Assembly: GCF_031157525.1 (NCBI RefSeq)
Contig: NZ_JAVIXR010000003.1
Span: 248,001-312,000, forward strand
Direction of reading: 5' to 3'
Source: Marinobacter sediminicola
Lineage (GTDB): Bacteria; Pseudomonadota; Gammaproteobacteria; Pseudomonadales; Oleiphilaceae
DNA length: 64,000 nucleotides
In this document: in pieces, positions 1 to 64,000 of the stretch
Position numbering within the stretch: position 1 is the first letter of the stretch
Layout: the number at the start of each line of letters is the position of its first letter
Position numbers and translations under genes: made by a program
Notes under the pieces: model-generated
Database searches by the model: none
The model's input: the letters and a program-made list of their open reading frames with translations, nothing else
Told to the model about the DNA's origin: nothing

Positions 1-155
1 TATTCCTGAGGGATTCCGCTGATATACCCACCAATTGGCCTGTCGCCCCTCTTGACGCGTCATTGAAGTCATGGGGGCGGAGTGCTGCAAAGGTCATAAT
101 CAAAGCCAGCATTCAGAATGACTGACAACAAGAACAGCGGATAACAAGGATTACC

Positions 156-1226
156 ATGCGTGTCTCTGCCTCCAATACACAGGATCTGGGTATGCCGGCC
201 ATTTACCTGCATATACTGGCTGAACTGTTAAAGACCATCGGTCTGGACGAGCGCGACCTGTTGCTCAGGGTTGGATTGGACCCTGTCCGGCTGCAATCAA
301 CAGACGTTCGGGTTAGCCACGCGCAAGCCAACGAGTTCGTCACCCGCGCTATCATCGAAAGCGGCGAACCCGGGCTTGGCATTATGCTGGCCCGTGAGCT
401 GAAGCTACCTTTGCACGGCGCGCTAGGCGTGGCTGTCATGAGCAGCCGCACATTGAAAGACGCGCTGGATTTGATGACTCGTTACCTCACTCTTCGCGCA
501 CCCCATCTGAGTGTCAGCAGCCGCGAGCACGATGGTGCGATGCACTACACTATTCGCTGTGATGGCGACCCGGGGCCGCTTCAGGGGTTCATTGTGGACG
601 CCATGCTGTTTGGCTGCGCCTTCATGGGAGAGCAGCTCGCTGGCACCACTATCGGCGGCGCGGCGATTCTCCGGAAAGGCCCTGAACCCTCGTATTTCCG
701 TCGCTTCAGGCAGTCGATCGTGATGCCGGTAACCTATGGATCCCAGGAAGATGCGCTGGTTATTCCCCATGGCATGCTGTCTGTGCCTATCCGCTTCAGC
801 GACGACCAGCTTGCGGCGTCGTCCCGTGCCCAGTGTGAAGATGCCCTGCAACAACTCACAGAAGATGCAGGCTTTGGATGCCGGGTACGACGGGTAATTG
901 AGACCAGCTATCCCTTCCCCCCAAAGCTGGCGAGAGTGGCGGCCACCCTGTTTGTATCCGAGCGCACATTAAAACGCCGTCTACAGGAAGAGAATGCCAG
1001 TTTTCAGAATTTGGTAGATCAGGTTCGGCTGGAACGTGCCCGGGAACTGCTCACCGGCACCCGCATGAACCTTAACCAGATTGCAGACGTTCTAGGCTAT
1101 GCCGACGCGGCAAACTTTACCCGGGCATTCAAGCGCTGGACGGGAAACAGTCCAAGCCGCTATCGGGATGCAGTGGAAAAGCCAGGCAGAGTGTTTCTAC
1201 ACACCAGCACGCCGGCTCATGCGTAA
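156..1226 (+). CDS. AraC family transcriptional regulator (arabinose-binding-like N-domain plus AraC HTH)
   Basis: A 356-residue predicted DNA-binding regulator. Residues about 15-205 resemble the N-terminal ligand domain of OruR/ArgR-type AraC regulators (pattern GALGVAVMSSRTLKDALDLM). The C-terminal third holds two helix-turn-helix units, the first around VAATLFVSERTLKRRLQE and the second around MNLNQIADVLGYADAANFTR, ending with the usual FKRWTGNSPSRYR. The start at 156 follows AAGGATTACC, a good ribosome binding site. It converges with queE, whose stop lies one base past this gene's stop. No target operon is adjacent in the same direction, so the effector and target are unknown. Family assignment is secure; function is not. 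Confidence 0.9.
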   Translation: MRVSASNTQDLGMPAIYLHILAELLKTIGLDERDLLLRVGLDPVRLQSTDVRVSHAQANEFVTRAIIESGEPGLGIMLARELKLPLHGALGVAVMSSRTLKDALDLMTRYLTLRAPHLSVSSREHDGAMHYTIRCDGDPGPLQGFIVDAMLFGCAFMGEQLAGTTIGGAAILRKGPEPSYFRRFRQSIVMPVTYGSQEDALVIPHGMLSVPIRFSDDQLAASSRAQCEDALQQLTEDAGFGCRVRRVIETSYPFPPKLARVAATLFVSERTLKRRLQEENASFQNLVDQVRLERARELLTGTRMNLNQIADVLGYADAANFTRAFKRWTGNSPSRYRDAVEKPGRVFLHTSTPAHA

Positions 1227-1227
1227 A

Positions 1228-1884
1228 TCAGTCAATACCGATGATTTTGTGCATTTGTAGCGTCAGACGCCAGCGGGGGTTAGCGAGGCAATAATCCGTC
1301 GCTTTGCGGGTGTTGCTCTGTTTGACCGGGTCCGTGCTGCCGTCAGGTGCCGATGACGAGGCCATAGGCGACAGGAAGAAATGCCGGGCGTTGAAGTGAA
1401 CAAACCGTTCCGGCATGGCTTTAGGCTGAGGGTACACCAGCTTCAGTTCATCACAGGCTTCAATCACCACCGGCGCATCTGCCTTGGGGCTCACACACAA
1501 CCAGTCAATCCCGGCCGGTGCAGGCAAGGTACCGTTGGTTTCCACACCCACTTCAAAACCCGCCTGGTGAAAGGCCTCTATCAGCGTTTCGTCCAACTGC
1601 AACAAAGGCTCTCCACCCGTACACACCACGTAAGGCTTACCGGGAGCGTCTGGCCACAAGCTGCGTATGTGATCCGCCAACGCCTCTGCCGTTTCGAACG
1701 CGCCCCCATTCTGGCCATCAGTGCCTACAAAGTCCGTATCGCAGAAATTACACACGGCTGCCGCACGGTCCTTTTCCCGGCCTGTCCACAGGTTGCACTT
1801 GCTGAAACGACAGAACACCGCAGCGCGACCGGCTTGGGCGCCCTCGCCCTGCAAGGTGTAGAAGGCTTCTTTTACTTTGTACAT
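1228..1884 (-). CDS. queE: 7-carboxy-7-deazaguanine synthase QueE
   Basis: Radical SAM enzyme that converts 6-carboxytetrahydropterin to 7-carboxy-7-deazaguanine in preQ0/queuosine synthesis. The N-terminus has the substrate loop FYTLQGEGAQAGRAAVFCRF. The cluster-binding cysteines have the extended spacing C-x14-C-x2-C (FSKCNLWTG ... CNFCDTDF) of one QueE subtype rather than the canonical C-x3-C-x2-C. The CTGGEPLLQ motif follows at about residue 90. At 218 residues it is normal for the family. The ATG at 1884 overlaps the stop of queC by one base, so the two genes are translationally coupled in one leftward operon. Confidence 0.95.
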   Translation of the reverse strand: MYKVKEAFYTLQGEGAQAGRAAVFCRFSKCNLWTGREKDRAAAVCNFCDTDFVGTDGQNGGAFETAEALADHIRSLWPDAPGKPYVVCTGGEPLLQLDETLIEAFHQAGFEVGVETNGTLPAPAGIDWLCVSPKADAPVVIEACDELKLVYPQPKAMPERFVHFNARHFFLSPMASSSAPDGSTDPVKQSNTRKATDYCLANPRWRLTLQMHKIIGID

Positions 1885-2549
1885 CAGCGACCTGCCTCGT
1901 AGGCCAAGGGGTCTGCAAGGCCATTCTCTGAAAATGCTTCAAGCCGCTCTACGCAGGATCCACAAAGCCCGCAGGCCTTTTCCCGCCCGTTATAACAGGT
2001 CCAGGTGTGAGCATAATCGAGCCCCAGCTTCAGGCCTTCAGCCAGAATATCGCCCTTGGTCATGTGCATGAAAGGTGCCTCAATGCCCACGGGTTCATAG
2101 TTGGCAACCCGACATACGGCGTCCATCTTTTCGACAAACTCGGGCCGACAGTCAGGGTAAATCGCATGATCCCCGCCATGGGCGCCGTACCAAACTGCAC
2201 CGGCATTCACCGTCACTGCATAGCCTGTGGCCAGCGAAAGCAGAATCATATTTCGGTTAGGCACCACGGTGGCTTTCATGTTTTCTTCGTCGTAATCGCC
2301 TTCGGGTATGTCGCTATCAGAAGTTAGCGCAGAGCCCGACATAACCTCACTCATGGCGCGAATATCTATAACCTTGTGAGGTATATCGAGGGCAGTGCAC
2401 ACCGACCGCGCAACATCCAGTTCACGCACATGGCGCTGGCCGTAGTTGAACGATAATGCATGAACCTTCAGCCCCTGCGCGCGCGCGCGATGCAGCAGAG
2501 TAAAAGAATCCATGCCTCCAGAATAAATAACAACCACGGTGTCAGTCAT
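1884..2549 (-). CDS. queC: 7-cyano-7-deazaguanine synthase QueC
   Basis: ATP-dependent enzyme that converts 7-carboxy-7-deazaguanine to preQ0, the step after QueE. The N-terminal PP-loop reads YSGGMDSF, and the C-terminal zinc site is the cysteine cluster [16 protein letters not shown] place the start at the ATG at 2549, which has GGAG five bases upstream, rather than at an in-frame TTG at 2564. The protein is 221 residues, the usual length. It is first in the queC-queE pair. The upstream region (2550-2680) shows no riboswitch that I can recognise. Confidence 0.95.
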
Positions 2550-2638
2550 GCAGGCTCCAGGCAAGCGGATAAAGGGTTCTGTAAAGACCGGGTAATCACG
2601 GGGCGGTATTGTAGCAGTGCAAAGCCAGGAAGGGTTTA

Positions 2639-2657
2639 CGCCCGTATAAAACGGGCG
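2639..2657 (-). terminator. Short GC hairpin downstream of the small membrane protein gene
   Basis: CGCCCGT and ACGGGCG form a perfect 7-bp stem around a 5-base loop, about 24 bases past the stop of the leftward gene at 2681. No T-run follows on either strand, so intrinsic termination is only a possibility. Confidence 0.3.
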
Positions 2658-2680
2658 AAGGTTCCAAGACCTGATATACG

Positions 2681-2920
2681 TTAGTGCTTGAGTGCACTCA
2701 TTCTGAGGGCGATCACTTCGAGACCACCTCTCAGGGTGGATAGCGTCCAGTATGTCACCAGCGCCATCAATCCTGCACCGATTACGGTGAAGGCCAAATC
2801 GTCACCGACGACTCGTTCTTTTGCCAACACCATATACATAGCCAGTGCGGCAATTAAAAGGATTTCTACGACAAAATGGAAACGGAACTTGTTACGGGCA
2901 GATCCGGATTCGTCGGACAT
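2681..2920 (-). CDS. Small two-helix membrane protein of unknown function
   Basis: Predicted 79-residue protein starting at the ATG at 2920 ([11 protein letters not shown]). It has a short charged N-terminus and two hydrophobic segments: about residues 14-33 ([16 protein letters not shown]) and 42-65 ([19 protein letters not shown]). The frame extends upstream to 2989, but that extension has no ribosome binding site and low-complexity charged sequence. I do not recognise the family. It lies between queC and a non-coding stretch, in the same direction as queC-queE, but 130 bases separate it from queC. Confidence 0.6.
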
Positions 2921-3297
2921 TTTCTTAGGTTTCAACCTCTGGGTTTCTATCAGTATGGGTGATTGGTTAGTGTACGAATTATCCCCCAACGCAACCCGGA
3001 TATCTGTACGAGTTAGTGGCTACGGACTTTCCACTACCGAAAGACACGCGCTCCTTACCAACGTCTGTAGGGGTTTGCCGCAGATCCCAAGCTATTGCAA
3101 ACGCCGGCCTAACGGATACACTACCGGATCAAATACACCAGAAATGCCGACTATGATCCGAATGATTCCACAGCTCTTGATAAACGCCGCAGCAGTCTGC
3201 CGTAAAGGCCACTGCGTGCGTGTGATGGTAGAAATTATCTAACGGCTTTCGGTCAGTTCCCGGGAGCCTTTCAAGCGACCGGGTCAGCGTCTCCAGC
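2921..3297. other. Intergenic region without a convincing gene
   Basis: About 380 bases. An open frame on the plus strand (2688-3242) runs antisense through the membrane protein gene into this region, but it has no ribosome binding site and an amino acid make-up unlike a real protein. The right-hand part must hold the promoter of the 90-residue protein at 3363. No clear -35/-10 pair was found. Confidence 0.5.
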
Positions 3298-3335
3298 AAA
3301 CCCCGGTTGCCCTCGGCTCCGGGGTTTTGTTTTTG
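3298..3335 (+). terminator. Intrinsic-terminator-like hairpin in the leader of the 90-residue protein
   Basis: AAACCCCGG (3298-3306) pairs with CCGGGGTTT (3319-3327) across a 12-base loop and is followed by TTTTGTTTTTG, the classical layout of a Rho-independent terminator reading rightward. It ends about 28 bases before an ATG with a strong ribosome binding site. It therefore either ends a short upstream transcript or acts as an attenuator. Confidence 0.65.
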
Positions 3336-3362
3336 CTGTCGAACAACGACAAGGAGATCACC

Positions 3363-3635
3363 ATGAGAAGACAACACATTTCGCGTGCCGCGAACCAGCC
3401 CATGAATAACCGGGCAGGGGCCATTCGTCGACCGGAACAACTGCCGCTGCTTGATGCTATCTGCAAAAAACTGAATCAGCGCGTGAATCTGGATGACGAG
3501 CAGAGGGTACTTGGTGTTTACGAGCGGGGGTGGATCTTTAACGGTGTGCTCGCCACCCTGGGCACTGCGGAAGCCCGCTACGTTCGCGCACTCGCTACGC
3601 GCCACAACTCCTGGATAGCGCGCCAGGTGGCATAA
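3363..3635 (+). CDS. Hypothetical 90-residue basic protein
   Basis: Starts MRRQHISRAANQ, with AAGGAGATCACC immediately upstream, which is the strongest argument that it is translated. It is rich in arginine at both ends, has no membrane segment or signal peptide, and has a central helix-prone part (PLLDAICKKLNQRVNLDDEQ). No family is recognised. A terminator-like hairpin precedes it and a strong bidirectional hairpin follows, so it is probably a monocistronic unit with a regulated leader. It could be a small nucleic-acid-binding protein, but only its basic composition suggests this. Confidence 0.7.
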   Translation: MRRQHISRAANQPMNNRAGAIRRPEQLPLLDAICKKLNQRVNLDDEQRVLGVYERGWIFNGVLATLGTAEARYVRALATRHNSWIARQVA

Positions 3636-3648
3636 CACATCAATAGAA

Positions 3649-3681
3649 GGTCTGAACCGGTCAATGCTGCCGGTTCAGACC
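3649..3681. terminator. Bidirectional terminator hairpin between convergent genes
   Basis: GGTCTGAACCGG and CCGGTTCAGACC form a perfect 12-bp stem with a 9-base loop. On the minus strand the distal arm is made by the last codons and stop of the response regulator gene (...LNRQH stop at 3661), so the hairpin overlaps coding sequence. It separates that gene from the rightward 90-residue gene. Confidence 0.65.
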
Positions 3682-4074
3682 AAGCATAACGGCCGCATCA
3701 GGGCCATGCACTACCGCGTAGTTGTTAACCACATCGAGTATCTTTTCCTGCGAGTAAGGCTTCACCACATAACCATTGGCGCCAGCACTGATTGCCCGCT
3801 GAATACTGTCGATAGAGTCATCCGCTGTAACCAGAACAATATGTTGGCCATCCCGCGCTTTTTTGAACTCTTTCATCAGTTCGTGGCCGTCGCCATCCGG
3901 TAAACCAAGATCCAGAAGGATAATGTTGAACTTACCACCGTCAAACGCTTTGCGCCCCGATGCGACGCTTTCGCAATCCGTTACATCCGTCGCCCCCGCC
4001 TTATAAAGCATATCAACCAGCCGCTCGCGCATTACCGGCTCATCTTCCACAACCAGTACCGTCAGCTTATCCAT
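3661..4074 (-). CDS. CheY-like single-domain response regulator
   Basis: A 137-residue receiver domain with no output domain. The N-terminal acidic pair is in VLVVEDEPVMRERL, the phosphoacceptor aspartate in NIILLDLGLPDGDGHE, the conserved Thr/Ser region in IVLVTADDS and the lysine in VVKPYS. The start at 4074 is chosen because AAAAAGGAGATAACA sits directly upstream; a longer frame to 4176 has no such site. It lies 55 bases downstream of the small membrane protein and hybrid kinase genes and is probably in the same operon. It is therefore a likely phosphorylation partner of the kinase's HPt domain (inference). Confidence 0.88.
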   Translation of the reverse strand: MDKLTVLVVEDEPVMRERLVDMLYKAGATDVTDCESVASGRKAFDGGKFNIILLDLGLPDGDGHELMKEFKKARDGQHIVLVTADDSIDSIQRAISAGANGYVVKPYSQEKILDVVNNYAVVHGPDAAVMLGLNRQH

Positions 4075-4129
4075 TGTTATCTCCTTTTTCGTCGGGCGCA
4101 GGTTGTGCGGGTTTTTCGTATCGCATGGG

Positions 4130-4681
4130 TTACCACGAATCTGTGCCTGTGTGCCGGGGAAGGTCCAGAGGCGCATGTGCAGCTCTGGCCGGGTTGCCCG
4201 GCTCTACGGCTTTCCCGTCGGCGCCAGAACCATAAACATCCTGGCCATCGTCGCGGGTCAAAATATTGCTGATGCCCACCGCCGTAGAATAAAGCGATAT
4301 AGCAAGAATGAGCAGAATCGGCTGCACAAACGCCACGAATCCAGGCACCTCAGCGCCACTTATGATGCTCAGTATAAGGATGATGGCTGGCCCCAGCACT
4401 ACAAACAGTGTCAGAGCGATAAAGAATACAATACGCTCCTTGAAACGGCCAAGATCCCGATTAATCACCAGCCCCAAAACGAACTTCCCTATGGCCAGTC
4501 CGGCAAGAATGGCTGCTGCTATGCTCAGGTCTGCATGCATCAGCATCTCGTAGAGGCGGCCGTCCCATAGACGCTGCATGCCAATAACAAGAAACGGAAA
4601 AAGCACGAACAGTACATCGGCATAGGTGCCGTACATCATGCTCATGGACTGCTGTTCACGGTGGAACTGGCGCTCACTCAT
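4130..4681 (-). CDS. Four-helix membrane protein of unknown function, coupled to a hybrid kinase
   Basis: A 183-residue protein with four hydrophobic segments near residues 20-36, 53-72, 85-108 and 118-140, and a polar tail rich in Gly, Pro and Asp. Its ATG at 4681 overlaps the stop of the hybrid kinase gene as ATGA, so translation is coupled. No enzyme motif is visible and I do not recognise the family. Its position between a DISM-type sensor kinase and a receiver protein suggests an accessory membrane component of that signalling path, but nothing in the sequence proves it. Confidence 0.75.
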   Translation of the reverse strand: MSERQFHREQQSMSMMYGTYADVLFVLFPFLVIGMQRLWDGRLYEMLMHADLSIAAAILAGLAIGKFVLGLVINRDLGRFKERIVFFIALTLFVVLGPAIILILSIISGAEVPGFVAFVQPILLILAISLYSTAVGISNILTRDDGQDVYGSGADGKAVEPGNPARAAHAPLDLPRHTGTDSW

Positions 4682-7600
4682 TGATCTGATCCTGTTTCAT
4701 TCTGGGTTAGTTCACGCTCGATCATCTTATTCAGTTCGGCAAACTCGCTTTGTACCTGGCTCCACACGGGATCAGCTTCCTTTACAAGTGCTTCCACAAT
4801 GCCTGCCTGAACGGTCATTTCGGGGTAGCCCATGGTGCCAGCAGACCCCTTTATTTGATGCGTTTCCGTCTGTAGCACTTCCCGGTCATGGTTTGCCATT
4901 GCCTGCTTCATTCGTTGCTGGCGCGTGACCAGGCCCGACAGAAATCTGGCTACCAGGCGACGCATAGCTTCGTTTTCTGCCTCTATTTCAGCGGGGCCGG
5001 AATCCAGAAAGCGCCCCAGCAGTGCTTGCAATCGATGTTCGTCAATCGGCTTCTCCAGCACTCCGTCGCAGCCTGCCTCACGCAGTGCATCGGTTTCTTG
5101 CTGATCGCCCGCAGTGAACGCAATAATCGGGCGCCGAAAACCTGCCTGCCTAAGCAGTTGGGTTGCCTCAACTCCATCCATTTCTGGCATGTGCCTGTCC
5201 ATAAGCACCAGTTGCACTGTATCTGAAAGTGCCTTGCGCACGGCTTCGTCACCTGACGCGACAGACACCACTTCAAGGCCCAGGCGGGTCAGCATTCGCT
5301 CTACCAACTGCCGATTCCCGGCATTATCTTCAGCTACCAGTACTTTGCCGCAATGTTTCTGCAGGGGCACTGCGGAACTACCTGTTTCAACCTCAAGGTA
5401 ACGCGCCAAAATCTCGTAAAAACGCTGCTTGTCGATGGGTTTGGCCAGATGCTCATTGCAGCCCGCCAACCGGTAATCGGCAATATCCTCGGTCATGACA
5501 TTAGCGGTTAACGCAATTACCGGCGTATTCACCCCCGCCTCCCGCAACGCCACGGTAGCATCGCGGCCATTCATCACCGGCATCTGAATGTCCATCAAAA
5601 TCAGATCAAACGGCTCCCGAATGGCCATTTCCAGAGCTTCCGCACCGTTGCCAACGTGCACTATTTCAGCACCCGTACGGCCCACCAGCAAAGACACCAG
5701 ACGCCGATTCACATCGTTATCTTCCGCACAGAGTATACGCCCGGACAGACGCGGTGCCAGAGTCATCGGGATGCTACGGCGGAGCTGACTCAGCTCAGAG
5801 GCATCCCGCAGGAAATGAGCCTGCTCAAGAGAACCGGTGCATATGGATAGCTCGAACTCACTGCCTTCTCCATATGTGCTGCTGACACGGATACTGCCAC
5901 CAAGCATTTCCGCCAGCCTGCGTGAAATGCTCAGGCCAAGGCCCGTGCCGCCATACTGCCGTGAGATCGCAGCGCTGCCTTGGGCAAAGGGGTCGAACAA
6001 CCGGCCTATCTGTTCTGGCTTCATACCAATCCCGGTATCCACAATGCGGGCAACCAGAACCTCCGCTTGGCGCTCGCATCGGATCGCCAGGGAGATCGAT
6101 CCTTTTTCAGTAAACTTAAGCGCATTTCCACACAAATTAATAATAATCTGGCGCAAACGTGTGGGGTCGGTCTGAATTTGCTCAGGCAGCGGGAATTCAC
6201 AAACTACGTTGAAATCCAGCCCTTTTTCCCGAGCCCGGGGCGCAAAAAATGCGCGGATTTCATCCAGAAGCTCGGGCAGGTTTACCGAGATCACATCAAC
6301 ATCCAGTTTGTTGGCGTCGATTTTAGAGTGGTCAAGAATGTCGTTCACCAGTTCCAGCAGGTGGCGACCGCTGCGAACGACGGTCTCCGCGCTGCTGCGT
6401 TTTTCCTGCTCATCAAGATCCGGGTCCATAAGCGTTTCGCCGTAGCCAATAATGGCCGCCAGCGGCGTGCGGATCTCGTGGCTCATATTGGCAAGGAACT
6501 GGCTTTTAGCCTCCGCTGAGTTACGGGCCAGCTCTTTCTCGAGCCGCTCCTGCTCCCGCTCACGTTCAATACGTTGGCGCCGATGACTTTCTGTGGAATC
6601 AACACACGTGCCTTCCAGATGGGTAGGATCGCCTTCGGCATTGTATGCGGTGTGTAGCGAGATTATGGCCCAGCGCTCGTCTCCTGACCGGGTCAGATAG
6701 CGGGCTTCCACGCCTTTTACCGTGCCCCGCGCTTGCAGTTGTTCAACCACCAGCTCACGCAGTCTGTCATCGGCAATACATGCGTCCAATACATCGGGGT
6801 TAGTTTCCAGTAGCTCCCGGCTGCTACTGAAGCCCATCAGGCTCGCCATAGCCGGGTTAGCCGTTACAAACCGGCGATTTATCGACATCTGAAAAACACC
6901 TTCAATGGCGTTATCAAACAGTGACTGGTATCGCTGCAAGTTGGATAGCGCCCGCCGGCTCCAGTTCAGTGCCTGGCCCTGAACCTGTTTTATTCGATCT
7001 GCCAGGGCAAAAGAAAACAGGATTATCTGCGCGGTGAGCCCTATCTGGGGCGCGTAACCGGTGAAAGCATTAAGCGGCAAGTAACCCATTACCGTCAGGG
7101 CGTATACACCAAAGCCCACCAGGGCGAGCGTCCAGGCGAAAAAGTAGGAACGGGCCGCAGGGTTGTAATAGCGCCAGGACAAATAGCTGACCACGATCAA
7201 AATGAGACAGAGCAGCATCGACCCTATAACAATCCATTCCATGGCAATGTGATAGGGAACGAACAGCGACAGCACAAAAGTTAGAAGCACAGAATACAGG
7301 CACATGATCAAAACCCGGTCGAGATCCAAAGATCGGGTGCGGGTTTCGAGTAGTGCCCGGGCCATCAACAGGCCCCAGAACCAGGTCGTCGTAATCTGAA
7401 GGTGCAGGTACTCCTTGTTGAACAACGCGGGGCGGTTGTCCAGGAGCTGAATTCCGTGAACCTGCTCGGTGGCGATAAACACCCCGGCAGACACCAGATA
7501 AAGCACATAGTAGATGTTGCTGCGCTCACGAACGGACACCGCAACAAACAGGTTATAAGCCAGAATGGCAAGCAAACTACCCAGCAGCGCTCCACGGATA

Positions 7601-8211
7601 ATTTCGTCTACCGACACCTTTTCAATGTAGCTGTCGGGGCTCCAGAGGCTGATGGGTAGGCGGAAGGTATTGGTATTGATAATGCGCAGGTACACAGATG
7701 AAACACTACCGGGCTCCAGATCCAGCCGGAACGTGGGGTTGGGCACCGCCAGATCACGCTCTGCCCAGTTATCATGATAGCCGGCCTTGCGCTGATCGAT
7801 GAGCTCTCCGTCGCGCACCATATACAGTACAACTTCATCTACTAGCGGAAGGGCCAGCTCGAGAATCCATTCTTTACTGTTCCGCCTGGTATCAGCATGC
7901 ACGTCAAAGCGAATCCAGTAAGCTGATTCGGTATAGCCAAAGTTCAGCACACCGTTTTCATGCCGGGTAAACCGTTCTGGTTCCATGGCGAGGATGTCTG
8001 ACAAAAGGTAGAGCTGGCCTGCATCCTCCAAATACAGGATACAACCGCCAAAATCGCGGACACTTTCCGTGCCCCTGTCCAGAACAAGCTGGCCGTTACG
8101 GCATTGTTCTTGAGCACTCACCAAGCCCGGCACCATAACTGTGACAAGGCATATCACAACAAGCAGCCACTGCACTGCGTTGCCTGAAGCCGGTTTACAC
8201 CGTTGCTGCAA
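4678..8211 (-). CDS. Hybrid sensor histidine kinase, 7TMR-DISM type (PAS, HisKA, HATPase, two REC, HPt)
   Basis: A 1177-residue membrane sensor with a complete internal phosphorelay. Residues 1-33 are a signal peptide. About 35-190 form a DISM extracytoplasmic sensory domain (FGYTESAYWIRF), about 205-410 seven membrane helices, and about 425-545 a PAS domain. The HisKA domain has His578 in SHEIRTPLAA, and the ATPase domain has DTGIGM and GGTGLGLSIS. Receiver 1 has Asp874 (LILMDIQMP), receiver 2 has Asp1005 (LVLMDRHMP), and the C-terminal HPt has His1118 (HQIKGSAGTMG). All phosphotransfer residues are present. The start is a TTG at 8211 with GGAG eight bases upstream; no ATG precedes the signal peptide. 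DISM domains often bind carbohydrates or related ligands, but the ligand here is unknown. The gene heads an operon with a membrane protein and a CheY-like receiver. Confidence 0.93.
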   Translation of the reverse strand: MQQRCKPASGNAVQWLLVVICLVTVMVPGLVSAQEQCRNGQLVLDRGTESVRDFGGCILYLEDAGQLYLLSDILAMEPERFTRHENGVLNFGYTESAYWIRFDVHADTRRNSKEWILELALPLVDEVVLYMVRDGELIDQRKAGYHDNWAERDLAVPNPTFRLDLEPGSVSSVYLRIINTNTFRLPISLWSPDSYIEKVSVDEIIRGALLGSLLAILAYNLFVAVSVRERSNIYYVLYLVSAGVFIATEQVHGIQLLDNRPALFNKEYLHLQITTTWFWGLLMARALLETRTRSLDLDRVLIMCLYSVLLTFVLSLFVPYHIAMEWIVIGSMLLCLILIVVSYLSWRYYNPAARSYFFAWTLALVGFGVYALTVMGYLPLNAFTGYAPQIGLTAQIILFSFALADRIKQVQGQALNWSRRALSNLQRYQSLFDNAIEGVFQMSINRRFVTANPAMASLMGFSSSRELLETNPDVLDACIADDRLRELVVEQLQARGTVKGVEARYLTRSGDERWAIISLHTAYNAEGDPTHLEGTCVDSTESHRRQRIEREREQERLEKELARNSAEAKSQFLANMSHEIRTPLAAIIGYGETLMDPDLDEQEKRSSAETVVRSGRHLLELVNDILDHSKIDANKLDVDVISVNLPELLDEIRAFFAPRAREKGLDFNVVCEFPLPEQIQTDPTRLRQIIINLCGNALKFTEKGSISLAIRCERQAEVLVARIVDTGIGMKPEQIGRLFDPFAQGSAAISRQYGGTGLGLSISRRLAEMLGGSIRVSSTYGEGSEFELSICTGSLEQAHFLRDASELSQLRRSIPMTLAPRLSGRILCAEDNDVNRRLVSLLVGRTGAEIVHVGNGAEALEMAIREPFDLILMDIQMPVMNGRDATVALREAGVNTPVIALTANVMTEDIADYRLAGCNEHLAKPIDKQRFYEILARYLEVETGSSAVPLQKHCGKVLVAEDNAGNRQLVERMLTRLGLEVVSVASGDEAVRKALSDTVQLVLMDRHMPEMDGVEATQLLRQAGFRRPIIAFTAGDQQETDALREAGCDGVLEKPIDEHRLQALLGRFLDSGPAEIEAENEAMRRLVARFLSGLVTRQQRMKQAMANHDREVLQTETHQIKGSAGTMGYPEMTVQAGIVEALVKEADPVWSQVQSEFAELNKMIERELTQNETGSDQ

Positions 8212-8339
8212 AATGTGATCTCCGCGCGGGCATGAGCCTGTTTTATGGTTTATTGTCAGCAGTCGGATCGGGGCAGACCGCCCCGCGGGTATTTACTTTA
8301 GCCGTTTATGGCTGACTTCGCACCTCAGGGCCTTCTGAA

Positions 8340-9416
8340 ATGAGACACTCCTGCTTTTTCACCGCTATCTCAATTGCACTCTTTGGCATCAGCGGGTGCA
8401 AGATGGCGGATACCGGGCCAGTAGCGTTTAATCCTGCCACGAATGTGAGCCCGACCTTTTTAACTTTTGACCTGGAAAATACCGACAGAGCGCCCGACAA
8501 CCTTGAGCACACCCGGTTTTGGGATTTTTATCAAGGCCTTGAGCCCACTGGCAATAACGCAACCGACGAGGATCGTGAAACAGCGAACGAAATTCGTGCC
8601 CATATCGACAAATTTATACGAGCGACCCGCACGCCGGACGGGAAAAATTATGAAAAAGTACGCAACCCTCTGGATCTGATCAATCAAGTAATTGCATTCA
8701 ACGAGATAGACAACTTTCGGGAAGGCCGGCGTTACATCAGCCAGCGTATTGCGGCTGGACAGGCCGGCAACTACAGCAACCGCGCGAACGGTGCCCTAAT
8801 CCGGTTTACAGATCAGAATGCAGTGCTTAACGACGCGTCGTTAAATGACAAACTGTGGGTTTACCCAACGCTGGATTGGCGGTACCTGCCGAAAGGGCCA
8901 GAAGACAGCGATCTGGATGAAAAGGTGTATCGAACGGTCCAGTATGTCAGTCGAAGTGTGGCAACTGAAGAGGCGGAAGCCCAGCCCGAACTGATAAGCC
9001 TGCTCGCTGGGAGCCGCTTTGACGCCAACAGCTTCGTGACAAGCGGATACAATATCCCTGAGTTCGCGACCGCCGACTATCTCAGCCGCAATTATGGGAG
9101 CATAGAACTCCGGCAAGAATTCATTCGGGATAAAATCGATACGCTTTTTATCAAGAGCGCCGATAAGCCGGTGCTGGATCTGAGTCGCCACGGAATAACT
9201 CTGAGCGATACTAGCCCCGACTGCCTGAGGGTTGAACTGGATTACGTAGGCTCAGTCTTGAGAGTTTTCCACTCCAATGAGCAGCCGGCAAAAATCAAAG
9301 ACCCAGCCAGTGAGGATCCTGATGCAACCATCAAGAACCCTGCATACTGCGGTAATCAGGTAGACAGTGAGGCTGCTATAAGCTGGACTGCGAAAGGCGC
9401 TTTTTGGCGTCAATAA
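8340..9416 (+). CDS. Hypothetical lipoprotein
   Basis: A 358-residue protein with a lipoprotein signal (ALFGISGC, lipidated Cys at residue 20). The mature part is hydrophilic with no membrane segment and contains two later cysteines (DCLRVEL and AYCGNQVD) that could form a disulfide. Repeated aromatic and acidic clusters resemble a secreted binding protein more than an enzyme. I do not recognise the family. It is divergent from the hybrid kinase (128 bases between starts) and its stop overlaps the end of the leftward small gene at 9410. It may be an outer-membrane lipoprotein, since Lys rather than Asp follows the cysteine. Confidence 0.75.
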   Translation: MRHSCFFTAISIALFGISGCKMADTGPVAFNPATNVSPTFLTFDLENTDRAPDNLEHTRFWDFYQGLEPTGNNATDEDRETANEIRAHIDKFIRATRTPDGKNYEKVRNPLDLINQVIAFNEIDNFREGRRYISQRIAAGQAGNYSNRANGALIRFTDQNAVLNDASLNDKLWVYPTLDWRYLPKGPEDSDLDEKVYRTVQYVSRSVATEEAEAQPELISLLAGSRFDANSFVTSGYNIPEFATADYLSRNYGSIELRQEFIRDKIDTLFIKSADKPVLDLSRHGITLSDTSPDCLRVELDYVGSVLRVFHSNEQPAKIKDPASEDPDATIKNPAYCGNQVDSEAAISWTAKGAFWRQ

Positions 9417-9667
9417 TACCGACGCTCACCCATCTCCCAATTCTGCAAAAAGCCCTTTTTGCGGTCGATCATGCGCTCGTAAGCTGAAATCATGACCGCC
9501 ACATGGGGCGCTTTGGCCAGTCGCAAAATTTCGATTCGGCGCTCCAGGCGTTCCACTTCGGTGCAGACTTGTTGATGCACGTGAGTACGCACACTGTCGT
9601 GGTGGTCGAGCCGAACCTGCCGGGGCGAGGGGGGGAATTCTTCGTAGGGATTTCTTGGCTTATCCAT
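9410..9667 (-). CDS. Hypothetical small protein, helical, 85 residues
   Basis: Starts at the ATG at 9667 (MDKPRNPYEEFPPSP); a second ATG four codons upstream is possible. After a proline-rich N-terminus the rest is predicted helical and charged (TEVERLERRIEILRLAK, ISAYERMIDRKKGF). No family is recognised. It is convergent with the lipoprotein gene, and the stops overlap. The coding reading is supported by its hydrophilic composition and its length relative to the gap, but only moderately. Confidence 0.5.
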   Translation of the reverse strand: MDKPRNPYEEFPPSPRQVRLDHHDSVRTHVHQQVCTEVERLERRIEILRLAKAPHVAVMISAYERMIDRKKGFLQNWEMGERRYY

Positions 9668-9862
9668 TGCGTATCTCATCCATTGAGTTGCCGTGGTTCC
9701 TTCATCAAACTGTAGTCTGCACAACTGTCTAACAAAGTGCAACAAAATGAACAGAGTTTCACTTCTACGCAATAATTCAGACAACAGCCCCACACTCAGA
9801 GAATCCCGGCAAATCCGCTGCTATAGTTCCCATTATCAATTTCACAGTGAACAGGATTGTGT

Positions 9863-10207
9863 ATGAGCCCGACATCCGTTGCCGACACCCTCAGGGAATA
9901 CCTGTCTTTGCTTGAACTGCTAGACGACGCCTACTGGGAAGCTTCAAACATCGCGCACAAGGACATGCTGTACGACATCATCAGTATTTTCAGCCAGGAA
10001 GTGTCCGAGATAAACAAACTCAGCATTCAGGATCACCACTACCCCTATGAGGTGATCACTGAAGGTATTCGCCGTGTTGTACCAAAACTGGAAAGGCTGG
10101 ACGAAAGCCGCGAGGACGTCATTCAGCGCACTCAAACGCTGACAGACTTCCGGGACATACTTTCGTCCGTACTCGGTATTCTTGAAGATCAGCTCAGAAC
10201 CCTTTGA
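9863..10207 (+). CDS. Hypothetical helical cytoplasmic protein, 114 residues
   Basis: Starts at the ATG at 9863 with AGGA eight bases upstream. It is acidic and almost wholly helical, with no membrane segment or signal (LREYLSLLELLDDAYWEA, RVVPKLERLDESREDVIQ). No domain is recognised. It is convergent with the hydrolase gene at 10217 with nine bases between the stops. The pattern suits a small dimerising or partner-binding protein, but that is inference. Confidence 0.65.
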   Translation: MSPTSVADTLREYLSLLELLDDAYWEASNIAHKDMLYDIISIFSQEVSEINKLSIQDHHYPYEVITEGIRRVVPKLERLDESREDVIQRTQTLTDFRDILSSVLGILEDQLRTL

Positions 10208-10216
10208 ATGACCGCC

Positions 10217-11503
10217 TCAAAAGGCGACCACAGGGCGCTCGCTTTCCGGGCGCAGCGGGAACTGGCGGGCAATGGTGTATACAAACTTACCCAGCGCCGG
10301 AATGTGATGCCCCACAATCGGGAACCCGGTGTTGAGAAGGCTGACGGAGATATCCCGCGCCGCATCGGCCCAACACAACTTATTGATCAACCCGACATGG
10401 CCGAATGCATACCGGCTTCTTTGCCCCCACAAGCCAACGGGGTTGCCGCCCAGCATCATGCCGGCACTGAAGCGCATAGGCATCATCATGGTGCGATCAA
10501 TCTGCAAGGAGCCGAACTGCTGAATGGCCCGGCGAACGGTAATCTCATTACAGATGCGCTTGCCGTTCCAGGCACCGCCATTGAGCATCATCTGGAAGAA
10601 CCGGCCCATCTCTTCAGCAGTGCCGCAGAGATTACCGGCGGGGATCACCGCTTCCTGAAACAGGGGGTTGTTGGTTACCTGCTCCACGGTTGAGATGTCG
10701 CCGCCAAGGGCGCGGTTTACAATCCACGACACCGGGAAACGGGGCGTTGGCCCGGTCGCGTAATTCGTAGCCAACTCATGCAGGTTCTCTGCCTCGATCC
10801 CGTAGGTAAACCACTTCATGCCCATGGGCTGGCGGATATGCTTGTCGAGGTAGTTTTCGATGGTGTCGCCAGTGACTTTTTCAAGCACCCTTTGCAGAAC
10901 ATAGCCGCCGGTTATCGCATGGTAGGCCACCTTGGCGCCGTCTACCGCCACGGCCCTGGACTCGCACAGCAGGCGCCAGATTTCCGCTTGATCCCACAGT
11001 ACCTCGATGGGCGTGTCTTTCGGAATGGACGGAATGCCGCCCCTGTGGGACAGGATCTGATGCACCGTGATGGTACGTTTGCCATTTTGTGCAAACTCCG
11101 GGCAATAATAGGACACAGGGTCCATCAGATTTACCAGGCCTTGCTCAACCAACATGTGCATCAGTAGAGCAGTGACCGCCTTGGATGCCGAGAAATAACA
11201 AATAGGGGTGTCGGTGGTCATGGCTATTTTCGGCGTGCCGGCAGGCTCATGGGGGCCGTTTCCACTGGCATGGCCAATGGCCCGATGCAGTATTTGCTCT
11301 CCCCTGTGGCGCACGGATATCTGGATTCCGGGGTGAACTCCGGTGCGATACAAGGCTTCGACGCTTTTCCAGATGTTGTCAACGGTGCGGGTGTCTATGC
11401 CTACGGCTTCCGGGTTTTCACCGGTGGTATCGCGCTGGGTAACGGTCGATAAATCCTTGGGAACCTTGCAACTGTGCAGTGCACGACGGGCTATTGGGTT
11501 CAT
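10217..11503 (-). CDS. Serine beta-lactamase-fold hydrolase (esterase/penicillin-binding-protein family)
   Basis: A 428-residue protein of the class C beta-lactamase-like family (EstB-type esterases, EstA, LACTB). The catalytic S-x-x-K is in CYFSASKAVTALLMH, the second motif region in KVAYHAITGGYVL, and a late glycine-rich stretch (FGHVGLINKLCWAD) stands where the HxG-type motif is expected. There is no signal peptide, so it is probably cytoplasmic. I start at the ATG at 11503 with AAGG upstream; the frame runs to 11647 but without a site. The substrate is unknown; such proteins hydrolyse esters or amides. Confidence 0.85.
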   Translation of the reverse strand: MNPIARRALHSCKVPKDLSTVTQRDTTGENPEAVGIDTRTVDNIWKSVEALYRTGVHPGIQISVRHRGEQILHRAIGHASGNGPHEPAGTPKIAMTTDTPICYFSASKAVTALLMHMLVEQGLVNLMDPVSYYCPEFAQNGKRTITVHQILSHRGGIPSIPKDTPIEVLWDQAEIWRLLCESRAVAVDGAKVAYHAITGGYVLQRVLEKVTGDTIENYLDKHIRQPMGMKWFTYGIEAENLHELATNYATGPTPRFPVSWIVNRALGGDISTVEQVTNNPLFQEAVIPAGNLCGTAEEMGRFFQMMLNGGAWNGKRICNEITVRRAIQQFGSLQIDRTMMMPMRFSAGMMLGGNPVGLWGQRSRYAFGHVGLINKLCWADAARDISVSLLNTGFPIVGHHIPALGKFVYTIARQFPLRPESERPVVAF

Positions 11504-11581
11504 CAGGTACGCCTTGCTAGTGTTGACTGTTATTATAGGCAGTTGATCAGAGGGCAAATCAACTGTTTCTGAGGCCAGTTT

Positions 11582-12052
11582 ATGACACCCGGTATCGATG
11601 CAGCCAGTAAAGCCGGCGTATTTCATACTATCCACGAGTACGAGCACGATCCTGCCAGTGCAGGGTACGGTAATGAGGCGGCCGACAAGCTGGGGGTTGA
11701 TCCTGCGCGTATTTTCAAAACCCTGGTGGTCGCTGTCGATGGTAAAACCCTGGCAGTAGGCGTGGTGCCGGTTACCAGCATGTTAAGCATGAAGTTGATT
11801 GCCAAGGCTGCCGGCGGCAAAAAGGCTGCAATGGCAGACCCGCAAGAAGTGCAGCGGCGCACGGGTTATGTACTGGGAGGCGTTAGCCCTCTGGGCCAGA
11901 AGAACCGTTTAAAAACCTTTATTGATGCCTCCGCTGAAGGTTTCGACACTGTTTACGTTAGCGCAGGCCGTCGCGGGCTGGAAATTGAGCTGTCTCCGGC
12001 TGATCTGGCCAGCTTGACCGGGGGGAAACTGGTGCCTCTGCAGCAGGCATAA
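11582..12052 (+). CDS. ybaK: Cys-tRNA(Pro)/Cys-tRNA deacylase YbaK
   Basis: A 156-residue trans-editing enzyme that removes cysteine mischarged on tRNA(Pro). The family features are present: GVDPARIFKTLVV, the core lysine/glycine region LAVGVVPVTSML, and GYVLGGVSPLGQKN. It has the normal family length. ATG at 11582 follows GAGG. A strong hairpin directly after the stop ends the transcript. Confidence 0.95.
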   Translation: MTPGIDAASKAGVFHTIHEYEHDPASAGYGNEAADKLGVDPARIFKTLVVAVDGKTLAVGVVPVTSMLSMKLIAKAAGGKKAAMADPQEVQRRTGYVLGGVSPLGQKNRLKTFIDASAEGFDTVYVSAGRRGLEIELSPADLASLTGGKLVPLQQA

Positions 12053-12053
12053 A

Positions 12054-12090
12054 AAAACCCGGAGAGCCGATTAAAGGCTTTCCGGGTTTT
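12054..12090. terminator. Bidirectional intrinsic terminator after ybaK
   Basis: AAAACCCGGAGAGCC pairs with GGCTTTCCGGGTTTT, with A- and T-runs at the two ends. It serves both ybaK (rightward) and icd (leftward, stop at 12133). Confidence 0.85.
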
Positions 12091-12132
12091 CATTCCAGGT
12101 GGCCGGGCACGATGCCCGGATACCGTCAGGGG

Positions 12133-14376
12133 TTACTTAACCGATGCACGGGCATCCTTCAAAATCTTGTTGAAGGTTGCGCTCGGCTGCATAACTGCCT
12201 CCACCTTATCTTTGGGTGGGTGGTAGTAGCCACCGATATCGGCAGGATGACCCTGGATAACGCTCATTTCTTCCAGAATCTTGTCCTTGTTCTCTTCAAG
12301 CTGTGCAGACATCTTGGCGAAGAACTCTTTCAGCTCTTTGTCGCTATCCTGAGATGCCAGTTCTTCTGACCAGTAGCGGGCCAGGTGGAAATGGCTGCCA
12401 CGGTTATCCAGCTCACCCGTTACCCGTGACGGCGACTGGTTGTTTTCCAGCAGGCGCTCGGTAGCTTTGTCGAGGGTCTGGCCCAGCAGGCGTGCACGGT
12501 TGTTGTCGTGCTTCTCGCCCAGCTCATCCAGCGATACCGCAATGGCCAGGAATTCGCCCAGGGAATCCCAGCGCAGGTGATCTTCCTGCAGAACCTGCTG
12601 CACGTGTTTGGGGGCCGATCCACCAGCACCGGTTTCGTAGAGGCCACCACCATTCAGCAGGGGAACAATCGACAGCATCTTGGCGCTGGTACCCAGCTCC
12701 AGAATCGGGAACAGGTCGGTGAGGTAGTCACGCAGTACGTTACCGGTTACCGAGATGGTATCCAGACCACGAATCAAACGCTCCATCGTCCAACGAATAG
12801 CACGCACAGGTGACTCAAGGCGGATATGCAGCCCCTCGGTGTCGTGATCCTTCAGGTAAGTATTCACCTTCTTGATCAGCTCGGCATCGTGAGGACGCTC
12901 GTCGTCGAGCCAGAACACGGCAGGCATGCCCGTCGCGCGGGCGCGGGTAACGGCCAGCTTGACCCAGTCGCGAATCGGCAGGTCTTTGGTTTGACATGCA
13001 CGCCAGATATCGCCTTCTTCAACATTGTGCTCGGTCGGCACGGTGCCGTCTTCGGCCAGAATGCGCACGATACCGTCTTCTTCGATTTCAAACGTCTTGT
13101 CGTGGGAGCCGTATTCTTCTGCCTTCTGCGCCATCAGGCCCACGTTCGGCACTGTTCCCATGGTGGTGGGATCAAAGGCGCCGTGGGTTTTGCAGAAATT
13201 GATCATTTCCTGATAAATCGTGGCATAAGTGGACTCAGGCATGACGGCCTTGGTGTCCTTCAACTTGCCGTCGCGCGCCCACATTTTGCCTGAGTTACGG
13301 ATCATTGCCGGCATGGATGCGTCAACAATAACGTCGCTCGGTACGTGCAGGTTGGTAACGCCCTTAACGGAGTCAACCATGGCGATTTCCGGGCGGTGCT
13401 CGTAGGTCTTGTGCAGGGCTTCCTGAATTTCTTCCTGCTTCGACTCTGGTAGCTGCTTGATTTTCTCAAGCACCGACGACAGGCCGTTGTTCGGGTTTAC
13501 GCCGATTTCGTCAAACAGGTCGCCGTACGTGTCGAAAAGCTCTTTGTAGTAAATCTTCACCGCGTGACCAAACACGATAGGGTGAGAGATTTTCATCATG
13601 GTAGCTTTTACGTGCAGGGAGAACATCACGCCGGTCTTTTCGCAGTCTTCGATAACCTCTTCGAAGAATTTGCACAGCGCTTTTTTGCTCATGAACATGC
13701 CGTCGAGCACTTCGCCTTCCTGCAGTGGCAGGTCGGATTTGAGAACGGTTTGCTCGCCTTTTTTGTTCTCGAACACAATGCGGGCGTTGGTTGCCTTGTC
13801 GAGAGTTACGGACTGCTCGTTAGAGTAAAAATCGCCGCCGCGCATGTGGGCTACGTGGGTGCGTGATGCCGGGCTCCACTCTCCCATGCTGTGGGGGTAT
13901 TTACGTGCAAATGCTTTCACCGCAGTCGGCGCTCGGCGGTCTGAGTTACCTTCACGCAAAACCGGGTTTACAGCGCTGCCGAGTACTTTGGCATAGCGCT
14001 TGGTCGCATCTTTTTCTTCGTCGGTTGCAGGGTTTTCGTTGTAGTCAGGAACCTTGTAGCCCTGATCCTGCAATTCTTTGATAGCCGCACGCAACTGCGG
14101 AATAGATGCCGAGATGTTCGGCAGCTTGATGATGTTGGCGTCCGGGTCTTTGGTGTATTCGCCCAGCTCTGTCAGTGCGTCCGGAACGCGCTGGTCTTCC
14201 TCAAGGTGGTCCGGGAAGGTCGCCAGAATGCGAGCCGCCAGGGAGATGTCGCTGGTTCCAAATTCGATACCAGCCGGCTTGGCGTAGGTTTCCAGAATTG
14301 GCAACAGTGACCGTGTTGCGAGGGCAGGCGCCTCGTCGGTCAGTGTGTAGATAATCTTCGCTTTGGATGATTTCAT
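12133..14376 (-). CDS. icd: NADP-dependent isocitrate dehydrogenase, monomeric type
   Basis: A 747-residue TCA-cycle enzyme converting isocitrate to 2-oxoglutarate and CO2. Size and motifs are of the monomeric class rather than the 45-kDa dimeric class: [19 protein letters not shown] at the start, [19 protein letters not shown], and [17 protein letters not shown] near the C-terminus. Start at the ATG at 14376 with GAGG upstream. It is transcribed alone, leftward, ending in the terminator it shares with ybaK. Confidence 0.96.
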
Positions 14377-14484
14377 TTTCGTCCTCAGGCTAATAGGTGG
14401 GTTCAGGACGGTCATGGCTAGATCCAGCATCTTGTGAACGCCCGAGCATTGCTATGACTGATTTTTAAAACTTTTGATAGACCT

Positions 14485-14527
14485 ACTAAGATACCATTTT
14501 TTTGTTCTGCTTGGTTACGATCTTAGT
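14485..14527. repeat. Inverted repeat upstream of icd
   Basis: ACTAAGAT (14485-14492) and ATCTTAGT (14520-14527) form an exact 8-base inverted repeat separated by 27 bases, in the 314-base region between icd and aacS. It may be an operator; the region has no other gene. Confidence 0.3.
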
Positions 14528-14690
14528 ATAAGAACGGACTAAAAACCCTTGATCTTCGGTATCTGGGGGATCATTTGGTGGGAATTTACGAAACTTTCTA
14601 ACATTTTGGCTTGTTGGCTTGGGAGTAGCGCACTGGGGGTAAGCCCTCCCAGCGCTTCCACTCCTGCGCGCTTTTGATTTAACAGTCGCC

Positions 14691-16682
14691 TTAGTCTTTG
14701 GGCAACAGGTTTTCTTCTGCAAGCCGTTCGCGAATCTGGTCCAGCGCTTCCGGGTTGCCCAGGGCATCGCGGTTGTCGGCTTTGGTAGAGCCGTTGATCA
14801 GGCGGGCGACGGCCAGTTCTACTTTTTTGCCGCTGCGTGTGTAGGGGATGTCTGGCACTTGAACTATGTGTTTGGGCACGTGGCGGGGGCTGGCGCCTGT
14901 GCGGATTCGGGCTTTTAGCTGTTTCAGTAGATCGGCGCTGAGCTCCTGACCTTCGGCAGGCACTACAAACAGCACCACTTCTACGTCGCCGTCGATCTGG
15001 CGGCCGACTACCAGGCTGTCTTTTATAGCCGCTTCGGTTTCTACCTGGCGGTAGATTTCGGCGGTGCCGATTCTTACGCCGCCGGGGTTGAGGGTGGCAT
15101 CTGAGCGGCCGTAGATAATGGCACCGCCGTGTTCGGTGAATTCTATGAAATCACCGTGAGCCCATACGCCGGGGAAGGTGTCGAAGTAGGCTTCGCGATA
15201 ACGTTCGCCGTTGGCGTCGTCCCAGAATGCGACGGGCATGGAGGGCATGGGCTGGCGGCAGACGAGTTCGCCGCGCCCTTGGTCTACGGGCTTGCCGTCA
15301 TCGCCGTAGGCTACGGCGTCGACGCCGAGGAAGCGGCATTGGATTTCGCCACGGCGCACAGGCAACAGTGGTGTAGAGCCTACGAAGCAACCGCAGATGT
15401 CGGTGCCGCCAGCAATAGAGCCTAGCAGGGCTTTAGGTGCACCTTGGTTGTAGACCCAGTCGTAGTCTTCCGGGAGCAGGGGCGAGCCGGTTGAGAACAC
15501 GACTCTCAGTTTGCTCAGATCCAGGGTTTCGGCCGGTGCCATTTCAGCTTTGCGACAGCCTGCAATGAATCTTGCGCTGGTGCCGAAGTGGGTCACGCGC
15601 TCTTCGGCTACGGTGTCCCAAAGGAAGCTGAGGCTAGGGTAGCCCGGTGAGCCGTCTACCGTGATAACAGATGCGCCAGTTAGCAGCGCGGAGGCCTGCC
15701 AGTTCCACATCATCCAGCCACAGGTGGTGAAGTAGAGAAAGCGGTCATTCGGGCCTACGTCGCCGTGCAGCATGAGTTCTTTGGCGTGATTGACCAGTAG
15801 GCCGGCGGTGCCGTGTACGATGCACTTGGGTTTGCCGGTGGTGCCGGAGGAATACAGAATGTATACCGGGTGGCCGGGGTCGACGGGTGTATATGAAGGC
15901 GCTTCGCCCGCACCAAATGCAATGGCGTCGCCCCAGGTGGTTACCCGTTCACCTGTAATCGGCTCAGCGTCTGGTAGTTGCTGCACACTCACTACGCACT
16001 TCAGAGTGGGCAGGCCGGCGATCAGCTCTGCAAATTCGTTCTGGCGGGCCAGCACTTTACCGCCGTAGCCATAACCGTTCACAACAATCAGTGCAGAAGG
16101 CTCAATCTGGCCAAACCGGTCAAGAATCGCGCCCACGCCAAAATCAGGCGAAGCAGAGCTCCAGATAGCACCAAGACTGGTGGCTGCCAGCATGCCAGCG
16201 AGTGCTTCGTATCCGTTGGTGACAACGCCGGCAACCCGGTCGCCTTTTTGTATGCCTTTGCTGCGCAGGAAGGCTTCCAAAGCACCCACATCGGCTTTCA
16301 GTTCGCCATAGCTGCGGCGCAGAACGGGGCGTGTTTCACAGTAGGCCACCACGGCCTCTTCATTGGCATGCTCGCCTTCTGCATGGCGCAGCAGGTTGGC
16401 CGCAAAGTTCAGCTTCATGCCCGGGAACCACTCGGCACCCGGCATATCCCGCTTGCCCAGAACTTTGAGCGCTGGCGTTGCGCTAACAAGCCCGCAATAG
16501 TCCCAAACACTGGCCCAGAAGGTTTCAAGGTCATCAACAGACCATTGGTGCAGCGCGTGGTAATCAGCAAAGGGGCCATAGCCCTGCTCTTCCAGCCAGG
16601 TTTTGAAGCGACCCATTTGGCTATTGGCCAATTCGCCTGCCGATGGAGTCCAGACTACTGGGGACTGTTCAATAACGCTCAT
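14691..16682 (-). CDS. aacS: Acetoacetyl-CoA synthetase
   Basis: A 663-residue adenylate-forming ligase that activates acetoacetate to acetoacetyl-CoA. The AMP-binding loop is YILYSSGTTGKPKC, the adenylation motif region is YGRSDATLNPGGVRIG, and the C-terminal catalytic lysine region is TRSGKKVELAVARL. The N-terminus (YHALHQWSVDDLETFWASVW) is typical of acetoacetate rather than acetate ligases. AGGAG precedes the ATG at 16682. It is the last gene of the TRAP-bdhA-aacS operon, 16 bases after bdhA, and supplies the final step of 3-hydroxybutyrate catabolism before thiolysis. No thiolase gene is in view. Confidence 0.93.
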   Translation of the reverse strand: MSVIEQSPVVWTPSAGELANSQMGRFKTWLEEQGYGPFADYHALHQWSVDDLETFWASVWDYCGLVSATPALKVLGKRDMPGAEWFPGMKLNFAANLLRHAEGEHANEEAVVAYCETRPVLRRSYGELKADVGALEAFLRSKGIQKGDRVAGVVTNGYEALAGMLAATSLGAIWSSASPDFGVGAILDRFGQIEPSALIVVNGYGYGGKVLARQNEFAELIAGLPTLKCVVSVQQLPDAEPITGERVTTWGDAIAFGAGEAPSYTPVDPGHPVYILYSSGTTGKPKCIVHGTAGLLVNHAKELMLHGDVGPNDRFLYFTTCGWMMWNWQASALLTGASVITVDGSPGYPSLSFLWDTVAEERVTHFGTSARFIAGCRKAEMAPAETLDLSKLRVVFSTGSPLLPEDYDWVYNQGAPKALLGSIAGGTDICGCFVGSTPLLPVRRGEIQCRFLGVDAVAYGDDGKPVDQGRGELVCRQPMPSMPVAFWDDANGERYREAYFDTFPGVWAHGDFIEFTEHGGAIIYGRSDATLNPGGVRIGTAEIYRQVETEAAIKDSLVVGRQIDGDVEVVLFVVPAEGQELSADLLKQLKARIRTGASPRHVPKHIVQVPDIPYTRSGKKVELAVARLINGSTKADNRDALGNPEALDQIRERLAEENLLPKD

Positions 16683-16698
16683 CCGTTGCTCCTGTTAC

Positions 16699-17478
16699 TT
16701 ACTGCATGTGCCAGCCGTGGCTGACAACAAAAGATTGGCCTGTAAGAGCGGCTGAAGGGAAGGCCGCCAAGTGCACCGCCATTTCGGAAACATCTTCCTG
16801 GGTGGTGAATTTGCCATCTACTGTGTTTTTTAGCATCACCTTACTGATGACTTCCTCTTCGGAAATACCCAGCTCTTTCGCCTGCTCCGGTATTTGCTTA
16901 TCCACCAGTGGCGTTCTTACAAAGCCAGGGCAGATAATGTTGCTGCGAACTCCGTGCTCTGCACCCTCTTTGGCAACGGCGCGACATAATCCAAGCATAC
17001 CGTGTTTTGCTGCCACGTAAGGAGCTTTCAGGGGCGAGGCCTCGAGCGAGTGCACTGATCCCATGTACAGCATAGTGCCTCCACCATTGGCGTACATTTG
17101 CTTCAGAGCCGCACGTGTGACCAGAAACGCGCCATCCAGATGCACGTTCATCACCCGCCGCCAATCCGCATACGCCAGATTGTGTACCGGATCTATGTGC
17201 TGGATACCGGCATTCGCTACCGCAATATCCAGACCACCCCAGGCCTTTACAATGGCGGCTACGCCCTCTTCGACGGCGGCCTCATTAGTTACATCCATGG
17301 CCAATGCCATTGCGGTGCCGCCGGCTTTTTCTATGGCGTCAACGGTGTCTTGTGCACTTTCCAGCGTGAGGTCTGCCACAGCGACACGAGCACCTTCACG
17401 GCCGTAATGTTCGGCGATTGCCCGCCCAATGCCTCGCGCTGCGCCAGTAATAAGAGCGATATCGTTTTCGAGACGCAT
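16699..17478 (-). CDS. bdhA: 3-hydroxybutyrate dehydrogenase (SDR family)
   Basis: A 259-residue NAD-dependent short-chain dehydrogenase, predicted to oxidise (R)-3-hydroxybutyrate to acetoacetate. The cofactor motif is [11 protein letters not shown] lies in VANAGIQH, and the catalytic Ser and Y-x3-K are in [20 protein letters not shown]. The patterns HSLEASP and GWHMQ at the C-terminus match 3-hydroxybutyrate dehydrogenases. It sits between the TRAP permease and aacS in one operon, which agrees with the assignment. Confidence 0.92.
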
Positions 17479-17540
17479 GGTGTTTGTCTCCCAGTTAGTA
17501 TTCAGTTTTTGTAAGTGAAAGCCTGCGGAAAAACGGCGTA

Positions 17541-18911
17541 TCAGGAACCGCCGTACACTTCATTTGGAAGCCAGGTCGCCAGAGGCTGAAACCAGAACAC
17601 CAATGCCAAAGCCAGAAGCTGCAGCATAATGAAAGGCAACACGCCCAGATATATGTCCCGGGTAGTAACACCCGGCGGGCATACGCCTTTGATATAGAAC
17701 AGCGAGAAGCCAACGGGGGGTGTCAGGAAGGAGGTCTGCAAACACATGGCAAACATGATGGCAAACCACACTGGCTCCACACCCATTTTGAACAGTACGG
17801 GGGCCACTAAAGGTAAAACGATCAGGGTAATCTCCACCCAGTCCAGGAAAAACCCGAGCAAAAAGGTGATAAACAGAACGGTCAACAACACACCTGTAGT
17901 GCCAAAAGGCAGGCCGGTGATGGCGCCTTCTATCACTTCGTCGCCACCCAGCCCTCGCAGCACCGAGGCAAACACTGTGGCACCGATAAAAATGCCAAAA
18001 ATGAATGCCGAGGTGCGGCTGGTCTGATAAAGGGATTCTTTCAGGGTTGCCATATCCAGACGCTTGCTGACAAAAGCCATAAGCAAGGCGCCGCCCGCAC
18101 CCACTGCAGAGGCTTCCGTGGTTGTCGCTATGCCAAAAAAGATGGAGCCGAGCACAGAAATGATCAGTGCCATGGGCGGCAAGATTGCCCAGAACACACC
18201 AAACCAGGCGCGGGCATCAAGGCGCTGCCGGTTGGTAGGCGCCGGTGCCAAATCCTTTTTGATGTAAGAGGCAATGATGATGTAGAGAATGTAAAGCATG
18301 GCGAGCATGACGCCTGGAATCAGCGCGCCCATGAACAGCTTTCCTACTGACGCATCCGAGGTACCAAGGCGATCCGCCATCAGAACCAGCATAATGCTTG
18401 GCGGCACCAGAATGCCGAGCGTTCCCACCGAGCACGCCGTGCCCACAGCCAGTGATTTGTTGTAGTTGGCCTGCATCATGGGGCCAAGGGACAACATGCC
18501 CAGCAATACCACTGAGGCGCCCACAATACCGGTTGAGGCGGCAAGCAGTACACCAACCAGCACCACCGTAATGGCATAGCCACCGCGCAGACCGCCAAGC
18601 ACTTTAACCAGGCTGTGCATTAGCTTTTCAGTAATACCAGATCGGTCCAGCATGATGCCCATGAAAATAAACATGGGTAGCGCGACCATCAGCTCATTGG
18701 CAACGATGCCATAGATTCTGGCGTCCAGAACGCCAATGGTTCCCTGCCAGGTAAACCAAAGAGGAGAATCGAGATACTCGACCATAACGTGGCCGACAAT
18801 ACCGAATATAAGACCAATACCCGCCAGTGACCAGGCAACCGGGAACCCCGAGAGCAAGAGCACCATAAAGCTGGCGAACATGGCGATAACAAGAATTGCT
18901 TCTATTCCCAT
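17541..18911 (-). CDS. dctM: TRAP transporter large permease (DctM)
   Basis: A 456-residue, roughly 12-helix membrane protein of the DctM family, which forms the substrate-translocating, Na+-coupled part of a TRAP transporter. Family patterns include [48 protein letters not shown] and [22 protein letters not shown] stands eight bases before the ATG at 18911, which is 17 bases after dctQ. Its place upstream of bdhA and aacS points to 3-hydroxybutyrate or a related hydroxy acid as substrate (inference). Confidence 0.95.
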
Positions 18912-18928
18912 GACATTAGCCTCGTGGT

Positions 18929-19546
18929 TCAGGGATTAGGATGGCCGGCAGAGCGCCGATCATCGTAAGGAGGCTCAACAGCCCTGGGAAAACGGAATAG
19001 GTAGGTGGTGCAACGCGTGGCGCGTGACAGCAGCGCAATCATCACGAACACCAGCCCCAGAGGCAGCATACTTTTGAATATAAACCGGTAAGGCAATCCG
19101 CTAGGTGCCTGGGAATGCTCTGTGTAAATCCATGCTGTCCAGGCGTAGGGCACCAGAGCACTGATCATCAGCGCAATGATGGGCAGCGCCAGCAGCACAA
19201 TCCCCAAAAGCTCGATAATGGCCTGGGCTTTGGGGCTGAACTTCTCTTTCAGCACATCAACACGAACGTGGTCGTCCCGCACAACCGCATAGCCCAGGGT
19301 GAGCATGGTTGCAGTTCCGAAGAGGTGCCAGGACAACTCCTCAAGGGCAATAGAGCCTTGAGATAGCGCATAGCGGGAAAACACGTTGATCAAGATAACG
19401 ATCAGCACAGCAATCCATAACCAGGACGCCAGACGGCCAACAGCAACAACCAATCGATCTAGATGCCGGGATAAAGCATTGACTGGCAGCGAATCAGTAT
19501 CGAATGTCGGGGCATGCTTATCCCCTGAGACATTAGTATCGGTCAC
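18929..19546 (-). CDS. dctQ: TRAP transporter small permease (DctQ)
   Basis: A 205-residue protein with four membrane helices, the DctQ partner of DctM. The family pattern LEELSWHLFGTATMLTLGYAVVRDDHVRVDVL is recognisable in parts. The start is a GTG at 19546 with GAGG six bases upstream. It lies between the binding protein and large permease genes of the same operon. Confidence 0.93.
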   Translation of the reverse strand: MTDTNVSGDKHAPTFDTDSLPVNALSRHLDRLVVAVGRLASWLWIAVLIVILINVFSRYALSQGSIALEELSWHLFGTATMLTLGYAVVRDDHVRVDVLKEKFSPKAQAIIELLGIVLLALPIIALMISALVPYAWTAWIYTEHSQAPSGLPYRFIFKSMLPLGLVFVMIALLSRATRCTTYLFRFPRAVEPPYDDRRSAGHPNP

Positions 19547-19625
19547 AAAAACCTCGGATTTTCCGGATGCAGGGAAGGAAGCGGGCAGCGTTCAACCGTT
19601 ACCCGCAATGAACATCATCCGTTGA

Positions 19626-20711
19626 TCAGTCGTACTTGTAGAAATCCCGTGGCAGATAGCCATTGGAGTGCCATATAGAGTGATGCTCCATAAATTCACG
19701 CTGACTGGTCAGTACGCGATTGAACATTTCATCTTTGGCAGCAATTTCATCCAACACCTCATTCGTGACCTTTTGCAGCTCACGCAGTACCGGCTCTGGC
19801 AGAGTCTGGGCGTTTACGCCTTCTTTCTCGTACTCGCGCAGTGCTGTTGGCTGGGCCCACTCACTCTGTGCAAACCCTTTAAGCGTGGCAGACTCGCAAC
19901 CCATTTCGATAAGCGCGCGGCTCTGCGGCTCCAGCTTCTCCCAAACATCTTTGTTCACCAACAGGTGGGAGGTGGTCAGAGTTTGGTGCCAACCGGGCAT
20001 GATGTAGTTTTTGATAATTTGGTCCAGGCCCAGCATCTTGTCGATGGCGGGCTGAGAAAACTCAGTTGCATCAATCGTTTTGCGCTCTAGCGCCTGATAG
20101 ATTTCGCCGCCTGGAACCATGGTTACGGAAGCGCCGAGCTTCTCCAGAACCTTGCCACCAATACCGGCAAAGCGGATTTTCAGGCCGTCAAAATCTTCCA
20201 CGCCCTTGATTGGATTAGCGAACCAGCCTGCGCCTTCAGGGCCAATGATGCTGCACAGCATGGGGTGGATGTTGCGTTTGGCATAGATTTCTTCCAGCAA
20301 CGCACGGCCATCGCCCTCGTAATACCAGGCCAGATAAGCAGGCGGTTCCATGTTGAAAGGGGCACCGGAATACAACGGCAAGGCGGGAATGGTGCCCTGA
20401 TCGTAACCAACCCAGGTGTAGCCTGCGGGGTATTTACCACCACCTACGGCATCCATGATTTCAAACGGTGGAACCAGTTCGTTCGGCTCATAGTAACGCA
20501 GCTGAATATCACCACCGGATATGGCTTTGAGATTTTCGGTCAGGTGTTTTACAGGCGTTGTGAGCCCTATAAGGTGTGAAGGGAAAGCCAGAGGCACCTG
20601 CCAGCGAACTTTTTCTGCAGCTAGAGCATTGCTGCTGACCAAGGCGCCAGTCATAAACGCAGCAGCAATGATACCCAGTGTCAAACCCGATAGCTTATGT
20701 TTGATAGACAT
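19626..20711 (-). CDS. dctP: TRAP transporter substrate-binding protein (DctP family)
   Basis: A 361-residue periplasmic binding protein. Residues 1-31 are a signal peptide ending SSNALAAEK. The mature part has the DctP/DctP7 pattern with the carboxylate-binding arginine region FDGLKIRFAGIGGKV and KTIDATEFSQPAIDKML. It resembles the branch of TRAP binding proteins annotated for mannitol/chloroaromatic or 2-oxo acids, so the sequence does not fix the ligand. The operon with bdhA and aacS suggests 3-hydroxybutyrate. It is the first gene after a sigma-54 promoter, with a palindrome-rich leader of about 180 bases. Confidence 0.93.
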   Translation of the reverse strand: MSIKHKLSGLTLGIIAAAFMTGALVSSNALAAEKVRWQVPLAFPSHLIGLTTPVKHLTENLKAISGGDIQLRYYEPNELVPPFEIMDAVGGGKYPAGYTWVGYDQGTIPALPLYSGAPFNMEPPAYLAWYYEGDGRALLEEIYAKRNIHPMLCSIIGPEGAGWFANPIKGVEDFDGLKIRFAGIGGKVLEKLGASVTMVPGGEIYQALERKTIDATEFSQPAIDKMLGLDQIIKNYIMPGWHQTLTTSHLLVNKDVWEKLEPQSRALIEMGCESATLKGFAQSEWAQPTALREYEKEGVNAQTLPEPVLRELQKVTNEVLDEIAAKDEMFNRVLTSQREFMEHHSIWHSNGYLPRDFYKYD

Positions 20712-20739
20712 GAAGATGATCCTTCTTGTTGTTGTAGTC

Positions 20740-20764
20740 GGTCCGGACCACTTTGGTCCGGACC
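20740..20764. repeat. Tandem palindromes in the dctP leader
   Basis: GGTCCGGACC occurs twice (20740-20749 and 20755-20764) separated by ACTTT. Each is self-complementary and the pair can also fold into one hairpin. It lies 30-55 bases before the dctP start, inside the transcript expected from the sigma-54 promoter, so it may act in RNA or as a repressor site. Confidence 0.6.
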
Positions 20765-20899
20765 TCTTTGGCTCAGTAAGCCCAGGCAGAAATCACGCCA
20801 GAAAAATCAGAAGAAAGTTGGCAATGGTATATCAGGGGTCTTACTTTTGGCGCCAGCCTTTATTTCTGAATTGTTCTGACGTCCTGCACTTGGGATAAA

Positions 20900-20914
20900 G
20901 CAGAGCCCATGCCA
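20900..20914 (-). promoter_or_regulatory. Sigma-54 promoter of the TRAP-bdhA-aacS operon
   Basis: Reading leftward, TGGCATGGGCTCTGC matches TGGCAC-N5-TTGC with the invariant GG and GC exactly ten bases apart. It lies about 190 bases before dctP and 64 bases from the nearest upstream palindrome. A sigma-54 activator gene is adjacent. Confidence 0.8.
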
Positions 20915-20977
20915 ATAATTTTTTTCCCTTAAATATCAAACGCATAAAAACAAACTTAAAACTGCGCCGAATATGAT

Positions 20978-20995
20978 CGTCCGGAAATCAGGACA
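20978..20995. promoter_or_regulatory. Activator-binding palindrome, proximal site for dctP
   Basis: CGTCCGGAAATCAGGACA matches TGTCC-N8-GGACA except at the first base. It lies 64 bases upstream of the sigma-54 promoter, a typical place for an enhancer site of a sigma-54 activator. Confidence 0.75.
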
Positions 20996-21040
20996 GCATT
21001 GAACTCTGGTCGTACGTGCTTGTACTGATACCAAGACACC

Positions 21041-21058
21041 TGTCCGGAAATCAGGACA
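21041..21058. promoter_or_regulatory. Activator-binding palindrome, distal site for dctP
   Basis: TGTCCGGAAATCAGGACA, a full TGTCC-N8-GGACA palindrome identical in its centre to the site at 20978. It overlaps the last codons of the sigma-54 regulator gene (stop at 21051). Confidence 0.8.
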
Positions 21059-22496
21059 TTTTTGCCAGCTTCTCGTAAAGTACCGAGCGGGAGATACCCA
21101 GTAACTTGGCCGCCTGAGTGCGGTTACCCCGGCTCGCAACCAAAGCCTCTTCAACCGCTTGGGCTTCTGCCTCAGCCAATATGCTGGCCAAGGGCCGAAT
21201 AGGGCGCGGTGTGATTCGGGAAGCTGGGCCCGCGCTGCTGCGGGGCAACACTTTGAACATGGCATCTGCATCCAGTACGCCGCCCTCCTCACTCATGGTC
21301 AGGGCTCGCTCAAGCACATTACGCAGCTCACGGATATTGCCCGGCCAATCGTAGCTGGCCAAAGCCGCTACGCCGGCATCGGTAATTTCCGCACGCATAT
21401 CCAGCCCCTCGCTAATTTCCCAAAGCAAGGTTTCGCAAAGCAACCCCAGGTCCGCAAGACGGTCCCTCAGCGGTGGTATGGGGATTTCCAGCACATTAAG
21501 CCGGTAATACAGATCTGAGCGAAAACTGCCGTCGGCAATCATCGCCTCAAGATTGCGACTGGTTGCCGCGATAACCCGGACATCAACCTCTGTCACCTTA
21601 TTCGAGCCCAGAGGCTCAACTTCGCCTTCCTGCAGAACGCGCAAAAGTTTGGCCTGAAGCGGCAATGGCATGTCGCCCACTTCGTCCAGAAACAGCGTGC
21701 CTCCGTTAGCCAGCTGAAACTTCCCTTCTCGCAGTTTGCGATCGGCACCGGTATAGGCACCCGGTGCCACACCAAAGAATTCGGCTTCCAGCAGATTGTC
21801 GGGAATCGCTGCCACGTTCACGCCCACAAACGGCTTCTCGGAGCGGCTGGATACAGAATGAATCGCTTGGGCCAGCACCTCTTTGCCAGTACCTGTTTCA
21901 CCCAGTACCAGTACAGCCATTTCACGTCCGGCGGCAAGCCGCGCGCGGCGCTTGACTTCGAGGGCTCCGGGGCTGGCGCCAACAAAATCTCCAAGGCTAT
22001 AACGCGTACCCCGGGATTTTTTTGCCAGAGCCTTGCGAGCCGCGGCCAGGTCCTGATGCAGGCGCCGGTATTTACTGACCAGGGGGGTAAGTGGTTGCAG
22101 GTCGTCGTAAAGCACAAACGCCACAGCGCCCTCAATCTCGCCGGCATTGTCATAGTATGGCAGCCGGGTAACCACTAGTTGTTGCTGTTGATACTCCATA
22201 ATATCCAGCAACAGCGGTTTGCCGGTTTCCACAACTTCAGGCATGCGGGTTTCGGGAATAACCTGGCGCACCTGGCGGCCAATCACATCTGCCGGATCTT
22301 TCAAGCCCAACAACTCGGAATAGCTCACGTTTATCCAGGTAATGCGGGACTCGCGATCAACGGCAATCGCCCCTGCGCTGGCCTCCTCAAACATGGGAAA
22401 GAGTGCTTCGATTAGCTCCCGGGTAAGCCCTTTCTTATTCTTCTCACCAAACAACTGTGCCATGTAGTGCTTACCGCCAGAGTCAGTTTCATTCAT
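21051..22496 (-). CDS. Sigma-54-dependent activator (PAS, AAA+, Fis-type HTH), HbcR-like
   Basis: A 481-residue enhancer-binding protein. About residues 30-150 form a PAS-like sensory domain (GAIAVDRESRITWINVSYSELLG). The AAA+ domain has Walker A GETGTGKE (199-206), the sigma-54 contact loop GAYTGA (246-251, with Tyr for the usual Phe) and Walker B GGTLFLDEVGD. The C-terminal helix-turn-helix is NRTQAAKLLGISRSVLYEKL. It resembles the Pseudomonas aeruginosa HbcR (PA2005) group known to activate 3-hydroxybutyrate catabolism with RpoN. It sits between the two sigma-54 promoters it most likely controls. The ligand sensed by the PAS domain is not evident. Confidence 0.93.
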   Translation of the reverse strand: MNETDSGGKHYMAQLFGEKNKKGLTRELIEALFPMFEEASAGAIAVDRESRITWINVSYSELLGLKDPADVIGRQVRQVIPETRMPEVVETGKPLLLDIMEYQQQQLVVTRLPYYDNAGEIEGAVAFVLYDDLQPLTPLVSKYRRLHQDLAAARKALAKKSRGTRYSLGDFVGASPGALEVKRRARLAAGREMAVLVLGETGTGKEVLAQAIHSVSSRSEKPFVGVNVAAIPDNLLEAEFFGVAPGAYTGADRKLREGKFQLANGGTLFLDEVGDMPLPLQAKLLRVLQEGEVEPLGSNKVTEVDVRVIAATSRNLEAMIADGSFRSDLYYRLNVLEIPIPPLRDRLADLGLLCETLLWEISEGLDMRAEITDAGVAALASYDWPGNIRELRNVLERALTMSEEGGVLDADAMFKVLPRSSAGPASRITPRPIRPLASILAEAEAQAVEEALVASRGNRTQAAKLLGISRSVLYEKLAKMS

Positions 22497-22509
22497 CGTG
22501 AAAGCCCTG

Positions 22510-22530
22510 ACATCCGGCGATGCCGGATGT
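22510..22530. repeat. Inverted repeat just upstream of the sigma-54 regulator
   Basis: ACATCCGGC and GCCGGATGT flank GAT, giving an exact 9-base inverted repeat 14 bases before the regulator start. Its spacing differs from the TGTCC-N8-GGACA sites, so it is either an autoregulatory operator of another protein or a leader hairpin. Confidence 0.5.
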
Positions 22531-22601
22531 TCTGTCAGAAGTATATGGCCCCCTCCGCAAGGTGAGCAAATGGGAGGGGACGGGGGACGGCCCGAACGCC
22601 G

Positions 22602-24633
22602 TCAATCAGGTATGATTAACTCACTACCAATCAGCCGGATAAGGTCTGCCTCTGGCGGCTGTGATGCAATCTGCGGAAGGTTGCTCTGGGCCAGCGGTGT
22701 TGCATCGCCTCGCGGCGTGGCCCGAACAACCTGGCTTGGCGGCAACGGCGTGTCGTTGGTCAAGCGATCCCAAACCAGATCCAGAGCCTGGAAATCGTAG
22801 TGATGCAGCGGCACATAGCTGGCGCCAATCGCTGGGAATCCGTTCAGAACGTCCAGGTGATGGGCGTTGAGCACTTCGTAGTAACGGAGTTCGCTGCCAA
22901 CTCCCTCCACTTGCCGGTTAAGCCCAAAATAGGGCCGGGAAGTGTGGTTGATAGGCAAAATAGCATCCGACCGCCCCGTCACAAATACAGCCGGCTTGCC
23001 GCGAAGATCCCCGGTAGCCCTGATCTCTTCAATACCATCAGCGATGGCTTCGGCTAGCTCTGCTTCAGCTCCCGTCAGCGCATCGCCAGTGATCGCATCA
23101 CGACCCAAGGCCAGACCGTGCAAGCACAACAATGCATCAAGACCATAATCCGTAAGGCCGCTGCTGGGGGATTTGCTGACAGTCAGTAGAGTCGACGGAA
23201 CCACGGCGTCATCGTAAACAATATTAACCTTTGCAGTGGGCGGAATACCGTTGCTGACTGCAAATGCTGCGGCTTCCTGAACCGGGGTAAGCGGAGTTAC
23301 TGCCCCAGTACCATCCGTCGCAGCCAGGCTAAGCCCGCACACACGATCCTCCACACCCGCGCGGCCATAGGCGTTGGCATAGGTCATGGAAATGCTCTGA
23401 GCTACGTTGGAGGCAAAGTGTATGGGAGCCTGTAACCAGCCCCTTAAGCGCCAATGAGGTGCAGATATTCTCGCCAATAGCTTGCGGGTTATACGCAGCG
23501 TTCAATGGTGCAATATCACGAATAGCCGGCGCCTGATTGGCGCAACCCTGGTACACCGCAAGTGCTGTGGTGTATTCCAGCAGGCTACGACTGTGCTCAA
23601 CAATGGGCGTATCGCTACCCTGCACAATGGTGAAATTGGTACTTACAGCCGGGTTCACGTTGGGCTCTGATACCGCCACGCCGTCAATCAACCCTTTTGT
23701 ATCCTGCTCCGCCGCGCGAACCGATGAACCACCGCCGTTGGAAACACTGGAGGCTATAACCAAAGTGTTTTCCGGCGTAATAACACGGGTGTTGTCATCA
23801 CTGCCAAACTGTTTGTTAAGCACCCAGAACCCAAACTCAACAGACTGAAGAACATGGCGCCCCCAGTCGGCTTCCGGGTTGGTTTTCGAGTGAGCATGCT
23901 TCCAGGCAAATCGATCCGGCCAATCTGCATTGAAATCATTCCGCTGGCTGGCCGTGAGATCCGCGCGAAACTGAACAGATTCATCAGTAGACGAGAGCGT
24001 ACCGTCGATACGCTGCGCGGTATTGGTTTCCAAGTTATGGGCGCCGGTGCCACTACCTTTATCGGTATAGACCACGGCACAGCCCTTTTTCAGACCCCAC
24101 TCGCCGGCTGTACCAATCGCCCCATAAATTCCCCGGGAGCCGGACGAAGGAGCGGTGATCATGCATGGGTTTTGAACATCAAAGCTGTCAGGAACCTGAG
24201 CCATAACCGTAACAGGCACACTACTGCCGTTAACGGTCATAAACGCCAGGTATTCATGGCCCGGAATCAGGCCTTCTGTTTGATTGCCGACACCGGGGCC
24301 AAAAAACTCGCCATAACCACCGCCTGGGGATGTATCCACAAGCGCCCGGTAGTTATTGTAAATCGCAAGCTGACGCAGTTCAGCCGGAGAGGGGTTAAGC
24401 GGATCAGAAAACGCAGGTGCTGTGGCACTGTCAAGGCCCGTAGCTCCGAGGCCGGCTGTTAGAAGATCGTCAGTCACGCCGTCATATTGGGTGTGCAGTA
24501 TGTCACCCTGGATAAATTCAGGCGGTTGGTTTACCTCAGGTGGGTTGTTGTTATTGCTGTCACTACTGTCATTGCAGGCACTCAGGGCGATGCCTGTCAC
24601 GCCGATTAGCGTACAGATCATGATACGTTTCAT
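22602..24633 (-). pseudogene. 3-hydroxybutyrate-oligomer hydrolase, disrupted by an out-of-frame deletion
   Basis: Two overlapping frames together make one D-(-)-3-hydroxybutyrate oligomer hydrolase. The first part (ATG 24633 with AAGGA upstream, in-frame stop at 23329) has a lipoprotein signal (TGIALSAC) and the nucleophile region SNGGGSS. The second part (from about 23435 to 22602, another frame) has [11 protein letters not shown] and the catalytic-His region [11 protein letters not shown]. At the junction, [12 protein letters not shown] of frame one and [10 protein letters not shown] of frame two are read from the same bases (about 23428-23445). Family members as I recall them have some 20-25 residues between these motifs, so a segment of roughly 60-75 bases, not a multiple of three, appears to be missing. 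A sigma-54 promoter and two activator palindromes upstream are intact. An assembly error is the alternative. Confidence 0.8.
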
Positions 24634-24668
24634 GGGTCGTTCCTTGTTTTTTGTTGTTAAGAACACGT

Positions 24669-24683
24669 CCGGGCCCAAGGCCC
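24669..24683. repeat. Leader hairpin of the oligomer hydrolase
   Basis: CGGGCC and GGCCCG separated by CAA form a compact hairpin between the sigma-54 promoter and the hydrolase start. Its place mirrors the palindromes in the dctP leader. Confidence 0.4.
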
Positions 24684-24697
24684 GAATCAACCCACAT

Positions 24698-24712
24698 GCG
24701 CTTCCTGTGCCA
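24698..24712 (-). promoter_or_regulatory. Sigma-54 promoter of the oligomer hydrolase
   Basis: Reading leftward, TGGCACAGGAAGCGC has a perfect -24 element TGGCAC, with GG and GC ten bases apart. It lies 65 bases before the hydrolase ATG and 63 bases from the proximal activator palindrome. Confidence 0.8.
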
Positions 24713-24774
24713 TTATTTTATCTTTATGTTTTTATTAGTAATTTTTATAATTCATCGAATACACTGACGGATTT

Positions 24775-24792
24775 TGTCCGACTTCCCGGACA
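24775..24792. promoter_or_regulatory. Activator-binding palindrome, proximal site for the hydrolase
   Basis: TGTCCGACTTCCCGGACA, an exact TGTCC-N8-GGACA site 63 bases upstream of the sigma-54 promoter. This is nearly the same distance as at dctP, although the central eight bases differ. Confidence 0.75.
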
Positions 24793-24860
24793 CTGCCATC
24801 CACGGGACAAACGAACAAAGGAGGGGGAGTAGTACTAACGAGCGGCGGCTTCAGCTTATT

Positions 24861-24878
24861 TGTCCTGAAAACAGGACA
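24861..24878. promoter_or_regulatory. Activator-binding palindrome, distal site for the hydrolase
   Basis: TGTCCTGAAAACAGGACA, a full palindrome whose centre resembles that of the dctP sites. A half-site TCGGACA follows at 24891. Confidence 0.78.
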
Positions 24879-24907
24879 CCGTAGCGATTTTCGGACATTC
24901 GGGAAAA

Positions 24908-25270
24908 TTAACCGATTCGGATAAACGGCAGCAGGCTAAAACCGGCAATCACAATAATTGCCAAACAGGCCGCCAGCGTGCGCACGGGTTTCTGCCGAAA
25001 CATGTACCAGATACCGCCGCCCTTGCCCTCCAGGCGTCTGGTTTCATAGGCTTCACGCTGGCTTTGTGTGCGCTGGTACTGGTATTCATGGAGTATGGCT
25101 TTGGCCCTTTCGGCTTCTTCCGTATCGTGTACCCAGAAGCCACCCATACTGATACCCCAGCGACTAGGTGGGGTCTCGTAATAGCGCACGTCGTGGGCCT
25201 CGAACAAAGCCCGGATTTCTTCGGCTTCATCATCTGGCACGTGGCGCAAATTCATCAAATGGTGGGGCAT
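24908..25270 (-). CDS. Small C-terminally anchored membrane protein (DUF6164-like)
   Basis: A 120-residue protein. Residues about 5-60 form a compact alpha-beta domain (LRHVPDDEAEEIRALFEAHDV, RWGISMGGFWVHD), followed by a charged helix and one membrane segment near the C-terminus (TLAACLAIIVIAGFSLLPFI). It resembles the family I recall as DUF6164, similar in outline to signal-transducing DUF2007 proteins. Function unknown. It is divergent from the DUF2868 gene, with 87 bases between starts. Confidence 0.8.
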   Translation of the reverse strand: MPHHLMNLRHVPDDEAEEIRALFEAHDVRYYETPPSRWGISMGGFWVHDTEEAERAKAILHEYQYQRTQSQREAYETRRLEGKGGGIWYMFRQKPVRTLAACLAIIVIAGFSLLPFIRIG

Positions 25271-25357
25271 GACAACTCGTTATCTGGTATCAAATGGGGT
25301 AATGCCGATATTCTAACACCACAGACCCAAAGACCGAATTCATCACCGGAACCGTTC

Positions 25358-26770
25358 ATGACTGATCACTCCCTCCGCTTGTTGCTGGATTTTGATGCCT
25401 GCGCCCAAAGAGACAAGGGCCAGGCGCCGGCATTTTTGCACCGGCGGGATCGCAAGTTTGCCCTGACCTGCGAGCAACAAGGGGTAACCCCTACCCCGAA
25501 ACGCTGGCTGGCCCATATCAACCACCTGAGTGGCCCGGGTGCTGGCACGCCCCCCTCGGCGGGCACTCTGCGCTTCTGGCAGCGGATCAACAGCGGTTTC
25601 ATGGTTGCGGGCACGGTGTTTGGATTAATTGCCATGATTGGCTTGCTGTTTTACGACGGTGGCCAACGCATAAACGTGACCGTTATTGTTGCCTTTGTCG
25701 CCTTTCAGCTATTACTGGCAGTAGTGACCACAGTTCAGTCTCTCGTTGGTTGGCAACCCTGGGGGGCGCTGCTCCGGCGCTTTCACAACAATCCGGAAAC
25801 GACGGTTACCACCAAGCTTCAGCCAGTGCTCATGGCTCGGGCCGCGCAGCTGGGCGGGCTGTGCTTTGCCCTTGCCGGTCTCGCGACGTTACTTGTTATG
25901 GTGGTGCTGCAGGACCTGGCGTTCGGCTGGAGCACCACTCTTGAAACCGATGCCAGCCGTTATCACAGTCTGATTGCGGCGATGGCGACACCTTGGGCCG
26001 CGATTTGGCCGGCCGCTGCACCGGATTTGGCGCTTGTGGAATCCACACGTTTTTTCCGTGCCAGTGCGGGCGCGGGCAGCATGGAGCCGGCACGCTGGGG
26101 CCAGTGGTGGCCCTTTATCGCCATGCTCTGGACAACTTGGGCGCTACTGCCCCGACTTGCTCTTGCCCTTTTGTCGGGCGTATTGATAAGGCGCAAGGCT
26201 CGACAACTGCTGGCAAACCACCCAGCCAGACGGGCGTTGCTTTATCGCATGGAAACCCCGGCTCTGGATACAGGAAACGAACACAACGACGCCTCGGACT
26301 TACCGGATACACACACCCAACTCAAGCTACAACCCTTGCCGGACGCCAGCATTGTGCTGTGTTGGGCCGGCGCCGGCGACCCGGAGCTGCCGGATGCCCT
26401 TAGCAGCGGCAAAAGCCTGATTGTCAAAGCAGGTGGCCGGCTGACCCTCGAAGAAGACCGGCAAACGCTGAAGCAAGTAGCCGAGCAACTGGCACAGGAA
26501 TCGGGCCGCTCCGTTATTCTGGTTGTTCGTAGTTGGGAACCACCCACCGGAGAGCTGGAAGACTTTCTGACCAGTGCAAGAGAGCTATGGCCAAAGGATG
26601 TCCGGATCGCTTTGCTGCCACTGGCCACCCACATTGAGCAGGAACCAGATGTACATCAGGTTCAGCAATGGCTGAGATTTGCCAAGCGGGCCGGGCCAGA
26701 ATTTATAATGGTCAGCCTGATACCGGCTCATGGAGCAGTTCCCGGTATGAACGGGGGAGTTATGGAATGA
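25358..26770 (+). CDS. DUF2868 membrane protein
   Basis: A 470-residue protein. An N-terminal hydrophilic part (MTDHSLRLLLDFDACAQRD) is followed by hydrophobic segments at about residues 80-100, 108-128, 165-190 and 250-277, then a cytoplasmic-type C-terminal domain (SIVLCWAGAGDPELPDAL, SVILVVRSWEPPTGELEDF). This layout matches the DUF2868 family, which is normally encoded directly before a DUF3482 GTPase, as here. The start at 25358 is chosen over an upstream extension that overlaps the divergent gene. The stop overlaps the next start as ATGA. Biochemical role unknown. Confidence 0.88.
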   Translation: MTDHSLRLLLDFDACAQRDKGQAPAFLHRRDRKFALTCEQQGVTPTPKRWLAHINHLSGPGAGTPPSAGTLRFWQRINSGFMVAGTVFGLIAMIGLLFYDGGQRINVTVIVAFVAFQLLLAVVTTVQSLVGWQPWGALLRRFHNNPETTVTTKLQPVLMARAAQLGGLCFALAGLATLLVMVVLQDLAFGWSTTLETDASRYHSLIAAMATPWAAIWPAAAPDLALVESTRFFRASAGAGSMEPARWGQWWPFIAMLWTTWALLPRLALALLSGVLIRRKARQLLANHPARRALLYRMETPALDTGNEHNDASDLPDTHTQLKLQPLPDASIVLCWAGAGDPELPDALSSGKSLIVKAGGRLTLEEDRQTLKQVAEQLAQESGRSVILVVRSWEPPTGELEDFLTSARELWPKDVRIALLPLATHIEQEPDVHQVQQWLRFAKRAGPEFIMVSLIPAHGAVPGMNGGVME

Positions 26771-28197
26771 ATACAGCGCCCATTTTTGCCGTTGTAGGCC
26801 ATCCCAACAAAGGAAAATCCAGTGTGGTGGCCACCCTTTCCCAGAACGATGGCATTGCCATTGCGCTGGAGCCGGGCACCACACGCAAGCGCCAGTCCTA
26901 CCCACTGAGTGTGGATGGCAGGGTTCTCTACACACTGGTGGACACACCCGGCTTTCAGCGCCCCAGGCGGGTGCTCGAATGGCTTGAGGCCCACAGTGTT
27001 TCTGCATCAGACCACGGCGAAACGGTTCGTGCATTTGTTCTTCAACATCAGGGCGACAGCCGCTTCACTGACGAATGTGAACTGCTTGCACCCTTGATTG
27101 AAGGCGCGGGAATTATCTATGTGGTGGACGGCTCGGCGCCCTACAGTGCCGAGCACGAAGCCGAGATGACCATACTGCGCTGGACCGGCCAGCCTAGCCT
27201 GGCCCTGATCAACAGCATCGGGCCCGACGACTACAGCGACACCTGGCACTCCGCGCTTGGCCAGTTTTTCCAGGTTGTACGCAAGTTCGATGCGGTTCGC
27301 GCCCCATTCGAGCAACATCTCAGCTTGTTGCGTGCATTTGGACAACTTGAACCAGACTGGGAAAAGCCTCTGGATCAGGCAACACATCACCTCTCGGCCC
27401 AGCGCGAGCAGCGTCGCCACCAGGCGGCCGGCATCATAGCCAAAGCGCTGTTTGACATGATGTCGTTTCGGGAGAAGCGCACGCTAACGCTGGATCAAGT
27501 CGCGGGCACCAGCGACAGCACCCTTGCAGATCAACTCCGGCAGCGTTGGTACCAGCACCAACGCCAACGGGAACAATCTCTGCGCGTGAACATCGAGCAC
27601 CTGTACCAGCATCAAAGTATCCGGCGACAAGAGGCCGAGCTGGAATGGCACAGCGACCATGACCTGTTTTCCGAAGACAGCCGCAAACACTGGGCTGTTA
27701 GCAGGCGCTATCTGGCCACAGCTGGTTTCGGTGCGGGCGCCGTCAGCGGAGCAGGGCTGGATGCCCTGACTCTGGGCTCATCACTGGGCACCGGGGCTCT
27801 GGTGGGCGGCCTGCTCGGCGCAGCCGGGAGCTATTTCTACGGCGGCAAGCTCACCCTGCCGGTACTGAATATCGGGCTGCTCCAGGACGGCCTGAAAACA
27901 GCTACGTTCGGGCCTGTGCAAGACAGCCAGTTTGGTTACGTAGTGCTGGGGCGGGCCGTGGATCATTGGTGGCACATCAGTCATCGCAACCACGCCGGCA
28001 GAGAACTACTTGATCTGCAGCCGGCCGATCATCACTGGCTTGAACGACTCGACAAAAAGAGCCGTCAAACCATCCAGAGAGCCTTGGACAAATGCCGTAA
28101 ACAGCAGCCTCTGGAAGACGCTCAGCAGCAACGTTTTAACACCGCCATTGAGCAGTGCATGGCTGTTTATGACGACTGGCGGTTGAATCGCACCTGA
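26767..28197 (+). CDS. DUF3482 GTPase with glycine-rich membrane-associating region
   Basis: A 476-residue protein. The N-terminal small GTPase domain has G1 GHPNKGKSS, G3 VDTPGF and a later SALGQ-like part. The C-terminal DUF3482 region contains a long glycine/alanine stretch (about residues 320-355: GFGAGAVSGAGLDALTLGSS and LLGAAGSYFYGG) resembling a glycine zipper able to enter membranes. Translation is coupled to DUF2868 through ATGA. The two probably act as one membrane-bound GTPase complex (inference); the process is unknown. Confidence 0.9.
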   Translation: MNTAPIFAVVGHPNKGKSSVVATLSQNDGIAIALEPGTTRKRQSYPLSVDGRVLYTLVDTPGFQRPRRVLEWLEAHSVSASDHGETVRAFVLQHQGDSRFTDECELLAPLIEGAGIIYVVDGSAPYSAEHEAEMTILRWTGQPSLALINSIGPDDYSDTWHSALGQFFQVVRKFDAVRAPFEQHLSLLRAFGQLEPDWEKPLDQATHHLSAQREQRRHQAAGIIAKALFDMMSFREKRTLTLDQVAGTSDSTLADQLRQRWYQHQRQREQSLRVNIEHLYQHQSIRRQEAELEWHSDHDLFSEDSRKHWAVSRRYLATAGFGAGAVSGAGLDALTLGSSLGTGALVGGLLGAAGSYFYGGKLTLPVLNIGLLQDGLKTATFGPVQDSQFGYVVLGRAVDHWWHISHRNHAGRELLDLQPADHHWLERLDKKSRQTIQRALDKCRKQQPLEDAQQQRFNTAIEQCMAVYDDWRLNRT

Positions 28198-28247
28198 AAT
28201 GAATGTTTATACTGTAAGGCTATTCCATCAATAAACGAGGAATGCTC

Positions 28248-28643
28248 ATGAAGATAGTACGAGTTCAGGACATCATCGGTACCGAACGTGAAGTGCACGG
28301 CCCAGGTTGGACCAGCCGTCGTATGTTGTTGAAAAAAGACGGCATGGGCTTCTCTTTCCACGAAACGATCATCCCTGCCGGTGCTGAGCTGAACCTGTGG
28401 TACAAGCACCACCTGGAAGCGGTTTACTGCGTAGCCGGCAATGGCAGCATTACCGATAAAGCCACCGGTGAAACCCATCAGATCTCCGACGGCACGCTAT
28501 ACGCCCTCGACAAGCACGATCAGCACACCCTTCGCGGCGGCACTGAAGACATGCGCTTAATCTGCTCGTTTAACCCGCCTGTAACCGGGCAGGAAGTACA
28601 CGACGAAGACGGCGCCTACCTGCCGGATACCAGCGAAGACTAA
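28248..28643 (+). CDS. ectC: L-ectoine synthase EctC, orphan
   Basis: A 131-residue cupin enzyme that cyclises N-gamma-acetyl-2,4-diaminobutyrate to the osmolyte ectoine. The residues known as iron ligands in EctC are all present: Glu57 (HHLEAVY), Tyr85 (GTLYALD) and His93 (KHDQHTL). The start at 28248 has GAGG seven bases upstream; the ATG at 28242 is too close to it. Neither ectA nor ectB is within the window, so this is a solitary copy. An MFS gene follows after six bases, suggesting co-transcription. Confidence 0.95.
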
Positions 28644-28649
28644 TCTTAC

Positions 28650-29840
28650 TTGTCCAGAGCTGAACACCCCGCGCCATCCACATCGCCATCGACAGCAAGC
28701 CTGCTGCCGGTGGCGGTTTTACTTTGGCTGGCCGGGGTCTACCTGCGCATTCCCATACTGGTTGCGCCACCGCTGGCACCGTTTATCGGTGACGAACTGG
28801 CATTGTCTCAGACCTTAACCGGTGCCCTGACCACACTGCCCATCCTTATGCTAGCCATAGGCTCCATGCCTGGCTCACTATTCATTTCCCGCATAGGCCC
28901 ACGCAACACACTGGCACTGGCCATGCTCATTATGGTCATCGGCTCCGCAGGCCGTGGGTTGGCACCCGACACCATCACCTTAATGCTCACCAGCGCCGTG
29001 ATGGGTGTAGGCATAGCCATGATGCAGCCAGCTTTACCAGCACTGCTTCCACGCTGGCTGGAGCCCAAAAACCTGGCACTCGGCTCAGCCATCTACATGA
29101 ACGGCATGCTGATGGGCGAATTCATCGGCGCAGGAATCACCCTGCCGGTCATCATGCCGCTACTGGACAACAGCTGGCGCGCAACCATGCTGGTATGGTC
29201 ATTACCCGCACTGCTGGTCACCGCAGCCCTGTTCCTGCCCAAACGCGACCTGGCAAGACCTACCCGAAAAGTCGCCTGGCTACCCGACTGGAAAAACCCA
29301 CTAACACTTAAACTGGGCTTATTACTCGGCGTATCCGGCTCCCTGTTTTTCGGCGTAAACGCCTACCTCGCGGCATTACTGGAACAAAGAGGAGAGTTCG
29401 ACAACCTCACCGAAGCCCTGTTCTGGTACAACTTCGCTCAGGTGATTGCTTCGCTATTGATGCTGAAAATGGCCCGCTACTGGGTAGGAAGAAAAGCCCC
29501 ACTGCTCATCATGCTGATACTCAGCCTGCTGGGAACAATCGGGTTATTGGTGTTTACAGGATGGTGGGCAATCGCCAGCGCAACGTTCATGAGCTTCACG
29601 GCGGGCATATTGCTGATCATGATGGTGGCGTTACCGCCGCTTCTGGTACCCGCCAACGAAACCGGCAGACTGTCCGCCGGCAACTTTCTTGTCGGCTATA
29701 CCATAGCCTTCGCCGTACCCATGCTGGGCGGCGTACTTTCTGATTGGACCGGCGACATACGACACGCCATAGCAGTAATGATTGCCTACGGAGTTCTGGT
29801 TTCTCCATTGGCAATCAAACTAAACCTGGAGCGACAGTAA
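28650..29840 (+). CDS. MFS transporter, CynX/NimT-like
   Basis: A 396-residue, 12-helix major facilitator protein of the cyanate/nitroimidazole (CynX/NimT) type. Recognisable parts are LRIPILVAPPLAPFIGDEL, SRIGPRNTLALAML after helix 2, and a central basic loop (PKRDLARPTRKVAW). The only start before helix 1 is a TTG at 28650, six bases after the ectC stop; no strong ribosome site is present, which fits coupling to ectC. The substrate is unknown; linkage raises the possibility of ectoine or a precursor. Confidence 0.85.
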   Translation: MSRAEHPAPSTSPSTASLLPVAVLLWLAGVYLRIPILVAPPLAPFIGDELALSQTLTGALTTLPILMLAIGSMPGSLFISRIGPRNTLALAMLIMVIGSAGRGLAPDTITLMLTSAVMGVGIAMMQPALPALLPRWLEPKNLALGSAIYMNGMLMGEFIGAGITLPVIMPLLDNSWRATMLVWSLPALLVTAALFLPKRDLARPTRKVAWLPDWKNPLTLKLGLLLGVSGSLFFGVNAYLAALLEQRGEFDNLTEALFWYNFAQVIASLLMLKMARYWVGRKAPLLIMLILSLLGTIGLLVFTGWWAIASATFMSFTAGILLIMMVALPPLLVPANETGRLSAGNFLVGYTIAFAVPMLGGVLSDWTGDIRHAIAVMIAYGVLVSPLAIKLNLERQ

Positions 29841-29876
29841 AGCTCAGCCTGCTAGCGTTGGTGCAGGGCCTGGGCG

Positions 29877-29949
29877 CGGGGTGTCTTTTCCTCTGGGAAA
29901 AACAACTCGCTGCGCTCAGACATCTTTTTCCCGGCGGAAAAGACACCCC
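29877..29949 (-). repeat. Palindromic element family 1, copy 1
   Basis: Outer arms GGGGTGTCTTTTCC and GGAAAAGACACCCC, inner arms GGGAAAAA and TTTTTCCC, and the core ATGTCTGAGCGCAGCGAG on the minus strand. It lies between the convergent ends of the MFS gene and the decarboxylase gene, where it may also terminate transcription. Confidence 0.85.
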
Positions 29950-29972
29950 ACACCCTGGCCTTCTGACTTTGG

Positions 29973-31148
29973 TTAGATGTAGTAATCCTTTAATGGGGGG
30001 AACCCATTAAACTCCACGGCACTGTAGGTTGTTGTATAGGCTCCAGTGGACAGCCAGTACATGCGATCACCGATAGCCAGATTCAGTGGCAGCGGGTATT
30101 TGTGGTGCTCGTACATAATGTCCGCACTGTCACAGGTCGGGCCCGCAATAACACAGTCTTCGCCTTCACCTTTCTTATCCGTCCAGATTGGAAACTTGAT
30201 CGCTTCATCCAGCGTCTCGATCAGACCATTAAACTTGCCCACATCCGTAAACACCCAACGGTGCAGCGCTGTACGGGATTTACGGGCGATCAAAACCACC
30301 TCGCTCACCAGAACACCGGCGTTGGAAATCAACGAACGACCGGGCTCGATAATGATTTCCGGGAGATCATCGCCAAAGTCTTCCTTCAGGAAGCGAGTAA
30401 TTTCAGAGGCGTATACACCCAACTCGTTGGTCCGGTTGATGTAGTTAGCCGGAAAACCACCGCCCATATTGATCATTTTCAATTCGATGCCGTCTTCTTC
30501 TTTCAATCGCTCGAAAATGACCTTTACCTTGTTCAGTGCCGAGTCCCAGGCACCAATTTCACGCTGCTGGGAGCCCACGTGGAAGGACACACCGTAAGGC
30601 ACCAGGCCAAGATCGCGGGCCAGAATCAGCAGGTCCATGGCCATGTCATTCTCACAGCCAAACTTCCGGGAAAGAGGCCAATCTGCTGTTTGCGTGCCAT
30701 CGGTCAGAACACGCACGTAAATCTTCGAGCCAGGCGCCGCCTTGGCAATGTTACGCAAATCCGCCTCGGAGTCCGTGGCGAACATACGAACACCCTTCTC
30801 ATAAAAAGTGCGAATGTCCCGCGCCTTTTTTATGGTGTTGCCGTAGCTGATCCGATCGCCGGTCACGCCCAGCCCCATCACCTTTTCCAACTCATACACC
30901 GACGCGATATCAAAGCTCGCACCCTTGTCCCGCAGCATGGTCAGAACCTGCGGAGCCGGGTTGGCTTTCACTGCGTAATACACGTTCGCGTAAGGAAAAC
31001 CTTCCACCAACTCGTCGTACTGACGATTAATAGTGGCGGTATCAATCACCACAAAGGGTGTTTCCTTGGTATCCGCAAACGCCTTGATGCGCTCAAAGGT
31101 CTCGGCAGTGTAGTAATCGGCGATGTTAGCGTTGGCTGACTCGGTCAT
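29973..31148 (-). CDS. Fold-III PLP-dependent ornithine/lysine-type decarboxylase
   Basis: A 391-residue enzyme of the alanine-racemase-fold decarboxylases (eukaryote-type ornithine decarboxylase, lysine/ornithine decarboxylase of Pseudomonas and Vibrio). The PLP lysine is Lys61 in YYAVKANPAP. Further motifs are FHVGSQ, NMGGGFPANY, IIEPGRS, and GPTCDSAD with the catalytic Cys. It would make putrescine or cadaverine; the sequence as read does not decide which. The start is the ATG at 31148 behind a G-rich site; a frame reaching 31484 is non-coding and includes repeat copy 2. Confidence 0.93.
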   Translation of the reverse strand: MTESANANIADYYTAETFERIKAFADTKETPFVVIDTATINRQYDELVEGFPYANVYYAVKANPAPQVLTMLRDKGASFDIASVYELEKVMGLGVTGDRISYGNTIKKARDIRTFYEKGVRMFATDSEADLRNIAKAAPGSKIYVRVLTDGTQTADWPLSRKFGCENDMAMDLLILARDLGLVPYGVSFHVGSQQREIGAWDSALNKVKVIFERLKEEDGIELKMINMGGGFPANYINRTNELGVYASEITRFLKEDFGDDLPEIIIEPGRSLISNAGVLVSEVVLIARKSRTALHRWVFTDVGKFNGLIETLDEAIKFPIWTDKKGEGEDCVIAGPTCDSADIMYEHHKYPLPLNLAIGDRMYWLSTGAYTTTYSAVEFNGFPPLKDYYI

Positions 31149-31316
31149 GGATGGTGGTCCCCCCAGGGGTAATAAAGCAATATTCAATAACGGGAACCAA
31201 ACCAAAATTGGCCCCCTGCAATGGGCGCGATAATCAGGCTTTTCCCACCCCACAGATATGAGCACATCTACCCATAATTTGTACAGCGACCTGCTCTCAA
31301 GAATGGCCGTCAGGTC

Positions 31317-31399
31317 GAGTAGCCGGGGCCCTTTCTGTCGGGAAAAGATGTCTGAGCGCAGCGAGTTGTTTTTCCCAGAAGAAAGGGCCCCGGCTACTC
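31317..31399 (+). repeat. Palindromic element family 1, copy 2
   Basis: Perfect 19-base outer arms (GAGTAGCCGGGGCCCTTTC and its complement), inner arms GGGAAAA and TTTTCCC, and core ATGTCTGAGCGCAGCGAG. It sits in the 335-base gap between two divergent genes (decarboxylase and cti), where no gene ends, so it is not simply a terminator. The rest of that gap holds the two promoters. Confidence 0.88.
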
Positions 31400-31447
31400 G
31401 GCCTCCCCCCAAATGAAGAGGCCTTAGCGAACACCTATTCAACCGTC

Positions 31448-31453
31448 TATAAT
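31448..31453 (+). promoter_or_regulatory. Possible -10 element of cti
   Basis: TATAAT, 30 bases before the cti ATG. No good -35 hexamer is visible at the usual spacing, so confidence is low. Confidence 0.35.
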
Positions 31454-31483
31454 TCACAAAACTCAAACGACTACAGGCCCCCA

Positions 31484-33838
31484 ATGGCGAGAATCATCTC
31501 TGCAGCGCTCCTGGCCCTGCTATTTCTGGCAGGCTGCGCCGAAAACACCACGCCGCCCACATTCAAACAGGCACTGCCCACTGCAACTCAACAACCCGTC
31601 AGCTTCAACGACGACGTTCGTCCCATTGTCGAAGCCAAGTGCCTGGCCTGCCATAGCTGCTTTGACGCCCCTTGCCAGCTCAAGATGGAGTACTCCGACG
31701 GCCTGATTCGTGGTGCCCACAAAAATCCGGTTTACAACGGCGCTCGTTTTGACCCCCAGCAAACCACACGCCTGGGCATTGATGCCCATACCGAACAACA
31801 ATGGCGAGAGATGGGCTTTTACTCCGTGCTGGCGAGAGGCGACCAAACCCGCAGCCTGTTCGAGAACATGATTCGCCTGGGCAAACAGTATGAGTTTGCG
31901 CCCAACAGCAAACTGCCCGACAACATCGAACTGGGCCTGTCCCGCGCTAACCAGTGTGTCAGCAACGAAGATTTCTCCGACTACGCCAGCGACCATCCCT
32001 ATGAAGGCATGCCACTGGCCGTTACCGGCCTCACCGACGACGAATACGCCACACTCACTGGCTGGATTAATCAGGGTGGCGCTATCAGCCCATTGGTTAC
32101 CAAGCCGAATGACACTGAGCTGAATCACATCAACCGCTGGGAAGCCTGGCTTAATGATCGTAGCCCCCGCCAGCAATTGATCAGCCGCTGGATTTACGAA
32201 CATCTTTATCTGGCGCACCTGTACTTTGAGGATGAGGGCGCAGATACCCGCTTCTTTGAAATTGTGCGCTCCCACACCGTGCCGGGCACACCCGTTGATA
32301 TAATTGCGACCCGACGCCCCAACGACGACCCCGAAGGCCCAGTGTATTACCGCCTGCGCCCGGTTGCCGGCAGCATTGTGCACAAACGCCACATTACCTT
32401 CGCATTCGGGGAGAAGCCGTTTGAACGCACCCGGGAGCTGTTTTACGCCGACGACTGGCAAGTAGACGCCCTGCCGGACTACAGCCGGGATAGTCGCGCC
32501 AACCCGTTTGTGACCTTCGCAGACATACCGGCAAAAGCCCGCTACCAGTTCATGCTGGATAACGCAGAGTATTTCACACGCACCTTCATTCGCGGGCCGG
32601 TATGCCGCGGCCAGATTGCCACCGACGTGATCCGGGATCACTTTTGGGTTAGCTACCACGATCCGGAAGACGATCTTTACGTAACCGATGCGGAGTATCG
32701 CGACAAGGTAAGCCCATTACTGGCTCTGCCTGGTCAGGACAGCGCACTGCTGGATCTGGGGGACAACTGGCTCACCTATCAAGGCAAACGCAACCGCTAC
32801 CATGAACTGCGAAATCAGGCCTACCGAGAGGCTTACCCAAAAGGTGCCTCCCTCGACCATATCTGGGATGGCGACGGCTACAATACCAACGCCCTGTTAA
32901 CGGTGTTCCGCCACCACAATAATGCCTCAGTACAGAGGGGGCTCATCGGCCAAGTGCCGTTAACCAGTTGGTGGATGGATTACCCGCTGCTTGAACGCAC
33001 CTATTACGAACTGGTGGTGAACTTCGACGTGTTCGGCAATGTGGCCCACCAAGTCCAAACGCGCCTCTACTTTGACCTGATCCGAAACGGCGGTGAACAG
33101 GACTACCTCAGGCTGATACCGCCAAGGGAACGCAATCGGGTTTTGCGTAATTGGTATCAGGATTCAGGTTCGCTAAAACTGGATTACAGCTACGCCAGCA
33201 TGAACGATACGGCCCCCTCACAGGTGCCCTATGTCACTTCGGCTTTCAATGAAGAGCTGGGCGCTCGCATGCTGTTAAAATTCCACGAACTGAATGCCGA
33301 ACGGGATGACCCTATCAACCGCTGTGGCGGCAGTGACTGTGGCCGAAAAGACGAACCAGAGTGGATTCGGGAAGCCGATCAGGTGCTGTCTGAGTTAGCT
33401 GCTACCCGGGCCGAATTCCTCCCTGCAATCAACTACGTGCCAGACGTTACCTTTTTGCGGGTTCACAACGGAGACGGGCAGCGCACGGTTTACACGGTTA
33501 TCCGCGACCGCGCCCACAGCAATGTCGCCTTCCTGCTGGGAGAAGATTCACGCTACCAGCCGGAGAACGACAAGCTGACCATCTACCCGGGAATCATCGG
33601 CAGCTACCCCAACTTCATCTTCGACATTCCCGCCGCGCAGCTCGGCTTGTTCAAAGACCGGATGAAGGCCCTGAAGGCTGAGGAACCAAAAGCGTTTGAA
33701 TCTCTGGTGAGCGTATGGGGCGTACGCCGCACCCACCGGCAGTTCTGGGAAATTCTTCACGACATTACCGCCTGGCACCGTGAGCACCAGCCCCTGCAGG
33801 CAGGAATTTTCGACATTAACCGTTACAAAAACCTGTAA
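31484..33838 (+). CDS. cti: Fatty acid cis/trans isomerase Cti
   Basis: A 784-residue periplasmic heme protein that converts cis- to trans-unsaturated phospholipid acyl chains, a rapid response to solvents and heat in Pseudomonas, Vibrio and relatives. The c-type heme site CLACH is at residues 53-57. Typical family blocks are VYNGARFDPQQTTRLGID, TDDEYATLTGWINQGG and VWGVRRTHRQFWEILHD. The N-terminus (LLFLAGC, Cys18) looks like a lipoprotein signal, so it may be lipid-anchored rather than freely soluble. It is transcribed alone, divergent from the decarboxylase. Confidence 0.95.
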   Translation: MARIISAALLALLFLAGCAENTTPPTFKQALPTATQQPVSFNDDVRPIVEAKCLACHSCFDAPCQLKMEYSDGLIRGAHKNPVYNGARFDPQQTTRLGIDAHTEQQWREMGFYSVLARGDQTRSLFENMIRLGKQYEFAPNSKLPDNIELGLSRANQCVSNEDFSDYASDHPYEGMPLAVTGLTDDEYATLTGWINQGGAISPLVTKPNDTELNHINRWEAWLNDRSPRQQLISRWIYEHLYLAHLYFEDEGADTRFFEIVRSHTVPGTPVDIIATRRPNDDPEGPVYYRLRPVAGSIVHKRHITFAFGEKPFERTRELFYADDWQVDALPDYSRDSRANPFVTFADIPAKARYQFMLDNAEYFTRTFIRGPVCRGQIATDVIRDHFWVSYHDPEDDLYVTDAEYRDKVSPLLALPGQDSALLDLGDNWLTYQGKRNRYHELRNQAYREAYPKGASLDHIWDGDGYNTNALLTVFRHHNNASVQRGLIGQVPLTSWWMDYPLLERTYYELVVNFDVFGNVAHQVQTRLYFDLIRNGGEQDYLRLIPPRERNRVLRNWYQDSGSLKLDYSYASMNDTAPSQVPYVTSAFNEELGARMLLKFHELNAERDDPINRCGGSDCGRKDEPEWIREADQVLSELAATRAEFLPAINYVPDVTFLRVHNGDGQRTVYTVIRDRAHSNVAFLLGEDSRYQPENDKLTIYPGIIGSYPNFIFDIPAAQLGLFKDRMKALKAEEPKAFESLVSVWGVRRTHRQFWEILHDITAWHREHQPLQAGIFDINRYKNL

Positions 33839-33870
33839 CCCTTTAGCTGTCTAACTCTCTAACCCAGGGC

Positions 33871-34689
33871 TCAAACCGCCACAGGGTGGAATGGCGCGGG
33901 GGTGTTAGAACCACCGGGGTCTCGGGGCTCACTCTGCTGTTGCAGGTATTCCAGAATCGCATCTTTCAGATCGCTGCCCTGGCCCAGCCCCTGATTACCG
34001 AATAAACGGTTGAATTCCAGTACAAACGGATAGCCCTCTACCAGGGCAATATCGAATCCCGCGTGATCCACTTCCAGTTCCCGGGCCAGACGCAGGGCGA
34101 GATCAGTCATCACCGCAGGTACCGGGCTGTTATCGATCTTGCCGCCCTTCGATACATTGTTGTAAAAACCCTGATCCGCCTGGGTGCGCCAATAGGCTGT
34201 CACAACCTTATCGCCCACCACCACAATGCGCGCATCGCGATCCAGCGGCAGGTACTCCTGAACGTAGAGAACCTCGGTGCGATCGCAGTATTTATGCCAA
34301 TCGTCACGGGTTTCAATCAGCCACACACCTTCGCCCATGCTGGCTTTTGGCAGCTTTGCCACAAAGGGCAGCGCCATAACACTCCAGATATGCTCGCGCT
34401 CCTCCGGGCCATTAGCCTCGATGATGGTCCAGGGGATATGCTCCGGCGCGACCGCCTCAAACGCCCGGGTCATTTCCACTTTGTCGTGGCCAATGCGGTA
34501 GCTGGCAACACTGGGGAACACGCGGCATTTCAAGCCATGTACCAGCGCATTGAGCTGCCAGTATTCGGGGAATAGCACCCAGTCTGCATTGCGCAGCAGT
34601 TCTTTATGGCGCAGGTAATTCTCCGGTTTCAATACTGTCGTATCCGGAAAGCCAAGTGTGCGGAAAATATTAAATGATACGAAATTCAT
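33871..34689 (-). CDS. ATP-grasp (RimK-like) domain protein
   Basis: A 272-residue protein with an ATP-grasp fold: a preATP part (TLGFPDTTVLKPENYLRHKE), the lysine region PFVAKLPKASMGEGVWLI, the hinge VLYVQEYLPLDRDARIVVVG and the metal-binding end DIALVEGYPFVLEFNRLFG. Such enzymes join a carboxylate to an amine with ATP; the substrate is unknown. The ATG at 34689 is preferred over an upstream TTG; neither has a clear ribosome site. It is convergent with cti (32 bases). Confidence 0.82.
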   Translation of the reverse strand: MNFVSFNIFRTLGFPDTTVLKPENYLRHKELLRNADWVLFPEYWQLNALVHGLKCRVFPSVASYRIGHDKVEMTRAFEAVAPEHIPWTIIEANGPEEREHIWSVMALPFVAKLPKASMGEGVWLIETRDDWHKYCDRTEVLYVQEYLPLDRDARIVVVGDKVVTAYWRTQADQGFYNNVSKGGKIDNSPVPAVMTDLALRLARELEVDHAGFDIALVEGYPFVLEFNRLFGNQGLGQGSDLKDAILEYLQQQSEPRDPGGSNTPAPFHPVAV

Positions 34690-34798
34690 GGGCGGGATCG
34701 CGCTGAGTGAAGTGGGCAATTTTTAAGCAGTTTTACCTTGGGCGCAAGTTTTTTTGTGGGCTAAATTGACGGTGGTCATGGTTTTCAGCAACGCAACT

Positions 34799-34817
34799 GA
34801 TAATAATTCGCATTACA
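34799..34817. promoter_or_regulatory. Possible Fur box upstream of the DUF6746 gene
   Basis: GATAATAATTCGCATTACA matches 13 of 19 positions of the classical Fur box by eye. It lies about 30 bases before the DUF6746 start. Suggestive only. Confidence 0.3.
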
Positions 34818-34847
34818 TTATGCGTTAACTTACCACGGAGCTTTACC

Positions 34848-35216
34848 ATGACAATTGTTCGCCAGTTTACCGCCGTAGCCGCCTCCCTGCTGATCGCTGT
34901 GCCCGCATTTGCCGGCGACAGCAGCCACTTCAAAGGCCAGCCAGCAAACACTCTTGAGCAGGCCGTTGCCAACTTCTCCGAGTACAACAACAAGCTGGAA
35001 AAAGTGCTGGCCGGTGAACTGACTCCGGAAGCCATGAACGAAGTGCACCAGCTCACCTACACTCTTGAAAATGCCCTGCAGAAGCTGGATGACGAAATTG
35101 ATGCGCTTGAGGACACCCTTGAGAAAGTCCACAAGGCCTCCGAGCATGCGGATCCTGATACCGTGCGCACGGCTGGCGAACAGTACCTCAGCAACAGCCG
35201 GAAGATGATCAAGTAG
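34848..35216 (+). CDS. Periplasmic helical protein (DUF6746-like)
   Basis: A 122-residue protein with a signal peptide cleaved after residues 20-22 (LLIAVPAFAGD). The mature part is two or three long amphipathic helices (LEQAVANFSEYNNKLEKVL, LENALQKLDDEIDALEDTL) rich in Glu, Asp and Lys. It resembles the family I recall as DUF6746. GGAG precedes the ATG. Function unknown; the acidic helices and a possible Fur box would suit metal-related stress, but this is inference. Confidence 0.8.
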   Translation: MTIVRQFTAVAASLLIAVPAFAGDSSHFKGQPANTLEQAVANFSEYNNKLEKVLAGELTPEAMNEVHQLTYTLENALQKLDDEIDALEDTLEKVHKASEHADPDTVRTAGEQYLSNSRKMIK

Positions 35217-37715
35217 TTATTGGCGGGGCTTTCGTTTAACGCCCTGCTGGGCAACAGCGGTTAGCGGGTCTTCTGGCCAGGGATGTTTGGGGTAGCGGCC
35301 ACGGGTGTCTTTGCGCACCTGGGGGTAAACGTTAACCCAAAAGCTGGCCAGATCCGCCGTGACTGCCAGCGGCCTCTGGGCCGGGGAAAGCAGGTGAATC
35401 AGCACTGGCATCTTGCCACCAGCAACTGTCGGCGTAGTGATCCAACCAAACAGGGCCTGCAACTTGGCCGCCAATACTGGGCCATTCTCCGCGGTGTAAT
35501 CCAGGGTAACGGAGCTGCCGGTGGGAATGGTCAGGCTGGTTGGAGCCAGTTCCCCCAGCTGCTGCTGTTGAGGATAGTCCAGCAAGCTGCTCAGGGCATT
35601 CTGAAGGTTCAGTTTAGCCAGATCAGACCAGCGGCTGATGCCGCTCAGGAAGGGCCCAAGCCATTCTTCCAGAGAGTCTGTCAGGGCTTGATCACTGACA
35701 TCCGGCCACTGCCCGGGAAAATGCCTGGCCAGTAAAGCGACTCGCGCCTGCCACTGCCGGGCAGCAGGCGTCCAAGGCAGGTTATCCAGCCCTCTGCGCC
35801 GAACGGCGGCGAGTATGCCCTGCTGAATCAGTTCCGGCGAGGGTTTTGCCAGCGGTTTCTCACCGAGGAGTAACGCCCCCAGTCGGCGCGTTTTGCGGGC
35901 GATTACTGTGCCACGTTTATCATCCCATTCCGCTTCATCCTGCTCACGAATATGGGCCGCAAGATCGGCTTTAAGCGTCATCAGGTCCACCGGGGCCGCC
36001 AGATAAATCCTTGCTTCTCTGGCCTTGCCGTCCAGGTCTGCGGCCACCAGCCATTCGTGCCGCGCCAGCCCATCGTCGTCTCGCAGAAGTGCGCCTTTGC
36101 CGTTGCTGAGCTGGTAGCGTGGTGTATCTCCGGGGCGGCGTTTGCCGATACGGTCCGGGTAAGCGAGCGCCAATAAACGCCCCACTTCCGTGGCCGTTGG
36201 CATGAGTTCCTGTTCGTTTTTCCCATGGTCACCAGACGCTGACAAACGCTTGGCCTGCTGACGCAGCGCCTGCAGCCGATGCGGATCTATACGTTGAGAA
36301 CCTCGTTCTCCACGGAGGGCGCGAATGCGTTCATGCATGTCGGCACCGGCACCCGGGCCCAGCAAGTCCCTGTCTTCCAGTAACGCGGCCAGCTCCGCCG
36401 CCAGCTTGCCCAGCCCAAGCGATCGCCCGAGTATAACCATGTGCGCCAACCTGGGGTGAATGCCCAAGGCCCGAGCTGACTTGCCGTGCTCAGTGATTGC
36501 GCCTTCATCATCCAGCATGTCCAGCCACTGCAGAAGTTCCACCGCTTGCTGCCAATGGGCGGGTGGGGGCGGGTCAATCCATACCAGGTTATCCGGCGTT
36601 CTGGCGCCCCACTGCGCCAATTCGAGCACCAGTGGCGCCAGATCGGCTTCGCGAATCTCCGGTGGTGTGAATTCCGCCAGCCCGAACTGTTCCGACTCAC
36701 TCCATAGCCGGTAACACACACCCGGCTCCACCCGGCCCGCACGACCTTTGCGTTGCTCTGCGGAGGCTTTGGAAACCCGACCTGTAATCAACCGTGTCAT
36801 TCCACTATTTGGGTCAAACACAGCACGGCGCTGCTGGCCGCTGTCCACCACCACCCGCACGCCTTCAATGGTCAGACTGGTTTCTGCGATGGCGGTTGCC
36901 AGCACGACTTTGCGAGTGCCCTCTGCAGCCGGCGCAATAGCCTGGTCCTGCTCTGCCGCTTTCAGGTTGCCGAACAGAGGCGCGATGACAACGTTCGAGG
37001 CCACCTGCCCGGCCAACGCTTGAGCCACCCGGTGAATCTCTCCTGCGCCCGGCAGGAACACCAGCACTGAGCCTGGCTGCTGCGCCAGAGCTTCGGTAAC
37101 CACCGCCACGACTTGGTCCAACAGCCTTGGGTAGCGCTGCGTGCTTGGCACCGGGCGATAGAACACTTCCACAGGAAAGGCTCGCCCTTCGCTGCTTAAT
37201 ACGGGTACATCGCCGAGCAGGCGGGCAATGGGGGCGGTGTCCAGTGTGGCGGACATCACCAACACTCGCAGATCTTCCCTTAGCGCTTCTTGTGTCTCTC
37301 GCACCAGTGCCAGCCCGAGATCGGCCTGAAGGGAGCGTTCGTGGAATTCATCGAAGAGCACAGCGGCGTACTCTTCCAGCATGGGATCGCTCTGGATCAG
37401 CCGGGTGAGTATGCCTTCGGTCACAACCTCTATGCGTGTCAGGCCAGATATTTTGGTGTCCAGGCGCGTGCGGTAACCAATAGTTTGCCCGGGCTGCTCA
37501 CCCAGCCGCGATGCCATGAATCTGGCCGCGGAACGAGCTGCCAAACGCCGGGGTTCAAGCATCAGGATTTTACGGCCTTGCAGCCAAGGTTCAGCCAGCA
37601 GTGCCAAGGGTACCCGCGTAGTTTTACCTGCGCCCGGGGGTGCCTGCAGCAGGGCCGTGGTGGCTTGCTGCAGGGTGTGTTTTAGCTCTGGGAGGATGTG
37701 GTCTATTGGGAGCAC
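35217..37715 (-). CDS. hrpB: ATP-dependent helicase HrpB
   Basis: A DExH-box helicase of about 832 residues. The walker motif is APPGAGKTTRVPL, the DExH box is LFDEFHERSLQADL, and further motifs are VMSATLDT, ATAIAETSLTIEGV and QRKGRAGRVEPGVCYRLW. The C-terminal part is the HrpB-specific domain ending WPEDPLTAVAQQGVKRK. The start is uncertain: the GTG at 37715, six bases after the upstream MFS stop, best matches family N-termini (LPIDHILPELKHTL), while TTG codons at 37724 and 37751 are alternatives. HrpB is an RNA helicase of unclear cellular role. Confidence 0.92.
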   Translation of the reverse strand: MLPIDHILPELKHTLQQATTALLQAPPGAGKTTRVPLALLAEPWLQGRKILMLEPRRLAARSAARFMASRLGEQPGQTIGYRTRLDTKISGLTRIEVVTEGILTRLIQSDPMLEEYAAVLFDEFHERSLQADLGLALVRETQEALREDLRVLVMSATLDTAPIARLLGDVPVLSSEGRAFPVEVFYRPVPSTQRYPRLLDQVVAVVTEALAQQPGSVLVFLPGAGEIHRVAQALAGQVASNVVIAPLFGNLKAAEQDQAIAPAAEGTRKVVLATAIAETSLTIEGVRVVVDSGQQRRAVFDPNSGMTRLITGRVSKASAEQRKGRAGRVEPGVCYRLWSESEQFGLAEFTPPEIREADLAPLVLELAQWGARTPDNLVWIDPPPPAHWQQAVELLQWLDMLDDEGAITEHGKSARALGIHPRLAHMVILGRSLGLGKLAAELAALLEDRDLLGPGAGADMHERIRALRGERGSQRIDPHRLQALRQQAKRLSASGDHGKNEQELMPTATEVGRLLALAYPDRIGKRRPGDTPRYQLSNGKGALLRDDDGLARHEWLVAADLDGKAREARIYLAAPVDLMTLKADLAAHIREQDEAEWDDKRGTVIARKTRRLGALLLGEKPLAKPSPELIQQGILAAVRRRGLDNLPWTPAARQWQARVALLARHFPGQWPDVSDQALTDSLEEWLGPFLSGISRWSDLAKLNLQNALSSLLDYPQQQQLGELAPTSLTIPTGSSVTLDYTAENGPVLAAKLQALFGWITTPTVAGGKMPVLIHLLSPAQRPLAVTADLASFWVNVYPQVRKDTRGRYPKHPWPEDPLTAVAQQGVKRKPRQ

Positions 37716-37720
37716 GGCTA

Positions 37721-38935
37721 TCAATCGTGCGGAATTGTTCTTGCGTGCCAAGCTTCAGGCCTTGGAACAAAAAACACAAAAAGTAATCCGAAAACCAGCG
37801 CCCCGACACCTATGCCGAAAGCGGATACCAGAGTGCCGCCGGCGTCGAGCCACTGTTTGGTTAGCCAAGGACCAGCCATTTGGGTGAACCCGTAGAGGGC
37901 GACCATGGCTGCAGACAACCGGGGCCCTTGATGTGGATGCAGGGCACGCCCAAGCCGCTGGGTGAGCAGCACCGTTCCCAGAAACGTGCTTCCTACCAGT
38001 GCTGCACATAACAGCAGGCCTAGGGCGCCGGGCACGATAACGGCTGCCAGCACACCCGCAAGCTGAATCAGGAAATTCAGCTTCAACGCAGGTATATCGC
38101 CCATTTTCGTGCCCAGCTTATTCCACACCCAGGCGGCAGGAATTGTGCACAAGGCTACGATTAGCCAGGCCCCATCAAGCAGCCAGTGTTCGGCGTCGAG
38201 CTCGAGCTTTGCCAGCAGTGGCAGAAAGGTCATGGGAAGGATGTAACCCAGACCTGCGCCCGCGTACGACAGAAACAGAGGAATGCTGGCGCGATCGATT
38301 AACGGGGTTTTGGCTTTCACTTTGCCATCATTGCCAGGCACCTGATCTGGCACGTCGAGCTTTATCAAGCGGCGAGCGCCCCAAATGGCCAAAGGAATGG
38401 ATGCCAGAGCCACTGGCCACCAGCGTGCAGCACCTTCCAGCCAATCTGCAGTGCCGGTAACGAGTCCACTGGAGAGTAGCAAGCCCAGCCCCACCCCAAC
38501 GTAGACCAACCCACTCATGCTCGAACGGTTGCGCAGCACCAACCATTCCAGAATCAATGCAGGTGCCTGCACGAAAACGACTCCGTTAGCGACACCATTC
38601 AACCAGCGGGCGGTGGAGATGGCTGTCAGGTTGTCCGTTTGGGTAACGAAGATCGTGGTTATAACGTGAACGATGAGAAACGCGGGCAGCAAAATGCGGA
38701 TATGGCTAACTCTATGCCAACGAATCGCCAGCATGGCACCCATCAGATAGCCTAAATAGTTCCAGGTGGCGATTGCTGCGCCTTCCGGCGCGGTGAGCTG
38801 GCCGTCGTCGATCAGGTAGGGCAACAGCGGGGTGTAAACAAAGCGGCCCAGTGTGTGCACAACCATAAGCACAATGGCACCCGCAGCCAGAACGCTAAAG
38901 AGTTCTTTCAGAGTTGTGGTGTTCTGCTTGTACAT
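37721..38935 (-). CDS. YbfB/YjiJ family MFS transporter
   Basis: A 404-residue, 12-helix membrane protein of the YbfB/YjiJ MFS branch. The N-terminal signature is HTLGRFVYTPLLPYLID, followed by NYLGYLMGAMLAIRW and FLSYAGAGLGYILPMTFLPL. The substrate is unknown. It is directly upstream of hrpB and may share its transcript. Confidence 0.9.
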   Translation of the reverse strand: MYKQNTTTLKELFSVLAAGAIVLMVVHTLGRFVYTPLLPYLIDDGQLTAPEGAAIATWNYLGYLMGAMLAIRWHRVSHIRILLPAFLIVHVITTIFVTQTDNLTAISTARWLNGVANGVVFVQAPALILEWLVLRNRSSMSGLVYVGVGLGLLLSSGLVTGTADWLEGAARWWPVALASIPLAIWGARRLIKLDVPDQVPGNDGKVKAKTPLIDRASIPLFLSYAGAGLGYILPMTFLPLLAKLELDAEHWLLDGAWLIVALCTIPAAWVWNKLGTKMGDIPALKLNFLIQLAGVLAAVIVPGALGLLLCAALVGSTFLGTVLLTQRLGRALHPHQGPRLSAAMVALYGFTQMAGPWLTKQWLDAGGTLVSAFGIGVGALVFGLLFVFFVPRPEAWHARTIPHD

Positions 38936-39032
38936 ACTGTCGGTTCCGGCGAGTGCATTTTCAGCCGGGCAGTCTATGCGAGTCGCGCCGCTATGTCAGT
39001 CTGACCTTAGCAGAACAGGCTGCTTATCCGCC

Positions 39033-39698
39033 TCAGGTGCGCGGGATTTCACTGTTGGCTTTAGCCCAAATGTAGATACGCTCAAAGGCTTCCGCCAGCT
39101 GTTCCGGGTTATGGGGTGGCTGAATCAATGCCGCCAGCTGGCCGTCGGGATTCACCAACGCAAAATGCCCACTGTGATCTACAAGCAGCTCACCGTCGAC
39201 GTCTCGGTGTACAAACACGGCACTCAAACTTTGCGCCAGTGCACGCAATGTTTCCAGATCTCCAGTCAGGCCGTGAAAGTCTTCGCCGAAAAACCCGGTA
39301 TAGGCTTTCAGTTTTTCAGGCGTGTCGTGTTCAGGGTCGGCAGTGACCAGCAGGTAATCCGGCTGGGGCAAGTCTTTCGAAAGTAGCTTGTCGGTGCGTC
39401 GCAGGTTCGCCATGGCCGCCGGGCAGATATCCGGGCAGTTGGTGTAGCCAACAAAAGCAAAGGTCCACTTACCCTGGAGACTCTCACGGGTGACGGTTTC
39501 GCCGTTTTCGTTCGTTAGCGTGAACTCGACAAGTGGCCGCGGTTGGTCATAAACATAGGTGTTCATTTCAGCCAGATCCGGAGCAGGCGTGGGCTCCCCG
39601 CTGTCCACCAGGAATACCTGCCGACCAATAACCAGGCCAAATACGAGTACCACCAACAACAGAAGTACAAACAGCGTGACCTTCAATGAACGATTCAT
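39033..39698 (-). CDS. SCO1/SenC family copper chaperone
   Basis: A 221-residue membrane-anchored thioredoxin-fold protein that delivers copper to the CuA site of cytochrome oxidase. It has one N-terminal helix, the copper-binding C-x3-C in TNCPDICPAAM and the ligand histidine in VDHSGHFALV. AGGAG precedes the ATG at 39698. It is the last gene of the leftward oxidase assembly cluster, separated from ctaB by repeat copy 3. Confidence 0.94.
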   Translation of the reverse strand: MNRSLKVTLFVLLLLVVLVFGLVIGRQVFLVDSGEPTPAPDLAEMNTYVYDQPRPLVEFTLTNENGETVTRESLQGKWTFAFVGYTNCPDICPAAMANLRRTDKLLSKDLPQPDYLLVTADPEHDTPEKLKAYTGFFGEDFHGLTGDLETLRALAQSLSAVFVHRDVDGELLVDHSGHFALVNPDGQLAALIQPPHNPEQLAEAFERIYIWAKANSEIPRT

Positions 39699-39737
39699 TA
39701 TTACTCCTAATGGCAAACTCTACGGTAACGCAGCGAC

Positions 39738-39823
39738 AGTAGGAGGGATGCCTTTTCTGCAGGGAAAAAGATGTCTGAGCGCAGCGAGTTGTTTTTCCCG
39801 GAAGAAAAGGCATCCCTCCTGCT
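39738..39823 (+). repeat. Palindromic element family 1, copy 3
   Basis: Outer arms CAGTAGGAGGGATGCC and GGCATCCCTCCTGCTG (one mismatch), then inner arms GGGAAAAA and TTTTTCCC around ATGTCTGAGCGCAGCGAG. It lies between ctaB (stop 39841) and the SCO gene start, so it may separate their transcripts. Confidence 0.88.
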
Positions 39824-39840
39824 GGCGCGTCTGCACCAAG

Positions 39841-40761
39841 TCAGAAAAACACGTAGTGGTCTACAAGGAGTACCACAAACAGGGCCATCAGGTAAGTGAT
39901 GGAGTATTTGAAGGTGTTAAGTGCCACTCGGCGGTCATCACCTTTTAGCAAGCGTATTGCGTACTGGAGGAAGCGTAGGCCAAGAGCGAGCGCGCCAGCG
40001 AGATATATCCAGCCGGACATACCTGTGACGAAAGGTAGCAGGCTGACTGCCAACAGCATCAGGGTGTAGAGCAGAATGTGTAGTTCAGTAAACTTATTAC
40101 CATGGGTGACCGGCAACATGGGAATGCCGGCTTTGGCGTATTCCTCTTTACGGTGAATAGCCAGGGCCCAGAAGTGCGGGGGCGTCCAGGCGAAGATGAT
40201 GAGAACGAGCAACAGGGCATGGCCTTCTACCTGGCCAGTTACTGCTGTCCAGCCGAGCAATGGCGGCATGGCGCCGGCGAGGCCACCGATGGTGATGTTT
40301 TGGGGCGTTGCCCGTTTCAGGAACAGTGTATAAACGCCGGCATAACCTACCAGAGAGGCCAAAGTGAGCCATGCGGTGAGATGGTTCACCTGCCACATCA
40401 ATACCACCATGCCTACGCTGGCCAGCAGTGTAGCGAACACTATGGCTTCTACCGGAGAGATTTTACCGGTAGCCACAGGGCGCTTGCGGGTTCGGGCCAT
40501 TACGGTATCTATTTTCTGGTCGACCACGTGGTTGACCACGGCGGCAGCGCCGGCAAGAAAGGCTATGCCCAGGTTGCCCCATATCAGCACGCTCAGGCTG
40601 GGCAGGCCGGAAGTGGCCAAGAGCATGCCAATGGCGGATGTCAGGATCATCAAGGCCACTACGTTGGGCTTGGTCAGCTCCAGATAATCTCGCCAGGATA
40701 TGGCGCGTGCGGATTGGCTGGTTGGGTTGCGGGCCGGCAGTACGTCCACTTGCTCACTCAT
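39841..40761 (-). CDS. ctaB: Protoheme IX farnesyltransferase (heme O synthase)
   Basis: A 306-residue, multi-helix prenyltransferase that makes heme O from heme B. Motifs are YLELTKPNVVALMILT, NHVVDQKIDTVMARTRKRP (Asp-rich, diphosphate-binding) and WTPPHFWALAIHRKEEY. The start overlaps the stop of ctaA (ATGA), so heme O and heme A synthesis are coupled. Confidence 0.96.
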   Translation of the reverse strand: MSEQVDVLPARNPTSQSARAISWRDYLELTKPNVVALMILTSAIGMLLATSGLPSLSVLIWGNLGIAFLAGAAAVVNHVVDQKIDTVMARTRKRPVATGKISPVEAIVFATLLASVGMVVLMWQVNHLTAWLTLASLVGYAGVYTLFLKRATPQNITIGGLAGAMPPLLGWTAVTGQVEGHALLLVLIIFAWTPPHFWALAIHRKEEYAKAGIPMLPVTHGNKFTELHILLYTLMLLAVSLLPFVTGMSGWIYLAGALALGLRFLQYAIRLLKGDDRRVALNTFKYSITYLMALFVVLLVDHYVFF

Positions 40762-41882
40762 GCCGTAATCTCCTGATGCATTATTGTTGTATGTGTTGCT
40801 CTTGCAGCATGTGCCTGGGGCAGCAGATTGTGCTGCCAGATCAGGTATATCACCGATAGCAGCAGCCCGGCGCCCATGGCGTTGTGAGCCACTGCAATCG
40901 GCAGGGGAATATGGAAAGCAATGTTGGCGAGCCCCAGGGTGATCTGGGCCACCAGCGCTGCAGAAACAAGCAGTACCGGGCGGCGCAGTTCGCGACTGGC
41001 GCTTCTACGCCAGATCAGGGTCAGCAAAACAGCGAAATACCCCAGAACCACCAGAGCACCAACTCTGTGGGTTACGTGTATGGCTACCCGGCCATGGGCT
41101 GTGAGTTGCCCACCCAGATAGTTGGGGCCCACATGCTGGGTTATATCGAAGCCATGCTGGAAGTCCATATCCTTTGGCCACCACTCACCCTGACAGGTGG
41201 GCAAGTCGGTACAGGCGACGGCCGCATAGTTGGCTGCCGTCCAGGCCCCCAAGGCAATTTGCAGAATAACCAGCAACAAGCCGCCATAGAGCCAGGGGCG
41301 GAGTTTCGCGATGTGGGGCCTTGGCGCCGAGGGGTTCGGGTTCTCTTCGGGGGCGATGTTGGCCTGTGTTGCAGAGAACTTTCTTAGCCGCAGCACCAGC
41401 AAGGTGAGCAAGCTCAAGGTGGTAAAGCCGCCAAGAAGGTGCAGCGCGACCACTTGAGGCCAGAGCTTCAAGGTAACCGTCCACATTCCAAACGCACCCT
41501 GCAGCAGAATAAACCCTGCAATGAACAGAGGCAGTTTGAAAGGCACACCGCTGCGGCGCTTTCGCACGGCGCTTGCTGCCAGCCCGAACACCACCAGCCC
41601 CAAGGTGCCAGCGGCATACCGGTGGATCATTTCCGGCCAGCCTTTAGCTACATCCACCGGCGTGTCCGGGAACCGGGCATTAGCGATGGCTATATGCGAC
41701 TCACTTTGAGGCACGGTTATGAAGCCATAACACCCGGGCCAGTCGGGGCAACCCAGCCCGGCATCCACCAGCCGGGTCCAGGCGCCCAGCATGATGACGA
41801 CAATGGCGAGAAGCACTGAGAAAGTCGCCCAGTTTGCCATGGCTTTGGCGTTAGGCTGGTTGCCGGTAAACAGATGCGTCAA
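40758..41882 (-). CDS. ctaA: Heme A synthase (CtaA/Cox15)
   Basis: A 374-residue, eight-helix membrane enzyme that oxidises heme O to heme A. Motifs are GAWTRLVDAGLGCPDWPGCYG, the histidine in EMIHRYAAGTLG, and the second half VACTDLPTCQGEWWP. The start is a TTG at 41882 with an excellent GGAGGAG five bases upstream; the next ATG (41840) has no site and would begin just before the first helix. Extra cysteines in the loops suit an aerobic heme A synthase of the Cox15 type. Confidence 0.94.
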   Translation of the reverse strand: MTHLFTGNQPNAKAMANWATFSVLLAIVVIMLGAWTRLVDAGLGCPDWPGCYGFITVPQSESHIAIANARFPDTPVDVAKGWPEMIHRYAAGTLGLVVFGLAASAVRKRRSGVPFKLPLFIAGFILLQGAFGMWTVTLKLWPQVVALHLLGGFTTLSLLTLLVLRLRKFSATQANIAPEENPNPSAPRPHIAKLRPWLYGGLLLVILQIALGAWTAANYAAVACTDLPTCQGEWWPKDMDFQHGFDITQHVGPNYLGGQLTAHGRVAIHVTHRVGALVVLGYFAVLLTLIWRRSASRELRRPVLLVSAALVAQITLGLANIAFHIPLPIAVAHNAMGAGLLLSVIYLIWQHNLLPQAHAARATHTTIMHQEITA

Positions 41883-41904
41883 GGTAACTCCTCCGGGCTA
41901 AGGC

Positions 41905-42555
41905 TCAGCCCACCTGTGACAGTTTGAGCAGGTGCTTCAAATCTTTGAGCATGTCCTTACCAGAATTCTCGGGGCCGTAATGCATCATCACATTGCCAAA
42001 GGGGTCGATGAGCAGGATGCGCGGCTCACTTTCCGGATTGATTCCAGCAGGCCAGGCAGGTGTTTTGCCGGGTACAGGCCTCAGGCGTTCCATCAAACGG
42101 TACTCGGTTGGCCAGCGTGCCGCTAGACCACCGGTAATTCCGCCTAAAACGGCGGCTCTCGATACTCGGTTAGCATTTTTCCCCAAGGCAATATTAGCTT
42201 GTCGCGCGAGGTAGAGCAGTTCTTCGCAGCGGGTGTCGCATTCGCCCGCGGCAACCACAAGCAACCACTGAGGATCTGCTTTACCAGCGACAAACCGATT
42301 GGCCAGCGGCTCGCCCGAAAGCGTCTCAAGGTTGAGCGCGGCCACAGGCACCGTCGGGCTGATCAGCGCCCCGTGATTAGTATGCCCTGCGGGATTCAGC
42401 CAGCCGGTGTAGAACATAATGGTGGCCAGAATCATTGGCCCGAATCCCAGGGCAAACAACAACATGGCTGTACGTCGGCCCCTGCGAACTTGCTCGGGGG
42501 TTGGGCCTTCTTTTTCTTCTTGCTGTGGTAACCCGTTAACCATTGTCATTGTCAT
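41905..42555 (-). CDS. Sco-like membrane-anchored protein in the oxidase cluster
   Basis: A 216-residue protein with one membrane helix near residues 28-50 (TAMLLFALGFGPMILATIMF) and a periplasmic domain. That domain has the C-x3-C pair CDTRC, placed like the copper site of Sco proteins, and a late histidine in FGNVMMHYG. It is usually annotated only as hypothetical in this gene neighbourhood. AGGA precedes the first of three closely spaced ATGs at 42555. The 5' end overlaps SURF1. Likely an oxidase assembly factor (inference from motif and context). Confidence 0.8.
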   Translation of the reverse strand: MTMTMVNGLPQQEEKEGPTPEQVRRGRRTAMLLFALGFGPMILATIMFYTGWLNPAGHTNHGALISPTVPVAALNLETLSGEPLANRFVAGKADPQWLLVVAAGECDTRCEELLYLARQANIALGKNANRVSRAAVLGGITGGLAARWPTEYRLMERLRPVPGKTPAWPAGINPESEPRILLIDPFGNVMMHYGPENSGKDMLKDLKHLLKLSQVG

Positions 42556-43273
42556 TATTGGTTCCTGTCTTTCGATAACTCGCCGCTACACTCAATATAG
42601 TCAGCACCAGTGCAAGCGCAAACCATTGTGTCGCATATCCGTAGTGGGTTTGTGGCCCCATGAGGTCTGGTTCCCAATCCGCACGATAGGCGCCAGGCTG
42701 CTCGCTGCTTGCAAGCCGGATAATAGCACCAGGCAACTCGGGGATTTCAGCTCTTGCGACCGACCCGGGTAATGCCTGCACTCTGCGGGGCCAATGTTCG
42801 TCAGTTGCTGACTTTGAAGACAGTACCGGCGGTTCCGGGTAAGGGCCTATCCGTCCGGTTAAGCTGAAGACACCTTCGGGAGGGCTGATATCCGGCAATT
42901 CATTTCGCGTTCTCGGTGCCCCGACCCAGCCTCTGTTAACCAGAACCGCAGGGCCTTGCAGAGGGTAAAACACCGTCAGAACCTCGTAACCTGCAATGCC
43001 ATCGCGGGTTCGGTTATCCAGCAACCAGCTGCGCTCGTCGTAAAGCCCGGAAAGCGTAACAGGCCTGCCGCTTTCAAGCCCACTGGCCACCTGTTCCAGC
43101 CAATCAAGATCCTGTGCTTCTTGCTGCCACTGCTCAAGCAGAACCTGCTTTTCCTCGGCCCGGTTCAGTTGCCAGATACCCAAGCCAATAAGCAGCGGCA
43201 AAAAGGCGCCTGTAAACACCATCAACCGCCAGTTCAGCTGCCATTTTCGAGAGTTTTGTTTTGCCTCAGCCAT
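42536..43273 (-). CDS. SURF1 family oxidase assembly protein
   Basis: A 245-residue protein with two membrane helices at its ends (LMVFTGAFLPLLIGLGIWQL and YATQWFALALVLTILSVA) and the SURF1 patterns GRPVTLSGLYDE, VLVNRGWV and HYGYATQWFALA. SURF1 aids heme A insertion into subunit I. It is first in the leftward assembly operon, divergent from the DUF2909 gene. Confidence 0.93.
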   Translation of the reverse strand: MAEAKQNSRKWQLNWRLMVFTGAFLPLLIGLGIWQLNRAEEKQVLLEQWQQEAQDLDWLEQVASGLESGRPVTLSGLYDERSWLLDNRTRDGIAGYEVLTVFYPLQGPAVLVNRGWVGAPRTRNELPDISPPEGVFSLTGRIGPYPEPPVLSSKSATDEHWPRRVQALPGSVARAEIPELPGAIIRLASSEQPGAYRADWEPDLMGPQTHYGYATQWFALALVLTILSVAASYRKTGTNNDNDNG

Positions 43274-43326
43274 GGTCTGCTATAGTGCATTTGGCTTCAA
43301 CCAGAACAAAAACCAGAGATTTTTTT

Positions 43327-43530
43327 ATGCTCAAAGCCCTTATCATTTTCCTTATGCTCGCCGTTATCATCAGCCTGTTCAGTGGTCTTTTCTTTCTCAT
43401 AAAAGACGGCGGCAAAACCAATCGGGTGGTAAATTCTCTTGCTGTACGGGTAACCCTGAGCGTGCTTCTGCTCACTGTTATTTTGCTGTCACTTTGGCAA
43501 GGGAGCCTGACACTACACCCGACTCCCTGA
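43327..43530 (+). CDS. Small twin-transmembrane protein (DUF2909)
   Basis: A 67-residue protein made of two membrane helices (LIIFLMLAVIISLFSGLFFL and LSVLLLTVILLSLW) joined by a basic loop (KDGGKTNRVVNSLAVRV). The family is typically found within cytochrome oxidase clusters of gammaproteobacteria, as here. It is the only rightward gene in this cluster. Role unknown. Confidence 0.85.
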   Translation: MLKALIIFLMLAVIISLFSGLFFLIKDGGKTNRVVNSLAVRVTLSVLLLTVILLSLWQGSLTLHPTP

Positions 43531-43548
43531 ATATAAGCCCTTGCTACC

Positions 43549-44436
43549 TCATATGACATATACAAAGACGAACAAGCCCAGCCAAACCACATCCACAAAG
43601 TGCCAATACCAGGATGTCGCTTCAAACCCGAAGTGGCTATCTGCGGTGAAATGCCCCTTTTGAATGCGTATAAACATGATGATCAACATCAGGGTTCCCA
43701 GCATCACGTGAAAACCGTGAAAACCGGTGAGCATGAAGAAGGTGCTCCCGTAGATACCGGATTGCAGCGTCAGGTTAAGGTCCTGATAGGCATGCATGTA
43801 TTCTTCAGCCTGAAAGAAAAGAAACACCAGCGCAAGCGCAATGGTCGCCGCCAGCCAGATTTTCAGCTTCTTGCGGTTGTCCGCTTTAATGGCATGGTGA
43901 GCAACGGTTATGGTGAACGATGACGTAACAAGAAGAATGGTGTTGATCAGTGGTAGGCCCCAGGGGCCGATAACGGATTCTGGAGCAGGGTAAGCTTCCG
44001 GGTCAGGGTTGTTGATCAACGGCCAAGTAGCCTGAAAGCCTTCCCAGAGCATGTTGGAACTGCCGCGATCGCCCTCACCCCCGAGCCAGGGCACGGCAAA
44101 GACCCGGGCATAGAACAGGGCGCCAAAAAACGCCGCAAAAAACATGACTTCCGAGAATATAAACCAACTCATGCCCCAGCGGAATGACCGGTCCATCTGC
44201 GGGCTGTAAAGGCCAGATCGGCTCTCTTTAATAACGCTACCAAACCAGCCAAACAGCATATAAATCATAACCAGTACGCCGGCCCAGAAAATCATCCAGG
44301 CATTACCGGTGCTGTCGCCCTGATTGCTGTCGACCATAATCGAGGCCGCACCATATAGCATGACCCCAAGGCCCACCGTGGCAATAATAGGCCACTTACT
44401 CTGTTCGGGAACGTAATAGTTCTGGTAATCCGCCAT
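43549..44436 (-). CDS. coxC: Cytochrome c oxidase subunit III
   Basis: A 295-residue, seven-helix core subunit of the aa3 oxidase. Motifs are SKWPIIATVGLGVMLYG, the glutamate region FIFSEVMFFAAFFGALFY and GFHGFHVMLGTLML, ending ATSWYWHFVDVVWLGLF. CGGAG precedes the ATG. It is downstream of ctaG in the ctaC-ctaD-ctaG-coxC operon. Confidence 0.96.
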   Translation of the reverse strand: MADYQNYYVPEQSKWPIIATVGLGVMLYGAASIMVDSNQGDSTGNAWMIFWAGVLVMIYMLFGWFGSVIKESRSGLYSPQMDRSFRWGMSWFIFSEVMFFAAFFGALFYARVFAVPWLGGEGDRGSSNMLWEGFQATWPLINNPDPEAYPAPESVIGPWGLPLINTILLVTSSFTITVAHHAIKADNRKKLKIWLAATIALALVFLFFQAEEYMHAYQDLNLTLQSGIYGSTFFMLTGFHGFHVMLGTLMLIIMFIRIQKGHFTADSHFGFEATSWYWHFVDVVWLGLFVFVYVI

Positions 44437-44452
44437 AGCTATCTCCGATGGC

Positions 44453-45061
44453 TTATCCGTTATCGATTATTGTTTTGTTTGTTGTACTGGTTGTCTCTGT
44501 CACGGCCGCTTGCGGCTCGCCCTGATCATATAGTGTGTAGGACAATGTCAGTTTGGTGATATGGCTGGGCAAATCCTGATCCACAATAAACACCAGCGGC
44601 ATTTCCGTATTCTGGCCCGCGGACAATGGCTGCTGGTTAAAACAGAAGCATTCAGTTTTGTGGAAATACAAGGCACCTTCCGATGGCGACAGGCTGGGCA
44701 CCGCTTGGCCAACCATGTCCCGATCGGTCGGGTTCTCGGCATAGAAGTTCACGGTTGTGGCCTCCCCGGGGTGAACTTCAACGCTGCGCGCAACCGGCCG
44801 GAATATCCAAGGCATGTCCGGCCCGTTCTGGGCCAGAAACTGCACTTTAATGGTACGGCTCATGTCTGCTACTGAGCGCTCGGTAGACTCATAGCGCCCG
44901 CTGGTTTTTCCATTTATACCGGTTATTTCGCAGAACACGTCATACAGAGGCACTAGCGCAAAGCCGAAGGCAAACATTCCGGCCACGCTGGCAAGACACC
45001 AACCGATAACCCGCGCATTACTGCGCGGAGGTACCGTCTTGTTTGCCGGTTGCTCAGCCAT
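44453..45061 (-). CDS. ctaG: Cytochrome c oxidase assembly protein CtaG/Cox11
   Basis: A 202-residue protein with one N-terminal membrane helix and a periplasmic beta-sandwich. It inserts copper into the CuB site of subunit I. The copper-binding motif is in FHKTECFCFNQQPL, preceded by VPLYDVFCEITGING. It lies between ctaD and coxC as usual. Confidence 0.96.
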   Translation of the reverse strand: MAEQPANKTVPPRSNARVIGWCLASVAGMFAFGFALVPLYDVFCEITGINGKTSGRYESTERSVADMSRTIKVQFLAQNGPDMPWIFRPVARSVEVHPGEATTVNFYAENPTDRDMVGQAVPSLSPSEGALYFHKTECFCFNQQPLSAGQNTEMPLVFIVDQDLPSHITKLTLSYTLYDQGEPQAAVTETTSTTNKTIIDNG

Positions 45062-45074
45062 TTTTGTCAGCCTC

Positions 45075-46658
45075 CTATTTCACATCGGGTGGCGTGGTGA
45101 AGGTGTGGTAGGGCGCTGGTGAAGGAACTTCCCATTCAAGGCCTTCAGCACCTTCCCAGGGCTTGGCTGGCGCTTTGACACCGCCTCTGGCGCACTTCAC
45201 AACAATCAGAAGGAACAGCAGTTGGGTAGCGCCGAACATGAAGGCACCGATACTGGACACCATGTTGAAATCAGCGAACTGCAGTGCGTAATCCGGAATC
45301 CTCCGCGGCATCCCGGCAAGCCCCAGGAAGTGCATAGGGAAAAAGGCCAGGTTCATGCCGACAAATGACAACCAGAAATGGGTTTTGGCCAGAGTTTCGT
45401 CGTACATGTAGCCCGTCCACTTCGGCAGCCAGAAGTAGGCCGACGCGAAGATACCGAAGATGGCACCAGGCACCAGTACGTAATGGAAGTGGGCCACTAC
45501 AAAGTAAGTGTCGTGGTACTGGAAGTCCGCAGGAGCAATCGCCAGCATCAGGCCGGAGAAGCCGCCGATGGAAAACAGGATCACAAAGGCTATGGCAAAC
45601 AGCATGGGCGCCTCCAGTGTGAGAGAGCCCCGGAACATGGTCGCCACCCAATTGAACACCTTCACCCCTGTGGGTACGGCAATCAGCAAGGTGGCGTACA
45701 TGAAGAAGAGTTGCCCGGCCAATGGCACGCCCACAGTGAACATGTGGTGAGCCCACACCAGGAATGACAAGAGCGCGATGGCACCGGTGGCATAAACCAT
45801 GAAGGCGTAGCCAAACAAGCGCTTGCGAGAGAACGCCGGAATAATCTGGGAGATCGCCCCAAAAGCCGGGAGGATCATGATGTAAACCTCAGGGTGCCCG
45901 AAGAACCAGAACACGTGCTGGAACAGAACCGGGTCGCCGCCGCCGGCCGCATTGAAGAAGCTGGTACCGAAGTTGATATCCATCAGCATCATGGTGACCA
46001 CACCCGCCAACACTGGCATTACGGCAATCAATAGAAATGCGGTGATCAGCCAGGTCCATACAAACATGGGCATTTTCATCAGCGTCATGCCTGGCGCCCG
46101 CATGTTCAGTACCGTTGCAATTACGTTGATGGCACCCATGATCGACGACACACCCATGATGTGGATGGCGAAGATAAAGAAGGTGGTACTTGGCGGCCCA
46201 TAGGTAGTGGAGAGCGGGGCGTAGAAAGTCCAGCCAAAGTTTGGCGCACCGCCTTCCATAAACAGAGTGGAAACCAGGATCAGGAAGGCACAGGGCAGAA
46301 GCCAGAAGCTCCAGTTGTTCATCCGTGGCAATGCCATATCGGGCGCGCCGATCATTAGCGGTATCATCCAGTTTGCCAAGCCTACGAAGGCTGGCATAAC
46401 CGCACCAAAGACCATAATCAGGCCGTGCATGGTGGTCATCTGGTTGAAGAATTCCGGCTGAACAATCTGCAACCCGGGCTGGAACAGCTCTGCCCGGATA
46501 ACCATGGCCATGGTTCCGCCGAGAAGGAACATGGTGAAACTGAATATCAGGTACATAGACCCGATATCTTTGTGGTTTGTGGTCAACAACCAGCGGCTGA
46601 TGCCGCTAGCCGGGCCGTGATGATGATCTTGTGCGTGGGTACCTGCAACCGCACTCAT
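45075..46658 (-). CDS. ctaD: Cytochrome c oxidase subunit I
   Basis: A 527-residue, 12-helix catalytic subunit with heme a and the heme a3-CuB centre. Visible ligands: the histidine in MTTMHGLIMVFG (heme a), the CuB/cross-linked His-Tyr in FWFFGHPEVYIMILP, the histidine pair in VWAHHMFTVG, and the heme ligands in YFVVAHFHYVLVPG. The start is the ATG at 46658; an upstream TTG (46679) has no ribosome site. It is an A-type oxidase by the HPEVY signature. Confidence 0.97.
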   Translation of the reverse strand: MSAVAGTHAQDHHHGPASGISRWLLTTNHKDIGSMYLIFSFTMFLLGGTMAMVIRAELFQPGLQIVQPEFFNQMTTMHGLIMVFGAVMPAFVGLANWMIPLMIGAPDMALPRMNNWSFWLLPCAFLILVSTLFMEGGAPNFGWTFYAPLSTTYGPPSTTFFIFAIHIMGVSSIMGAINVIATVLNMRAPGMTLMKMPMFVWTWLITAFLLIAVMPVLAGVVTMMLMDINFGTSFFNAAGGGDPVLFQHVFWFFGHPEVYIMILPAFGAISQIIPAFSRKRLFGYAFMVYATGAIALLSFLVWAHHMFTVGVPLAGQLFFMYATLLIAVPTGVKVFNWVATMFRGSLTLEAPMLFAIAFVILFSIGGFSGLMLAIAPADFQYHDTYFVVAHFHYVLVPGAIFGIFASAYFWLPKWTGYMYDETLAKTHFWLSFVGMNLAFFPMHFLGLAGMPRRIPDYALQFADFNMVSSIGAFMFGATQLLFLLIVVKCARGGVKAPAKPWEGAEGLEWEVPSPAPYHTFTTPPDVK

Positions 46659-46715
46659 GAAAACCCCCGTTACCGCCAATTATTGTGGCTGGTGATATCT
46701 GTTATCTGGCGTTGA

Positions 46716-47840
46716 TTACTGTTGGTTCTTGTAATCGAAGATTTCTTTTGGCGTGACCATGTCACCCATCTTGTTACCCCAGGCGTTACGCTCGTAGGTA
46801 ATGATGGCGGCAAGATCCGCTTCGTTCAGCTGACCGCCGAAGGCCTGCATTGCCGTACCTGACACACCGTTAACGACAACATCGATGTGCGCGGCCATGT
46901 CTCCGGTCGCAATGGCGCTGCCCCTGAGTGCCGGGAATGCTGGTGGCGCACCGCTGCCATCTGCCTGGTGACAGGCAGCACAAGCAGTGGCGTAGGCTGT
47001 CTTGCCTCGCTCCATCAGTTCTTCCATGGTCCAGTCTTTCTGGGTCAGCTCGCGCTCTTTCTCGGCTGCGGCTTTCTGATCAGCTACCCAGGTGTTGTAT
47101 TCCTCTTCCGGCACCGCCTTTACCACCACCGGCATAAAGCCGTGATCCTTGCCACACAACTCTGTGCACTGGCCGCGATAGGTGCCTGGCTTGTCCACGC
47201 GGGTCCAGGCTTCGTTGATGAAGCCGGGGATCGCATCTTTCTTTACGCCAAAATCCGGCACCCACCAGGAGTGAATGACATCGTTTGCCGTCAGCAGGAA
47301 ACGAACCTTCTTACCTACCGGAATCACCATGGGGTTATCTACTTCCAGCAGGTAGTTTTCGCCCTTGGCCTGTCGGTTTCTGATTTGGTCTGACGGCGTT
47401 GTGAGGTTGGAAAAGTAGCCGAAATCTTCGTTGATATATTCGTACTGCCACTTCCACTGGTAGCCCGTCACCTTGATATCAATATCCGACTCAGTGGTGT
47501 CGTACATATCAATCAAGGTAGCGGTGGCGGGAATCGCCATAATGACGAGAATGACAAGCGGTATGAGTGTCCAGAGGATCTCAACCATCGTATTTTCATG
47601 AAAATTGGCAGGTTTTGCCCCCTGGGACTTACGATGGGCAAAGATAGACCAGAACATAATCCCGAATACCACGACGCCAATGGCAACGCAGATCCAGAAA
47701 ATGGTCATGTGAAGGTTAAATATATCGTTACTGGTACCGGTTACCCCGGGGGTCATGTTTACCGTCCAGTCCGCCATGGACAACGCGGGAAACAATAGAC
47801 CGCCTAAAAGGGCACCTACCCGCTGAGCGTGCACGCGCAT
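46716..47840 (-). CDS. ctaC: Cytochrome c oxidase subunit II with fused cytochrome c domain
   Basis: A 374-residue subunit. After a signal peptide (LLFPALSMADW) come two membrane helices, the electron-transfer motif GYQWKWQYEY, the CuA site QCTELCGKDHGFMP, a linker rich in Glu and Lys, and a C-terminal cytochrome c domain (CAACHQADGSGAPPAFPALR with a methionine in GTAMQAFGG). The fusion is the arrangement of caa3-type subunit II. GGAG precedes the ATG at 47840. It is first in the structural operon. Confidence 0.97.
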   Translation of the reverse strand: MRVHAQRVGALLGGLLFPALSMADWTVNMTPGVTGTSNDIFNLHMTIFWICVAIGVVVFGIMFWSIFAHRKSQGAKPANFHENTMVEILWTLIPLVILVIMAIPATATLIDMYDTTESDIDIKVTGYQWKWQYEYINEDFGYFSNLTTPSDQIRNRQAKGENYLLEVDNPMVIPVGKKVRFLLTANDVIHSWWVPDFGVKKDAIPGFINEAWTRVDKPGTYRGQCTELCGKDHGFMPVVVKAVPEEEYNTWVADQKAAAEKERELTQKDWTMEELMERGKTAYATACAACHQADGSGAPPAFPALRGSAIATGDMAAHIDVVVNGVSGTAMQAFGGQLNEADLAAIITYERNAWGNKMGDMVTPKEIFDYKNQQ

Positions 47841-48045
47841 ACTGTGTCTCCACAGAGTATTATTCTTGTCGGATTTTGCGTAATCCCTCTGCTCTTTCTC
47901 CGGCGCTCGCATTCGCCAGAAATTCGCAGAGTGAAAGCCTGCTTATGGATACATCACCATCGAGTATAGACACAGATCAAAAAAAGACTAAAAAGTCATT
48001 AAACCCAAAACGACTAAACACAACCCTTTAAGAAGCAAATCGAAT

Positions 48046-49374
48046 ATGACATTCAAATTGTCGGTTACAGACAGGCGTTTATGGGCACTGGCGTGGCCAT
48101 TGATGCTCACCAACCTGACGGTTCCTTTGTTAGGTCTGGTAGATACAGCTGTACTCGGGCACCTGGAAAGCCCGGAGTATCTGGGTGCCGTGGCGGTTGG
48201 CGCCAACCTGTTCACCATCCTGTACTGGACCTTCGGATTCATGCGCATGGGCACTACCGGGCTGGCCGCTCAGGCCTGGGGCAAGCGCGACAGCTTCAGC
48301 CAGGTTGCTCTTCTTTTGCGCTCAGTGATGTTGGCGGTGGGTATCGGCCTGTTACTGATTCTGTGCCATCAACCACTAATCCGGATCGGGCTGACTCTGA
48401 TGAACGCCAGCCCTGAAGTCACCGAGCTCGCCGCCGAATACGCGGCCATCCGAATCTGGAGCGCTCCGGCGGTGCTGTGCCAATACACGCTGGTGGGCTG
48501 GCTGATTGGTACTCAGTATGCCCGTGGGCCGATGATCATGCTGATCGTGGCTAACGGCCTGAATATCGTACTCGATGTGTTCTTCGTGACAGTGCTGGGC
48601 TGGAACAGCCGGGGCGTGGCCATTGCCACTGTGATCGCCGAGTACGGTGCCGCCATCATCGGTTTTGTTATCGTGTTACAGCGCATGCCCGATGGGCAAC
48701 GGCTCAGCCGGGAACTGTTCGGAAGCCTTAAGGACTACCTGGCCATCTTGCAGGTAAACCGCTACATCATGGTTCGCACCATTGCGCTGTTGTTGGTGCT
48801 GGCATTTTTCACCGCCCAAGGGGCTCGTCAGGGCGACACCATTCTGGCAGCCAATGCTGTGCTGATTACCTTCCTGCTCCTGATTTCCAATGCGCTGGAC
48901 GGCTTTGCCAATGCGGCAGAAGCGTTAATCGGAGAGGCCGTTGGCAGAAACAGCAAGCGGCGCATTATGGTGGTGTTTCGCTGCGCGTTACGCTGGTCTC
49001 TCTGGGGCTCGCTGTTGCTGACTGTTCTGTTCGTACTTGGTGGCCGCAGTTTGATCGCACTGCTGACCGGTATTGAAGAGGTTCGCACCACGGCCTGGCA
49101 ATATTTGCCCTGGCTCTGGCTGCTGCCGCTCACATCCGTATGGGGCTTTTTGTTTGACGGGGTATTCATCGGAGCAACACGCACCCGGGATATGCAGAAC
49201 ACCATGTTGTTTTCAGCACTGGGGGTGTTTGCCCCCGTGTGGTGGCTGACCACCGGTTGGGGAAATCACGGCCTGTGGTTTTCGCTGATCTGCCTCATGC
49301 TTGCCCGCGCAGCCAGTATGGGTTGGCTATGCTGGTCGCACACTCGCAACGATCGGTGGTTCAGCATTCAGTAG
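48046..49374 (+). CDS. MATE family efflux transporter (DinF-like)
   Basis: A 442-residue, 12-helix multidrug and toxin extrusion protein. The DinF-branch patterns are ALAWPLMLTNLTVPLLGLVD, AVLGHLESPEYLGAVAVG and TTGLAAQAWGKRD. It would export cationic compounds in exchange for Na+ or H+. It is divergent from the oxidase operon across a 205-base region. Confidence 0.92.
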   Translation: MTFKLSVTDRRLWALAWPLMLTNLTVPLLGLVDTAVLGHLESPEYLGAVAVGANLFTILYWTFGFMRMGTTGLAAQAWGKRDSFSQVALLLRSVMLAVGIGLLLILCHQPLIRIGLTLMNASPEVTELAAEYAAIRIWSAPAVLCQYTLVGWLIGTQYARGPMIMLIVANGLNIVLDVFFVTVLGWNSRGVAIATVIAEYGAAIIGFVIVLQRMPDGQRLSRELFGSLKDYLAILQVNRYIMVRTIALLLVLAFFTAQGARQGDTILAANAVLITFLLLISNALDGFANAAEALIGEAVGRNSKRRIMVVFRCALRWSLWGSLLLTVLFVLGGRSLIALLTGIEEVRTTAWQYLPWLWLLPLTSVWGFLFDGVFIGATRTRDMQNTMLFSALGVFAPVWWLTTGWGNHGLWFSLICLMLARAASMGWLCWSHTRNDRWFSIQ

Positions 49375-49455
49375 CCGATGTGCAAATGTTAACAATATCT
49401 GACACTCCAGAAATCGCAGCACGCCAAATCTCGTCTACACTTGTCAGAAAAGAAG

Positions 49456-49534
49456 GGCGCCTCGTGCCGGTATTTGGTGGCAACCCGCCGCAGCACAGTT
49501 GCCCGGTTACCCACTGCCCGATACGGGAGGCGCC
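49456..49534 (+). promoter_or_regulatory. Structured leader that can mask a ribosome binding site
   Basis: GGCGCCTC (49456-49463) pairs with GAGGCGCC (49527-49534), and the stem continues inward with CCG-TAT against ATACGG. The 3' arm contains GGGAGG, the best ribosome binding site before the gene that follows, so folding would hide it. No known riboswitch class is recognised in the loop. Confidence 0.4.
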
Positions 49535-50224
49535 TTGCGACCTCAACTTGTTCAGACACTGGCATGTCCTCAAATGACTCCACAGGCAGTTCTGGAAATC
49601 ATTGACCACGCGCGGCGCAAGGAGGCCCGCTCTGGAACCTTTCTGAAGCAGTTGCATAACAAGGCAGCGGCGTTGCCTTCGGCCGTCACCATTGAGGGCT
49701 ACCAGCCTGCAGCCTGCCTGTTTCAGTTCGCCATTGAATACATAGAAATGGCGCCACGGCTCATAGAGTGTGTGGATGCCTGTGCACAGGAAGCCGGCAA
49801 CGCTCAGCTGTTTGACCCCTTCGTGAAAGCCGCCATTGGTTACTTCACAGAGCCCTCGGTGCTGCTGGTGCACTACGATGGTCTGGACGGCCTTCTGATA
49901 CGCGCCTACCTCTGCCACCGCCTGATGGAAGAGATGCACGAAAACAATCACTCCATCCGAACCGGCGGCCTTGTCGATATAGAAGCAACTCGTGCTAACC
50001 TGCTGGTTCACGAACTTATTGGCGAACCCTTCGCAAACGAACTGGACGACTCAATTACCGTCACGGTACTGCAGATTGCCGGTACGCCGGATTATTATGA
50101 GCTCAATCTGGACCCCTTCGTTGAGCAGGTGAACAATGATGCCTGGAGCTGGATGCGACGCTACTGGGAAAACCTCCTGACCCGCAATCATATCCGCTTT
50201 TCGCTGGGCTCCAGCCAGACCTGA
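49535..50224 (+). CDS. Hypothetical cytoplasmic protein, about 229 residues
   Basis: The frame is well supported from MTPQAVLEIIDHARRKEARSG onward: a helical protein without membrane segments, with acidic patches (ACAQEAGNAQLFDPFV, CHRLMEEMHENNH). Two starts are possible: the TTG at 49535 four bases after GGGAGG, and the ATG at 49574 without a site, which would give 216 residues. I do not recognise the family. It lies between the MATE gene and the cupredoxin gene in the same direction, 42 bases before the latter. Confidence 0.7.
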   Translation: MRPQLVQTLACPQMTPQAVLEIIDHARRKEARSGTFLKQLHNKAAALPSAVTIEGYQPAACLFQFAIEYIEMAPRLIECVDACAQEAGNAQLFDPFVKAAIGYFTEPSVLLVHYDGLDGLLIRAYLCHRLMEEMHENNHSIRTGGLVDIEATRANLLVHELIGEPFANELDDSITVTVLQIAGTPDYYELNLDPFVEQVNNDAWSWMRRYWENLLTRNHIRFSLGSSQT

Positions 50225-50266
50225 CCCGGGCGGCAAACTCCGGGCAATTGAAAGGTTTTTATCAAC

Positions 50267-50932
50267 ATGACAAAGCAAACCGTTTTGCTGCTGGCAGGAT
50301 GCCTGTTGCTCACCCCGGCGCTGGCAGAAGAATTAACGGTACGAATTCAAATCACCGACGGCACCGGCCCGGTAACGGGTGCGGTGGTGTATACGCAAGA
50401 TAGCAGCCGCGCGGCCCCCATTCAGGCAGAAGTCGTTCAAAAAGATCGCATGTTCCATCCCCACGTGCTGATCCTGCCCACCGGATCCAAAGTAGACTTC
50501 CCCAACAGGGACAATACCCAGCACCACGTGTACTCCTTCTCGCCGGCAAAACCCTTTAATCTTGAGCTTTACGCGGGCAAGCCTGAGGCCCCGGTTGTAT
50601 TTGACCAGCCAGGTATTGTCGAATTGGGCTGCAATATTCATGACCATATGCAGGCGTTTATTGTGGTGGCAGACACCCGCGCCATCGGGCAAACCAATGA
50701 GCAGGGTGAGGTAAGTCTCCTACTCGATTTTGGCTCCGCTCCGGCACCCGGCGCCCTTAGCCTGAATATCTGGCACCCCCGTTTACCAGACAACACCAGG
50801 CCGGTGATCCGGGAAATCGATACCTCCAGCCTGGCGGGCGTTGCCGCACAAACCATCCCCATTGAGCTCGACCCGAAGCCACGTCATGATGGCCCTCTGG
50901 ATCATCTTCAGAAACGCTTTCAGGAGCTTTGA
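50267..50932 (+). CDS. Periplasmic cupredoxin-like protein (methylamine-utilisation-protein type)
   Basis: A 221-residue exported protein with a signal peptide ending PALAEE. The domain has the residues of a type 1 copper site: His86/87 (NTQHHVYSF), Cys122, His125 and Met128 (ELGCNIHDHM). A C-terminal beta domain follows (LLLDFGSAPAPGALSLNIWHP). Proteins like this are annotated as methylamine utilisation proteins, but no methylamine genes are here. It begins a four-gene cluster and its stop overlaps the next start. A role in electron transfer or copper-dependent sensing is likely; the partner is inferred below. Confidence 0.85.
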   Translation: MTKQTVLLLAGCLLLTPALAEELTVRIQITDGTGPVTGAVVYTQDSSRAAPIQAEVVQKDRMFHPHVLILPTGSKVDFPNRDNTQHHVYSFSPAKPFNLELYAGKPEAPVVFDQPGIVELGCNIHDHMQAFIVVADTRAIGQTNEQGEVSLLLDFGSAPAPGALSLNIWHPRLPDNTRPVIREIDTSSLAGVAAQTIPIELDPKPRHDGPLDHLQKRFQEL

Positions 50933-53292
50933 TGGGCCGCATGGCTAATCGCATCGGATTCCGCGGCCGTCTGGTTACGGCCATGGTCGCGTTGGTGGCT
51001 TTGGTCAGTCTGCTGATCGGCGCACTCTTGATGGTGTACCTGTTCGAAGATGAAAAGAGCAGAGCTCTGGAACAGCTCTCCATAGCCGAGCGTTTGACGA
51101 ACGAAGTGATCGCACGCCGCACCGATCTGGAACTCTCCCGGCTGAGCGTGGTTGTGCGCGATTTCGGTTTCCGCTCGGCCATCGCCAGCCGCGACCCGGC
51201 CACTCTCAGCAGCGCTCTGGAAAACCACAGTGGGCGCGCCGGGGCGGATTTCGCATTATTGCTGGATCAACAAGGCGAGCTTCTCGCATCCACCTTGCCC
51301 CGAGATCTAGATCTACCAGGCATTGCCTCCACACAACTCGCCAACGCCCGCCAAAATGGCTCAGACCGCTCACTCCAGACCATTGATCAGCGTGGCTATG
51401 AATTGCTGGTGGTGCCGGTTGAGGCGCCCGGGCTGCGGGCATGGCTGGTAGCCGGATTCGAGCTGGATCAGAACCTGGCAGACATTATTGCCAGGCTCAG
51501 TGGCAGCTCCGTTATTTTCCGCACAAGCGCAAACAACGCGAATGGCTTCACCAGCTTTGCGGCGTCATCGGATATCACCAGCGCCATGGATCCTGCGCTG
51601 CTCCAATCGGCAGGTGGCCACAACTTTATCGAGAGTGCCCGCTACTTCACGCGCACGCTGAGTCTTGGCGTCTCCGGGCAAGGCGCCTTTGAAGCGATCC
51701 TGATGATCAGCCGGGATGCCAGCCTGCAGAATTACTACCGCCGGGCTCTTGAAATAGTCCTGCTGGTTGCGGTGATAATGGTGCTTGCCACTGTGCTGGC
51801 ACTGCTGGTCGCCCGGTATCTGGGCAGGCCAGTGTTGCAGCTTGCCCAGTACGCCCGTGCCGTCGGGCAGGGGCTAAACCCGCAAGCGCCTGACATCCGA
51901 ACCGGCGGCGAACTCCTGCAGCTTCGGGATACCTTGAGAGATACTCTGGCCCAGCTAATCCGGCGCGAAGCCGAGATCCGCTATGCCGCAACCCACGACG
52001 AAGTAACCGGGCTGGGCAACCGTAATGCCTTGATGCACATGGCGACGGAAGGCTTCCGGGCGGTACAGCCCTGCAGCCTGATCGGGCTGCGCGTGAGTGA
52101 TCTTTCAGACATCAACGATACGCTCGGCATTGAGTTCGGCGACAAAGTACTGCTTGGCCTCTCACAACGGCTAAGGGACGAACTCCCCGATGCCCGGCAC
52201 GTGGCACGAACCGGTGGCGGTGAGTTTCTTGCATTGCTACCAGCGTGCAGCCCGGAAGCTTTGGATCATAGAACGAAGGGTCTGCTTGCCAGCGCCGAAT
52301 CCCCGCTGAATGTCGACGGCACGCCGTTTTCACTAAAAGCCACCCTGATCTCCATGCAGCTGCCCAACGATGCCTCTAACACCAATGAGCTGAGACGGCG
52401 CGTGAACCTGACGTTTGAGCAAGCCGTGCAGCAGGGCCTTGCGATCACACGTTACGAGCCCGGGCGGGACGAGAACCACCTGCGCGAGCTCAAATTGATT
52501 TCCGACCTGCACAGCGCCATCCGCAACGATGGCCTGTACATGAACTATCAGCCCAAGCTGGACAGCCACACCGGCAAGCTGCTTCAGGTGGAAGCACTGG
52601 TGCGCTGGATACACCCGGAGCTGGGCTTTATCTCACCGGAAGAGTTCATCTTTCTGGCTGAACAGTCAGGCCAGATCCACGAGCTGACGGATCATATTTT
52701 GCAACGGGTTGCCGATGATGCCCGCGCCTGGTTCCACGAGGGTCTGGATGTTGGTGTGGCCATTAATCTTTCCGCAATGGATCTGACCAGGCCGGGGCTG
52801 GCCGAACGCGTAGCCCGAACCTTCGCAGGCTGGCACCACAGCATGGATCGCATCACGCTTGAAGTCACAGAAAGCGCACTGATGGACGACCCGGTAGAAG
52901 CCATGGCAACGTTAAATCGCCTACGGGATCTGGGCGTTACGCTGTCCGTTGACGATTTTGGCACCGGCTACTCTTCGCTGTCCCAGCTACGTAAACTGCC
53001 GGTTCAGGAGCTGAAAATCGACAAATCCTTTGTTTTGAAGCTGAATGCTGAACCTCAGGACCAGTTGATTGTGAAATCCACCATCGACATGGCCCACGGC
53101 CTTGGCTTGAAGGTGGTCGCAGAAGGTATCGAAAACCTGGAAACCTGGAAGCTGCTGCAGTCCTGGGGCTGCAACGTAGGCCAAGGCTTTTTCCTTAGCC
53201 GCCCGGTTTCCAAGGCTGACCTTATGCAAACAGCCGCTAGTCTTTTGGAGCGCCAGCACGATCTGGCCGATATGTCTCAGGAGCATTCTTAA
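50932..53292 (+). CDS. Membrane GGDEF-EAL protein, probable c-di-GMP phosphodiesterase
   Basis: A 786-residue protein: membrane helix about residues 12-35, periplasmic sensory region to about 275, second helix (LLVAVIMVLATVLALLVARYL), HAMP-like linker, GGDEF and EAL domains. The GGDEF signature is GGGEF (52213-52227) with the metal aspartate changed to Gly, so cyclase activity is doubtful. The EAL domain keeps EALVRW, NLSAMD, DDFGTGYSS, ELKIDKSFV and AEGIEN and should hydrolyse c-di-GMP. ATG at 50932 follows AGGAG and overlaps the cupredoxin stop. The periplasmic domain could read the state of the neighbouring cupredoxin or globin (inference). Confidence 0.92.
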   Translation: MGRMANRIGFRGRLVTAMVALVALVSLLIGALLMVYLFEDEKSRALEQLSIAERLTNEVIARRTDLELSRLSVVVRDFGFRSAIASRDPATLSSALENHSGRAGADFALLLDQQGELLASTLPRDLDLPGIASTQLANARQNGSDRSLQTIDQRGYELLVVPVEAPGLRAWLVAGFELDQNLADIIARLSGSSVIFRTSANNANGFTSFAASSDITSAMDPALLQSAGGHNFIESARYFTRTLSLGVSGQGAFEAILMISRDASLQNYYRRALEIVLLVAVIMVLATVLALLVARYLGRPVLQLAQYARAVGQGLNPQAPDIRTGGELLQLRDTLRDTLAQLIRREAEIRYAATHDEVTGLGNRNALMHMATEGFRAVQPCSLIGLRVSDLSDINDTLGIEFGDKVLLGLSQRLRDELPDARHVARTGGGEFLALLPACSPEALDHRTKGLLASAESPLNVDGTPFSLKATLISMQLPNDASNTNELRRRVNLTFEQAVQQGLAITRYEPGRDENHLRELKLISDLHSAIRNDGLYMNYQPKLDSHTGKLLQVEALVRWIHPELGFISPEEFIFLAEQSGQIHELTDHILQRVADDARAWFHEGLDVGVAINLSAMDLTRPGLAERVARTFAGWHHSMDRITLEVTESALMDDPVEAMATLNRLRDLGVTLSVDDFGTGYSSLSQLRKLPVQELKIDKSFVLKLNAEPQDQLIVKSTIDMAHGLGLKVVAEGIENLETWKLLQSWGCNVGQGFFLSRPVSKADLMQTAASLLERQHDLADMSQEHS

Positions 53293-54194
53293 TGACGCGC
53301 CTTGTCGCACAACCTGTTAAAAAACTGTGGGCCGGAACGCTTGTGACTCTGGGGCTTTTGGCTTCTCCCGTGGTTATGGCCGATGTGGGTAGCCGTATTT
53401 GGGCAACCGGCGGTGTCACAACCATAGAAGGCAGCGCGGGCGGCGGCCTGGTGCCCTGGGCCATGCTTGGAAGCTACGCCAGTGACGAAGAGTGGGGCGG
53501 CACCCTGGCCCTCAGCCGCGCCGAGGTAGACGACTACAGTTTGGCTGTTACTGGTGCTGGCTTGAACTGGAACAACCGCATTGAGGTGACCGTCGCCCGC
53601 CAGACTCTGGATCTCGACAGCCTGGTATTCACCCTGAAAAACGGCTTTGGGCTGGAACAGGATGAGTTGAACCAGGATATTTTCGGCGTAAAAGTGCGAT
53701 TGGTTGGCGATGTTCTCTACAGCCCTTGGGGGCAATGGTCTGCGGGCTTACAGCACAAGCGGCAACGGGATTTCACCGTGCCAAACGCCATCGGCGCCCG
53801 GGACGACAGCGGCACCGATGTGTACTTCTCTGGCTCCAAAGTATTTTTTGCCGCTGTATTTGGCCGTAACCTTCTGGTGAACGGCACTTTACGGGGCACC
53901 CGAGCCAATCAGGGCGGGTTGCTGGGTTTTGGCGGCGACTTGAACAACGGCTATGAAGTAATGGCAGAAGCCGGTGTTGGCGTATTTATTAACCGACAAT
54001 GGCTGGTGGGAGCCGAGTACCGACAAAAGCCCGACAACCTGAGCTTTGCCCGCGAAGACGACTGGTGGGATATGTTTATTGCCTGGGTGCCGGATCGCCG
54101 CCTGGCAGTCACAGCTGCATTTGTGAACCTTGGCGATATCGCCACCCTGGAAGACCAGCAGGGTATTTATCTGTCTTTGCAGGGGAGTTTCTGA
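53292..54194 (+). CDS. DUF3034 outer-membrane beta-barrel protein
   Basis: A 300-residue exported protein with a signal peptide (LLASPVVMADVG) followed by alternating beta-strand sequence and a C-terminal aromatic residue (YLSLQGSF), as in outer-membrane barrels. The glycine-rich start ATGGVTTIEGSAGGGLVPWA and the end DMFIAWVPDRRLAVTAAFVNLG fit the DUF3034 family. The ATG overlaps the stop of the EAL gene (TAATG). Function unknown; it may anchor or admit a ligand for the cluster. Confidence 0.85.
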   Translation: MTRLVAQPVKKLWAGTLVTLGLLASPVVMADVGSRIWATGGVTTIEGSAGGGLVPWAMLGSYASDEEWGGTLALSRAEVDDYSLAVTGAGLNWNNRIEVTVARQTLDLDSLVFTLKNGFGLEQDELNQDIFGVKVRLVGDVLYSPWGQWSAGLQHKRQRDFTVPNAIGARDDSGTDVYFSGSKVFFAAVFGRNLLVNGTLRGTRANQGGLLGFGGDLNNGYEVMAEAGVGVFINRQWLVGAEYRQKPDNLSFAREDDWWDMFIAWVPDRRLAVTAAFVNLGDIATLEDQQGIYLSLQGSF

Positions 54195-54196
54195 TC

Positions 54197-54646
54197 ATGG
54201 GCCTGCGCATAACGAAGACAACCATTGCCGCACTTTTAATCACAACAGGGCTTGTTCTGGGCGGCTGCCAGAGCCTTCAGCATGAGCCGGATAACCGCCT
54301 TTATATGCAACTCGGTGAACGCTCCGGGATTGCCGATGTGGTAGAAGATTTGCTCTACCTGATTGTGGCCGACGAACGCATTAACCATCAGTTCAAAGGC
54401 ATGAACGTTGCCCAGTTCCACCGCAACCTGACTGACCAGCTGTGTGAGCTCAGTGGCGGTCCTTGCACCTATACCGGGCGCGAAATGCGAGAGCTGCATG
54501 CGGATATGGGGATCACAGCTACCCAGTTTAATGCGCTGGCAGAAAACCTTATTCTGGCTATGGAAAAAAACCGGATACCCACTGCTGCTCAAAATAAGCT
54601 GATTAAACGGCTTTTGCCAATGTACCCGGACATCAGGCATCTTTAA
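54197..54646 (+). CDS. Group 1 truncated hemoglobin, lipid-anchored
   Basis: A 149-residue truncated globin preceded by a lipoprotein signal (LVLGGC, Cys24). The globin domain has YMQLGERSGIADVVEDLLY at the N-terminus, the GGPCTYTGREM segment and the proximal His101 in RELHADMGIT. Group 1 truncated globins bind O2 or NO and are usually cytoplasmic; an export signal is unusual. It is two bases after the DUF3034 stop and ends the cluster of cupredoxin, GGDEF-EAL and barrel genes. Confidence 0.92.
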   Translation: MGLRITKTTIAALLITTGLVLGGCQSLQHEPDNRLYMQLGERSGIADVVEDLLYLIVADERINHQFKGMNVAQFHRNLTDQLCELSGGPCTYTGREMRELHADMGITATQFNALAENLILAMEKNRIPTAAQNKLIKRLLPMYPDIRHL

Positions 54647-54687
54647 CAACCACCAAGAGCCACTGCCACCATAGGGAAGAGCACAGA

Positions 54688-54918
54688 ATGACTGAAAAAA
54701 AGATCGAGATTCGGCCTGGTCGCTACCGGCACTACAAAGGCATGGATTACGAAGTAATCGATATTGCCCGTCACAGCGAAACCGAAGAGAAGCTGGTGGT
54801 TTATCGTTGCCTGTATGGCGACTACAGCCTGTGGGTGCGCCCGCTCAGCATGTTCCGGGAAACGGTAAACGTGGCGGGCGAGCAGGTTCCGCGTTTTGCC
54901 CGGATTGATAAGGACTGA
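54688..54918 (+). CDS. DUF1653 protein
   Basis: A 76-residue protein matching the DUF1653 pattern: PGRYRHYKGMDYEVIDIARHSETEE, VVYRCLYGDYSLWVRP and FRETV. It is a small all-beta domain of unknown function. It lies 41 bases after the globin gene and may or may not belong to that operon. Confidence 0.9.
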   Translation: MTEKKIEIRPGRYRHYKGMDYEVIDIARHSETEEKLVVYRCLYGDYSLWVRPLSMFRETVNVAGEQVPRFARIDKD

Positions 54919-54983
54919 CGGTTACACAAGTCTTTTGACTCAGCTGGACAATTACTGCACATTACCGCGTTTTCATAATGCCA

Positions 54984-54999
54984 GCCTTCGCGAGAAGGC
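54984..54999. repeat. Small hairpin with GCGA tetraloop before the antiporter gene
   Basis: GCCTTC-GCGA-GAAGGC forms a perfect 6-bp stem with a GNRA loop 35 bases before the antiporter start. It is a possible leader structure. Confidence 0.3.
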
Positions 55000-55033
55000 C
55001 GTATAACCCACCACGCGTACTCGGAGTTTTCCC

Positions 55034-56356
55034 ATGAATGCCGTCGTTGCCGCGGTGCTGATCATGCTCGTGCTGAGTTTGGCCCGCATCCACGTTGTTG
55101 TTGCCCTTATCGTAGGCGCCGTATCTGGCGGCCTGATTGCAGGACTGTCCCTTGAAGCTACCATTGCTGCCTTTAATAACGGCTTGGGCGGCGGCGCCAC
55201 AGTTGCTCTTTCATACGCCACCCTCGGCGCCTTCGCCGTTGCCATAGGCAAATCCGGCCTGGCCCACGCGCTGGCAGACAAAACTCTGGCCATGGTCGGC
55301 CAACAGGAAAACAGCGCTGCGGCTAAAAGCGTGCGTTACATGATTATTGGCGTGCTGGTGCTGATTGCCCTGTCGTCACAAAACATCCTGCCGATCCACA
55401 TCGCCTTCATTCCGCTGGTTGTTCCACCCATGCTGTACGTGATGGCCAAACTGAAAATGGACCGCCGGCTCGTGGCCTGTGCGCTCACCTTCGGTTTGAT
55501 CACGCCTTACATGTTCCTGCCCATCGGCTTCGGCGGCATTTACCTGAACGACATTCTGATGGCCAAAATCAGCACCAACGGCGGTGAAACAGAAGGCCTG
55601 AGCGTAATGCACGCCATGGCTCTGCCTGCCTTGGGCATGCTCTGCGGCCTGCTGGTTGCGGTTTTCTTCACCTACCGCGGTGACCGTGAATACGATCTGG
55701 ATGCTATCACTCGTACCGAACGCGTAAACGTAGCCTACAGCTCCGGCACATTGTTCATGGCCGTTGTCGCCATTGTGGCTGCCTTCGTGGTTCAGCTTTG
55801 GCTGGAATCCATGATCCTCGGTGCTCTGGCAGGCTTCCTGCTTTTCAACCTTTCTGGCGTGGTTAAGTGGAAAGAAGCTGACGACCTGTTTACTGAAGGC
55901 ATGAAAATGCTCGCCATGATCGGCTTCATCATGATCGCTGCGTCTGGTTTTGCGGAAGTAATGCGGGAAACCGGCGAAATCGCCACACTGGTGCAAAGCT
56001 CTGTAGACGTAATCGGCAACAACAAGCCCATGGCTGCGCTGCTGATGCTATTGGTCGGCTTGATGATCACCATGGGCATTGGCTCATCCTTTTCCACCAT
56101 CCCTATCATCGCGGCCCTCTACGTGCCTCTAGCGCTGGAAATGGGCTTTAGCTCTCTGGCTATCGTTGCTTTGGTCGGCACCGCTGGCGCTCTAGGTGAT
56201 GCTGGCTCCCCAGCCTCCGACTCCACCCTCGGCCCCACCGCTGGCCTGAACGTAGACGGTCAGCACAACCATATCTGGGATTCTGTAGTACCTACGTTCC
56301 TGCACTACAACCTGCCGTTGCTCGGTTTTGGGTGGTTGGCGGCTATGGTTCTCTGA
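55034..56356 (+). CDS. Na+/H+ antiporter family protein (NhaC superfamily, YuiF-like)
   Basis: A 440-residue, about 11-helix membrane protein. The N-terminal extension (VAAVLIMLVLSLARIHVVVA) and the core patterns SSQNILPIHIAFIPLVVPP, TPYMFLPIGFGGIYLND and GDAGSPASDSTLGPTAGLN match the Na+/H+ antiporter family near NhaC and YuiF. Some members carry amino acids rather than simple cations, so the substrate is open. GGAG precedes the ATG at 55034. It is monocistronic, followed by repeat copy 4. Confidence 0.88.
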   Translation: MNAVVAAVLIMLVLSLARIHVVVALIVGAVSGGLIAGLSLEATIAAFNNGLGGGATVALSYATLGAFAVAIGKSGLAHALADKTLAMVGQQENSAAAKSVRYMIIGVLVLIALSSQNILPIHIAFIPLVVPPMLYVMAKLKMDRRLVACALTFGLITPYMFLPIGFGGIYLNDILMAKISTNGGETEGLSVMHAMALPALGMLCGLLVAVFFTYRGDREYDLDAITRTERVNVAYSSGTLFMAVVAIVAAFVVQLWLESMILGALAGFLLFNLSGVVKWKEADDLFTEGMKMLAMIGFIMIAASGFAEVMRETGEIATLVQSSVDVIGNNKPMAALLMLLVGLMITMGIGSSFSTIPIIAALYVPLALEMGFSSLAIVALVGTAGALGDAGSPASDSTLGPTAGLNVDGQHNHIWDSVVPTFLHYNLPLLGFGWLAAMVL

Positions 56357-56419
56357 CTTCTGGAACCTTGGAGGTGGCCCTTACTCGTAGCCTGCTGGTT
56401 TTGGGGGCTACGAGGTCAC

Positions 56420-56492
56420 GGTGGGTCTTTTCTTCTGGAAAAAAGGAACTCGCTTCGCTTAGACATCTTTTTTCCGCCAGAAAAGACCCACC
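56420..56492 (-). repeat. Palindromic element family 1, copy 4
   Basis: Outer arms GGTGGGTCTTTTCT and AGAAAAGACCCACC, inner arms GGAAAAAAG and CTTTTTTCC, and a variant core (GTCTAAGCGAAGCGAG on the minus strand, with A for the usual C and G). It lies 64 bases after the antiporter stop. It and copy 5 occupy most of the recognisable content of the 477-base gap 56357-56833; the stretch between them shows nothing else. Confidence 0.85.
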
Positions 56493-56696
56493 GCACCCTC
56501 TAGGCACACAGGACAGATATCGCTAGGGAAAAATGGAAAGAGGGGAAGCATTCCTGTCAGTATTTCTAGTGTTGCCAGCTCCGAATATGAGAAACCATAG
56601 TCTGGAATTTGAAATCTAGAATCTGAAATCCAAACCGTACCGAACGATTTGAACGTCTTTAGTTTTTAACCCGAGTTGCCCTCGCAGTATAAACAA

Positions 56697-56789
56697 GAGG
56701 CCGTGGGGAGATGTTTTTCTGCCGGGAAAAAAATGTCTGAGCGCAGCGAGTTCTTTTTTCCCAGAAGAAAAATATATCGCCGCGGCCTC
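56697..56789 (+). repeat. Palindromic element family 1, copy 5
   Basis: Long imperfect outer arms (GAGGCCG ... TTTTTCT with complement AGAAAAA ... CGGCCTC, four internal mismatches), inner arms GGGAAAAAA and TTTTTTCCC, and core ATGTCTGAGCGCAGCGAG. It lies downstream of the leftward YheV-like gene. The outer arms look more decayed than in the other copies. Confidence 0.82.
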
Positions 56790-56833
56790 GATCCCCGCTA
56801 AGCCAGCAGGCTACAAGTCTTAATCTTTAATCC

Positions 56834-57085
56834 CTAGTCCTCAGACCCAGCCTTAAAGAAAACAACCTGCTTAACCGTATGATCATCAGTGTTATCACGC
56901 TGATTAACCCGAGTTTCCAGTTCAGCATTCTCAGGCACCTCAACATCCGAGATGGCATCGGTAAAACCACAAGCCACACACTCACGAATCTGCTCACCGG
57001 CATCGTCGGTAAACATCTTGATCTTGTCCATCTCCGCGCAGCGGGGACACACTGCACCGGCTATAAAACGTTTTGGGGTCGCCAT
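56834..57085 (-). CDS. YheV family putative zinc ribbon protein (DUF2387)
   Basis: An 83-residue protein with a zinc ribbon formed by FIAGAVCPRCAEMD and IRECVACGFTDA, followed by an acidic tail. GGAG precedes the ATG at 57085. Family name recalled as YheV/DUF2387. It is downstream of prlC in the same direction, an order also seen in Pseudomonas. Function unknown. Confidence 0.85.
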   Translation of the reverse strand: MATPKRFIAGAVCPRCAEMDKIKMFTDDAGEQIRECVACGFTDAISDVEVPENAELETRVNQRDNTDDHTVKQVVFFKAGSED

Positions 57086-57141
57086 AACGTAACTCCAGAA
57101 TAGGTCTCCGGTGGCTATAACAACCACCGGAGAGGATTAGG

Positions 57142-59187
57142 TCAGGCCGCTTCGTCTGTGATGCCGGTCTGCTTCAACAAGGCATCCACCTGCGGCTCAC
57201 GGCCACGGAAGGCTTTGAACAGCTCCATTGGTTCCTGAGACCCACCTTTTTCCAGAATGTTCTGCAAGAACGCCCGGCCGGTTTCCGGATCAAAGATGCC
57301 GTTCTCCTCAAACAGCGAGAAGGCATCCGCAGCCAGCACTTCTGCCCACTTGTAGCTGTAATAACCCGCTGCGTAACCGCCAGCGAAGATGTGGGAGAAG
57401 GCGTTGGGGAAACGGTTGAACTCCGGCCCTTCCACTACCGCTATCTCCTCACGCACTTTGCGGTGCATGTGCAGCGGATTGGTAGGAGCCTCTTCCGTGA
57501 ATTCCGCGTGCAGGCGGAAGTCGAACAGGGAGAACTCCAACTGCCGCACCATGGCCATGCCAGACTGGAAGTTCTTGGCCGCCAGCAGCTTCTGCAGCAG
57601 GTCTTCCGGTAAGGGCTCGCCGGTTTCGTGATGGCTGGCGATCAAGGCCAGAGACTCCGGGTTCCAGCACCAGTTTTCCAGGAACTGGCTGGGAAGCTCT
57701 ACCGCATCCCAGGCCACGCCGTTGATGCCAGACACATCCATGACTTCCACCTGCGTGAGCATGTGGTGCAGACCATGGCCGAATTCGTGAAACAGGGTGG
57801 TTACTTCGTCGTGGGTAAGCAACGACGGTTTGCCGTTCACCGGTGGCGTAAAGTTGCAGGTGAGGAACGCCACCGGCAATTGCAGCGCGCCGCGCTGATC
57901 GCGCCAGCGTACCCGGCAATCGGCCATCCAGGCGCCACCGCGCTTACCCTGGCGTGCGAACAGGTCAAAGTAGAACCAGGCGATAGGCTCGCCGTTGCGG
58001 CTGATGCAGTAGGCGGTGGCATCTTCGTGCCAGGTTTCTACGTCTGGTTTGGCTTCAATCTGTATATCAAACAGCTTCTCTGCAACCCGGAACAAGCCAG
58101 GTACCACTTTATCTACAGGAAACCAGGGGCGAAGTGTTTCGGGGGAGATGTCGTAACGCTGCTGGCGAAGCTTTTCGCTGTAGTAGCCAACATCCCAAGC
58201 TTTCAGCTCATCCAGGCCGTGCTCATCTTTGGCGAAGGCTTTCAGCTCGGCATAGTCTTTCTCTGCAACCGGCTTGGATTTGGCTGCCAGCTCAGTGAGA
58301 AAGCCCAGAACTTCGTCGGTATCACGGGCCATTTTCTTGGCCAGTGAACGCTCGGCGTAGTTGTTGAAGCCCAGGAGTTTGGCCAGTGCGTGGCGGCGCT
58401 TGAGGATTTCGGCCATTACCTGGGTGTTGTCCCAGGTTCCAGCATCTGGCCCTACGTCTGAGGCGCGGGTAACAAAGGCTTCGTAGACTTCGTGGCGCAG
58501 TTCGCGGTTGTCACAGTAGGTCATCACCGGGAAGAAGCTGGGGAAATCCAGGGTGATCACATAGCCATCCAGTTCTTTCTGGCTGGCGGCCTGTTTCGCG
58601 CCTTCAAGGGCCGATTCCGGAATGCCGGCCAGTTCTTCAACATCTGTAATATGCTTGAACCAGTTTTGGGTGGCGTCCAGCACGTTGTCGCTGAAGCGGT
58701 TAGTCAGCTCCGACAGCTCGCGGGAGAGTTCCGCATACTGCTTTTTCTGTTCATCGGGCAGGTCGACGCCGCCAAGGTGGAAGTCACGCAGCGTGTTATC
58801 CACGGCTTTACGCTGGGCTTCGCTCAGTTCGCTGAAGTCATCCCGGGCGGCGAGTTTTTTGTAGGCTTCGCACAGAGCAGAGTTCTGGCTGACTTCGGTG
58901 CTGTACTCTGTGAGCTTTTCCAGGCAGTTTTTATAAACTTTGCGCAGGTCGTCGTTGTTCATCACGCTGTTGAGGTGCGAGATAACAGACCAGGCGTTGC
59001 TCAGCTTGTTTTCCAGTGACTGCATGGGCTGAACCAGAGTATCCCAGGTGGGGTCTTCATTCTGGGACAGGCTGGCGATTTTCACGCGGTTTTCGCTGAG
59101 TATCTGGTCAATGGCCGTTTCCATGTGCTCGGTGCGCACATGGTCAAACCTCGGCAGCAAATCATCAGTCAGTAACGGATTGTTCAT
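57142..59187 (-). CDS. prlC: Oligopeptidase A (M3 metallopeptidase)
   Basis: A 681-residue cytoplasmic zinc peptidase that degrades oligopeptides, including cleaved signal peptides. The zinc motif HEFGHGLHHM is in LLTHDEVTTLFHEFGHGL, with the third ligand region further on (GVAWDAVELPSQFLENWCW). The start is the ATG at 59187 behind AAGGGGATCC; the frame continues upstream only into repeat sequence. It is upstream of the YheV-like gene and divergent from the carbonic anhydrase gene. Confidence 0.96.
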   Translation of the reverse strand: MNNPLLTDDLLPRFDHVRTEHMETAIDQILSENRVKIASLSQNEDPTWDTLVQPMQSLENKLSNAWSVISHLNSVMNNDDLRKVYKNCLEKLTEYSTEVSQNSALCEAYKKLAARDDFSELSEAQRKAVDNTLRDFHLGGVDLPDEQKKQYAELSRELSELTNRFSDNVLDATQNWFKHITDVEELAGIPESALEGAKQAASQKELDGYVITLDFPSFFPVMTYCDNRELRHEVYEAFVTRASDVGPDAGTWDNTQVMAEILKRRHALAKLLGFNNYAERSLAKKMARDTDEVLGFLTELAAKSKPVAEKDYAELKAFAKDEHGLDELKAWDVGYYSEKLRQQRYDISPETLRPWFPVDKVVPGLFRVAEKLFDIQIEAKPDVETWHEDATAYCISRNGEPIAWFYFDLFARQGKRGGAWMADCRVRWRDQRGALQLPVAFLTCNFTPPVNGKPSLLTHDEVTTLFHEFGHGLHHMLTQVEVMDVSGINGVAWDAVELPSQFLENWCWNPESLALIASHHETGEPLPEDLLQKLLAAKNFQSGMAMVRQLEFSLFDFRLHAEFTEEAPTNPLHMHRKVREEIAVVEGPEFNRFPNAFSHIFAGGYAAGYYSYKWAEVLAADAFSLFEENGIFDPETGRAFLQNILEKGGSQEPMELFKAFRGREPQVDALLKQTGITDEAA

Positions 59188-59264
59188 GGATCCCCTTCTC
59201 AGCAATGAGTTGGTAAAGTAGCGTGATAGAGGCAACGCTAGACTGTTGGTCCCGGGAGTGGAGT

Positions 59265-59365
59265 CCGGAGGAAGGGCCTTTCCAAAACCGTGCGGAGCCA
59301 TGGATGGCGGAGCCGAGCCTACATGGATGTATTTACGGCGTGTTTTGGAAAGGCCCTTCCTCCGG
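59265..59365. repeat. Palindromic element family 2
   Basis: Perfect 24-base arms (59265-59288 and 59342-59365; CCGGAGGAAGGG next to CCTTTCCAAAAC and the exact complement) enclose a 53-base core with CGGAGCCATGGATGGCGG and CTACATGGATGTATTTACGG. The core resembles a dispersed intergenic repeat I recall from marine gammaproteobacteria. It lies between the divergent prlC and carbonic anhydrase genes. Confidence 0.85.
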
Positions 59366-59408
59366 GCGACCCAGACTCGGGGAATAATCTCATCTAAGAG
59401 TATATGTA

Positions 59409-59945
59409 ATGACGAATATACGTTCTCACAAGGGTATCACGCCAGATTTAGGAGAGCGCACTCTGGTGGACCCCAGTGCGGTAGTAATCGGTGATGTTAA
59501 AACCGGCAAGGATTGCTCCATCTGGCCGATGACCGTGGTGCGGGGTGATATGCACAGGATCCGCATCGGCGACCGTTGCAGTATTCAGGACGGCTCGGTG
59601 CTGCACATCACTCACGCCAGCGATTTCAACCCGGGTGGTCATCCGCTTACCTTGGGCGACGATGTCACCGTCGGGCACAAGGCTTTGTTGCATGGCTGCA
59701 CCATTGGTAGCCGTGTGCTGGTGGGCATGGGCTGTATCATTATGGATGGTGCGGTGGTGGAGGATGAGGTGATTGTCGCAGCGGGCTGTTTGGTTCCGCC
59801 AGGTAAGACACTGGAGTCCGGGCATCTGTATGTTGGCTCGCCGTGCAAGAAGGCACGTGCTTTGTCCGATAAGGAACGCACGTTTTTTGCGTACACGGCG
59901 GCCAACTATGTGAAGCTCAAAGATGAGTATCTGGCCGAGGCTTAG
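59409..59945 (+). CDS. Gamma-class carbonic anhydrase-like hexapeptide protein
   Basis: A 178-residue left-handed beta-helix protein of the YrdA/PA0066 type, built from hexapeptide repeats (VVIGDVKTGKDCSIWPMTVV, IGDRCSIQDGSVLHITH). Histidines for the metal site are in VLHITHASD and VGHKALLHGCTIG. Carbonic anhydrase activity is shown for some relatives but not all. Its stop overlaps the end of the PA4642-like gene by four bases. Confidence 0.93.
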   Translation: MTNIRSHKGITPDLGERTLVDPSAVVIGDVKTGKDCSIWPMTVVRGDMHRIRIGDRCSIQDGSVLHITHASDFNPGGHPLTLGDDVTVGHKALLHGCTIGSRVLVGMGCIIMDGAVVEDEVIVAAGCLVPPGKTLESGHLYVGSPCKKARALSDKERTFFAYTAANYVKLKDEYLAEA

Positions 59946-60253
59946 TGCTCGGTTGCTGCGCTCCTTTTCGCGCCAGCCTGTTCCAGCGCCCGGGCGTAGT
60001 CTGCGCCTTTGTGGTGCTGGGATACGTGGTCCAGAAAAGTTTCACCCGCCTCGTTGGTGGCATTCAGATCACCGCCAGCTTCCACAAAGAAACCTACGAA
60101 GCGTCCAAAATCCTCTGCTCTCATGGCTCGGTAGGCTTTCAATAGAGCCGTGTACTCAGATCCTTCTTCTTTTTGCTCGCGTGGCAGATGGCTTTTTACG
60201 CGCTCATCGCTCCACTCTTCATCTAAAACCTTGGGTTTATCAGGGCCGCTCAT
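59942..60253 (-). CDS. PA4642-like protein with a single ankyrin-type repeat
   Basis: A 103-residue protein. Its N-terminal half is charged (KVLDEEWSDERVKSHLPR) and its second half resembles an ankyrin repeat (VEAGGDLNATNEAGETFLDHV). The start is the ATG at 60253 with GGAG nine bases upstream; a GTG two codons earlier is too close to that site. Small cytoplasmic protein of unknown function. Confidence 0.8.
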   Translation of the reverse strand: MSGPDKPKVLDEEWSDERVKSHLPREQKEEGSEYTALLKAYRAMRAEDFGRFVGFFVEAGGDLNATNEAGETFLDHVSQHHKGADYARALEQAGAKRSAATEH

Positions 60254-60285
60254 AGTCACTCTCTCCTTTCTGGATCAGTTTATGC

Positions 60286-61119
60286 TCAGGGCAGGATTTC
60301 CACCGGTAAGTCGCCGGTTGAGATAGATTCGTCACATTCAGGATCACGAATAGCAATTTCCACGCGGCGGTTCAGTGCACGGTTTTCCGCCGTATCGTTC
60401 GGGGCCAAGGGGTTGGTTTCCGCTCGCCCAGCTGCAACAACGCGTTCCGCAGGCACCTGCTTGCTCATCACCAGTTCGTGCACCACGGACACCGCACGGG
60501 CAGCAGAAAGATCCCAATTGGATCGATAACGGCTGCTGGAGATGGGCCTGTCGTCGGTGTAACCGGAAACCAGAACGTCGCCGGTACAACCCGCCAATAC
60601 GTCCACCACCCGTTCGATAATGGGGATCATCTCCGGTTTGATAGCTGCTTGGCCGGAGCGGAATGTGGCTTCTTCCGAGAACCGGATAACAACTTTGTTC
60701 TGGTCGTAATTGACAACCAAAGCCTCAGAAGCAACTTCGTTTTCAAGCTCGCTTATCATGCGGCTGGCCAGATCCAGCACGCCGCCGGAAATAACGGTGT
60801 CTGCCGTTTCTGGCGCTCGCTCATCAATGAATTCAGGTTCCCGGGTCTGGGACTCCGTGGGTTCGGGCAGGGAGACAGTATCAGACTCTACGAGGGTGAT
60901 CGGCGAGCCGCCTATGCCGTCGCCCAGTACGTTCGCAGATCCAAAAGCCACGGACATGGAGTTGGCCATGGCTTTGTATTTTTCGATATCCATTTCCGCA
61001 AAAGACAGCAGCAGAATAAAAAACGTCAGCAACAGCGTGGCAAGATCGGCAAAGGTAACGATCCACGCAGGTGTTTGATTGGTCTGCTTGGGCTTTCTGC
61101 CATTCCGGATAGATTGCAA
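60286..61119 (-). CDS. motB: Flagellar motor stator protein, MotB/PomB type
   Basis: A 277-residue protein with one membrane helix carrying the ion-binding Asp25 (WIVTFADLATLLLTFFI) and a C-terminal OmpA-like peptidoglycan-binding domain (VLVSGYTDDRPISSSRYRSN, RALNRRVEIAI). The short N-terminus and missing basic motif make it closer to PomB, which uses Na+ in marine bacteria, but the ion is not decided by sequence alone. The start is a TTG at 61119, five bases after the MotA-type stop; no ATG or GTG is available. Confidence 0.92.
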   Translation of the reverse strand: MQSIRNGRKPKQTNQTPAWIVTFADLATLLLTFFILLLSFAEMDIEKYKAMANSMSVAFGSANVLGDGIGGSPITLVESDTVSLPEPTESQTREPEFIDERAPETADTVISGGVLDLASRMISELENEVASEALVVNYDQNKVVIRFSEEATFRSGQAAIKPEMIPIIERVVDVLAGCTGDVLVSGYTDDRPISSSRYRSNWDLSAARAVSVVHELVMSKQVPAERVVAAGRAETNPLAPNDTAENRALNRRVEIAIRDPECDESISTGDLPVEILP

Positions 61120-61123
61120 AACC

Positions 61124-61897
61124 TCAGGCCTCCCGCTCCGGCACCAGCCCTTTGCGGTGTTCCGGCGTTACAAACGAGGAGAGTAACTCGGTCATCACTC
61201 TGGGGTTTTCTCCACGCATAATATTGCGTATGGAGGTGATGATCAGGATCTGGTTACGGCTTTCGTCTTCCGCTTTCAGTTGAAGCTTGTCCGCCAGCGG
61301 CAGGGCAATCAACTGAGCAATAAAGGCACCATAAAGCGTTGTCAGCAAGGCAATGGCCATTGCCGGGCCAATGGAAGACGGATCATCCAACGAGTTAAGC
61401 ATCTGCACCAACCCTACCAGAGTGCCCAGCATTCCAATGGCTGGTGCCGATTCGCCAATGCCCCGGAATACTCGTTCTGCCACCTCATAACGTTCCGCCA
61501 TCTGCTGGGATTCCTGTGCCAGCGCCTCTTCAACCATCTCAGGGGGATGGCCGTCTACACACAGGTAAATGGCTTTTTGCAGAAATTCATTGGCGGTACG
61601 ATGGTTTTCCAGGCCCAGAATGCCTTCTTTACGCACAACCATGGCCAGCTCACCAGACTCGCGAATCAAGTCGGTAGGGCGCTCAACCTTGTCGGTGAAG
61701 GCGACGCTCATGGCCAGGCGGAAAGCACTCATCACCGAAGACATGCGGAATTTTACGAGTGTGACCGCAAAGGTACCGCCAATAACAATGGCCAGCCCCG
61801 GCAGATTAAGAAAGGTAAGAAGCGAGGCATTGGCCAGCATTGCCAGAATCACGATCAGAATGCCGGCGACAAGCCCTACGAGGGTAAGAATGTCCAT
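61124..61897 (-). CDS. motA: Flagellar motor stator protein, MotA/PomA type
   Basis: A 257-residue, four-helix protein that forms the ion channel of the stator with the next gene. Motifs are LPGLAIVIGGTFAVTLVKF, the cytoplasmic charged region (RKEGILGLENH), GMLGTLVGLVQML and TLYGAFIAQLIALPLADKL. The last two and the length resemble PomA. The two stator genes form their own operon, away from other flagellar genes. Confidence 0.94.
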   Translation of the reverse strand: MDILTLVGLVAGILIVILAMLANASLLTFLNLPGLAIVIGGTFAVTLVKFRMSSVMSAFRLAMSVAFTDKVERPTDLIRESGELAMVVRKEGILGLENHRTANEFLQKAIYLCVDGHPPEMVEEALAQESQQMAERYEVAERVFRGIGESAPAIGMLGTLVGLVQMLNSLDDPSSIGPAMAIALLTTLYGAFIAQLIALPLADKLQLKAEDESRNQILIITSIRNIMRGENPRVMTELLSSFVTPEHRKGLVPEREA

Positions 61898-61948
61898 GCA
61901 TAGCCCTTCATGGATAGCATTTGTAGATAGCCCTTACGGGATATTGTC

Positions 61949-62776
61949 TTAGTCGTTTCGCAATACATCGATAATCGGCGCTGTGTCTGGCTGCACTCCA
62001 CGCCACACGCGGAAGGATTCAGCAGCCTGCTCAATCAGCATGCCCAACCCATCAAACACGCGAACAGCTCCGTTATCCAGAGCCCACAGGTTAAACGTGG
62101 TTGTCTGCAGAGAATACATCATGTCGTAAACAACAGTATCCGCCGCAATCACATTTGAGCTAAGAGGTGGCAGGTCCCCCTGCAAACTGGCGCTAGTACC
62201 ATTGATAATCACATCAAACGATTGATCTGGCTCATTAAATCCACAAGCGCTTAGCTTGGTAACATTAGCCTCATCTGCAAACAGTGTAGCCAGTGCTTCA
62301 GCTTTAGCCACTGTGCGGTTTGCGATCGTCAGGCTGGCGGGCTGCTGTGCCAGCAAAGGCCCAAGTACACCACGTACGGCACCGCCTGCACCCAATATCA
62401 GTATGTTTGCGTTTTTAAGCTGAACACCATGATTGACGGTAAGATCCTGCACCAAGCCCTGACCATCGGTATTGTCGGCCACCAGCTGACCCTCGCTGTT
62501 CTGATAGAGCGTATTGGCAGCACCGGCTTTCTCCGCCCGTGCCGCGCGCTGATCTGCCAGTTCCCAGGCTTGCTCCTTGAAGGGGACTGTTACGTTCAAG
62601 CCCATGCCGCCACCCTCAAAGAACTGGCGTACGGTATCTGCAAAGCCATCGAGGGGCGCCTGAATCGCGGTGTATTCCACAGGTTCGCTCGTCTGCTTTG
62701 CAAATAAACTGTGGATCCTTGGCGACTTGCTGTGATTTATCGGGTGGCCGACCACCGCGTATTGCTTGTTGCTCAT
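61949..62776 (-). CDS. aroE: Shikimate 5-dehydrogenase
   Basis: A 275-residue NADP-dependent enzyme of aromatic amino acid synthesis. The substrate site is GHPINHSKSPRIHSLFA, with the catalytic Lys-Asp region in NVTVPFKEQAWELAD and NTDGQG. The cofactor loop is LGAGGAVRG followed by NRTVAKAEAL, which has the Arg for NADP. It is downstream of hemF in the same direction, 12 bases apart, the common pseudomonad order. Confidence 0.96.
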   Translation of the reverse strand: MSNKQYAVVGHPINHSKSPRIHSLFAKQTSEPVEYTAIQAPLDGFADTVRQFFEGGGMGLNVTVPFKEQAWELADQRAARAEKAGAANTLYQNSEGQLVADNTDGQGLVQDLTVNHGVQLKNANILILGAGGAVRGVLGPLLAQQPASLTIANRTVAKAEALATLFADEANVTKLSACGFNEPDQSFDVIINGTSASLQGDLPPLSSNVIAADTVVYDMMYSLQTTTFNLWALDNGAVRVFDGLGMLIEQAAESFRVWRGVQPDTAPIIDVLRND

Positions 62777-62788
62777 TTCTAACCCCGT

Positions 62789-64000
<1,212 letters not shown>

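Follow-up and report, generated by a model that had tools for sequence, protein, structure and literature searches.

An 83-base deletion splits a 3-hydroxybutyrate oligomer hydrolase gene in a Marinobacter genome

In a 64,000-nucleotide stretch of DNA (the window) from the marine bacterium Marinobacter sediminicola, the gene of a 3-hydroxybutyrate (3HB) oligomer hydrolase, an enzyme that breaks short fragments of a natural bioplastic down to monomers, is interrupted, and we conclude with high confidence that it is a pseudogene, probably a recent one, of the Marinobacter hydrolase of family PF10605, formed by one 83-base deletion in a strain that should still be able to use the monomer. The strain should not be annotated as using 3HB oligomers via the PF10605 hydrolase.

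The deletion and its two reading frames

As the initial annotation of the window had claimed, the hydrolase is split between two frames near position 23425: the same minus-strand bases, CTGGTTACAGGCTCCC, are read as LVTG in the frame that opens with the upstream ATG (24633) and as LQAP in that of the downstream half. The lesion was defined by reference to an intact relative (locus L031, NZ_CANLBK010000003.1, genome G060), which is 97% identical to the window in DNA at the hydrolase region and carries the gene in one frame of 704 codons, open from the same ATG as in the window. Window positions 22400-25000 aligned with L031 (2.6 kb) with one indel, a gap of 83 bases absent from the window, and because 83 is not a multiple of three, the second half lies in the +1 frame. 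Three placements of this gap are equally good, with 23427, 23426 or 23425 as the last base retained. The resulting features are as follows.

23424-23427, minus strand: deletion junction; 83 bases of L031 missing, placement ambiguous by two bases
23329-24633, minus strand: hydrolase first fragment; ATG at 24633, after the junction out of frame to a stop at 23329
22602-23424, minus strand: hydrolase second fragment; shifted by +1 from the frame of the first fragment and open from a TTG at 23477

The cause proposed initially, one out-of-frame deletion for which a single-base indel would not suffice, is borne out by this single gap, and a single-base frameshift was rejected on the same alignment. 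The sizes proposed with it stood in part: the 20-25 residues expected between the halves agree with the 25 found between LVTG and LLAP in L031, but the 60-75 bases expected to be missing were too few because the window reads LVTG and LQAP from overlapping bases. None of the 80 further genomes in which the gene has a match shows the same junction within a single frame.

Slipped mispairing between imperfect repeats produces short deletions and, through them, pseudogenes. The flanks of the junction, CAGGCTCCGATAC and CTGGCGCCCATAC, form an imperfect repeat that agrees at 10 of 13 bases and shares only two bases exactly. With a statistic that was picked after the junction had been seen, we found a flank match as good as this in 191 of 111,152 sampled breakpoint pairs 30-199 bases apart within the same gene, and in 24 of the 11,841 pairs that share exactly two bases. 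This suggests that the 83 bases were lost by slipped mispairing, and the locus is like other pseudogenes that arose from short deletions between imperfect repeats, with the frame lost, the rest intact and no notable difference.

The genome of the window (G000) is a draft of 41 contigs and 3.88 Mb, which leaves room for an assembly or consensus fault in which the organism's gene is intact and the draft has lost the 83 bases. We consider this improbable. The junction shares only two bases exactly, hence no k-mer collapse, and the lost segment does not occur at any other place in the assembly, the closest match being 23 bases at 91% (E 0.32). Different internal deletions of the same gene are present in four other Marinobacter genomes. 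In addition, the relative has counterparts of 44 among 47 window ORFs, nearly all of them taken from a list of 75. Apart from the two hydrolase halves these comprise 42 ORFs, not one of which is divided between frames, and poor consensus quality of the window is disfavoured by this result. For ORFs 2688-3242, 29973-31484 and 46716-47912 the versions of the relative hit a stop without a change of frame; the last is open in the window and has an internal stop in its G060 counterpart. The initial annotation had left the choice between a recent event and an assembly fault; the latter is unlikely on these grounds, and the former draws weak support from the substitutions described below. With an intact homologue in a close relative, the same synteny and a disrupting lesion in the window genome, the locus has the hallmarks of a pseudogene.

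Over 59,427 aligned bases the window and the relative diverge by about 6.1%, and because of this divergence the window strain and G060 probably belong to different species; the genome set we used holds one genome per species. The deletion may be private to this one isolate.

Hydrolase fragments and predicted effect on the protein

Both halves match Pfam PF10605 (3HBOH), in agreement with the gene family first assigned. The first fragment covers profile positions 3-398 (E 2.5e-152, 509.1 bits), is 98% identical to L031 residues 1-405, and contains LSAC, which we take to be a lipoprotein-type signal motif; the second covers positions 423-688 (E 6.7e-85, 286.2 bits) and is 97% identical to L031 residues 428-704. 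Each passes the cut-off of 27 bits, and 24 profile positions between them are unmatched. A single continuous frame is absent and the two frames are joined by the deletion; we therefore regard the locus as a pseudogene of PF10605 and not as a working member. Compared with L031, neither half has further stops or indels, and the window's genome has no second hydrolase copy, only the one locus. The intact L031 hydrolase had no match among the NCBIfam models at E 0.001, and a sequence search of solved structures gave nothing credible (best E 0.049, a haemoglobin chain). Set beside PF10605 3HB-oligomer hydrolases, the window locus is alike in that its two fragments jointly cover most of the profile (the L031 gene is full length) and in that 3HB dehydrogenase, ligase and importer genes adjoin it, and differs in that the window copy is broken. 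The Ralstonia eutropha H16 enzymes with 3HB-oligomer hydrolase activity are named PhaY1 and PhaY2 in passages of PMC3430594, and we liken them to the window hydrolase by the name of the activity, not by PF10605 membership.

In alpha/beta hydrolases the nucleophile is expected at a strand-helix turn. In an AlphaFold2 model of the L031 hydrolase (21-sequence alignment, mean pLDDT 84.4, pTM 0.87), S298 lies at such a turn, and D584 and H620 follow later strands in the second half. All three are invariant in 21 of 21 aligned sequences, and from this conservation and the model we predict S298/D584/H620 to be the catalytic triad. The predicted S298 falls in the first fragment and D584 and H620 in the second, so neither chain has the full predicted set. 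A fold search returned mainly alpha/beta hydrolases, with MHETase 6qz2 ranking first (E 1.2e-7). Placing the active site from these fold matches was rejected because the superposition is too poor (TM-scores about 0.3, rmsd 14).

In the mechanism that we propose, slipped mispairing between the two flanking repeats would have shifted the frame and removed residues about 403-430, that is about 28 residues including a predicted helix at 405-419. Translation from the normal start would yield a shortened lipoprotein that retains the predicted nucleophile serine but has neither the predicted Asp nor the predicted His. The remainder could be translated only if initiation took place within the gene, and would then have no signal sequence. 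Oligomer cutting by the hydrolase, the sole family member found in the genome, would be lost, and the monomer would still be used through the activator, the TRAP importer, 3HB dehydrogenase and acetoacetate-CoA ligase.

The absence of other stops and indels from both halves is also compatible with a gene that still functions, as would be the case if both frames were translated, by frameshifting or from an internal start, and the halves associated into a split working enzyme; the substitutions, too, are still mainly synonymous. We nevertheless judge a split enzyme very unlikely, as it would be missing about 28 residues with a predicted helix, its second half would be without a signal peptide, and the other genomes show differing deletions or full absence of the gene and no kept split.

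Neighbouring genes, regulatory sites and age of the lesion

The pseudogene lies on the minus strand in the gene order DUF6164, broken hydrolase, sigma-54 activator, DctP, two permeases, 3HB dehydrogenase and acetoacetate-CoA ligase. The genes around the hydrolase are the following.

24908-25270, minus strand: DUF6164 gene (PF19661), upstream synteny anchor
21051-22496, minus strand: sigma-54-dependent activator (PAS, AAA+, Fis-type HTH by Pfam), intact
19626-20711, minus strand: TRAP transporter binding protein DctP (PF03480, E 8.5e-39), intact
18929-19546, minus strand: TRAP small permease (NCBIfam NF007374, 40 bits, below the cut-off of 260), intact
17541-18911, minus strand: TRAP large permease (TIGR00786, 269.6 bits, cut-off 268.45), intact
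16699-17478, minus strand: 3-hydroxybutyrate dehydrogenase (NF009931, 359.3 bits, cut-off 340), intact
14691-16682, minus strand: acetoacetate-CoA ligase (TIGR01217, 794.7 bits, cut-off 520.9), intact

Jointly, this gene set would convert 3HB oligomer to acetoacetyl-CoA, and from the neighbourhood we infer that the substrate of the TRAP importer is 3HB. Passages of PMC5877338 give PHA depolymerase, oligomer hydrolase and 3HB dehydrogenase as steps of the pathway and do not treat a Marinobacter oligomer hydrolase; the first two steps also appear in passages of PMC7830162. Between the ligase and isocitrate dehydrogenase genes, at window position 14650, G060 has about 240 extra bases.

Upstream of the hydrolase and of dctP we noted the following candidate regulatory elements.

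24861-24878, unstranded: exact palindrome TGTCC-N8-GGACA, likely activator site 1; begins 245 bases before the ATG
24775-24792, unstranded: exact palindrome TGTCC-N8-GGACA, likely activator site 2; begins 159 bases before the ATG
24700-24712, minus strand: putative sigma-54-like element TGGCACAGGAAGC with -24/-12 spacing
20978-21058, unstranded: two more palindromes before dctP; 21041-21058 is exact and overlaps the activator gene end, 20978-20995 has one mismatch

The two hydrolase palindromes and TGGCACAGGAAGC are identical in L031, consistent with the earlier description of the promoter and both activator sites as intact. The window holds six palindromes with at most one mismatch versus 1.84 expected, and six or more occurred in 1 of 100 shuffles. 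Among 30 loci of relatives (L086-L115), at least one exact palindrome lies within 450 bases of the hydrolase start in 21 and two in four, and TGGCACAGGATGC is found 77-100 bases before the start in eight. A scan with the general sigma-54 consensus was without power (135 matches versus 159 expected). No exact palindrome was found at the four other broken hydrolase loci, one of which (L130) is without the gene start, so that its true promoter lies outside the view. The palindromes upstream of dctP suggest that it forms one regulon with the hydrolase. Another exact TGTCC-N8-GGACA palindrome, at 37238-37255 inside ORF 35217-37751, is probably due to chance.

The initial annotation had read a recent event from the intact promoter. 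This argument is weak: the age of the event cannot be read from preserved promoter sites, because the close relatives G040 and G022 keep similar sites without any coding sequence. Both genomes have lost the entire hydrolase coding sequence; ahead of the activator gene they retain a palindrome at 195-196 bases, which is exact in G040 and has one mismatch in G022, and a sigma-54-like element at 115 bases. BLAST gave no alignment of this interval with that of the window, and it is from position and motif that we read these sites as the old hydrolase promoter, which may serve the activator as well. Among 30 hydrolase-minus genomes, only 2 show a scar that retains palindrome and sigma-54-like element together.

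When L032 and nine more relatives served as outgroups to assign substitutions to branches (five codons unassignable), these comprised 7 nonsynonymous and 15 synonymous codons on the window branch and 3 and 16 on the L031 branch, with a neutral expectation of 2.3-2.9 to 1; by itself, the difference between the two branches does not reach significance (Fisher p 0.29). If the nonsynonymous excess reflects decay, the neutral share of the window branch is estimated at 0.10-0.15 (range 0.01-0.39). The substitutions thus weakly favour a recent lesion.

Hydrolase loss across Marinobacter

We surveyed 124 Marinobacter genomes for the hydrolase (E 0.001), the activator (E 1e-100) and acetoacetate-CoA ligase (E 1e-200) and found matches in 81, 114 and 118 genomes, respectively; the activator is present in all 81 hydrolase carriers and in 33 of the 43 genomes without hydrolase. 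Apart from the window's genome, 72 of the carriers have one open frame through the region, four are broken elsewhere in the gene, and four were set aside (G045 and G111 for contig ends, G055 for an activator that is also frameshifted, G091 for a frameshift near residue 110-120). By approximate sizes, taken from BLAST ends against references 73-95% identical, G070 lost about 122 bases with a 9-base overlap at the junction, G002 lost 868 and about 82 bases, G099 has two deletions, and G090, whose assembly is 58% complete, lost about 759 bases in frame.

With the window included, 5 of 77 hydrolase copies are broken versus 0 of 111 activator copies (p 0.011) and 1 of 116 ligase copies (p 0.038), with kinship ignored; without G090 the count is 4 of 76 (p 0.026 versus the activator). 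The activator count was judged from match spans after G055, G036 and G059 were dropped, and the ligase count was made after G055 and G036 were dropped, with G068 (inner TGA) counted as intact. The comparison between genes is rough, as the thresholds differ and strongly broken activator or ligase copies could escape it (10 and 6 genomes without a match). In G035, which is also without hydrolase, the ligase match (contig C4, 311619-312824) is cut to residues 260-661 and has an internal TAG.

Within 1.5 kb upstream of the activator, no hydrolase remnants were found in 30 of the 33 hydrolase-minus genomes with an activator, and the DUF6164 gene lies within 1.5 kb of the activator gene in 26 of the 30. 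A tree of the activator gene comprised 94 loci, from 57 of the 72 intact carriers, 30 of the 33 genomes without hydrolase, the five broken ones and two unclear ones, and placed the window as sister to its intact relative (SH-aLRT 100). Intact and lost states require at least 21 changes on it, compared with 28 on average and never fewer than 22 in 100 shuffles; it is the tree of a gene and not of the species, with many poorly resolved branches, and the changes could include gains. The window locus is a case of ordinary gene decay, one of repeated losses in Marinobacter.

Across the genus, the presence of the hydrolase follows that of a PHB depolymerase, judged by family PF10503 alone: 31 of the 81 hydrolase carriers are above the PF10503 cut-off versus 3 of the 43 others (p 0.0001). 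None of the five broken genomes, the window's included, has a PF10503 match above the cut-off, and the difference between intact and broken carriers (29 of 72 versus 0 of 5) is not significant (p 0.15). Among 16 independent pairs on the activator tree, on average 6.6 followed the same direction and 0.1 the opposite one (median p 0.016, range 0.004-0.22). Passages of PMC7142370 describe the recombinant production of the extracellular PHB depolymerase of M. algicola and cite the PHB depolymerase of Marinobacter sp. NK-1.

We tentatively propose, as a possible reading that we would stop short of calling probable, that the hydrolase is repeatedly lost and the import and catabolism of the monomer are kept, that its retention tracks an organism's own PHB depolymerase, that strains which do not depolymerise become monomer scavengers, and that the window shows this switch soon after the event. 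The pattern resembles the Black Queen or scavenger idea, in which an exported enzyme is lost and uptake is kept, in that Marinobacter has lost the hydrolase repeatedly and kept the importer and catabolism genes. However, simple loss of use explains it equally well because hydrolase presence also follows depolymerase presence. If the genus pattern is true, close strains stand at several stages of losing an exported PHB-breakdown enzyme, and Marinobacter would be useful for testing which organisms supply monomer to which in seawater.

At some hydrolase-minus loci, a lipoprotein-like alpha/beta hydrolase (about 300 residues, with HGGGW and GFSSG recognized by eye) lies between the DUF6164 and activator genes on the opposite strand.

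L154-L156, L158, L160, L161, L164-L168, L177 and L180: esterase upstream of the activator

This esterase occupies 13 of the 17 hydrolase-minus loci examined, namely those of the 30 with a long interval or without a DUF6164 hit, and could be taken to have replaced the hydrolase functionally, making its loss neutral; we rejected this as highly improbable, since among the 67 of 124 genomes with an esterase match at E 1e-40, none of them the window's, it is similarly frequent with the hydrolase (46 of 81) and without it (21 of 43; p 0.45).

Elsewhere in the window, a 4.4-kb stretch (50225-54687) is without a counterpart at the matching place in G060 and holds a cupredoxin-like ORF (below the Pfam cut-off), a GGDEF-EAL protein, a DUF3034 protein and a globin-like ORF.
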